DNA of 35,240 nucleotides. Origin: Paraglaciecola sp. GTDB taxonomy: Bacteria > Pseudomonadota > Gammaproteobacteria > Enterobacterales > Alteromonadaceae. Shown one piece after another: positions 1 through 35,240 of the stretch. A model generated the notes under the pieces. It was not told where the DNA came from. It did not search any database and worked only from the letters and a program-made list of their open reading frames with translations. Position 1 is the stretch's first letter. The number at the start of each line of letters is the position of its first letter. The position numbers and the translations under genes were made by a program. Location: NCBI RefSeq assembly GCF_030730205.1, contig NZ_JANQVQ010000258.1:1-35240 (forward strand). Reading direction: 5' to 3'.

Positions 1-2
1 TC

Positions 3-2399
3 AGTTGTTCAAGCCTGCCTTTATCTTACATGCAGTCTAAAAATTACAGTCAGCGTATTAAATTTTTAGTCATGCATTATACGGCGATTGATTATCAAAA
101 ATCGGTCAAGGCTTTAGTAGAAGAAGGGGGCTTAAGTTCACACTACCTAATTCCTGAGCGTAACGATCCGAGTTATCAAGACAGTGAATTAAAAGTCATT
201 CAGTTAGTGGAAGAGTCAGGCAGAGCATGGCACGCTGGCAATAGTTATTGGCAAGGGCGTGAAGATTTAAACGACCAAAGCATCGGCATCGAAATCGTCA
301 ATGTGCCTCATTGTATGCGCGACGAAGCCAGCAATTCTGGCCCAAAGCGGGAAAACTCCATTGACAGACTGTGTGTGTTTCCTGACTACGATCCAAAACA
401 AATCGAATTATTAATCAAGCTATCCCAAGATATTCTGGCTCGCAACCCAGATATTTCACCCACTGCGGTAGTGGGTCATTCTGATATTGCACCAACCCGT
501 AAAAATGACCCTGGCCCTCGGTTTCCATGGTACCAATTATATCAAGCAGGTATTGGTGCCTGGTACGACAACGATACCTTACAAAAATATTGGCAGATAT
601 TTAATCAGTCTCCCATCAGCATTGGCTTAATGCAGCATGCCTTGAACCGCTATGGTTACGGAATAACCGAAACGGGGATAATTGATAGCGCGACCTTCGA
701 TACCTTATCAGCTTTTCAGATGCATTTTTTGCCTTGGTCAGTTAGCGGTAAGTTAGATAGCAAAACCGCGGCAGTGCTATTTGCATTAATTGAAAAGTAT
801 TTTCCAAGTCGTATCGACGCCCTGATGAAACGCTACGAAGCAGAAAAAATGCCGCCTGTAGCACCTCGTACCTTAGCTTATTATCAGGTAAACGAGTTGT
901 TTCCCACAGTGGATCGCAGCACCAGAGAATGGGTAAACGATCGCACGGTGTTTAAGGAATACAAAGGTGAAGGTCAGATCATTATTGACAATATTGATGC
1001 ACAAAGTGCCGACATCTATATCAATGGTCAAAAACTCAATATAGAAAGTGCGCTACAGCCTTATCAACGTTATGAATACAGCTTAGCGAGGCGCACAAAA
1101 ACAGGTGAAAACACCTTAAAAGTAGAAAACGTACGACCAGAAGGGAGCTCGGTTAAGGTCATGATCCCCTATCCGACCTTGCACGATGCCACTGGACAGT
1201 ACCTAACTACATTTGCCAAAGTGGATGAGCTTATTAATCAAGATGTCGCCGACGGTTTTCCGGGTGCAGTGTTGTTGGTAGTAAAAGAAGGCAAGATTAT
1301 AAAACGCAGTGCTTATGGTTATGCCCGCAAATTTGCTGATGGTGGATTGCCCCTTGATCAAGCCGTAAAGATGCAGACTAACCAGCTGTTTGATTTAGCC
1401 TCAAACACCAAAATGTTTGCCACCAACTTTGCCCTAATGAAGTTGGTATCAGAAGGTAAGATAGATGTCACCCGCCCCTTAAGTGAATACTTGCCAGAAT
1501 ACCAAGGCCAGGGACGAGAAAGCCGTTTAGTGCGAGATTTATTAACTCATACCGCGGGGTATTCGCCTCAAGTGCGTTTTTTTACCAAGGATAACGAGCT
1601 TGGTCCGCGCTTTTTCTCGCAAAATAAAGCACAAACTGAGCACCTTTTGCTCAGTCGTGTGCCCTTTGAAACCGGGCGTCAAACCAAAGCCATTTATAGT
1701 GACACAGATTACATGTTGTTAGGTTTACTTGTAGAACGGGTGACCCAAATGTCGCTAGACCGCTACGTTGAACAAGATATTTATCATCCACTTAATCTAA
1801 GCAATACCTTGTTTAACCCTTTGCATAAGGGCTTTGCACCACAGCAGTTTGCCGCCACTGAAATTCAGGGGAATACCCGTGACGGCTCAGTAGACTTTAC
1901 TAATGTGAGAAAGCATGTATTACAAGGTGAGGTGCATGATGAAAAAGCCTTCCACTCTTTTGCAGGTGTTGCTGGCCATGCCGGTTTATTCTCTAACGTA
2001 GACGACTTAGCCGTTCTTGCTCAAACTCTATTAAATGGCGGTGGTTACGGCCGTGTTAAGGTATTTGACCGCGCAGTTTTAGCTAAATTCACTAAACCAG
2101 AAGAGGGAGACAGTAGTTTTGGTTTAGGCTGGCGCCGAGCTGATCAAGGTCAAAGTAAGTGGCACTTTGGGCCCTATGCTAGCCCTTATGCCTATGGTCA
2201 CACCGGCTGGACAGGCACGGTCACAGTCATCGACCCCGCATACGATCTAGCCATTATTTTGCTGACTAATGCTCGGCACAGTAAAATTGTTGAGCGCGAA
2301 GCAGGTAAGGGCCGCGAGTTTAATGGCAAGTTATTTGAAACGGGTAAATACGGTAGCGTGATCAGTTTGGTCTATGAAGCCTTACTTGAACGTCCATAG
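3..2399 (+). CDS. AmiD-type murein amidase fused to YfeW/PBP4B-type DD-carboxypeptidase (5' end outside window)
   Basis: Two-enzyme cell-wall fusion; residue numbers count from the in-frame ATG at 30. Residues 1-260 match E. coli AmiD: an amidase_2 domain with zinc ligands H16 (HYTA), H150 (VVGHSD) and D160 (RKNDPGP), then a peptidoglycan-binding helical domain near 195-255. Residues 310-380 look like a small beta-sandwich linker (YINGQ, GENTLKVENV). Residues 395-789 match E. coli YfeW (PBP4B): S458-N-T-K461, Y556-S-D and H724-T-G give the SxxK/YxN/HTG set of a serine DD-peptidase. The frame stays open upstream of the ATG and reads S-C-S-S-L-P, so the true start probably lies left of the window, with a lipoprotein signal whose Cys is codon 6-8. 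Expected role: outer-membrane or periplasmic removal of stem peptides from MurNAc plus D-Ala trimming. The following gene starts 9 bases on, so they are probably co-transcribed. Domain calls are secure; the upstream start is inferred. Confidence 0.9.
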   Translation, partial: SCSSLPLSYMQSKNYSQRIKFLVMHYTAIDYQKSVKALVEEGGLSSHYLIPERNDPSYQDSELKVIQLVEESGRAWHAGNSYWQGREDLNDQSIGIEIVNVPHCMRDEASNSGPKRENSIDRLCVFPDYDPKQIELLIKLSQDILARNPDISPTAVVGHSDIAPTRKNDPGPRFPWYQLYQAGIGAWYDNDTLQKYWQIFNQSPISIGLMQHALNRYGYGITETGIIDSATFDTLSAFQMHFLPWSVSGKLDSKTAAVLFALIEKYFPSRIDALMKRYEAEKMPPVAPRTLAYYQVNELFPTVDRSTREWVNDRTVFKEYKGEGQIIIDNIDAQSADIYINGQKLNIESALQPYQRYEYSLARRTKTGENTLKVENVRPEGSSVKVMIPYPTLHDATGQYLTTFAKVDELINQDVADGFPGAVLLVVKEGKIIKRSAYGYARKFADGGLPLDQAVKMQTNQLFDLASNTKMFATNFALMKLVSEGKIDVTRPLSEYLPEYQGQGRESRLVRDLLTHTAGYSPQVRFFTKDNELGPRFFSQNKAQTEHLLLSRVPFETGRQTKAIYSDTDYMLLGLLVERVTQMSLDRYVEQDIYHPLNLSNTLFNPLHKGFAPQQFAATEIQGNTRDGSVDFTNVRKHVLQGEVHDEKAFHSFAGVAGHAGLFSNVDDLAVLAQTLLNGGGYGRVKVFDRAVLAKFTKPEEGDSSFGLGWRRADQGQSKWHFGPYASPYAYGHTGWTGTVTVIDPAYDLAIILLTNARHSKIVEREAGKGREFNGKLFETGKYGSVISLVYEALLERP

Positions 2400-2408
2400 G
2401 AGTTACAA

Positions 2409-3977
2409 ATGATTAAGCGAAATAAGGTTCGTGTAGCCCTATTCTTGTTAGCTGGGTGTATCACCATGAATGGTCAGGCAGAGGCAATAAACGAAGATAA
2501 AATTAACGCTATCATGCAGCATTTTCAAGTACCAGGCGCGGCCATTGGTATTGTTCAAAACGGCCAAGTGATTGCCGCCAAAGGTTTTGGGCTCAAAACC
2601 CTTGGTAAACCCGACCCTATTGACGCTGACAGTATTTTCAAAATTGCCTCTAATACCAAAGCGTTTACCACCGCTGCCTTAGCGATTTTGGTCGACGAAG
2701 GTAAAATTAGTTGGCATGGCAAGGTACAACGCTATTTGCCGGATTTTAAGCTATATGACCCTTGGGTCAGTCGGCAATTTACCCTTATCGATTTGTTAAC
2801 TCATCGTAGTGGTTTAGGTTTAGGCGCAGGCGATTTAATGTTGTGGCCAGAACCCTCCAGCTTTAGCCGCCAAGAAGTAATGCATAATCTACGTTATCTG
2901 AAACCCGCTGGTGAATTTCGCGCAGATTACGCCTACGACAATTTACTTTATATCGTTGCAGGAGAAATCATTCCTGCCGTTACTGGACAAAGTTGGGAGC
3001 AATTTGTTGAGCAGCGCATTATGCGCCCTCTTGGCATGAACCACTGTTTTGCTGGGCAAGTGAGCGAAGCCAAACAACAAGACCTTGCCACCCCACATGG
3101 CATGGTTAACGGCAAGCTACAGGCCATAATACGCGCGATTGATTACAGCAAGCCAAGCGTATCAGCGCCTGCTGGTGGTATTCAATGTAGCCTCAACGAT
3201 ATGCTGCGCTGGGTAACAGTGCAACTAGCTGAAGGCAAAATTGACGCCAAGCAAGGTTTATTTAGTCAAGCGCAGCATAAGATGATGTGGCAACCTCAAA
3301 CCATTATGCCCTTGTCTGCCAGCAGTAAACGCCGAGATAACAGCCATTTTAGTGCTTATGCATTAGGTTGGCGGGTGAATGATATGAACGGTACTTTGCA
3401 AGTGCATCATACGGGCAGTTTGGCCGGTATGTATTCTTTTGTGAGTTTATTTCCCGAATTAGATTTAGGCTTTGTTGTGCTAACCAACCAGCAGTCGAGC
3501 GCGGCACGCAGTGCTCTGATGTATTCCATCATGAAACCTTTTTTGGGTGATACACAAACCGATTGGATGGCCGAATTTAGCCCAAAGACTTCGCCTCAAG
3601 CCAGCAAAAAAATGAATACACCCCCCCTAGTAAGCTACCCCACAGCTAATATAAGTCAGTCAGAAAACAGCGACTATCTTGGTACCTATGTCGATCCATG
3701 GTTAGGCCGCTTTGTTATAGCAACACATGCCGATGGCAGTCTGCTAATTCACTCACAACGAGTAGAAAAATTGATCGGCAGTTTGTACCGCCTTGGCCAT
3801 GACTCGCTGCTTATCCGTTGGCACGATCGCAGCTTAGAAGCGGATGCGATAATGCACTTTACCCGCAATCAAAAAGGTGAGGTAAGTGGCATGACTATGT
3901 TACCAGAGTCAAGTGACATCGATTTTAGCTATGATTTTCAAGACTTAAACTTTACTAAAATCATTGAATCTGAATGA
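2409..3977 (+). CDS. Secreted serine hydrolase, class C beta-lactamase / PBP4* fold
   Basis: Periplasmic serine hydrolase of the beta-lactamase/DD-peptidase/esterase superfamily. Residues 1-26 form a signal peptide (KRNKVR, hydrophobic core, cleavage near QAEA). The catalytic set is S81-N-T-K84, Y176-D-N178 and H334-T-G336. The catalytic domain ends near 375; residues 415-520 form a separate beta-rich C-terminal domain, as often seen in this family (DUF3471-like). The ATG has a good Shine-Dalgarno (AGGAG at 2398-2402) overlapping the stop of the amidase/PBP4B fusion, so translation is probably coupled. Context suggests a murein peptide or D-amino-acid peptide substrate, but this fold also includes esterases and D-aminopeptidases, so the exact reaction is open. 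A true beta-lactamase is less likely given the length and extra domain. Confidence 0.85.
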   Translation: MIKRNKVRVALFLLAGCITMNGQAEAINEDKINAIMQHFQVPGAAIGIVQNGQVIAAKGFGLKTLGKPDPIDADSIFKIASNTKAFTTAALAILVDEGKISWHGKVQRYLPDFKLYDPWVSRQFTLIDLLTHRSGLGLGAGDLMLWPEPSSFSRQEVMHNLRYLKPAGEFRADYAYDNLLYIVAGEIIPAVTGQSWEQFVEQRIMRPLGMNHCFAGQVSEAKQQDLATPHGMVNGKLQAIIRAIDYSKPSVSAPAGGIQCSLNDMLRWVTVQLAEGKIDAKQGLFSQAQHKMMWQPQTIMPLSASSKRRDNSHFSAYALGWRVNDMNGTLQVHHTGSLAGMYSFVSLFPELDLGFVVLTNQQSSAARSALMYSIMKPFLGDTQTDWMAEFSPKTSPQASKKMNTPPLVSYPTANISQSENSDYLGTYVDPWLGRFVIATHADGSLLIHSQRVEKLIGSLYRLGHDSLLIRWHDRSLEADAIMHFTRNQKGEVSGMTMLPESSDIDFSYDFQDLNFTKIIESE

Positions 3978-3985
3978 AAGGCGAG

Positions 3986-4861
3986 CTATCCCCAGATAAC
4001 CAATAATGCAGCTAAGGCAATTAAAACCAAAGCAAAGGCATCTTTGATTTGCACTTTTTGTTTTAACCAATAGCTTGAAATCAGTAAGGTGAAAAAGATT
4101 TCGATTTGCCCTAAGGTTTTTACATAGGGCACATTTTGAATCGACATCGCACTAAACCAGCCGATTGAGCCTAAACAGCTGCTAACACTGGTCAGTAAGG
4201 TTAATTTTGGCCGTTGCATTAGGGCCCGTAATGTCCCCTTGTCATTGAGCCATAAGTAGCTGACCAAGCCCAATGTTTGCAGACTGATCACCATAACTAA
4301 TACCCAAGCGGCGCTGTAAGGAAAGGATAAATTTAGCTGCAAACTGGCCTCTCTAACCCACAGTGAAGTTAACGCAAAGGCACTGCCACACGCTAAACCC
4401 ATCGCAACAGTTGCTAGTGATAGCCCTTTAACACCCTTGACTGCACTCATCAAAAATACCGCCAAGCCACCGATAAAAACCCCTAACCATCCAAAAAATG
4501 ACAAGGTTGTACCAAAAAACAACATCCCCAACACAGCAGCAACAATGGCCTCGCTTTTTGCCAGTCCAGCGCCTATCGCATAGTTATTCATCTTAAAAAG
4601 CCTAACCATTAAGCTAGTTGCAACGATCTGCGTCACCGCTGCGCCAATAATGTACAGCCAATATTGAGTGTTAAAAATCGGCATCGCAACGGGCTCAATG
4701 GCATACAGCAAACCAAGATAGATCGCAGCTATGGGTCCCGCCCAAATAAAACGCGCAAGCGTTACCCCCGTGACTTTAACGGTTTGCCCGAGTTGACTCT
4801 GAAAGGCATTGCGCCACGCCTGCATAAACGTGGCAAAAACGGTACATAATACCCAAGTCAT
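3986..4861 (-). CDS. DMT superfamily (EamA-type) transporter
   Basis: Integral inner-membrane protein of 291 residues with about ten hydrophobic segments, consistent with two EamA repeats of five helices each (roughly 1-140 and 145-291). It starts directly with a hydrophobic helix and has no separate signal peptide. Its stop lies 8 bases from that of the convergent serine hydrolase, and no terminator is visible between them. The substrate cannot be read from sequence; family members move amino acids, nucleosides or metabolites. Its place beside murein-peptide genes makes amino-acid or small-peptide export possible but unproven. GGAT upstream of the ATG is a modest ribosome-binding site. Confidence 0.8.
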   Translation of the reverse strand: MTWVLCTVFATFMQAWRNAFQSQLGQTVKVTGVTLARFIWAGPIAAIYLGLLYAIEPVAMPIFNTQYWLYIIGAAVTQIVATSLMVRLFKMNNYAIGAGLAKSEAIVAAVLGMLFFGTTLSFFGWLGVFIGGLAVFLMSAVKGVKGLSLATVAMGLACGSAFALTSLWVREASLQLNLSFPYSAAWVLVMVISLQTLGLVSYLWLNDKGTLRALMQRPKLTLLTSVSSCLGSIGWFSAMSIQNVPYVKTLGQIEIFFTLLISSYWLKQKVQIKDAFALVLIALAALLVIWG

Positions 4862-5067
4862 GAATATCCGGTGTTGGTCACATGGACCTTAGTTGTATCG
4901 GTATGATGAATGGATTGTCGCATCACAAAACGAAATAAGAAACGTCTGGATGAGAGAAATAGGCAATCAACCCGCTCCTTAAATAAGAAGCCGATTGTGC
5001 TAAAAATAGATTTACGTCGAATTTAGAAGTAAGTAAGTACTAACAAATAAGTTTCCTGGACGATTCT

Positions 5068-5589
5068 TTACAGCAGTGCCCGAACAGCATTTAAGGCATC
5101 AACCGCGAACCCCCTGTCATAGAAATAGATAATAGTGCCATGTTCATCTAATAACATCACCCGGGCATTATTGGGTTTTTGATTTCCGGTGAATTCTTGC
5201 ACTTTGTCGCCGTCTTCGTACACCGTCACGACCCCTTTCCATAACTCTTTTGGAATACCTGAGCGCATACCACTGTCAATAAAGGTGCTGAACATTCGGG
5301 GAAACATGCCCTGAATGGTGGGGATCTCGTACACATTAAGGGCTGTGTTTGTCATGTCCAAACCGATAAGCCAGCGGTCGATATCAAATTGACTGTCTTG
5401 CTTGTAACCGAATAACAGCAACGTTTTGCTGCCTTTGAAATCATCGGGAATAGTGACCTTTTCACCCGCTAGACTTTGCCCTGTCACCACTAACATGGCA
5501 TCACCAACCGCAAGCTGGCCGGGGTGTTCATAACTTGAACACCCCATCAAGCCAATACTCAAAAACAAAGCCAGAATAAGATTTTTCAT
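5068..5589 (-). CDS. Small lipoprotein with thioredoxin-like fold, no CxxC
   Basis: Protein of 173 residues with a lipoprotein signal (lipobox LMGC, Cys17). After it comes a short entry segment, then strand-like LLLFGY and a pattern of a thioredoxin-fold domain: FKGSKTLLLFGY near 50-60, VYEIPTI near 95-100, VTVYEDG and MLLDEHGTIIYFYDRG near the end. There is no CxxC, so it is not a thiol-disulfide reductase. The late segment (LLDEHGTIIYFYDRG) resembles the ending of ATP10/peroxiredoxin-like extracytoplasmic proteins, but I do not recognise the family with certainty. The start is supported by AAAGGA 7 bases upstream. It lies downstream of the hydratase-like gene on the same strand, with a 92-base gap. 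Confidence 0.7.
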   Translation of the reverse strand: MKNLILALFLSIGLMGCSSYEHPGQLAVGDAMLVVTGQSLAGEKVTIPDDFKGSKTLLLFGYKQDSQFDIDRWLIGLDMTNTALNVYEIPTIQGMFPRMFSTFIDSGMRSGIPKELWKGVVTVYEDGDKVQEFTGNQKPNNARVMLLDEHGTIIYFYDRGFAVDALNAVRALL

Positions 5590-5681
5590 TGGTCGTCCTT
5601 TAATACGTTTAATGGGTATACGTTGCGATGCAAGAATAAGTTTGATTGCTCGCAGCTCAATCGACCATTAACATTGAAAGA

Positions 5682-6464
5682 CTATTGGGTTTTCGCTTTA
5701 AAATGCACGTGCATCTCGCCTAAGCCTGCATACTTGATCGTCATATCGCATGCGATAGGTGCATCAAACACCCCTGCATAAGAGCCTGTAATGGCAGCTT
5801 GCCCGGCCTCGATACCAATGCCCTGCTGACGTAAAAACTCTACCAACCAATACAAGGGTGCGCGCGGGATTACGTTAGGGTGTTTAGCGCTGTAGGGCTG
5901 AGTTTGATCGGCATAACTAAGGGTGATATCAATATTACTGGCCTGTTTCGCCAATTCAGCATCAACTTGTGGGCCTACATACAAACCTTGATTAACCAAA
6001 CCATCTGCTAATTTATCAAAGTGATGAATAGGGGCCGTGGGCACATACCGATTATAAATAAGCTCTAAGGCCATATGAGTACGGCCAATAGCAGCATCAA
6101 TTTCAGCGGGTAAATAAGGCTCTGCGCGCACAGGTAAGGCATGGGCAAAATAGAAGGCTAACTCAGGTTCAATCCGCGCCACATTGTTGTCAGGCCACAA
6201 ACTAACAGGTGCGATAGTATCAATGGTGCTGGTAAAAATAGGCGCAACGACCCAATTACCCTCAATGGGCTGTAAACACTTCCATGCACCTACACTGTCT
6301 TTGCATTGTTCGCACCATAATTGCGTGACTGCCTGCTGTATGGCAAAGGCGCTTTGATTGTCAGTAGGGCGGCAATGAGCAGCTAGCACCTCACCTTTTT
6401 GTGCGTTTAGACGCCTTGCCAGCAGTATTGATGCTGCCTGTTCTGTTGCTGATGGCTGGTGCAT
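5682..6464 (-). CDS. 2-keto-4-pentenoate hydratase-like protein (FAH superfamily)
   Basis: Protein of 260 residues in the MhpD/DmpE group of the fumarylacetoacetate hydrolase superfamily. The divalent-metal ligands are visible as E99-P-E101 (RIEPELAF) and E134 (MALELIYNRY), the usual acidic triad of the family. Members hydrate or decarboxylate 2-oxo acids in aromatic catabolism, but no other meta-cleavage gene is near, so the substrate is probably different and unknown. An AAGGAT motif precedes the ATG at a proper distance. It sits 86 bases downstream of the DUF819 gene on the same strand and could be co-transcribed with it. Confidence 0.85.
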   Translation of the reverse strand: MHQPSATEQAASILLARRLNAQKGEVLAAHCRPTDNQSAFAIQQAVTQLWCEQCKDSVGAWKCLQPIEGNWVVAPIFTSTIDTIAPVSLWPDNNVARIEPELAFYFAHALPVRAEPYLPAEIDAAIGRTHMALELIYNRYVPTAPIHHFDKLADGLVNQGLYVGPQVDAELAKQASNIDITLSYADQTQPYSAKHPNVIPRAPLYWLVEFLRQQGIGIEAGQAAITGSYAGVFDAPIACDMTIKYAGLGEMHVHFKAKTQ

Positions 6465-6550
6465 GGTTATCCTTTAAAAGCAGTACAAGGGAAGATATCG
6501 CAGTGTGCCACAAGAAAAGCCCTAGTGCTGCAACATAATTTTTGAACCTC

Positions 6551-7711
6551 TTAGCTGGCAATAAAAGATAGAATTTTGCCCACCAGCAAGCCGCCACCAG
6601 TACCTATTATATAGCCCACCATGGCCATCAATACGCCAACTGGGATCAAGGCCTTGGAATAAGATGCAGCTAAAATAGGGGCTGACGCCACACCACCAAT
6701 ATTAGCTAAAGAGGCCACACCACAAGTAAACAGATCAAGCTTCAACCATTTGGCCATCACGACCATAATTAAAGCATGTATCGCCAGTATGACGAGGCCC
6801 AAAATAATGTAAACCGGAGCCTGTGTGAGTTCAGCAAAATTAGCCCGTGACGCAATCAGTGCAATAATTAAATACAACATTAACATCGACAACTGACTGG
6901 CGCCTGCGATTTTAGCCAAAGGCGTTATTGCACAGATGACACCAGCCAAAGTCACAATTAACACCGTCCAGGCTGTGCTGGTAAAGTACGCAGACGTCGG
7001 TAAAAGCTGAGCAGCACTTTGTGCTAAAGCTGACATTAACAAAGCAATGGCTAGTAAAATTAATAATCCGCCAGCATTAACAGGACCTTTTTCGTTGTCC
7101 AACTCGATGTTAGCGCCAATTTTTTCGAGAAACTGACTATCTGCCTTTACCCAACGGTTAAACCGTTTTGCATGAGGCACTAAGGCCAACAAGAACATGA
7201 CCCACATGGCGTAATCGATAGAATCGATCAACAGGGTATAGCCCATACTTGAATCCGGTACGTCTAACGCCAATTGAATCGCGACCATGTTGCCGGTGCC
7301 CCCCATCCAACTGCCACTTAAGGCTGCTAGGGTTTTCCAGGCTCCAGGCTGCAAATACCCTTGAAAAACGGTAAATGCGATCACAAAGGCAATAGCGATG
7401 CTCACTGCGGCAATAACAAAGGCCAGCAACATTCTGCCGCCTAATTGCTTGATTTGCCGTAAGTCAGCATCCAATAACATCAAAAATATCATGGCCGGTA
7501 ACAAATTGTTGCGCAACATTTTATAGGCGTTGTTAATCTCTTCGGTTTTTTCCCACACGCCAAAGGTCGAGCACAACATGACAACAAAATATAACGACAC
7601 GATGGCAGGTAAATACTCAAATAAACGCCAACGAGTGTTGGTTTCAAGTAACTTAAGCGAAGCAGCAATGACGAGTAATGCCGTAACGTAGATAAACGAT
7701 GAAGTAATCAA
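6551..7711 (-). CDS. DUF819 family membrane protein (YjcL-like transporter)
   Basis: Protein of 386 residues with about ten to eleven membrane segments and conserved glycine-rich loops (LSGSWMGGTGNM near 130-143, SLANIGGVASAPILAA near 330-345), typical of DUF819/YjcL proteins. The two halves each carry such a loop, as in inverted-repeat carriers. It has no established substrate. The start is well supported by AAGGAGAAGG just upstream. It is divergent from the NlpC/P60-epimerase-YkuD operon across a 411-base region and is preceded by a palindromic GGTGA-N6-TCACC site. From this setting I infer a carrier for murein-derived amino acids or dipeptides, but nothing in the sequence proves it. Confidence 0.8.
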   Translation of the reverse strand: MITSSFIYVTALLVIAASLKLLETNTRWRLFEYLPAIVSLYFVVMLCSTFGVWEKTEEINNAYKMLRNNLLPAMIFLMLLDADLRQIKQLGGRMLLAFVIAAVSIAIAFVIAFTVFQGYLQPGAWKTLAALSGSWMGGTGNMVAIQLALDVPDSSMGYTLLIDSIDYAMWVMFLLALVPHAKRFNRWVKADSQFLEKIGANIELDNEKGPVNAGGLLILLAIALLMSALAQSAAQLLPTSAYFTSTAWTVLIVTLAGVICAITPLAKIAGASQLSMLMLYLIIALIASRANFAELTQAPVYIILGLVILAIHALIMVVMAKWLKLDLFTCGVASLANIGGVASAPILAASYSKALIPVGVLMAMVGYIIGTGGGLLVGKILSFIAS

Positions 7712-7742
7712 GCTGCCTTCTCCTTATTGTGTACTTGACATA

Positions 7743-7758
7743 GGTGAAATAACTCACC
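7743..7758. promoter_or_regulatory. CRP-like palindrome GGTGA-N6-TCACC
   Basis: A perfect inverted repeat, GGTGA AATAAC TCACC, has the GTGA-N6-TCAC core used by CRP/FNR-family dimers (CRP consensus TGTGA-N6-TCACA). Its centre is about 39 bases upstream of the DUF819 start codon, on that gene's promoter side. The position suits an operator overlapping the promoter or leader. The outer bases differ from the CRP consensus, so another dimeric regulator is possible. Confidence 0.35.
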
Positions 7759-8017
7759 CCATTGGTAAGTGAACAAACATTGCATTTTGCATCCCTTTTA
7801 GGCCTGAATGACGCGCACTAAGTTGCTAACGAATCAGCTGCTCTATTCAAAAATAACAGAAAATAAAGAATAATTTATTAGTAAACAAGTAAGCCTGTTG
7901 ATAGTCAATCTTTAAAACCAATTTGAGCGACTAACACTATTTGCAGCTAAGCCTTGTTGAAATAAATATTCCTATGATAACCTCTTACTAGAATACTATA
8001 TTATTTAGGCAATCGAT

Positions 8018-8046
8018 TTGCATACTTACTTTACTGTAAGGCTAAT
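8018..8046 (+). promoter_or_regulatory. Weak candidate sigma70 promoter with inverted repeat in the spacer
   Basis: TTGCAT and GCTAAT are 17 bases apart, matching the -35 and -10 consensus at three and four positions. The spacer holds CTTAC-N6-GTAAG (8025-8040). This would place a start of transcription near 8053, giving a leader of about 70 bases before the NlpC/P60 gene. The match is poor, so this is only a candidate. Confidence 0.22.
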
Positions 8047-8122
8047 TTGTCTGTTAAAAAGCATTAATCGTGGGTTTAGCTGCATATGTGCCCACACGCC
8101 TAACCAAAATGAGTAAAAAAAT

Positions 8123-9559
8123 ATGTTCAGTGTATTAAGAACAAATCGCAATGTAACGCCCTGCTACAAAGCTATTTGGCGTCGAGTAGTCATGATGCTC
8201 ACGTTAAGTTGTTTGAGTTACATGACTCATGGTGCGAGCAACATTCCAGATATCTCCGATAAACAACTCAATGCGCAATATTGGCAGCAAAAGCTGACAC
8301 AGGATCAATGGATGTCGATGAAAAACAGCCAAGTTAAAGCCTTTAATCAGCTACTATTTACCCACAATGAACACATGGTACAGCCTCTACAAACAGCAGA
8401 TAGTCTTAGTAAGGTTGAGCTGCTAGGAAAACTATCCCGTATAAGCGCAGTGCCAAGCAGTGCAAGGTTTTACGCCGATGGCACACAACTGACCCAATCG
8501 CATTTTCAACACTATCTCGACAACCTTAATACTCAATCCATAAAAAAAATGAATGCGGTGCAGTTTGGTCTGGTAGTGAAACGCTCAGCCATGCGCACCT
8601 TTCCCACCCTCGATAAAGTTTACAACGAGCAAATGGATCTTGATCTAGACCGCTTTCAAGAAACCGCAGTGTTCCCGGGTGAAGCGGTCGCTATATTGCT
8701 TAGCAGTACCGACAATAAGTGGTTTTTGGTGCAAAACTACAACTATCTCGCGTGGGTAGAGCAAGAAGCTATTGCCATTGGTGATAAACAAGCATTGATT
8801 CAATACACTGATCAGAGCGACTTTTTAATGATAACAGGGGCAAAAGTCTTCACCTCTTATGTGCCTAATGAGCCAAAAATCTCGCAAGTACAATTGGATA
8901 TGGGCGTCAAATTGCCACTACTAAGTGCTGGACAACAGCACAAAGAATTATACGGACAAAGTACCGCGGGCAATTATGAAGTTGAGTTGCCCACCAGAAA
9001 CGAGGACGGCAGCCTTAGTTTTAAAACCGCATTAATTGGGCGCACTCAAGATGTCCAGCAAGGTTACCTTGAGTTTACCCCAAAGCATGTTATTGCTCAG
9101 GCGTTTAAGTTTTTAGGAGAACGTTATGGCTGGGGACACGACTATAATGGCCGCGATTGCACCGGCTTTGTAGGCGAAATTTATAAAACGTTCGGTATCT
9201 TAATGCCCCGTAATTCAGGCCAACAAGGCAAGGGAGAATACGGTACTAACTTTCGTTTCAATGCCTCAACTGAAGTTGCGGCAAAAATGGCGGTTATCGA
9301 TCAATTACAGGTTGGCGATCTCATCTATATTCCTGGTCATGTTATGGTGTATTTAGGCAAAGAAAACGGTCAACCTTTTGTCATCCATGATGTTAAAGGC
9401 TTAGCTTATTGGACACCCGATGGCGATTATTACAGTGGTGTATTAAACGCCGTATCCGTTACGCCTTTAATTAAATTACAGTTAAACAAACAAACGACTT
9501 ATCTAGACAAAATCTATAATATTAAACGCATTACCCTGACCAGCAAACAAGAGCGCTAA
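8123..9559 (+). CDS. Secreted SH3/NlpC-P60 murein endopeptidase (YkfC-like)
   Basis: Protein of 478 residues that likely cuts the gamma-D-Glu to meso-diaminopimelate bond of murein peptides. After a signal peptide (long N-region, core near 24-36, cleavage near HGAS) come an N-terminal NLPC_P60-associated domain, two SH3-like regions (about 145-220 and 225-315) and a C40 cysteine peptidase domain. Catalytic Cys346 lies in GRDCTGFV, His406 in IPGHVMVY and the third residue is probably His422. The ATG at 8123 has no clear ribosome-binding site; a start at 8192, just before the hydrophobic core, would give a shorter and more usual signal peptide. It is the first gene of a tight operon with the epimerase 6 bases downstream, which matches the ykf pairing of endopeptidase and epimerase in Bacillus. 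Confidence 0.88.
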   Translation: MFSVLRTNRNVTPCYKAIWRRVVMMLTLSCLSYMTHGASNIPDISDKQLNAQYWQQKLTQDQWMSMKNSQVKAFNQLLFTHNEHMVQPLQTADSLSKVELLGKLSRISAVPSSARFYADGTQLTQSHFQHYLDNLNTQSIKKMNAVQFGLVVKRSAMRTFPTLDKVYNEQMDLDLDRFQETAVFPGEAVAILLSSTDNKWFLVQNYNYLAWVEQEAIAIGDKQALIQYTDQSDFLMITGAKVFTSYVPNEPKISQVQLDMGVKLPLLSAGQQHKELYGQSTAGNYEVELPTRNEDGSLSFKTALIGRTQDVQQGYLEFTPKHVIAQAFKFLGERYGWGHDYNGRDCTGFVGEIYKTFGILMPRNSGQQGKGEYGTNFRFNASTEVAAKMAVIDQLQVGDLIYIPGHVMVYLGKENGQPFVIHDVKGLAYWTPDGDYYSGVLNAVSVTPLIKLQLNKQTTYLDKIYNIKRITLTSKQER

Positions 9560-9565
9560 ACGTCT

Positions 9566-10669
9566 ATGAAAATCACCGCAGTTCGCTTTGCTAAGTTAGA
9601 TGTACCATTAAAAACACCGTTTAAAACGGCCGTTCGCACCGTACAAGATATTTGTGACTTAGTGGTGATAGTCGAAACCGACTGTGGCCAAGTTGGTTAT
9701 GGTGCGGCCCCTTCCACACCAGTGATTACCGGCGATACTCATGGCTCAATGTTTTATGCCATCGCCAATGTGATCGCGCCGCGAATTATTGGTATGGATA
9801 TCGAAGAGCTTAATACGATATGCCAACGTATCCAACATGCCATCATCGGTAATAGTAGCGCTAAAGCGGCCATCGAAATCGCCATATACGACTTATGGGC
9901 AAAGCACTTGCAAGCGCCTCTTTATAAGGTCTTAGGCGGCGGAAAAACCCAACTTCGTACAGATGTAACCATCAGCGTTGATCATATCGATAAAATGCTG
10001 GCTGACGCTCACCTCGCTATCACCCAAGGCTTTGACATACTTAAAATTAAGATTGGTACTGATATCGAAGACGACATCAACAGAGTCAGTACCCTCTATC
10101 AAGCCCTGCACAAACAAGCGACTATGCGACTTGATGTAAACCAAGGGTGGACTGCCAAGCAGACCGTCTATGCGATGCAAAAATTAGAGCACCGCGGAGT
10201 TGAGCTTGAACTGATTGAACAACCCGTGAAAAATACAGATATCGACGGTTTGCGTTATATCAGCGAACGTATTACTACACCAGTCATGGCCGACGAAAGC
10301 GCTTTTTCTGCGCTGCAGGTCATCGAACTGATCCGCACAGGTGCGGCAGATATCATTAACATTAAGCTGATGAAAAGTGCAGGACTGAGCAATGCCATTA
10401 AAATCGCTGACTTGGCAGAATTGTACGCCATTCCCTGTATGATTGGCTGTATGCTTGAAGGTAGTATCAGTGTTGCTGCTGCTGCACATTTAGCAAGTGC
10501 CAAAGCGTCTAGTATTACCTTGATTGACTTAGACGGCCCGACACTGGGTAAATATGATCCTGTTGTAGGTGGCGTTAATTTTAACCACTCACATATTCAA
10601 TTAGGTCAAGGCCACGGTTTAGGCATTGACGGCATTAACGGTTTACAGGAGTTAACATGGCCATTTTAA
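9566..10669 (+). CDS. L-Ala-D/L-Glu epimerase (enolase superfamily)
   Basis: Cytoplasmic epimerase of 367 residues that interconverts L-Ala-D-Glu and L-Ala-L-Glu, making the murein dipeptide digestible. Enolase-superfamily motifs are complete: K160-I-K162 (acid/base), metal ligands D190 (RLDVNQG), E218 (LIEQP) and D243 (MADES), and K267 (NIKLMKSAG) opposite. D321-L-D323 (LIDLDGP) is the dipeptide-amino-binding signature of this enzyme, the same spacing as in Bacillus subtilis YkfB and E. coli YcjG. That motif separates it from muconate cycloisomerases and o-succinylbenzoate synthase. It overlaps the next gene by 13 bases, so expression is coupled. Confidence 0.93.
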   Translation: MKITAVRFAKLDVPLKTPFKTAVRTVQDICDLVVIVETDCGQVGYGAAPSTPVITGDTHGSMFYAIANVIAPRIIGMDIEELNTICQRIQHAIIGNSSAKAAIEIAIYDLWAKHLQAPLYKVLGGGKTQLRTDVTISVDHIDKMLADAHLAITQGFDILKIKIGTDIEDDINRVSTLYQALHKQATMRLDVNQGWTAKQTVYAMQKLEHRGVELELIEQPVKNTDIDGLRYISERITTPVMADESAFSALQVIELIRTGAADIINIKLMKSAGLSNAIKIADLAELYAIPCMIGCMLEGSISVAAAAHLASAKASSITLIDLDGPTLGKYDPVVGGVNFNHSHIQLGQGHGLGIDGINGLQELTWPF

Positions 10670-11436
10670 CCTTACGCAACACCCTTATTATGCTAAGCCT
10701 TAGCGTGGCAAGTTTACTTAGCGCCTGCGTAAGTCAGCCTAAAACTGACTTGCCCCTGCTGCAGCGTGTTGATACCCAGCAACTGGTATTAGTTATTGCG
10801 GATGATTGGGAAGCGAACACGGCCACCTTACAGAAATTTGAGTGGCAAAATAATCACTGGCAAGCGGTTGATGAAGCCTTTGCTGTCAATATCGGTCGCA
10901 CCGGACTCGCTTGGGGCTTAGGATTGCACTCAGCGCAAAAGGGCTATTACAAACAAGAAGGAGATGGTAAAGCCACTGCTGGTGTTTTTGATCTAAGCCA
11001 TACCTTTGGCTACCTAGAACAGTTAAATACTGCTATGCCTTATACCCCTATGACCGCCAGTAACTATTGCATTGATGTGAATGGTTCTTCTTTTTATAAC
11101 CAAATAGTTGATGAGAATTTGGTGGGTAAAGACGCGGTTAAAGACTCGACTGAACCCATGCGCCGCGATATTCATAACAATAATCAAGACATCTACAAAA
11201 AGGGCATTGTACTTGACCACAATGTGGCCAATATTAGTGGGCAAGGTAGCTGTATCTTTTTGCATATGTGGTTTGGTCCTGGTGTGGCAACAGCCGGTTG
11301 CACTGCGATGTCAGAGCCCGACATGGACCGCCTCTTGGCTTGGTTAGATCCGACAAAAAGCCCTCGCTATGTCGCCTTGCCAAAAGCAGAGTATTTGGCA
11401 AAACAACAAGCATGGGGCCTACCTATCATTAACTAA
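10657..11436 (+). CDS. YkuD-type L,D-transpeptidase-like lipoprotein
   Basis: Protein of 259 residues with a lipoprotein signal (LLSAC, Cys24), so anchored in the envelope. The C-terminal half carries the YkuD catalytic pattern: His203 in IFLHMWFGPG and Cys215 in TAGCTAMSE. This is the COG3786-like branch, not the classic SHGC form of ErfK/YbiS. Members act on peptidoglycan as L,D-transpeptidases or L,D-carboxypeptidases. In this operon, with an endopeptidase and an epimerase, a hydrolytic role on tetrapeptides (releasing D-Ala) is as likely as cross-linking. AGGAG at 10646-10651 sets the start inside the epimerase gene. The exact reaction is inferred. Confidence 0.82.
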   Translation: MAILTLRNTLIMLSLSVASLLSACVSQPKTDLPLLQRVDTQQLVLVIADDWEANTATLQKFEWQNNHWQAVDEAFAVNIGRTGLAWGLGLHSAQKGYYKQEGDGKATAGVFDLSHTFGYLEQLNTAMPYTPMTASNYCIDVNGSSFYNQIVDENLVGKDAVKDSTEPMRRDIHNNNQDIYKKGIVLDHNVANISGQGSCIFLHMWFGPGVATAGCTAMSEPDMDRLLAWLDPTKSPRYVALPKAEYLAKQQAWGLPIIN

Positions 11437-11748
11437 CTGTCACGAGTGCGGGAGTGTATTAGGTATATCCCGCCGCATCCGCTATTGTTTGTCGTCAGCA
11501 GTTGATTTTGCTTCAAACCCTGCGCTTTGCGAGCAGCAAGCCCGAGATAGCACCCGCCATACCCAGTTAGCGCGCGATTTTCATGTTGTCCTTTCATATA
11601 TTACAATTTAACAATCGATGTATTGCGCTGAGTAAAGTTAAGGGCTAAGTTACACGATTACTTGCCCATAAATTGATGGTCTTAGTGTTGAGTCTATTGG
11701 CACTCACTGGAAGTTGTTAAAAACCGAAGAAAATTGGAAAACTAAGAC
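11437..11748. other. Gene-free spacer with a GC-richer segment
   Basis: I see no convincing gene here. The first 150 bases (about 11440-11590) are visibly richer in G and C than the flanks. They start with an inverted repeat GCGGGA-N14-TCCCGC (11448-11473) shortly after the YkuD-gene stop. There is no T-run, so this is not a standard intrinsic terminator. Open frames cross this segment on both strands, but none has a ribosome-binding site or a family I recognise. The last 100 bases are AT-rich and presumably hold the promoter of the TPR regulator. Confidence 0.5.
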
Positions 11749-13404
11749 GTGATAGAAATACCCCCACAAAAGCCCCTTGAAGCACAAAAGGTCTTGATTA
11801 TCGACGGACAAACACTTGTCCACGATGTCATCAAGTCAGCGTTGATGGAACTGAATATCAAACATGTTCAAAGTGCTGAAAATGCCTATTTTGCGCTTCG
11901 TTTATGCGAAGAAATGACTTTTGATGTGGTGCTTATTTCATTTGACGTAAAAAGTGACAAAGACGGATTTAACTTATTAGAAGAAATGAAACTCAAGGGT
12001 TTTATTACTAAAACCACCACTGTGGTATTTTTAAGTGCCGATACGTCCTCTGGTTTAGTTAATTGTGTCGTTGAACTACAACCCAGTGATTTTTGGGTTA
12101 AGCCCTTAGATCGCCATAAGATTGAAAAACGTTTTAGTTATTTATTCGAAATTAAAAAACGCCTCTATCGCCTGAATTTTTGCGTAGACAAGCAAGAATA
12201 TGCCACAGCCATTTATTATGCTGAGCGTCAACTTGCTGACCCCGTGCTGGCTCAGTTCCATCCACAAATAAATCGAGTGATTGGCGATTGTCTGCTATCA
12301 CTTTTACAATTTGAGCAGGCCGAAAACCTGTATAAAAAACTACTTGGACAATATAAATACGGCTGGATTTCAGTCAACTTAGCTCGCAGCTTACTCAAAC
12401 AAGATAAATTTGCAGAGGCACAAGCGCTACTCAATCAACTGTTAGAGCGAGATGACACCCGATTTACGGCCTACGATGTATTAGCCGAGTACTACATCGA
12501 AAAAGAGAACTACGAAAAAGGCTACGAAATTATCAAAGAGGCAACCAAACTTGCTCCTCGTAATATTGCCAGAAATAAAAAGTCATGGAACTTAGCCCGA
12601 CTAAATCATGATCGCCAGGGCCAGTATATGGCCACTCAGAATATGGCCAAATATGCCAAAAATTCGATACACGATTCACCTCATTTAAGCTTAAATGTAA
12701 TACGGGCAGCTATCGATTTAGCCGGTACGCTGTCAGGGCCTGAAAGTATTAAATTACTAAGCAAAACTGAGCGAGACCTTGTTAAGTTACAAAGTGACTT
12801 TGGCGCACAAAACCAACTGGGCGAGCAACTCAGTGTAATTAGCGCCCGTATGCTTAATTTAAAAAATGACAAAAAAGCCGCCGAAGCCATTGTTTCAGAG
12901 TTGCTCAATATCAAACAACATCATTCTATTGAAGATACCTTAGACAAGGTAAAGGCGTTTCACGAACTCGGTTACTGGGAACAGTCTTTGGCCTTGTTAG
13001 ACGATATTAAAACGCAAATAGAAGGTGATTCTTTTACTGCCCAAGTAATAAACGAATACATAGAACAAGAGAGCAAAGAACGAGCCTCAATTCATTATTC
13101 GCCCAAAGAACTGGTTGATATGGCCTCAGCCCACTATCGCAGTAAACGTTACAAACCGTCTTACGAACTATTAAAACAAGCTCTCGTATTAACGCCTAAA
13201 AATACCAATATTGCGCTAAGTTTGCTTAAAGTCATTGCTAAAATCGCGGTTGATATACGCTTGGAAGATGAGCACGTTAACGTGTATGAGCAGTGCAAAA
13301 GCTTAGTAAGTGACTGTCCTTTAACTGAAGCTCAAGTCGCTAAAATAGATGAGTATGATCAGATACTTAACCCCATATTTAAGCAAAAAACCAAAAAAGC
13401 GTAG
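11749..13404 (+). CDS. Response-regulator-like protein: degenerate receiver plus TPR repeats
   Basis: Cytoplasmic protein of 551 residues with an N-terminal CheY-like receiver (about 13-135) and a long helical TPR region (about 150-540; repeats visible near 145-290 and 440-500). The start is GTG; a later Met would cut into the receiver. Key receiver residues are altered: the acidic pair reads D19-G20, and the phospho-acceptor position, by alignment to the DYNLGxxKDG pattern, is Ser64 (LISFDVKSDKDG). The Lys of the KP motif is kept (FWVKPLD). It therefore probably works without phosphorylation, as a protein-interaction scaffold. There is no output DNA-binding or enzymatic domain. It converges on the solute-binding gene, with 5 bases between stops. 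Confidence 0.82.
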   Translation: MIEIPPQKPLEAQKVLIIDGQTLVHDVIKSALMELNIKHVQSAENAYFALRLCEEMTFDVVLISFDVKSDKDGFNLLEEMKLKGFITKTTTVVFLSADTSSGLVNCVVELQPSDFWVKPLDRHKIEKRFSYLFEIKKRLYRLNFCVDKQEYATAIYYAERQLADPVLAQFHPQINRVIGDCLLSLLQFEQAENLYKKLLGQYKYGWISVNLARSLLKQDKFAEAQALLNQLLERDDTRFTAYDVLAEYYIEKENYEKGYEIIKEATKLAPRNIARNKKSWNLARLNHDRQGQYMATQNMAKYAKNSIHDSPHLSLNVIRAAIDLAGTLSGPESIKLLSKTERDLVKLQSDFGAQNQLGEQLSVISARMLNLKNDKKAAEAIVSELLNIKQHHSIEDTLDKVKAFHELGYWEQSLALLDDIKTQIEGDSFTAQVINEYIEQESKERASIHYSPKELVDMASAHYRSKRYKPSYELLKQALVLTPKNTNIALSLLKVIAKIAVDIRLEDEHVNVYEQCKSLVSDCPLTEAQVAKIDEYDQILNPIFKQKTKKA

Positions 13405-13409
13405 GCCTA

Positions 13410-14210
13410 TTACTTTGCTCTGCAAGTCGCTGTTGTGGGAAAGTGTAGGTCTTTGGAGTGAAAATTAAGAGACTCAGTAAACTCTCCGCTATCAATATAA
13501 GCCTGTAATTGTTGGTCAATGATCGTTTTAACCGACTGCATATCCCGACGAATGACGAAAGACAAGGGCACAGCACTTGTTGGCGTCGGTGATTGATAAA
13601 TAGTAACAGTACAAAACTGGGCGTCTGAAAAGGTCAACGCTGCATTGTAGTTATTCATGACAGCATAATCACAGCGGCCTTTCGCCAACATAGCCGCCAT
13701 TGCAGTTTGATTACTTGAATCCACTCTAATCAGGCTTTGTTGCTGAAAGAAAGGCGCCAATCCGGTATACACAAAACCAGTGCGGGTACATATTCGTTTA
13801 TGCTTTAGCGACTCAAGAGAAAAATTTTCAGAAAATGGGCGTAAACCATATAAATATGACTGGTGCTGCATAATAGGCATACTCGATATTAAATTTTCAC
13901 TATTAGCAAACCAATTGGTATTCGCTAATAAAATATCGATTTTGCCCTCGTTTAAAAACTGCTCACTTCGTGTTCGATTAGAATCGACAAAATTTGCTCT
14001 CAGCAGGTTTTTTCGTGCAGTAAAAGCAAAAAAGTCAGCCACTAAACCGTGGTAACGCTGACCTTCATTATCAAAATACGCATAGGGGCGTGAACCCGGA
14101 GAGTTAACAGCGAAGGTCAAGGTCTTAATTTGTTCGGCGACAACTTCTTTACCGGTTAAGATTGACCCGCAAAGTGCGATACACCCTATCAATATTATTC
14201 TTCTGTACAA
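13410..14210 (-). CDS. Periplasmic solute-binding-type protein (SBP_bac_3-like)
   Basis: Protein of 266 residues with a signal peptide (RRIILIGCIALCGSIL core, cleavage near VVAEQ), followed by a type-3 extracellular solute-binding fold: TLTFAVNSPGSRPYAYFDNEGQ opening region, GKIDILLANT near 95-105, KHKRICTRTGFVYTG near 140 and GRCDYAVMNNYNAAL near 180. No ABC permease or ATPase is adjacent, so it may be an orphan binding protein or sensor, as is common in Alteromonadales. The start codon is TTG, supported by a near-perfect AGGAGG at 14215-14220. The ligand is unknown; polar amino acids are typical for the family. Confidence 0.78.
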   Translation of the reverse strand: MYRRIILIGCIALCGSILTGKEVVAEQIKTLTFAVNSPGSRPYAYFDNEGQRYHGLVADFFAFTARKNLLRANFVDSNRTRSEQFLNEGKIDILLANTNWFANSENLISSMPIMQHQSYLYGLRPFSENFSLESLKHKRICTRTGFVYTGLAPFFQQQSLIRVDSSNQTAMAAMLAKGRCDYAVMNNYNAALTFSDAQFCTVTIYQSPTPTSAVPLSFVIRRDMQSVKTIIDQQLQAYIDSGEFTESLNFHSKDLHFPTTATCRAK

Positions 14211-14411
14211 CGTTCCTCCTTAAACCACATCATTACGACTAAAACGGATAATAACCAAAAAGCTAAAATTAGCCGCTAATTTTTACCTAATTTGTGTTTA
14301 ACCGCTGATTTCCTGTTCAATCGGCTAAAATGGCTTATTTTAGGGCCATGTATAGCAGCACTAAGCTGCTACTTGCTGAGTAATCGTGGTCTCAGACAAG
14401 TAGAAGTAACA

Positions 14412-15281
14412 CTAACACTCTTGCGCCTTTTGTATGGTTAACTTCCCATCCACATGGATATCCCGTTGCGGGAAGGCAATACAAATGTCGTGCTCATTAA
14501 ATAGCTCATCTAAACGGTAACGAATGTTGCTACGGATCATGCGTAGATGCCCTTCAACACTCGCATTCATCCAAAAATACACCACAAACATGAGGGCGTT
14601 ATCACCAAAATCATCAAAAATGACGACGGGTGCTGGTGTGGTTAACACGTCTTGTTGTTCTGCCACGGCTTGGGCAATTAACTCAGCCACCTTACGACAC
14701 GGCGAGCCATAAGCCACGCCCACACTTACTGTTGTGCGCGTCATATTATCTACCAGAGTCCAATTGACCACGGTATTTTCTAATAGCACACTGTTGGGTA
14801 TCATCATGTGCACGCCATCAGTACGGCGAATGCGGGTCGAGCGAGTATTAATAGCTTCAACATTGCCCTTCACATCACCCACTTCTAAAAAGTCACCGAT
14901 GCGGATCGGACGCTCCCACATTAAGATCCAACCACTGATGAAATTGTTAATGATATTTTGCGCCCCAAAGCCAAAACCAATAGCCACCGCACCCGACAAG
15001 AATGCAAAGGCGGTAATCGGTACGTTAATTAAATCGAGGGTAGTGATAAATAACGCTAAAAAGGCCAGGATAAAGAGGATACGTCTAACTAAATGCACAA
15101 CATCAGGCGCAACACCTTTACTGCGCATGCGAGTAGTGATTAATTTAATGGTCCAGCTGATCAGCAAATAACCAATAAACAAAGCGGTGGGCATGAGCAA
15201 AAGATCGGCGAGGGAAATCGCTTTGTCTTGAACGTTAAATAAGGGTTCGTTAAAAAAGGCGATAATTTCAGTTAGGTTCAT
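14412..15281 (-). CDS. Small-conductance mechanosensitive channel, MscS family
   Basis: Inner-membrane channel of 289 residues, close to E. coli MscS (286). Two N-terminal helices (about 20-50 and 65-90) precede the pore helix with the glycine/alanine pattern FLSGAVAIGFGFGAQNIINNF (95-115 region). The beta domain follows (PIRIGDFLEVGDVKGNV, TRIRRTDGVHMMIPN), then the C-terminal alpha/beta domain. It releases solutes on hypo-osmotic shock. It lies 58 bases downstream of dld on the same strand; I see no functional link. A 7-bp hairpin (14353-14371) lies beyond its stop but lacks a T-run. Confidence 0.92.
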   Translation of the reverse strand: MNLTEIIAFFNEPLFNVQDKAISLADLLLMPTALFIGYLLISWTIKLITTRMRSKGVAPDVVHLVRRILFILAFLALFITTLDLINVPITAFAFLSGAVAIGFGFGAQNIINNFISGWILMWERPIRIGDFLEVGDVKGNVEAINTRSTRIRRTDGVHMMIPNSVLLENTVVNWTLVDNMTRTTVSVGVAYGSPCRKVAELIAQAVAEQQDVLTTPAPVVIFDDFGDNALMFVVYFWMNASVEGHLRMIRSNIRYRLDELFNEHDICIAFPQRDIHVDGKLTIQKAQEC

Positions 15282-15339
15282 GGTTGTCTCAGTGTTCTGC
15301 AGTCAGTGTTAAGCATAGCCTCAAATTCTGACACGATAT

Positions 15340-17040
15340 TTATACTTGGCAGCTGCAGTTACGCTGCTGGCGATCCGTCTTGCCAATGCCGGGATTAAAA
15401 CTATTGGTAGGGTCAAGCTGGTGATAAAATTCTCTTAAGCTCTGCTCAGCCTCATACAAATGCCCCACGTTATGTTCTGCGGGGTATTTGGCTGCACGTT
15501 CATTTAAGAGCTTTAGCATGTATTGTTTGACTTTTTTCGCCTCCACACCCTTTTTCAAAATGTAATCTTGATGAAAGACGTGACAGAAAAAATGCCCATA
15601 GTAGAGTTTTTTATCGATTATCTGATTAAGGTCAGGTGGCAGTGTTTCTAACCAGTCGATATCATTGCGTCGCAGCGCGATATCCAATGATAACAACTCG
15701 CCCACCGAATCTTGATGCATCACTTGATATCGCATGGCTGCGCCCGCTGCGGCAAAACGATGCAATAAGGCGCTGGCGCCTTCGGTGGCATCACATTCGA
15801 AATAGTCACCTTGATGTTGCTGAAAAAAACGCGCTAAGTGAGCTTGCGCCTCAGCAATACCGAGGTCACTCATTTTTAGAATTAAATGATGCTCGTATTT
15901 ATCCCGAAATTGCAGCATTCGTTTAGGTAAATGCTGTGGAAACGCTCGCCCAATGAGTTGCATTACTTTGTCAGTAAGGTGGCCAGGCAACCACGGTAAG
16001 TCCTTAAGCCAGCCATCGATTCGAGCTTTTAAGGTAAACATAGCAGGTAAGCGGTCTGTACCTAAATGTTTCACGCTTAAAAATGTATCTTTGCCATACT
16101 TGGCGGAAATATCAAAAATATCTCGGTGCAAGTATTCACCCACCTCAGGTAAGTGACGATAATGTTGCAATATGTCCCGGCGTAATTGACCTAGAACAAG
16201 CGGGTCATTGCTACCAATGTAAAAAACCCTTTCTTGTTTGGCCATGGCAAAGGTATCTAAACGCACGGCAAATACAGCTAATTTACCTGCACAACCGCTG
16301 GCTTCAAATAAACGTCTTGGGTCTGCATTAAAACGGCTTGGTGAGTTCTCGTTTACCCCTCTAACTCGCTCCTGATACTCTTGATCAGAGGCCAAGGCCA
16401 CTCCTTTTTTTAAATTTGTGGTTGCAAACTTACCGGCCATTAAATTCTGTAATATCTCTTCCGGTTCATTGCCTAGCTCGATGCCTAGGTGATTAACTAA
16501 CAGCAATTCTCCTCGCTCGTTAATCCGCGCAAATAAGGCCAATTCTGTGTAGGCAGGGCCGCGTTTTATCAGTGCGCCGCCTGAGTTATTCGCAATACCG
16601 CCAACCACTGATGCACCAAGGCAAGAAGAACCAATTACCGAGTGTGGCGCTCGTCCTAGTGGTTTAAGTTTCTTTTCTAAACTAAACAAGGTTGTACCCG
16701 GAAAACTGATTACCTGTTGTCCTTGTTCAAGTAACACTATTTGGTCCATGGCGAGAGTATTAATGACCACAACAGGGCGGTCGTAATCATCACCACTTGG
16801 CGTTGATCCCTCGGTTAACCCCGTATTAGCCGCCTGCATAATAATAATGGCCTTGTACTCAACACAGGCTTTTAATACACGATAATAGCTAAGCAAATCT
16901 TGAGGCAGCACCACGGCTAAGGCAGTGCCGCCACCAGATCGCCAACCCAAACGATATGGGCGCGATTTTTTTTCATCACTTAAAACAAACTGCTGACCAG
17001 CAATGGATTGCAGCTGTTGTAATAATAGAGAATGTGGCAT
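15340..17040 (-). CDS. dld: Quinone-dependent D-lactate dehydrogenase
   Basis: Membrane-associated FAD enzyme that oxidises D-lactate to pyruvate and passes electrons to quinone. Its 566 residues align along the whole of E. coli Dld (571). Visible matches are the FAD-binding segment (QAANTGLTEGSTPSG, PHSVIGSSCLGASVVGG, NNSGGALIKRGPAYTE), the membrane-binding/cap region (YHRD-like EYLHRDIFDISAKYGKDTF) and the C-terminal KLYYGHFFCHVFHQDYI and DPTNSFNPGIGK. The ATG follows an AGGA motif that is part of a 13-bp palindrome TTTCCT-G-AGGAAA (17049-17061). It lies downstream of the DUF2126 operon hairpin and so is probably its own transcription unit. D-lactate could come from MurNAc recycling (MurQ), but no such gene is in the window. 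Confidence 0.96.
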   Translation of the reverse strand: MPHSLLLQQLQSIAGQQFVLSDEKKSRPYRLGWRSGGGTALAVVLPQDLLSYYRVLKACVEYKAIIIMQAANTGLTEGSTPSGDDYDRPVVVINTLAMDQIVLLEQGQQVISFPGTTLFSLEKKLKPLGRAPHSVIGSSCLGASVVGGIANNSGGALIKRGPAYTELALFARINERGELLLVNHLGIELGNEPEEILQNLMAGKFATTNLKKGVALASDQEYQERVRGVNENSPSRFNADPRRLFEASGCAGKLAVFAVRLDTFAMAKQERVFYIGSNDPLVLGQLRRDILQHYRHLPEVGEYLHRDIFDISAKYGKDTFLSVKHLGTDRLPAMFTLKARIDGWLKDLPWLPGHLTDKVMQLIGRAFPQHLPKRMLQFRDKYEHHLILKMSDLGIAEAQAHLARFFQQHQGDYFECDATEGASALLHRFAAAGAAMRYQVMHQDSVGELLSLDIALRRNDIDWLETLPPDLNQIIDKKLYYGHFFCHVFHQDYILKKGVEAKKVKQYMLKLLNERAAKYPAEHNVGHLYEAEQSLREFYHQLDPTNSFNPGIGKTDRQQRNCSCQV

Positions 17041-17105
17041 TGTCCGTGTTTCCTGAGGAAAAGAGGTGATCTGATGTCAAACAACGATACTAAACAATAT
17101 CTGCT

Positions 17106-17141
17106 CTAGCCTGTAATCAGATCATGATGCTTACAGGCTAG
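17106..17141 (-). terminator. Long hairpin at end of the ATP-grasp/DUF2126 operon
   Basis: CTAGCCTGTAA (17106-17116) and TTACAGGCTAG (17131-17141) form a perfect 11-bp stem with a 14-base loop that itself contains the palindrome ATCATGAT. It lies 15 bases beyond the DUF2126 stop and before dld. On the minus strand it is followed by AGCAGATATTGTTT, which is only weakly T-rich, so it may be a factor-assisted terminator or an RNA-stabilising 3' end rather than a classic intrinsic one. Confidence 0.5.
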
Positions 17142-17156
17142 GTGTAGCTTAAAACC

Positions 17157-19388
17157 TTATTGTCTGCGCAAATCAAGGGTGTAAAGTAAGCGCACAGATG
17201 GCGGTAAATCCCTAACAGTGGCTTCTGAACCAACTAAGTCTGAGCGGTCGATAAGTCGTTCACCGACCCTTGCTCGCGCTTCTTGCTGGTTGCTCGGTAA
17301 ACCATCATATTTTTCGCCCCATAATTTCCAGTTCACATAATCAAAGGCATGCACAACTTTATTGCTTGCCTGTTCAATGATAAGAATATTAAGGGGTGAA
17401 TGCGCAGTAATATGGGGTTGCAGCCCCCAGGGATTATCAAACAAGCGATACCGAATCCCCGCTACAGCTGAATGCTCAGAGACCTGTTGGAGGGGTATGC
17501 GAATACCGTTCACACTGGCAATCAAACCGGCCTGAGCAAAATCGCCTTCGGCCAATAATTCTAAGCGATCGGTTGTACTGTCAACTACTCGTCCTGTTCC
17601 TTCGTGTTCGCCCATAACTGGCCAAGGTTCAATCGCATGACGCAGGGTCCACTTAATTGCACCGCTGCTAAATTGAGTCACTAGCGGAAATCGAAAATCA
17701 AGTTGAGCTTCGAACACATTCTGCTCGAATGAAAATCCATGCTCATTTAAGTAAGCGATGACTGAGTGCAAATCCTGACGTAAGAAATAAGGCAGCATAA
17801 ATTTGTCATGTAAGCTCTCACGCCAATCAATCAGAGGCGAGGTGAAAGGCTTTTCTGCAAAACAGGCCGCCAAAGCACGCAACAACACGTTGGCTGCAAG
17901 TAATGGCTCAGGCTCGGGTACCATTTCAAACGCACGAAACTCGATTAAGCCGCTCCTGCCATTGCCCGTATTAATGTTATAAAATTTATCTACACTCAAC
18001 TCAGCGCGATGGGTATTACCGTTCCAATCCATAAGCAAGTTACGTAACAGCGCATCGATCATCCATGGCTGACCCGGTTGACTCATTTCTTCAATCCCTT
18101 TGAGGGTTATTTCCAGCTCATAGGGCAGTTCATGGGCGCTCTCGTCGACACGCGGAGCTTGACTTGAAGGACCAATGAACAAGCCACTAAATGCATAAGA
18201 CAGGGAGGGATGCTGCTGTAAAAACCGCAAAAAACTGCTCAATAAATTTGGGCGTTCGATAAAGGGATTATGATCTAAGTCTGGCCCACCCATTACAATG
18301 TGTGCCCCCCCGCCCGTGCTTACTTGGCGACCACTGAGTTGGTATTTGAGCGCGCGCATCCCAATAGATTCTGCACTTTGATACATGCCACGGATCACAC
18401 GCTCAAAGTCAGGCCAGTTATCTGCAGGAGGTAAATTCACTTCCAACACGCCTGGGTCAGAGGTGAGTGCCATCGATTCTAAATCTTCATCACGAGGCGG
18501 GGTGTAACCCTCTAAGCGGATAGGTGGCAGATTAAGCTTAACGGTCAGTTTTTCAATCGTTCTTACCAGCTCGGCAAAACAAGCAAAGCTGGGCAAAGGA
18601 GGAAGAAAAACAATCAGTTCCTGATCTCTTAATTCTACCGAAAGTCCACGACGAATAGCGCCTTCGGGTAAGCGATGCAAGGGTAAACGCAAACCTACAG
18701 GGCTGTCACCAGGATATAAAGTGAGGTCATCGCCATCTGGCAAGTTCCATTCGCCGGTTGACCACTTTTCATCGTCATGATCTAGCGGTAATACCCAGCC
18801 CGCGGGTTCAAAGTAGCTTTGCCATTTTTGATCGAGGTCATCCGGTAAAGGCCGTGAAATAAAAGCGCGTTTGCTGCGACTGAAGCGTGGTAATAAGTGG
18901 GTGGTTTCATCAGAACCAATGGACTTAAGTTTAGCTTCCAAATCTTCGTAAGCGGGTAAACTCGTATCTGCTAGACCTAACTCTGCTGCCAAATCAGCAA
19001 TAAATTGTTTTGGCATGGCAGGATCACCCGGTGCTATGGTTTCTTGCCCTAAGCGCAATCGATTAAGGTCATTCCATAAGGGGGCCTGGCTACGAGATTT
19101 ATAGATGCCTATTTGCCATCGAGGCAAGGGTTCACCCGGATAGTGTTTACCAAACGATTGCATCACCACCGCCCCTTTAAACAGGGTCGACGTTAATTCT
19201 TGCGCCATTAACCGTGCAAATTTTAGCTTCTGTGGCCCTAATGCGGCTAAATTCCACTCTGGGGCGGTCGTGTCATAAGGCACAAAAGTAGGCTCGCCCC
19301 CCTGAGTCAAAATCAAATTTTGCGCAGCGAGTTTAGCGTCTGCCAGACATCCTTGGATATTGATATTTTCTTTCACGTTTTTTTCCAC
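17157..19388 (-). CDS. DUF2126 putative amidoligase
   Basis: Protein of 743 residues covering the DUF2126 domain, which Iyer and colleagues assigned to glutamine-synthetase-fold COOH-NH2 ligases. Conserved blocks are GGEPTF (30-35), PEWN and ALGPQK (43-54), HYPGEPLPRW (82-91), DPGVLEVNLPP (311-321), STGGGAHIVMGGPD (357-370), LSYAFSGLFIGPSSQAPRVDE (396-416) and the GNTHRAELSVDKFYN and LIEFRAFEMVPEPEP segments. It is expected to form an amide bond on an unknown acid. In many bacteria this domain is fused behind a transglutaminase domain; here the two are separate, in the same frame, divided by one TAA. The start is GTG (19388) with no visible Shine-Dalgarno; GTG at 19376 is an alternative. It is the last gene of the operon. 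Confidence 0.9.
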   Translation of the reverse strand: MEKNVKENINIQGCLADAKLAAQNLILTQGGEPTFVPYDTTAPEWNLAALGPQKLKFARLMAQELTSTLFKGAVVMQSFGKHYPGEPLPRWQIGIYKSRSQAPLWNDLNRLRLGQETIAPGDPAMPKQFIADLAAELGLADTSLPAYEDLEAKLKSIGSDETTHLLPRFSRSKRAFISRPLPDDLDQKWQSYFEPAGWVLPLDHDDEKWSTGEWNLPDGDDLTLYPGDSPVGLRLPLHRLPEGAIRRGLSVELRDQELIVFLPPLPSFACFAELVRTIEKLTVKLNLPPIRLEGYTPPRDEDLESMALTSDPGVLEVNLPPADNWPDFERVIRGMYQSAESIGMRALKYQLSGRQVSTGGGAHIVMGGPDLDHNPFIERPNLLSSFLRFLQQHPSLSYAFSGLFIGPSSQAPRVDESAHELPYELEITLKGIEEMSQPGQPWMIDALLRNLLMDWNGNTHRAELSVDKFYNINTGNGRSGLIEFRAFEMVPEPEPLLAANVLLRALAACFAEKPFTSPLIDWRESLHDKFMLPYFLRQDLHSVIAYLNEHGFSFEQNVFEAQLDFRFPLVTQFSSGAIKWTLRHAIEPWPVMGEHEGTGRVVDSTTDRLELLAEGDFAQAGLIASVNGIRIPLQQVSEHSAVAGIRYRLFDNPWGLQPHITAHSPLNILIIEQASNKVVHAFDYVNWKLWGEKYDGLPSNQQEARARVGERLIDRSDLVGSEATVRDLPPSVRLLYTLDLRRQ

Positions 19389-19394
19389 TAATAA

Positions 19395-20264
19395 TTAAGA
19401 TTCAATGATATGGGCTTCAATACAAACACGCATTTCTTTAAAAAGTTTAGCATCGCCAAGGTAACTTCCGCGAATTGGCGTAGCTTGTTCTGGATTTCTA
19501 GTTGTCGCCACAGGTACATGTAAACTTGCCGCGAGAATGCCGCTGGTGGGATCAAATCCCTTCCAGCCAGCACCAGGAAGGTAGATTTCGGCCCACGCAT
19601 GGGTCGCATTGGCCGCAATATCTACCGCTTCGTTGTCTGAACTACATAGGTAACCACTGACAAATCGAGCAGCCAGCCCTAAGTGCCGCGCTGCTTCCAT
19701 CAGCAGCAATGCAAAGTCTCTACACGTACCACTGCCTAATGCCAATGTTTGAGCTGGACTTTGCACACCAGGCTCTTCTCTGCGGCCATAGTTAAAGTGG
19801 CTGGCTATATGTTCGTTCAATGCCAGTAAAAACGGTAAGGTTTCTGTTTTTCCATTAGGCTCGAGGCGAGGTCCTAGCCACTCGTCAAGTACTGCTTGAT
19901 CTGCGGGGTATTGACGAATTAAAAACGGGGCTAAATCGATGAGGTCTTCACCCTGATAATCAAAAGGAAGAAGGTTCGCGTAAAGATCCAAAGAGAAGTT
20001 AAACGGATTAATATTAAACTGTTCGACCGTGTATTCTGATGTAATCCGTAACTCCTCAGTTTTGCCGGTAAAATAAACCTGTGCGACCGAATTGTTAAAC
20101 ACATCATGTTTCCAACTCACGTTATGTGCCGGATAAATTTCAAGCTTTTCTGTACAAATTCGTAGCCCATGGCTTTCAACCGGCCGTAGCATAAGCTGAT
20201 GGTTGGTCAGTTCCACCGGACGTTCGTAACAGTAAATATTGACATGGCTTATCTTTAGTTTCAT
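19395..20264 (-). CDS. Transglutaminase-like cysteine protein
   Basis: Protein of 289 residues: an N-terminal beta domain (1-100, starting LKISHVNIYCYERPVEL, typical of Transglut_N) and a transglutaminase-core domain. The triad is Cys181 (GSGTCRDFALLLME), His222 (NATHAWAEIYLPGAGW) and Asp238 (FDPTSGILA). There is no signal peptide, so it is cytoplasmic. Bacterial members of this operon type are predicted to hydrolyse or exchange amide or peptide bonds made by the associated ligases. The stop is 6 bases before the DUF2126 GTG, in the same reading frame. Upstream is a 75-base gap with a possible internal promoter. No strong ribosome-binding site is visible at the ATG. Confidence 0.92.
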   Translation of the reverse strand: MKLKISHVNIYCYERPVELTNHQLMLRPVESHGLRICTEKLEIYPAHNVSWKHDVFNNSVAQVYFTGKTEELRITSEYTVEQFNINPFNFSLDLYANLLPFDYQGEDLIDLAPFLIRQYPADQAVLDEWLGPRLEPNGKTETLPFLLALNEHIASHFNYGRREEPGVQSPAQTLALGSGTCRDFALLLMEAARHLGLAARFVSGYLCSSDNEAVDIAANATHAWAEIYLPGAGWKGFDPTSGILAASLHVPVATTRNPEQATPIRGSYLGDAKLFKEMRVCIEAHIIES

Positions 20265-20280
20265 GACTTATCTTAAGTGA

Positions 20281-20308
20281 ATTGTACGCTAACAAATTAA
20301 CGCGTTAA
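20281..20308 (-). promoter_or_regulatory. Candidate internal promoter overlapping a 12-bp palindrome
   Basis: Read on the minus strand, TTAACG (20303-20308) and TACAAT (20281-20286) are separated by 16 bases and match the -35 and -10 consensus at four and five positions. The -35 is part of a perfect palindrome TTAACGCGTTAA (20297-20308). A second inverted repeat, CTCAAC-N8-GTTGAG (20316-20335), lies just upstream. The start of transcription would be about 10 bases before the transglutaminase ATG, so the promoter is uncertain even though the palindromes are plain. Confidence 0.25.
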
Positions 20309-20339
20309 CTAAAGGCTCAACAACGTTACGTTGAGATGA

Positions 20340-21437
20340 TCAAATATTGGCTAACTCATTCAAAATACTCAAAAATGCTTTTACCGATCCTAAGGGTGCA
20401 GACTCAGACATGGTGTGGTAACCACTTGAGGGTATTTGCAAAGTGGTACCGTCTACCAAGCCGTTTGAAGCAGCAATAATCCGGCCCATCTCAGTGGATC
20501 CGTATGACGAAAGTGGCTCGCCTTTTTGTTCGTGAATACGATTCTGAGCGGCAACATATTCATCTTTAAATTGATAACTCACACCAAGACGCTGACAAAT
20601 TTTTACCAGCTCTTGATTCAATTCTTCATTAAAATCAGCGTTAGCGTCTTTATTGCGCAGTACTAGTTGCTGTTGTTTCGCTGTGTTTAAGTCGGGATAT
20701 GGGCTGGTATCAACAACAATCAGATTGTTAGTTGAGCCACCAAACCGCCTAAACCACTCAAGCAGATAGCGCCAACTTTTTCCTGCCTCTTCTTGCGCAG
20801 TAAAAAACGCCGTACCTTCAAAACCATTTTCAAACAGGTGAACCAATGCGGCCGTGGTGAGCACATTATCGAGCTGCCCAACCAAAGCATGTTCGGTAAT
20901 ATTAAGTTTATCGGTAAAGGCTACTGGCGTACCCGCGACTAAATGTTCAAGCCCATCAACTTGAAAAATTAGGTTATTTCGAAACTCACAAATGTATGCG
21001 CCAGTGATTTTTCCGCGACCGCGATACGCCCCGGACCAAGGTTCGAAGGCATACACGCTTTCTGCATCAAAGCGATCAACAATTTTTTGCATTAAAGACT
21101 CGCTGACCGAATTACCCAGCAAATCAGAGCGTGCACCTGCAACAAATGCGGCATATTGGAATTCGTTCGGCCCAGTACATACCAAGCCATGACGGTCTAT
21201 ATGCGCTGAAAACATGCGCGAATCTGGTTTACTTCCCTGAGCCACCAGCAAACCTTCATACCAAGTTACTTTGGCTCCGCGTTCTTCTAATTCTCGTTGC
21301 AATACCCGAAAAAAAGAATGTTCTGCGCCAGTTACACTCGGGCTTCGCATTAAGGTGCGCAACAGCTCAATAAACGACTCGGGCAGGTCTGATTGACAAT
21401 TTACTATTTGCTCTAAGGCCTTTTGGCTTGTATTCAC
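20340..21437 (-). CDS. M42/M28-like zinc aminopeptidase
   Basis: Protein of 365 residues with the clan MH co-catalytic two-zinc site: H79-x-D81 (SAHIDRHG), D190 (GQLDNVLT), E216-E217 (TAQEEAG), D243 (VVDTSPYPD) and H341 (SSGYHTMSE). All ligands are present, so it should be active. Order and spacing fit M42 glutamyl aminopeptidase-like enzymes, including an inserted domain (about 90-180). There is no signal peptide, so it is cytoplasmic. The start is GTG, 6 bases after the gss stop, with a poor ribosome-binding site, suggesting translational coupling to gss. In this operon it may trim amino-terminal residues from an amide-linked product or from peptides released by Anbu; this is inference. Confidence 0.85.
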   Translation of the reverse strand: MNTSQKALEQIVNCQSDLPESFIELLRTLMRSPSVTGAEHSFFRVLQRELEERGAKVTWYEGLLVAQGSKPDSRMFSAHIDRHGLVCTGPNEFQYAAFVAGARSDLLGNSVSESLMQKIVDRFDAESVYAFEPWSGAYRGRGKITGAYICEFRNNLIFQVDGLEHLVAGTPVAFTDKLNITEHALVGQLDNVLTTAALVHLFENGFEGTAFFTAQEEAGKSWRYLLEWFRRFGGSTNNLIVVDTSPYPDLNTAKQQQLVLRNKDANADFNEELNQELVKICQRLGVSYQFKDEYVAAQNRIHEQKGEPLSSYGSTEMGRIIAASNGLVDGTTLQIPSSGYHTMSESAPLGSVKAFLSILNELANI

Positions 21438-21443
21438 AGTGTA

Positions 21444-23333
21444 CTACTCATCTAAAAAGGATAAATCATCATCTATTCGTAATGCCATGCAATCGCTGTC
21501 TTTACCAATAATCATTGAACGATCGACTCTTACACCGCTGCCGGCGTAATTACCTGCAGCCGTAAACGTACAAACTTGCACATAATATTTACCCACTTTG
21601 GGCAAAGGAAAAAGCTGTTGGTATATTTGGGTTCTGTCACCGAAAGCGCCGCCCTTATCAGCCAAGACCTTATTATCTTTATCGATAAGTTGAATATTGG
21701 CTCCACAACGCCCTACGATGGGTTTGACCACATAACCGCTGGCTTCAAGTTCAGGACTGAGTTCAAAACTGGTATTGAGCAATAAAGGATGGTTTGGAAA
21801 AAGTGACCACAACACAGGTAGTATCGCCTTATTGCTGGGGATGAGGGTCCACAGAGGTTCAAACACCATGATTTCTTGGCGCAGCAATACATCGCTCAAA
21901 TTAGGTACGCTGCCAGGAGGACGAATTTTATCGGTGATCGCTTGTTGCTCATCTTGTTCCGTGCGCAGTTGATCAAGAGCGGTCTCCCAGGCCCATGTTT
22001 TCCATACCCACTTAACCTTGTTACCGTGGGTATCAACAATATCACCCTGCTCATTCCAACTTAGGGAAGACAAACCAACCACCCGCACGCATTTATGACC
22101 GGCAGCCTCAATAGCAGAAAGCATAAATAGGGCATGGTAGTCTTCTTCAGGATCAGTATCTTGCAGAACGTGTACTAAGCCCTCTACTTCACTTTCGCGC
22201 CACGCTTTGACTAATTCAGCAAATAACTCGGCCCCTGCATCTTCGCCATGTTTAAGACCCAAATGTTTGGCCCATTTACCTTGGACTTTGCCTGTTTCCA
22301 TGTAACAAGAGGCTGAATCGCAGTTGTATTCGTAGACTTTAAGACCTTGCTCAGACAATGAAAAATCAAATCGGCTGGTAATTAATTGATTCAGTCGGTT
22401 ATCCCACGATTGCCTAATGCGGGGCAAAATTGAGTCTGGTAGACCAAAAGAATACAGTAATTCATCATGTTGTAATACGTAGTCAGTTGCATGCATAAAT
22501 AAGCCATGCAGCTCATCCGTGGCTGATTCAAGGGCTTCTTGTGCACTTTGTGACATCATGTAATAACTAAGGTGATCGTCTTCAACCGAAGTAAGCCAAT
22601 GCCCTTTCATCATATCTACATAAGCCGCTTCATCATCATTAGCTATGTTGAGCCACGGTTTAAAGGCATGGGAAGAGGAGTGCGCGGTAGCCGGTTTAAG
22701 GTTAAACAATTCTGTTTGTTCAGGCTCCGACAACTCTGCATGGGTAGTATCGGCTGTTTGAATCATCCAACCTAATATGGTGGCATCACTGAAAGAGCAT
22801 TCGATCCAAAAGTCGCCTTCACGCCCTATTTTTACCTTAATTTCGCGAGAATAATCTCGGCCATCAGGCCATGGCACAAAGTCCATATTTTGTTCAACAA
22901 TACGCACATAGCTATCGCTTACTTCAGTGATTATTGCGACGTGACCGGTATTAACAAATTCGCCACCTTCTTCCCAAATCAACAAACTGCCCACTTCAGG
23001 ATGACGCTGGGCACCATTTTTAAAGGCCTGCAAAGGCAGGAGTTCATTACTGGCGATTTCTCTAACACTACGTAAATTAAAAATTTCATAGGCCATGGAA
23101 ACATCATTAAAAATGTAACCTTGATTAACATACAACCAGCGACGAGCAAACTCGACACATTGCCATTTATACCCCATGTAGATACCGTCAAAATAACTTC
23201 GATAAGCACTGCGATTGGGGTAAAGGGCTTGATCAGCGGTGTCATAATCGCTGGAATATGAAGCAACTCCGCCGGGCGCAGTGCCCAGCAAAGTGCCAAA
23301 CGGCGTAGAACCTAGTTCTAATTTAGGCGGCAT
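21444..23333 (-). CDS. gss: Bifunctional glutathionylspermidine synthetase/amidase
   Basis: Protein of 629 residues matching E. coli Gss (619) end to end. The N-terminal CHAP amidase has catalytic Cys59 (YKWQCVEFARR) and His131 (NTGHVAII), the same numbers as in E. coli. The C-terminal ATP-grasp synthetase (about 210-615) has DFSLSEQGLKVYEYNCDSASC, VWKTWAWETA, VFEPLWTLIPSNKAILPVLWSLFP (in parts), VKPIVGRCG and QIYQQLFPLPKV. The enzyme joins glutathione to spermidine using ATP and also hydrolyses the amide. The ATG follows AAGGAAATC. It sits between the alpha-E gene and the M42-peptidase gene, which is an unusual place for gss and ties glutathione/polyamine amides to the alpha-E/ATP-grasp system. 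Confidence 0.96.
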   Translation of the reverse strand: MPPKLELGSTPFGTLLGTAPGGVASYSSDYDTADQALYPNRSAYRSYFDGIYMGYKWQCVEFARRWLYVNQGYIFNDVSMAYEIFNLRSVREIASNELLPLQAFKNGAQRHPEVGSLLIWEEGGEFVNTGHVAIITEVSDSYVRIVEQNMDFVPWPDGRDYSREIKVKIGREGDFWIECSFSDATILGWMIQTADTTHAELSEPEQTELFNLKPATAHSSSHAFKPWLNIANDDEAAYVDMMKGHWLTSVEDDHLSYYMMSQSAQEALESATDELHGLFMHATDYVLQHDELLYSFGLPDSILPRIRQSWDNRLNQLITSRFDFSLSEQGLKVYEYNCDSASCYMETGKVQGKWAKHLGLKHGEDAGAELFAELVKAWRESEVEGLVHVLQDTDPEEDYHALFMLSAIEAAGHKCVRVVGLSSLSWNEQGDIVDTHGNKVKWVWKTWAWETALDQLRTEQDEQQAITDKIRPPGSVPNLSDVLLRQEIMVFEPLWTLIPSNKAILPVLWSLFPNHPLLLNTSFELSPELEASGYVVKPIVGRCGANIQLIDKDNKVLADKGGAFGDRTQIYQQLFPLPKVGKYYVQVCTFTAAGNYAGSGVRVDRSMIIGKDSDCMALRIDDDLSFLDE

Positions 23334-23360
23334 AGATTTCCTTGTGATAAGAAAAATAAC

Positions 23361-24293
23361 CTATTGTTGATGATAAAAATACGTTTCGTTTATCTTGTCA
23401 AAAATCGTGTTTAAGCCCAACTGCATATCATCAATAAAGTCATGCAACTTTTCTTGGATCAAGGATTGCGGGTTGGCCTCCAACAAATGATTTTCGACAA
23501 CCCGAATTTGCATAATCACATCTTCGTGATTTGGTAGTTGCTTTAAACAGTGCTCAACTTGCTGCAAGGTATGCAGTAACGAACGTGGAAAGCGGTTTTC
23601 TAGCAGCAAAAACTTCAATACATCAGGACGACGAATACGCAGGCGCACTTCTCGACGATACATTTGATAAGCGGTGAGTGATTTAAGTACGCTCATCCAT
23701 TGTAAATTTTCAAAGGCCGATTGTGAGGTTTCAGTATCTTGTAGTAGAGACGCAGAGCGCACATCGATAATCCGTGTGGTCATATCTGCTCGTTCAATAT
23801 TTCGGCCAATACGCAAAAACGCATACCCTTCATCATGGGTCATGGTGCCAGCCAATATACCGGTAATCGTTTGATTACATTGAATAATTTCACTTAAAAA
23901 TGCATAACGAGAACGGCGCGCTTGGGCTTTTTGACAATTTTCTTTGGCGTATGAGTATAACTCATTGATTTTTTCCCACGCCTCGCGAGGAATAATTTCA
24001 CGAATAGTACGGGCGTTTTCACGAGCGGCGCTTAAAGCACTGATAATCGAACCGAGGTTTTTTCGGTCCGCCACCATAAAGTTAATCACATTGCGCTCCA
24101 CCGCTTCTTTGTGATTTGAATAAAACAACTCACGATAGGACAGAATATCGACAATAGGCTCCCAACCCAGAGAGATACTTTTGGGCAAATCAAGGAGAAG
24201 ATTGGAGTTAACATTAATAATACGCGCGGTATTTTCAGCACGCTCTAAATATCTGCCTAACCAACAAAGGTTATTTGCGACTCTTGACAACAT
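23361..24293 (-). CDS. Alpha-E domain protein (DUF403)
   Basis: All-helical protein of 310 residues beginning MLSRVANNLCWLGRYLERAENTARI (shown in part), the hallmark of alpha-E domains; RNIERADMTTRIIDVR near 170 and ENRFPRSLLHTLQ near 240 are further family blocks. Its function is unknown. It always accompanies circularly permuted ATP-grasp proteins, and in many bacteria it is fused to their C-terminus. Here it is a separate gene 2 bases after the ATP-grasp stop, with a strong Shine-Dalgarno (GGAGGGG) inside the ATP-grasp gene. It is probably a partner subunit of that ligase. Confidence 0.92.
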   Translation of the reverse strand: MLSRVANNLCWLGRYLERAENTARIINVNSNLLLDLPKSISLGWEPIVDILSYRELFYSNHKEAVERNVINFMVADRKNLGSIISALSAARENARTIREIIPREAWEKINELYSYAKENCQKAQARRSRYAFLSEIIQCNQTITGILAGTMTHDEGYAFLRIGRNIERADMTTRIIDVRSASLLQDTETSQSAFENLQWMSVLKSLTAYQMYRREVRLRIRRPDVLKFLLLENRFPRSLLHTLQQVEHCLKQLPNHEDVIMQIRVVENHLLEANPQSLIQEKLHDFIDDMQLGLNTIFDKINETYFYHQQ

Positions 24294-24295
24294 AA

Positions 24296-25750
24296 TTAAG
24301 ACCCCTCCATGTCAACAATCCAGGTGTCTTTACTGCCGCCACCTTGAGATGAATTTACTACTGTTGAGCCTTTAATCATGGCTACACGGGTTAAACCACC
24401 GGTTGTTACTTTTACGTCTTTACCACTTAAAATAAAAGGCCGTAAATCTAAATGTCGAGGTTCTACTTTGGTATCGACCATCGTCGGCGCCGTCGATAAA
24501 ATTAACATGGGCTGAGCCACATAGTTGCGGGGATCTTCTTGTATCAGTTTACGAAATTTATCATGCTCTTTCGCACTTGAATGAGGACCAATTAACATGC
24601 CATAACCACCGGATTCATTGGCCGGTTTCACTACCATAGAAGCAATGTTTTCTAATACGTAAGCACGTTCGTCTTCATTCACGCATTTATAAGTCGGTAC
24701 GTTAGGTAAGATTACCTCTTCATTCAGATAGTATTTGATAATGTCAGGCACAAACGCATACACCACCTTATCATCTGCTACGCCTGAACCTGGTGCATTT
24801 GCCAAGGCCACATTGCCCGCTTTCCATGCTCGCATAATGCCTGGAACGCCGAGTGTCGATTCAGGATTGAAGACCTCAGGGTCAAGAAACCAATCGTCAA
24901 TTCGACGATACACCACATCTACCCGCGACAAGCCATTGATGGTACGCATGTAAACACAGTCGTCTTCACCCACCACTAAATCACTGCCTTCGACTAATTC
25001 AGCGCCCATTTGCTGGGCCAGATAAGCATGTTCAAAATAGGCGGAATTATAAATACCTGGGGTCAACACCACGATTTCTGGTTCAGCAATATCCCGAGGC
25101 GACATAGCGGCCAGCATATCGTATAAATCAGAAGAGTAATCATCTACGGGCATGATATTCAGTTTTTCAAACATTTCAGGAAAAACTCGTTTCATTACCT
25201 GGCGATTTTCTAGCATGTATGAAACACCAGAGGGGACTCGTAGGTTATCTTCAAGCACATATACCGTACCCTTGTTGTCTCTGACTAAATCAGAACCACA
25301 AATATGCGCCCAAACCCCTAAAGGCGGGCTAAAGCCTTTACATTCGTTTAAGAAATTTTTTGATTTATCCAGTAGGTCGGCAGGAAAAACACCGTCTTTT
25401 ATAATGTTTTGGTCATTGTATAGGTCATCAATAAACATGTTTAAGGCTTTAACACGCTGCTTTAAACCTACTTCGATGTTTTCCCATTCTTTTTTATCAA
25501 TTAATCTAGGAATAATGTCAAAGGGCCAGGCGCGGTCAATAGAGCCTTCTTCATCGTTGTAAACTCGAAAAGTAATACCCATGACTTGAATGGCTGAATC
25601 AGCACCGGCTTTATACTCCAAAATTTCAGCGTCAGTTAGATTGCGCAAATACTCACACAAATCTTCTGCATAAGGCCTTGGTTTGCCACTTGCCCGAAGC
25701 AACTCATCGTGCAAATTTGCCACTTTGTAATTTCCCCATCGAATCGCCAT
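24296..25750 (-). CDS. Circularly permuted type 2 ATP-grasp ligase
   Basis: Protein of 484 residues (DUF404/DUF407 family) predicted to ligate an amine to a carboxylate using ATP. Typical blocks are GITFRVYNDEEGSIDRAWPFDIIPR (in parts, 56-80), VYVLEDNLRVPSGVSYMLENR (165-185), LTPGIYNSAYFEHAYLA, YRRIDDWFLDPE, ANAPGSGVADDKVVYAF, VVKPANESGGYGMLIGP and HLDLRPFILSG. I chose ATG at 25750 over GTG at 25756, because AAGGGG lies at the right distance only from the ATG. It is the first gene of a six-gene minus-strand operon and is divergent from Anbu. A promoter candidate lies about 30 bases upstream. Confidence 0.93.
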   Translation of the reverse strand: MAIRWGNYKVANLHDELLRASGKPRPYAEDLCEYLRNLTDAEILEYKAGADSAIQVMGITFRVYNDEEGSIDRAWPFDIIPRLIDKKEWENIEVGLKQRVKALNMFIDDLYNDQNIIKDGVFPADLLDKSKNFLNECKGFSPPLGVWAHICGSDLVRDNKGTVYVLEDNLRVPSGVSYMLENRQVMKRVFPEMFEKLNIMPVDDYSSDLYDMLAAMSPRDIAEPEIVVLTPGIYNSAYFEHAYLAQQMGAELVEGSDLVVGEDDCVYMRTINGLSRVDVVYRRIDDWFLDPEVFNPESTLGVPGIMRAWKAGNVALANAPGSGVADDKVVYAFVPDIIKYYLNEEVILPNVPTYKCVNEDERAYVLENIASMVVKPANESGGYGMLIGPHSSAKEHDKFRKLIQEDPRNYVAQPMLILSTAPTMVDTKVEPRHLDLRPFILSGKDVKVTTGGLTRVAMIKGSTVVNSSQGGGSKDTWIVDMEGS

Positions 25751-25780
25751 GAACACCCCTTATGGATTGTTTTAATTTTT

Positions 25781-25808
25781 AGTATACGGATAACTCAATT
25801 GTTTTAAA
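25781..25808 (-). promoter_or_regulatory. Candidate sigma70 promoter of the ATP-grasp operon
   Basis: On the minus strand TTTAAA (25803-25808) and TATACT (25781-25786) are 16 bases apart; the -10 matches five of six consensus bases and the -35 four of six. Transcription would begin near 25774, about 24 bases before the ATG, leaving room for the AAGGGG ribosome-binding site. Confidence 0.42.
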
Positions 25809-25881
25809 GCGGTATTCATGCCAAAAATAATAATTGTATTTATAGCCACGCCCAGACAAAATACCGCCCTTACGTGTTCAA

Positions 25882-25912
25882 TGTTGGGTCACTATTGAGC
25901 CCAACAATAGTG
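25882..25912 (+). promoter_or_regulatory. Two overlapping, mutually exclusive inverted repeats ahead of Anbu
   Basis: TGTTGGG (25882-25888) can pair with CCCAACA (25900-25906), and CACTATTG (25890-25897) can pair with CAATAGTG (25905-25912; loop AGCCCAA). The two stems share bases 25905-25906 and interleave, so only one can form in RNA. The second ends 16 bases before the TTG start of Anbu and next to its AGAGAG ribosome-binding site. It could be an RNA switch or a compound operator; the sequence alone does not decide. Confidence 0.45.
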
Positions 25913-25928
25913 CAAAGAGAGATTAACG

Positions 25929-26675
25929 TTGACTTACTGTTTAGCCATAAATGTAAACAAAGGTATGGTTTTTGCGTCTGACTCGCGTACCAATGCGGGT
26001 GTCGATTATGTTGCAACCTACAGCAAGATGACCACTTTTGTATTTCCAGGAGAGCGAAGTTTTGTCTTACTGACTTCGGGCAGTTTAGCCACTTCTCAAG
26101 CCGTGATTAATGCGATTAAGACTGATATAGATGACCCTGATGCAGAGTTTAATATGCGCAAAGGCAACTACTTGCACGAAGTGGCTAAATATATTGGCAA
26201 GCTGAGTCAACGGGAACAACGACAGCACGCTGCTGCGTTAGAAAGGTCGAACTCTAGTGCGGAATCAAGTTTTATATTAGGAGGGCAAATTGCCGGTCAA
26301 CCGTGTGAGATTTTTTTAATTTACCCCCAAGGCAATTATATTGCGGCATCACCTGAGACTCCATATTTACAAATAGGCGAAAACAAATACGGTAAACCTA
26401 TTTTAGATCGGATTATCGCTGCCAATACTTCACTAGAAGATGCAGCGCGTTGCGCTATTGTTTCTTTAGACTCAACCATTAGAAGTAATATTTCTGTAGG
26501 CCCGCCAATCGAGTTAGCGATTCATACAAATAATCACTTTGAAGCACCTTATCGCACGTCACTTAATACCAATAGTGTGATGTACAAGTCTGTGCAAAAA
26601 CATTGGAATGAAGGATTAAAGCGTGCTTTCAATAAACTGCCACGCTTTGAATGGGAAAAACCATCTACTAAATAA
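25929..26675 (+). CDS. Anbu, proteasome-type protease (ancestral beta-subunit)
   Basis: Protein of 248 residues in the Ntn-hydrolase family of the 20S proteasome beta subunit and HslV. It begins M-TYCLAINVNKGMVFASDSRTNAG (shown in part), the diagnostic Anbu start: removal of Met exposes Thr as nucleophile, and with that Thr as 1 the next catalytic residues fall at Asp17 and Lys32, near the Asp17/Lys33 of proteasomes. The start codon is TTG, with AGAGAG 7 bases upstream; the next Met (13) would delete the nucleophile. Anbu is typically linked to ATP-grasp, alpha-E and transglutaminase genes, as here, but it is transcribed divergently from them. It likely forms a ring-like or helical oligomer that degrades or processes peptides; the substrate is unknown. 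Confidence 0.94.
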   Translation: MTYCLAINVNKGMVFASDSRTNAGVDYVATYSKMTTFVFPGERSFVLLTSGSLATSQAVINAIKTDIDDPDAEFNMRKGNYLHEVAKYIGKLSQREQRQHAAALERSNSSAESSFILGGQIAGQPCEIFLIYPQGNYIAASPETPYLQIGENKYGKPILDRIIAANTSLEDAARCAIVSLDSTIRSNISVGPPIELAIHTNNHFEAPYRTSLNTNSVMYKSVQKHWNEGLKRAFNKLPRFEWEKPSTK

Positions 26676-26677
26676 GG

Positions 26678-27781
26678 TTAACTCGGACTGATTTGACTGA
26701 CTTCGTCGTTTTGCATAATGACTTTATGTACAAACCGTAACTTATTTAGTGCTGAAATTGATATAACAAAGGGGTAGGCATCATCCAGCCCCATACTGCG
26801 ATTTAAGCCATTTAATACTTGTGTTAAACGGCACCAATCATTAAATAAATGGGTGAAACTGGTAGCGGTGTAAATATAGTCATGTTGACCGCCAGCAACT
26901 AAGGGGTTGGCAACTTTGTTGCCAGAAATACTAAAATCATAATCGCTGGCTGTTTCTAAGGTATCTACCATATGTAAGTAATGCGCCCAGGTTTCAGCCC
27001 AATCTTCCCAAGGGTGCATGCTGGCATACGCGCTGACCCAAACGTTTTGCCAATCTTTTTTAGGTCCTTGTTTGTAATAATCATTTAATGCTTTAGCGTA
27101 ATCCATCCGTTCATCGCCAAACAATGTTCTAAATTCTTCAATGTGCTGACTGCTTTTAACTAAGCGATCCCAATAATAATGACCAGACTCATGTCTGAAG
27201 TGACCAATTAATGTGCGATAACTTTCGTTTAAACTTTCCCGTACCTGATGTCGAATACTGGTCTGCGCTTCCTTGACATTAATCGTGATTATACCGGCAG
27301 CATGACCTGTTGAAACATAATTTTTAACGGTTAACTCGTTACCAAATTCATCGGTTATTTCGTCTTCTAAAAACTCAAACCCCAAGCCTTTTTGCGGTTC
27401 TTGCGCACGGTTTTGTACCGGTAGCTTCAGCTTGTACAACGTATAGAGTAGGCGGCGTTTAGCTTGTTCTAGGTTATACCAAAGTAACTTATTACCTTTA
27501 ACTTCTAATTTGGGGGTCGCTTCATTTAATTGACAGGCAGAACAAAACTCATGTTGGTCATCAATATGAATCATCCAATTGCAAACTTGGTGGGTCAGAT
27601 AATTTTTGCAGGGACGATATATTTGGCCGTTGGCAGAAGACTGCAGCTGGCCAGAACGGTTAGTGGTAAATGCGCTAAGTTGCAACTCATCAGATATAAA
27701 GCCGAGTAATAAGCCACAAACAACACATGTATTGTTAGCAAAATAAAGTTTATTACCGCATTGACAAACAAAAGTTTTCAA
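26678..27781 (-). CDS. Zinc-binding metallopeptidase, Peptidase_Mx (PF15887-type)
   Basis: Protein of 367 residues with an N-terminal zinc ribbon (C6-x-C8 and C19-x2-C22), further Cys pairs at 58, 67, 80 and 83, and a peptidase domain with H197-E-S-G-H201 (HFRHESGHYYWD) and the partner block PWEDWAETWAHYLHMVDTLE near 250-275. No signal peptide. I chose the TTG at 27781: it gives the family-typical start MKTFVCQCG and has AGGGA 7-8 bases upstream. An ATG at 27850 would add 23 residues without a ribosome-binding site, and that stretch contains a hairpin (27800-27814). The gene meets Anbu tail to tail with 2 bases between stops. The family has been seen next to ligase/peptidase clusters but is uncharacterised. 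Confidence 0.87.
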   Translation of the reverse strand: MKTFVCQCGNKLYFANNTCVVCGLLLGFISDELQLSAFTTNRSGQLQSSANGQIYRPCKNYLTHQVCNWMIHIDDQHEFCSACQLNEATPKLEVKGNKLLWYNLEQAKRRLLYTLYKLKLPVQNRAQEPQKGLGFEFLEDEITDEFGNELTVKNYVSTGHAAGIITINVKEAQTSIRHQVRESLNESYRTLIGHFRHESGHYYWDRLVKSSQHIEEFRTLFGDERMDYAKALNDYYKQGPKKDWQNVWVSAYASMHPWEDWAETWAHYLHMVDTLETASDYDFSISGNKVANPLVAGGQHDYIYTATSFTHLFNDWCRLTQVLNGLNRSMGLDDAYPFVISISALNKLRFVHKVIMQNDEVSQISPS

Positions 27782-27982
27782 ACAAATCCCTCGGCTAACT
27801 CGCTGGTTCAGCGAACTCAACATAATGAGCCATTTGATAGAGCATAGCAATGCTATTTATAGTGTTATAAACTCATCTTGTAGTATGAATTTTAATCACA
27901 AAATATGAAAAAACAGATCGATTAAACTCACTCTACTAAGATAAGATGTCACTCTAATGAACGGATGCATTTCTAGGAAGCC

Positions 27983-28903
27983 ATGAATTTAAATCATACG
28001 TTGCCACGTTCCACGTTATTGTTGGTTGAGTCCAATAAAACGACGCTGGATAGCTTACGCGCAATGTTTGAGCAAAAATACATTGTAGAAGTTGCCGAGG
28101 ATGGCCAGCAAGCAGTAAATATAATTTACGACCTTGATATTGATTTGATTTTGAGCGCAGTGGATGCCGCCACTATCAGCGGACAAGAACTGTGCGTCTT
28201 GGTCAAAAGCAATCCATTGACCCAGCATATCCCTATCATTCTATTGACGCAATCTTCGACTATTGAAGAAGAACAAGCCTGCCTCGAAATAGGCGCAATT
28301 GATTACATCAATACACACGTACCACCGCAAATTATCTACTCTCGTGTGCAAAATCACATGCGATTAGTCGAGCAACAGAAAGTGTTAGAATATGTATCGT
28401 GTACCGATGGTTTAACCGGCTTATCCAATAGAATGCAACTCGACACCACCCTTAATCGTATTTGGCATACGGCTATTCGCGGGGGGCACTCTATCGGTTT
28501 ATTAATAATAGATATCGATCATTTCAAAGACTACAACGATCAATTTGGTCATATAGAGGGTGACGAGTGCCTGAAAAAAGTCGCCACGGCGATTGCGCAG
28601 ACCAAATCGCGAGAAGAAGACTTTGCTGCTCGATTTGGGGGCGAAGAGTTTGTCTTACTTCTGCCCTACACCAACTTATCCGGCGCCAAACGGGTAGCCA
28701 AGCAACTTCTTAATAATGTGAGAAAGTTAAAAATCCCAGCCGCCAAAAGCGCTAACGCTGAACATGTCACCGTCAGTGTTGGCGTGGCTGCAATTACGCC
28801 AAAGTTCGACCCCCTGCAAACTATCAGCCCGATAGAATTGATTAACCAAGCAGATAAAAATCTGTTTAAAGCAAAACGCGCGGGGCGAGATCGCCTTTGT
28901 TAA
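27983..28903 (+). CDS. Diguanylate cyclase with degenerate receiver domain
   Basis: Protein of 306 residues, receiver (10-125) plus GGDEF (140-305). The cyclase half is intact: RFGGEEF (217-223), metal and substrate residues in IIDIDHFKDYND and an allosteric I-site R210-E-E-D213 five residues before GGEEF, so it should make c-di-GMP with product inhibition. The receiver lacks its phosphorylation residues: the acidic pair is E16-S17, the acceptor Asp is replaced by Ala59 (LILSAVDAATISG), and the conserved Lys is Thr111 (YINTHVPP). It is therefore not a standard two-component output. AGGAAG precedes the ATG. Its stop is one base from that of yrfG. Confidence 0.9.
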   Translation: MNLNHTLPRSTLLLVESNKTTLDSLRAMFEQKYIVEVAEDGQQAVNIIYDLDIDLILSAVDAATISGQELCVLVKSNPLTQHIPIILLTQSSTIEEEQACLEIGAIDYINTHVPPQIIYSRVQNHMRLVEQQKVLEYVSCTDGLTGLSNRMQLDTTLNRIWHTAIRGGHSIGLLIIDIDHFKDYNDQFGHIEGDECLKKVATAIAQTKSREEDFAARFGGEEFVLLLPYTNLSGAKRVAKQLLNNVRKLKIPAAKSANAEHVTVSVGVAAITPKFDPLQTISPIELINQADKNLFKAKRAGRDRLC

Positions 28904-28904
28904 C

Positions 28905-29591
28905 TCAGCTTACTGGGTTATTAATAATGTCTGCCAATAAAACGGAATAATCTGAAACCGCGACAAAATCCTCTGTATCATTCACCGGCTTTTTACTATC
29001 GGGATTACTGATAGCTAGCAAATGTGCAATGCCAAACTGCTGGGCAGAACGCAATATCGCTAAGCTGTCATCAACAAAAAGTGTCGACTCATTGGCAAAA
29101 TTTATTTTCGCTTGAAGCTTGTGCCACAATAATTGTGATTCTTTGGTGACACCAAATTCATGAGTTGAAATTAACTGGTCAATATGTTGGTCGAGCTGAG
29201 TATGTTCGACTTTTAACGACAGGCTATCGGGGTGAGCATTGGTCAATAAGATAACCTGTCTACCTGACTGTTTTAGCGCGTCAATAAAGGGCAGCGCATC
29301 ATGACGTAAACTGATGAGCTGCTGAATTTCTCGCTTCGCTGCAACAATATCTAATCCGACTTTTTGACGCCAATAATCTAAGCAATACCAATCTATAGTG
29401 CCCTGAACTTTACTATATTCAGCGAACATGTCTTCTTTCGCTTGAGCAATTGGTATATTGTTCATTAACGCTAACTTAGCTGGCAGATGTTCTAACCAAA
29501 AGTGGTTATCAAAGTGCAAATCCAGTAGCGTACCATCCATATCTAACAAGACGGTTTCAATTTGGTTCCAAGCTATAATTGACAATGGCAT
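28905..29591 (-). CDS. yrfG: HAD-family GMP/IMP nucleotidase YrfG
   Basis: Protein of 228 residues with the four HAD motifs: D17-M-D19-G-T (LLDMDGTLLDL) nucleophile and acid, LLTNAH (motif II), K in GVTKESQ (motif III) and LFVDDSLAIL (motif IV). The DLHFDNHFW segment after motif I is typical of YrfG, which in E. coli dephosphorylates GMP and IMP. It is divergent from nudE, the same neighbour as in other gammaproteobacteria, which supports the assignment. Confidence 0.92.
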   Translation of the reverse strand: MPLSIIAWNQIETVLLDMDGTLLDLHFDNHFWLEHLPAKLALMNNIPIAQAKEDMFAEYSKVQGTIDWYCLDYWRQKVGLDIVAAKREIQQLISLRHDALPFIDALKQSGRQVILLTNAHPDSLSLKVEHTQLDQHIDQLISTHEFGVTKESQLLWHKLQAKINFANESTLFVDDSLAILRSAQQFGIAHLLAISNPDSKKPVNDTEDFVAVSDYSVLLADIINNPVS

Positions 29592-29685
29592 GACTCTTGT
29601 TTAAACAGGATAGACTAAGCAACAAGCTTAGGCTTTCCCTAAAATTTGAACTATCGATTGGCAGTAATGGTAACGTGAAAAAGAC

Positions 29686-30249
29686 ATGAGCAAAATAGAC
29701 AATAATAAAACCTTGCCGACGATCCATCAGCGCAAAATCATTGCACAGAGTGGCTTTTTTAAAGTTGAACAACTTGAACTAGAGTTTTCAAACGGTGAAA
29801 AACGTCAGTTTGAGCGCATGGCGGGCAGTGGTCGTGGTGCTGTGATGATCGTTCCTTTTATCAATGAACATGAATTTTTGCTAGTCAGGGAATATGCTGC
29901 GGGTAACCACTCCTATCAGTTAGGTTTTCCAAAAGGACTGATTGACCCTGGTGAAACCGCTGTGGTGGCCGCTAACCGCGAGTTAAAAGAAGAAGTCGGT
30001 TTTGGTGCAAAACAGCTACACTCTTTAGAGACGGTGAGCATGGCTCCCGCTTTTTTTGATGCCAAAATGGAAATTTTTATTGCTCATCAACTTTACGCCG
30101 AAAAGTTAGAGGGCGATGAACCAGAACCAATGGAAGTGATCCCTTGGTCAATTAATAACACAGATGCTCTTCTGGCCAGAGAAGATTTTACAGAAGCACG
30201 ATGCTACGCAGCACTGTTTCTTGCATTAAAATGGATAAGGACACGCTAA
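29686..30249 (+). CDS. nudE: Nudix ADP-compounds hydrolase NudE
   Basis: Protein of 187 residues with a complete Nudix box, G84-LIDPGE-x7-R98-E-L-K-E-E-V-G105, binding the divalent metals. It hydrolyses ADP-ribose, NADH, diadenosine polyphosphates and similar compounds. The N-terminal beta domain (VEQLELEFSNGEKRQFERM) matches NudE. The stop TAA shares a base with the cysQ ATG (TAATG), so these genes are translationally coupled. The pairing is meaningful, as both deal with adenosine phosphates. Confidence 0.94.
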   Translation: MSKIDNNKTLPTIHQRKIIAQSGFFKVEQLELEFSNGEKRQFERMAGSGRGAVMIVPFINEHEFLLVREYAAGNHSYQLGFPKGLIDPGETAVVAANRELKEEVGFGAKQLHSLETVSMAPAFFDAKMEIFIAHQLYAEKLEGDEPEPMEVIPWSINNTDALLAREDFTEARCYAALFLALKWIRTR

Positions 30250-31085
30250 TGGTAAATGATGATCACCATAGCCTACTTGAACTTGCAAAACGCGCTGCGC
30301 GTATAGCAGGTGAAGAAGTCATGAAAATATATGATAGCGGTGATTTTGCCAGTTATCAGAAAGAAGATGACTCCCCCGTCACCAGTGCAGATTACAAAGC
30401 AAATGAAATTATCTTGGCGTTGTTACAAGCAGAAACGCCCAACATTCCTATTATGTCTGAAGAAACCGACAACGCGAAGTTGTCCACTCGTAAAGACTGG
30501 AAACGCTACTGGTTGATTGATCCCATCGATGGTACGCAGGAATTTATTGCACGAAGTGGTGATTTTGCGGTCAACATAGCGCTGGTAGAAAATAATATTC
30601 CAGTGATTGGAGTCATTTACTGGCCTCCTGGTGACACACTTTATTATGCATCTAAGGGGCAAGGAGCGTTTAAAGAGAGTCCTTCTGAAAACAAACAAAT
30701 ACATGTACGCTCGTTTGACGATACTGAACAAGGCGTCGTCATGGTTGCTATTAGCCGTCGCCAAGCCCGTGAGAAGGTCATGAACAGTATGAGCGACCAT
30801 CGAGTTTATCATACGTTGCCATTAGGCAGTTGCTCACTCAAAGCCTGTTTCATCGCTGAGGGTAAGGCAGATGTGTTTTTACGAATAGGCGTAACAGGTG
30901 AGTGGGATACGGGTGCATCACAATGCATCGTAGGCGAGGCTGGCGGTTCAATATTAGCGCACGATTTTGAGCCATTAAGCTACAACCGGCGTAAAAGCGT
31001 CAATAACCCCGACTTTATCGTGATGGGCGATCAAAATGTAGATTGGCCATCGATTGTTAAATACAAACTTGGAAACCTAATATGA
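30249..31085 (+). CDS. cysQ: 3'(2'),5'-bisphosphate nucleotidase CysQ
   Basis: Protein of 278 residues of the inositol-monophosphatase fold that converts PAP to AMP and phosphate, clearing a by-product of sulfate assimilation. Motifs: metal site SEETD (near 70), DPIDGTQEFI (near 95) and GEWDTGASQCIVGEAGG (near 218). I place the start at ATG 30249, overlapping the nudE stop and with AAGGA at 30237-30241; an ATG at 30201 would lengthen the N-terminus beyond the family norm and lie inside nudE. The stop TGA overlaps the next ATG (ATGA, 31082-31085), so the operon continues into the YceI-family gene. Confidence 0.93.
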   Translation: MVNDDHHSLLELAKRAARIAGEEVMKIYDSGDFASYQKEDDSPVTSADYKANEIILALLQAETPNIPIMSEETDNAKLSTRKDWKRYWLIDPIDGTQEFIARSGDFAVNIALVENNIPVIGVIYWPPGDTLYYASKGQGAFKESPSENKQIHVRSFDDTEQGVVMVAISRRQAREKVMNSMSDHRVYHTLPLGSCSLKACFIAEGKADVFLRIGVTGEWDTGASQCIVGEAGGSILAHDFEPLSYNRRKSVNNPDFIVMGDQNVDWPSIVKYKLGNLI

Positions 31086-31663
31086 TCAATTTGAAAAAAT
31101 TACTGCCAAGCTATTTGATTGCGGCAAGTATGATATCCACTGCCGCGATGGCAGATTGGGCAGTAGACAGTGAACAATCAAAAGTGTTTTTTATCTCAAC
31201 CAAAAACCTCAATACCAGTGAAGTACATTCTTTTAACCGTGTTGAAGGCAAACTCAGCAGTGACGGAAAATTTACTGCGAGCATAGACTTAAGTACGGTT
31301 GAAACAGGTATTGATATTCGCAATCAAAGAATGCGTGAAATGTTATTTAAGGTTGATGCTTTTCCACAGGCAAAGATTAGCGCCACCCTTGCAGAAAATA
31401 TAATGGCCCTTGCCAAGGGTGAAACCTTACACACTGAATTACCCGCCACTCTAACCTTGATGGGTATAGAAAAAAGTCTAAATTTGAATGTTGTTGTAAC
31501 AAAAACCACTGAAGGTCAGTTTGTGGTAACGAGCGCTAAACCGGTTTTATTGAGCGCTGCAGACATTGGTTTACAAGCAGGGGTTGAAGCCCTACAAAAA
31601 GTAGCTGGTTTATCTAGTATCGGTTTATCTGTTCCAGTCACCTTTAATTTAGTCCTTAATTAA
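31082..31663 (+). CDS. YceI-family periplasmic protein
   Basis: Protein of 193 residues with a signal peptide ([18 protein letters not shown], cleavage before DWAVD) and a single YceI lipocalin-like beta barrel: [59 protein letters not shown]. YceI proteins bind isoprenoid-type lipids such as polyprenyl chains; the ligand here is not known. It is coupled to cysQ by a 4-base overlap. Its stop interlocks with that of yheU on the other strand within TTAATTAA (31656-31663). Confidence 0.92.
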
Positions 31664-31893
31664 CGGTCACCTTCATCTGTTCTGAGATGACCTTTTGCCA
31701 CAATATTGACCGTTTCGTGCAACTCAGAATAAACTAGAAATGCCTCACCCGACTTAAGTTGGGTGAGAACTTGTTGTACTTTTTCAGCTAAGCCAACGTC
31801 GTGCTCTCCGTATTCAGTACCTTCCTGCAGCACAAACGCTTCAATAATATTCATAAGTGTTTCTTGTCCAACATCCTGAATCGGAATAATCAT
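31660..31893 (-). CDS. yheU: YheU family protein
   Basis: Small cytoplasmic protein of 77 residues matching E. coli YheU closely ([44 protein letters not shown]). Its function is unknown. The start overlaps the yheT stop by 4 bases, as in the enteric yheTU pair. Confidence 0.93.
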
Positions 31894-32939
31894 TTTTTCT
31901 CACTTGTAGATTGCTGCTGTAAAGCGGACACAGTCTTTAAAAAATCGCTCACTCTTTGCTGCATCCAAATTTTGGGACGCCAAGGACTGCCTTGTAAAAA
32001 ACCAACATGCCCGCCTTGTTCACTTAACTCGACCCTGACAGAAGCCGAAAGGTGCTGTGAATTAGGTAACACTTTTTCGTTCATAAAGGGATCATCCTTG
32101 GCATGCAATATCAAGGTGGGTGTTTGTATCTCCTTTAGATACGCCATGGCACTACAACGCTGATAATAATCATCCGCATCGCTAAAGCCGTGCAAGGGAG
32201 CCGTCACATGCTGGTCAAAATCTCTGAAGGTTTTTAGGCGGTGCAATTCATTTTGTTTGATATTAAGTTGCTTACCATAGTCCATGATTGCCATTTTGCG
32301 TTGCAAGTTATTCAGCATACTTTTTAGCAAATAGCGCTGATACAACGTTGAAAAACCGCGACCTATACTTTCTGCACACTCAGCTAACTGCAGCGGTGCC
32401 GAGACCGCCACAGCAGCCTTTAGTATGGTTTGCTGGGGATTTTCACCGAGCAATTTTAACAGCATATTAGCGCCCAAAGAAAAACCAATGGCAAATTTTG
32501 GCAACTCGGGATAGTGACTTTGCAACCAATTTAGAAATACCAGAGGGTCAGAGGTTTCACCAGAATGATAAGCCCGAGTGCGATGATTTAGTTCCCCACC
32601 ACAGCCGCGAAAATGCATCACAACAACAGCGTAACCTTGGCGGACTAAGTCAGCCGCCATATCATGGCAATAGTGAGAGTGGATAGAGCCCTCCAAACCA
32701 TGAAACATAATAATCAGGCCGTTTGCGGTATTGATGTCGCCAACCCACGCCAATTTAACGAAATCTCCATCAGGCAAAACGAAGTTTTCTACGCGATACT
32801 TTAAAGCCTGACGCTTCTGTAAAAAACGTGGAAAAATAGTTTGCACGTGGCGGTTTTTCGCCCACCAAGGGGCAACAAAATTACTGTGTGTGACCACGCC
32901 GAAATAAGGAGCTTGCGCTTGAGTTTCATCTACAGACAT
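31890..32939 (-). CDS. yheT: Alpha/beta hydrolase YheT
   Basis: Protein of 349 residues in the YheT/EMB8 branch of alpha/beta hydrolases. Nucleophile Ser154 lies in GFSLGANML, the acid in HAKDDPFM and the base in EQGGHVGFL; the oxyanion-loop block is [10 protein letters not shown]. The N-terminal signature [14 protein letters not shown] is typical. The substrate is unknown, probably an ester. It lies 17 bases after yheS and overlaps yheU, so yheS-yheT-yheU form one operon. Confidence 0.93.
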
Positions 32940-32956
32940 CGACTTAAACTTTTGTG

Positions 32957-34861
32957 TTAATTGAGTAATAGGTCAAACTCAGCTTGTTGTAGTTCTAGTT
33001 GCTCTTGCGCATCTAACCATTGCATTTCAGTCTCTTCAAGTTGCCCTTTAAGTTTTGCCTGCTCGGCTAAAATTTGTTTTAACTGCATTTTATTTTCAGC
33101 GTTATAAATTTCAGTTTGACTCAATTCTGTTTCCATTTTAGCTAACTTACTGTGTAGATCTGCCATGGTTTTGTCACACATTGTGATGGTTTTTCTTAAG
33201 CCTTGTGTAGCTTGCCTAAACTCAGCCTCAAGCCGCTTCGTGTTTTTACGTTCTGGTTTTACTTTTGGGCTATCGGTGGCATTGGCACTTTGCTCTGGCT
33301 TTAAAATCCATGCTTTGTAATCATCTAAATCACCGTTAAAAACTTGAACTTGGCCGCTATCAACTAAATAAAAATCATCACAAACCGACGATAACAAATA
33401 ACGATCGTGTGACACCAATACCATCGCACCTTCGAACCCTTGCAGAGCAATATTTAATGCGTGGCGCATATCCAGATCTAAATGGTTGGTTGGTTCATCA
33501 AGGAGCAGCAAGTTAGGTTTTTGATAAACTGTCAGGGCCAATACTAAGCGAGCTTTTTCGCCACCAGACATTGGAGCCACCTTAGCTAAGGCATCATCGC
33601 CGCGAAAACCAAAACCACCTAAAAAGTCACGCAAACTTTGTTCAGATGCCTTAGGGTCTAGACGTTGAATATGAGCTAAAGGTGAATCGTCAGCGCGTAA
33701 AAACTCGAGTTGGTGTTGAGCAAAATAACCAATACTTAAACCTGCTGAGGTCTCGTATACGCCATGCAAAGGGGCATTTTCACCTGCTAACAATTTGATT
33801 AATGTGGATTTACCGGCGCCATTTTTACCCAGCAAACCAATACGACTACCTGGCACTAAGTTAAGTTGGAGTTTTTCCAAAATAACCTTATCGCCATAGC
33901 CAACTTTTACCTGCTCCATCTTAACAAGAGGATTAGGCAACTTAGGCGGGACCAAAAAGCGAAAGGTAAAATGTGAATCGGCCATGACCGGTAGCAAGGT
34001 TTCCATCCTCGCCAATTGCTTTACCCGACTCTGTGCTTGTTTGGCCTTACTTGCCTTGGCACCAAAGCGATTGATAAAAGATTCTAGGTGGGCGATTTGG
34101 TCTTGTTGCTTTTGATATTGCAAACTTTGTAATCGTAAACGTTCTGCACGTTGAATTTCATAAGCATCGTAGTTACCGGTGTAACTGACTAATTTTTGCT
34201 GCTCAACGCTAATGATTTCATTCACGGTGCTATCTAAGAATGACTTATCGTGAGAAATAAGTAATAAAGTACCTGTATAACGTTGCAACCATTTTTCTAA
34301 CCAGATAACCGCATCTAAATCCAAGTGGTTAGTGGGCTCATCAAGCAGCAGCAAATCAGAATAACACAACAATGCTTGGGCTAAATTAAGACGCATACGC
34401 CAGCCACCAGAAAATGCATTTACGCTGTTATTCATGACATCATTAGCAAATCCCAAACCCGCCAATATGGTGGCAGCTCTTGATTCAATATCATAGGCAC
34501 CGGCCTGTTCTAACAAACCGTGTAAAACCGCTATTTGCTCACCATTATGTGATTCTTCAGCTTCTTTTAATTGCGCCTGCAGCGCGCGATAACGTCTGTC
34601 ACCATCAATAACATAATCCAAGGCACTGCGCTCTACTGCAGGAGTTTCTTGCGCTACCCAAACAATTTGCCAGTCTTTTGGAATAGCGAAATCGCCCTGT
34701 TCGGGGTGTAACTCTCCCCTGATCAAAGCAAATAAACTGGATTTTCCGCATCCGTTTGCACCAATTAAGCCAGCCTTATGACCTGGGTATACCACTGCGT
34801 TAACGTCTTGCAACAACATTTTACTGCCGCGCATTAAAGAAAGGTCGGAAAATTGAATCAT
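32957..34861 (-). CDS. yheS: ABC-F ATPase YheS
   Basis: Cytoplasmic ribosome-associated ABC-F protein of 634 residues (E. coli YheS 637) with two ABC cassettes and no membrane domain. Cassette 1: Walker A GANGCGKSS, signature FSGGWRMRL, Walker B LLLLDEPTNHLD. Cassette 2: GKNGAGKST, MSGGEKARL and LLLLDEPTNHLD. The linker between them (about 240-300) is charged and helical (P-site tRNA interaction motif), and the C-terminal 100 residues form a coiled coil. ABC-F proteins act on stalled or difficult translation; I see no sign that it is a resistance variant. Confidence 0.95.
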   Translation of the reverse strand: MIQFSDLSLMRGSKMLLQDVNAVVYPGHKAGLIGANGCGKSSLFALIRGELHPEQGDFAIPKDWQIVWVAQETPAVERSALDYVIDGDRRYRALQAQLKEAEESHNGEQIAVLHGLLEQAGAYDIESRAATILAGLGFANDVMNNSVNAFSGGWRMRLNLAQALLCYSDLLLLDEPTNHLDLDAVIWLEKWLQRYTGTLLLISHDKSFLDSTVNEIISVEQQKLVSYTGNYDAYEIQRAERLRLQSLQYQKQQDQIAHLESFINRFGAKASKAKQAQSRVKQLARMETLLPVMADSHFTFRFLVPPKLPNPLVKMEQVKVGYGDKVILEKLQLNLVPGSRIGLLGKNGAGKSTLIKLLAGENAPLHGVYETSAGLSIGYFAQHQLEFLRADDSPLAHIQRLDPKASEQSLRDFLGGFGFRGDDALAKVAPMSGGEKARLVLALTVYQKPNLLLLDEPTNHLDLDMRHALNIALQGFEGAMVLVSHDRYLLSSVCDDFYLVDSGQVQVFNGDLDDYKAWILKPEQSANATDSPKVKPERKNTKRLEAEFRQATQGLRKTITMCDKTMADLHSKLAKMETELSQTEIYNAENKMQLKQILAEQAKLKGQLEETEMQWLDAQEQLELQQAEFDLLLN

Positions 34862-34940
34862 GCTAGCCTGTTTACTAATAACACTTACGTTCGATACGGG
34901 TTATGATACCAAGATGGCGAGCTAAATTATTCCTAAAATC

Positions 34941-35147
34941 ATGGTTAATAAAATAAAAAAACGGTTTGTTGCAGGTGCTGTATGTCCTAAGTGCAAAGCT
35001 CAAGACTCCATTATGCTGTATTTTGAAAACAACGTAGAAAAAATTGAATGTGTTCATTGTGACTATCACGAGTCACAGGTAGACAAAAAAGTAGGCAGTG
35101 CTAGTAAAGGTAGCACTGGCGTAATTGGCGTGTTTAAACCTGAATAA
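34941..35147 (+). CDS. yheV: YheV family zinc-ribbon protein
   Basis: Small protein of 68 residues matching E. coli YheV: RFVAGAVCPKCKAQDSIML, ENNVEKIECVHCDYHE and the ending GVIGVFKPE. Two CxxC pairs (CPKC and CVHC) form a zinc ribbon. Its function is unknown. In E. coli it lies near kefB/slyD and yheS, so slyD-like or kef genes may follow to the right of the window. No clear ribosome-binding site is visible. Confidence 0.92.
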   Translation: MVNKIKKRFVAGAVCPKCKAQDSIMLYFENNVEKIECVHCDYHESQVDKKVGSASKGSTGVIGVFKPE

Positions 35148-35217
35148 CCCCGTGTTGCCTGTCGATTTCAATTAGGCGTCATCGTTTACCACTTTGCGAG
35201 AATATAGAAATCCGCTA

Positions 35218-35240
35218 ATGCGGGGCATCCCATGCGGGGC
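35218..35240. repeat. Direct repeat ATGCGGGGC at right edge
   Basis: ATGCGGGGC occurs at 35218-35226 and again at 35232-35240, 14 bases apart, and is cut by the window end. It may be the start of a tandem array or chance. It follows yheV by about 70 bases. Confidence 0.35.

Follow-up and report, generated by a model that had tools for sequence, protein, structure and literature searches.

The window, a 35,240-nucleotide stretch of DNA from a marine Paraglaciecola, carries a predicted bifunctional glutathionylspermidine synthetase/amidase (Gss) within a locus of the known CP-ATP-grasp/Alpha-E/Anbu type (Table 1). We tentatively read the locus as a Gss-equipped variant of that operon which makes and breaks peptide-amine conjugates. 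Comparison with the gene content and gene order of relatives divides the 'system' into three parts: the core, Gss with an M42-like peptidase, and a transglutaminase-like (TG) protein with DUF2126.

Table 1. Features of the locus, with positions in the window
Feature	Position	Strand	Details
DUF2126 putative amidoligase	17157..19388	-	743 aa; Pfam PF09899 683 bits, cut-off 27
Transglutaminase-like (TG) protein	19395..20264	-	289 aa; Pfam PF08379 + PF01841
Weak terminator-like hairpin (20335-20316) and promoter-like hexamers (20308-20281)	20281..20339	-	between M42 and TG
M42-like metallo-aminopeptidase, divergent subfamily	20340..21437	-	365 aa; Pfam PF05343 27.1 bits, cut-off 23.2
Gss, bifunctional glutathionylspermidine amidase (CHAP) / synthetase (ATP-grasp), predicted	21444..23333	-	629 aa; NCBIfam NF007801
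Alpha-E helical protein	23361..24293	-	310 aa; Pfam PF04168 308 bits
Circularly permuted type-2 ATP-grasp ligase (CP-ATP-grasp)	24296..25756	-	486 aa; Pfam PF14403 558 bits
Anbu (ancestral beta subunit), Ntn-hydrolase fold	25929..26675	+	248 aa; Pfam Proteasome 26.3 bits
Zinc-ribbon + Peptidase_Mx metallopeptidase (HExxH)	26678..27850	-	390 aa; Pfam PF15887 337.5 bits + PF10005

Gene calls and profile searches confirmed all seven genes of the initial annotation at their coordinates, and the catalytic motifs expected of them are present; Peptidase_Mx had been overlooked as an eighth partner. The active-site motifs are likewise consistent with the proposed three potential amide-forming enzymes and several amide hydrolases. 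From CP-ATP-grasp down to DUF2126, the minus-strand genes are separated by 2, 27, 6, 75 and 6 nt, the first gap being that between CP-ATP-grasp and Alpha-E. Anbu is transcribed divergently from the CP-ATP-grasp side of the cluster and the Peptidase_Mx gene converges on it, with 2 nt between the two. The initial annotation had treated the six adjacent minus-strand genes as a single operon, but the gene order of relatives breaks between M42 and TG. The terminator- and promoter-like sites at this position are only suggestive of an operon break, because such sites are about as frequent in the region as in shuffled sequence (28 versus 30.3 promoter-like and 16 versus 15.2 terminator-like sites).

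The core consists of CP-ATP-grasp and Alpha-E, usually with Peptidase_Mx and often with Anbu. Alpha-E serves as the marker of the gene set, and a class-wide sample of 369 genomes has it in 106. In the 6 kb around Alpha-E, Peptidase_Mx was found at 9/10 loci of the genus, 12/17 of the family and 10/36 of the class, while Anbu was not found at 3/10, 8/17 and 14/36 loci, respectively. Neither of the two larger sets is random: several family loci were chosen for the Gss in their genomes, and the class loci were taken from the higher-scoring unfused rows (36 of 40 were analysed; L115, L122, L136 and L139 had no Alpha-E frame in gene calling).

The predicted structure of CP-ATP-grasp (pLDDT 89.2) has 54 PDB matches at E<=0.001, and the 50 listed among them consist of 3N6X, (homo)glutathione synthetases with synthetase-like effectors, trypanothione synthetase, Gss, YgiC/YjfC and one other ligase, Cp1B; no RimK-type enzyme is among these 50. 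As modelled, the enzyme has the glutathione-synthetase/Gss fold class. It is the fold comparison alone that links CP-ATP-grasp to Gss, as hhalign found no sequence homology between them, and the common fold leaves the substrates unfixed. The ATP-grasp protein of the Yersinia Anbu operon is reported to release phosphate from ATP (PMC6376114). Alpha-E has an internal repeat with two ER motifs (half-versus-half score 74; shuffles 28.8, sd 4.8, 0/500 as high); its model (pLDDT 92.3) matched no known fold in the PDB at E<=0.001. Anbu matches five solved Anbu sequences, the designed one with 258 bits and the natural ones with 198-208 bits, and Thr1, Asp17 and Lys32, whose roles are taken from PMC6376114, are all present, in a cluster with CP-ATP-grasp and Alpha-E. 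A role in anti-phage defence was considered and rejected: PADLOC returned one weak match for Alpha-E (20.1 bits, CARF model) and none for the other seven proteins.

The product of the locus had been described as unknown. This holds for the core. For Gss, however, one product can be predicted, because its score is that of a true glutathionylspermidine synthetase/amidase (923 bits for the NCBIfam equivalog NF007801, cut-off 882). Gss has both Pfam domains, CHAP and GSP_synth, and alignment with E. coli 2IO7 (632 bits) identified the amidase Cys/His/Glu and the metal and ATP motifs of the synthetase; the roles of these residues, other than the cysteine, are our assumption. The amidase cysteine, Cys59 (identified from PMC6272389), and its neighbouring motifs are conserved. 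The genome also has a gshB-type match and a match over the cut-off to nspC, the carboxynorspermidine decarboxylase model; the polyamine made may be spermidine or norspermidine. A separate GSP_synth match in a frame of 388-431 aa is found in each of the 22 genomes of the genus, and these proteins are probably of the YgiC/YjfC kind. Counts of full-length Gss leave out the 445-aa GSP_synth match of G407 (family sample) and G324 (class sample), whose 606-aa frame scores like the short kind.

Gss and M42 lie beside the core in three of the 11 Alpha-E-bearing genomes of the genus (G000, G007 and G016), and Gss was found beside it at none of the 36 loci analysed across the class; the core therefore does not need Gss. 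TG and DUF2126 are contiguous with the rest in this window only. Both distributions speak against the earlier proposal that all genes together form one complete pathway. Gss has also been joined to the core differently, in a genome of another genus (G390), with the order Gss-PepMx-ATPgrasp-AlphaE-Band7; in its congener G473, Gss-Band7 occurs and the module is missing. Because the Gss tree does not settle a sister relationship between the operon copies of G390 and Paraglaciecola, the case for two separate joinings rests on gene order and the empty site of G473. Full-length Gss and Alpha-E also occur together more widely. With kin genomes treated as independent, Alpha-E is present in 10/12 Gss genomes of the genus versus 1/10 others (p=0.0019), and in 9/12 versus 32/135 genomes of the family sample (p=0.0006; p=0.03 without the genus). 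The chance of at least two Gss-core adjacencies among nine genomes is roughly 8e-5 to 3e-4, with gene numbers assumed.

The M42-like peptidase is a distant member of its family with a complete candidate two-metal site, judged from alignment: H79, D81, D190, E216, E217, D243 and H341, which we take to be metal ligands or base, are invariant in 10 homologues. No solved relative was identified by phmmer, and a profile search gave one weak match. Homologues are found beside Gss in G007 (88% identity), G016 (89%) and G469 (69%), beside RLAN-RimK-like ligases at L054 (70%) and L061 (75%), and in the order M42-RimB-RimK at L063 and L064 (35-36%). A contig scan with the M42 alignment gave seven loci from two narrow patterns; one of the seven, L065, was characterised by BLAST only. 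Common inheritance of Gss-M42 as one unit in G469 and Paraglaciecola was considered and rejected, as the trees give no sign of it.

The TG protein has the motifs GTCRD, THAW and DPT, presumably catalytic, and its TAA stop codon lies 6 nt ahead of the DUF2126 start, in frame. Unlike the TG-DUF2126 fusions of other genomes, DUF2126 here carries no transglutaminase domain at its N-terminus; its residues invariant with 11 such fusions include E316, H363, R413, D415, E416 and H460, as well as R461, E463, D467, K468, E483 and R485. In G016 the pair is likewise unfused and in frame (TG 76% and DUF2126 84% identical) and is located 4.7 kb past Dld; in G007 no match to DUF2126 was found. In a TG tree with long branches and unsettled bootstrap, the window TG falls on the side of 13 TG-DUF2126 fusions, outside the fusion clade, and groups with seven of 20 standalone TGs (six from genus-mates), apart from the other 13. 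The pair is thus likelier, from these comparisons, to be an old unfused form than a fusion recently broken by a stop codon, given the same arrangement in G016 and the position of TG outside the fusion clade. We handled the two genes without assuming read-through.

Genes of a stress type accompany some of these loci: an MscS-type gene lies beside Gss at 8/9 unlinked loci of the genus, and ECF sigma and MscS genes surround Alpha-E in G002 and G015 and Gss in G012 and G013. BLAST queries found no MscS-like gene at 10 Gss loci outside the genus, and MscS is within 6 kb of Alpha-E at 2/10 genus, 1/17 family and 0/36 class loci; the link does not extend beyond the Gss loci of the genus.

In our preferred reading of a peptide-amine locus, CP-ATP-grasp, with Alpha-E as its dedicated partner, would convert the carboxylate of a small peptide, probably a glutathione-like one, into an acyl phosphate and then couple the peptide to an amine. 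Cutting or trimming of the product may fall to Anbu, Peptidase_Mx and the TG protein with its papain fold. The lineage-specific addition to this core would be the Gss cycle (glutathione + spermidine <-> glutathionylspermidine) with the M42-type aminopeptidase, and peptide-polyamine conjugates would be made and removed together, perhaps under redox, osmotic or envelope stress. A more general version, in which a polyamine or glutathionylspermidine is the amine substrate of the whole CP-ATP-grasp/Alpha-E family, appears unlikely to us: stress-exposed peptides or proteins would receive polyamine-peptide units at their C-termini or, by way of the TG protein, on glutamines, and Anbu, Peptidase_Mx and M42 would take these units off again. 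Gss-linked operons would then be those of lineages with the donor-making enzyme at the same locus.

The genes could also have accreted without shared chemistry, Gss-M42 being an independent glutathionylspermidine redox unit downstream of the core that shares its promoter and TG-DUF2126 a third unit. This is a serious possibility, though we would not give it even odds: full-length Gss is unlinked to Alpha-E in 7/10 genus and 6/9 family-sample genomes that have both, M42 has no adjacent ligase at L055, L056, L057 and L062, and the 75-nt gap with its putative signals ahead of TG, the displaced pair of G016 and the missing DUF2126 match of G007 all fit separate units. Yet one chance insertion would predict less than is seen, given that a Gss-core operon also exists outside the genus and that Gss and Alpha-E co-occur. 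Protein tagging with Anbu as degrader or deconjugase, comparable to Pup/proteasome or ubiquitin systems, follows a loose analogy drawn in the initial annotation and is an older published hypothesis for the Anbu operon (PMC6376114, PMC5666114). A ligase, peptidases and a proteasome-fold protein at one locus would suit it; we nevertheless regard it as improbable, as many core loci have no Anbu nearby, a Pfam scan of 29 window ORFs found no AAA+ unfoldase, Pup ligase or depupylase, and Anbu proteins showed neither peptidase or amidase activity nor a stable complex with other proteins of the operon in the tests described in PMC6376114. Equally improbable is a RimK/RimB-like system, with core and M42 making and trimming short (poly)glutamyl peptides and Gss incidental. 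The M42 neighbourhoods at L054, L061, L063 and L064 point in this direction, as do a RimK located ahead of the core in G513 (L102) and another within the Alpha-E island of G002, but the CP-ATP-grasp fold matches listed hold no such enzyme and the scan of 29 window ORFs gave no match to the RimK family.

The Anbu operon (CP-ATP-grasp, Alpha-E, transglutaminase, Anbu) goes back to Valas and Bourne 2008 and Iyer et al. 2009 (cited in PMC5666114, PMC6376114) and is described as four genes in conserved order (PMC6376114). Here too Alpha-E directly follows CP-ATP-grasp, with Anbu adjacent and TG nearby, but Anbu is transcribed divergently, additional genes separate TG from the core, the partner of TG is a DUF2126 not fused to it, and Gss, M42 and Peptidase_Mx are present as well. 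Gss resembles E. coli GspSA (2IO7) in its two-domain architecture, equivalog score and active-site motifs and differs in its setting, a CP-ATP-grasp/Alpha-E locus that also encodes an M42-like peptidase. YgiC/YjfC are peptide-spermidine ligases (Pederick et al. 2023, referenced in PMC10948618, PMC12270671); they have the Pfam family GSP_synth in common with the Gss synthetase domain and are fold matches of the CP-ATP-grasp model, but, unlike Gss, have no amidase domain. RimK/RimB operons also combine an ATP-grasp ligase with a dedicated peptidase, and M42-subfamily homologues lie beside RimB/RimK in two MAGs, but the ATP-grasp family is another one and RimK/RimB were not found in the window. 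The rlo operon of Pseudomonas aeruginosa, which genetic evidence connects with tolerance of hypo-osmotic conditions, similarly unites an ATP-grasp, a transglutaminase-fold protein and a protease, but these are RimK-like, membrane-bound and inactive, and a secreted aspartic protease, respectively (PMC12239564); a membrane transglutaminase-fold protein is also described in PMC12096838. GSP-synthetase-like ligase operons with PspA, a potassium channel and DUF350 likewise place a GSP-type ATP-grasp in a membrane-stress context (PMC11237479), but no PspA was seen here, and Band7 or MscS only beside the Gss genes of relatives. In the literature searched, glutathionylspermidine was not found together with Anbu, DUF403, circularly permuted ATP-grasp or alpha-E, under those names.

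In two differently ordered operons, the core is joined to an enzyme whose peptide-polyamine product is known. This joining, and the fold match of CP-ATP-grasp to glutathione and glutathionylspermidine synthetases, would narrow the 'unknown amide' to a limited set of candidate metabolites accessible to mass spectrometry, and Peptidase_Mx and the M42 subfamily can be named as partners of the gene set for any reconstitution.

By comparison with relatives, the locus divides into three modules: a core of a circularly permuted type-2 ATP-grasp ligase (CP-ATP-grasp) and Alpha-E, a pair of bifunctional glutathionylspermidine amidase/synthetase (Gss) and M42-like metallo-aminopeptidase (M42), and a pair of transglutaminase-like protein (TG) and DUF2126, a putative amidoligase. 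The four-gene Anbu operon and the amidoligase hypothesis are already in the literature (PMC5666114, PMC6376114), and the locus differs from that operon as a variant.

Features of the locus, its surroundings and compared loci
Feature	Position	Strand	Arrangement
CP-ATP-grasp		minus	first of six; 2 nt to the next gene
Alpha-E	23361-24293	minus	second; 27 nt to the next gene
Gss		minus	third; 6 nt to the next gene
M42-like peptidase		minus	fourth; 75 nt to the next gene
TG		minus	fifth; 6 nt to the next gene
DUF2126		minus	sixth
TG/DUF2126 junction	19386-19397	minus	TG stop TAA, two codons, DUF2126 start GTG, one frame throughout
Anbu			divergent from the minus-strand series
Zinc-ribbon Peptidase_Mx protein			converges on Anbu
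D-lactate dehydrogenase (Dld), MscS-type channel, weakly matched solute-binding protein	13410-17040	that of DUF2126	after DUF2126; gaps 116, 58, 201 nt
Response regulator-GGDEF protein	27983-28903		adjoins Peptidase_Mx
Murein-peptide cluster; 789-aa protein and its neighbour	8123-11436 and 30-3977		first, the cluster: SH3-bearing NlpC/P60 protein, MR/MLE-type enzyme, YkuD match below threshold; second, 789-aa protein (Amidase_2, peptidoglycan-binding, beta-lactamase-like domains), then another beta-lactamase-like protein
ECF sigma factor and MscS-type channel island	L020/L085/L086 (G002), L066/L083 (G013), L068/L084 (G012), L021 (G015)
M42-RimB-RimK, two alphaproteobacterial MAGs (L063, L064)	8953-11433		Pfam on L063 genes only

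All eight proteins of the locus pass Pfam cut-offs, and Gss, at 923 bits, exceeds the 882-bit NCBIfam equivalog cut-off set for the bifunctional amidase/synthetase and aligns to the E. coli enzyme (2IO7) over residues 10-618 of 629. M42, TG, Peptidase_Mx, Anbu and Gss have the motif residues expected of them, and the DUF2126 protein keeps the residues conserved in 11 TG-DUF2126 fusions. The TG and DUF2126 genes of the genus-mate G016 likewise lie in one frame, with a spacer of different length. Terminator- and promoter-like sites lie in the 75-nt gap before TG, but over the region such sites are no more numerous than in shuffled sequence; at the other end the transcript could extend past DUF2126 into the Dld, MscS-type and solute-binding genes. 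The response regulator-GGDEF gene is kept in all three genomes with a Gss-linked operon.

The modules are distributed differently among 22 genomes of the genus: Alpha-E is found in 11, GSP_synth in all 22 (12 with the full-length Gss type, defined as a frame of >600 aa) and DUF2126 in three. Among the 11 Alpha-E genomes (the one studied here, 5.18 Mb in size, plus ten with fetched loci), Gss and M42 adjoin the core in three, namely the window, G007 and G016, and TG and DUF2126 adjoin the rest only in the window. Within 6 kb of Alpha-E in the fetched loci, Peptidase_Mx was found in 9/10 and Anbu in 7/10. In G016, Dld comes after M42 and the TG-DUF2126 pair lies about 4.7 kb past Dld; no DUF2126 match was found in G007. 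Homologues of the first three genes of the murein-peptide cluster stand directly past TG-DUF2126 in G016.

The family sample (147 genomes) has Alpha-E in 41 genomes, full-length Gss in 12 and both in nine. Fisher tests of Gss against Alpha-E, which ignore kinship, gave p=0.0019 for the genus, 0.0006 for the family and 0.03 for the family without the genus. Near Alpha-E in a chosen set of 17 family loci outside the genus, we found Peptidase_Mx in 12, Anbu in nine, Gss in one (G390) and M42 in none. The class sample (369 genomes) has Alpha-E in 106 genomes, GSP_synth in 22 (full-length Gss type in three) and the M42 subfamily in five, plus one fragment. One Alpha-E locus was fetched from each of 40 of the 106 genomes; the 36 analysable ones have CP-ATP-grasp in at least 33, Anbu in at least 22, Peptidase_Mx in at least 10, TG in at least seven and a TG-DUF2126-like gene in at least 10, while Gss and M42 were each found in 0/36, all these counts being BLAST-based and thus lower bounds.

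G390, from another genus of the family, has the order Gss-PepMx-ATPgrasp-AlphaE-Band7 on one strand, and in the congener G473 Gss and Band7 stand side by side, the module being absent; the two genomes share 290/313 identical residues in Band7 and 540/627 in Gss. The Gss tree (22 rows) unites the three operon copies of Paraglaciecola in one clade (support 99/97) and pairs G390 with G473 (100/100), and in the ATP-grasp tree (17 rows) G390 is closer to G002/G015/G439, with support below the mark. The best reading, still short of proof, is that Gss and core were joined on two separate occasions.

Gss genes of the genus outside the operon have an adjoining MscS-type channel gene in 8/9 loci (two of these genes Pfam-checked). 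ECF sigma and MscS genes surround the Alpha-E module of G002 and G015, and in G012 and G013, both without Alpha-E, the same island holds Gss; its occupant, Alpha-E or Gss, differs between species. In G002, G012 and G013 it also has RimK and an antiporter-like gene (the latter named by eye), and in G513 RimK precedes the core module. Two counts speak against a general link of MscS to Gss or Alpha-E: with the BLAST queries used, an MscS-like gene was found in 0/10 Gss loci outside the genus, and few Alpha-E loci have MscS nearby (2/10 in the genus, 1/17 in the family, 0/36 in the class).

A candidate two-metal site is complete in the M42 subfamily, which resembles solved M42 enzymes only distantly. 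A further M42 next to Gss is that of G469, where the locus has no Alpha-E, and M42 adjoins RLAN-RimK-like ligases in L054 and L061; no ligase adjoining M42 was found in L055, L056, L057 and L062. Gene order marks the M42 of L063 and L064 as a putative extra peptidase in a glutamate-ligation operon. Next to Gss in G445 lies an M14/AstE-type zinc hydrolase in place of M42, and the pairing of ATP-grasp ligase and zinc peptidase is a recurring, not universal, theme.

The predicted model of CP-ATP-grasp (pLDDT 89.2) has 54 PDB matches at E<=0.001. The best is 3N6X (E 4e-58), titled 'putative glutathionylspermidine synthase' by its depositors; after it, the best 50 of the 54 include glutathione/homoglutathione synthetases, Cp1B, Gss, YgiC/YjfC and trypanothione synthetase. 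A sequence relation between CP-ATP-grasp and Gss was not found with hhalign. Alpha-E is confidently predicted to be all-helical (pLDDT 92.3), and no PDB entry matches its model at E<=0.001. It has an internal duplication (residues 12-88 versus about 162-244, ER motif in both; repeat score 74, shuffles 28.8, sd 4.8), and at least two RxxER motifs occur in 39 of 50 aligned homologues.

Enzymes of the CP-ATP-grasp fold group that have been characterised couple a peptide carboxylate to an amine via an acyl phosphate. For GspSA this reaction is described in PMC6272389; for the ATP-grasp of the Yersinia operon, PMC6376114 gives phosphate release only. In the genome of the window there are a gshB-type gene and nspC, which would provide for glutathione and for a step of a (nor)spermidine pathway. 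No literature linking Anbu or Alpha-E to glutathionylspermidine was found in a search mostly without subscription journals. The fold matches of CP-ATP-grasp, the features of Alpha-E and the presence of gshB and nspC lead us to read the locus as a putative peptide-amine make-and-break operon. A product shared by Gss and the core would be an inference from their common locus; in such an operon, Gss would supply the known conjugate and the core another one.
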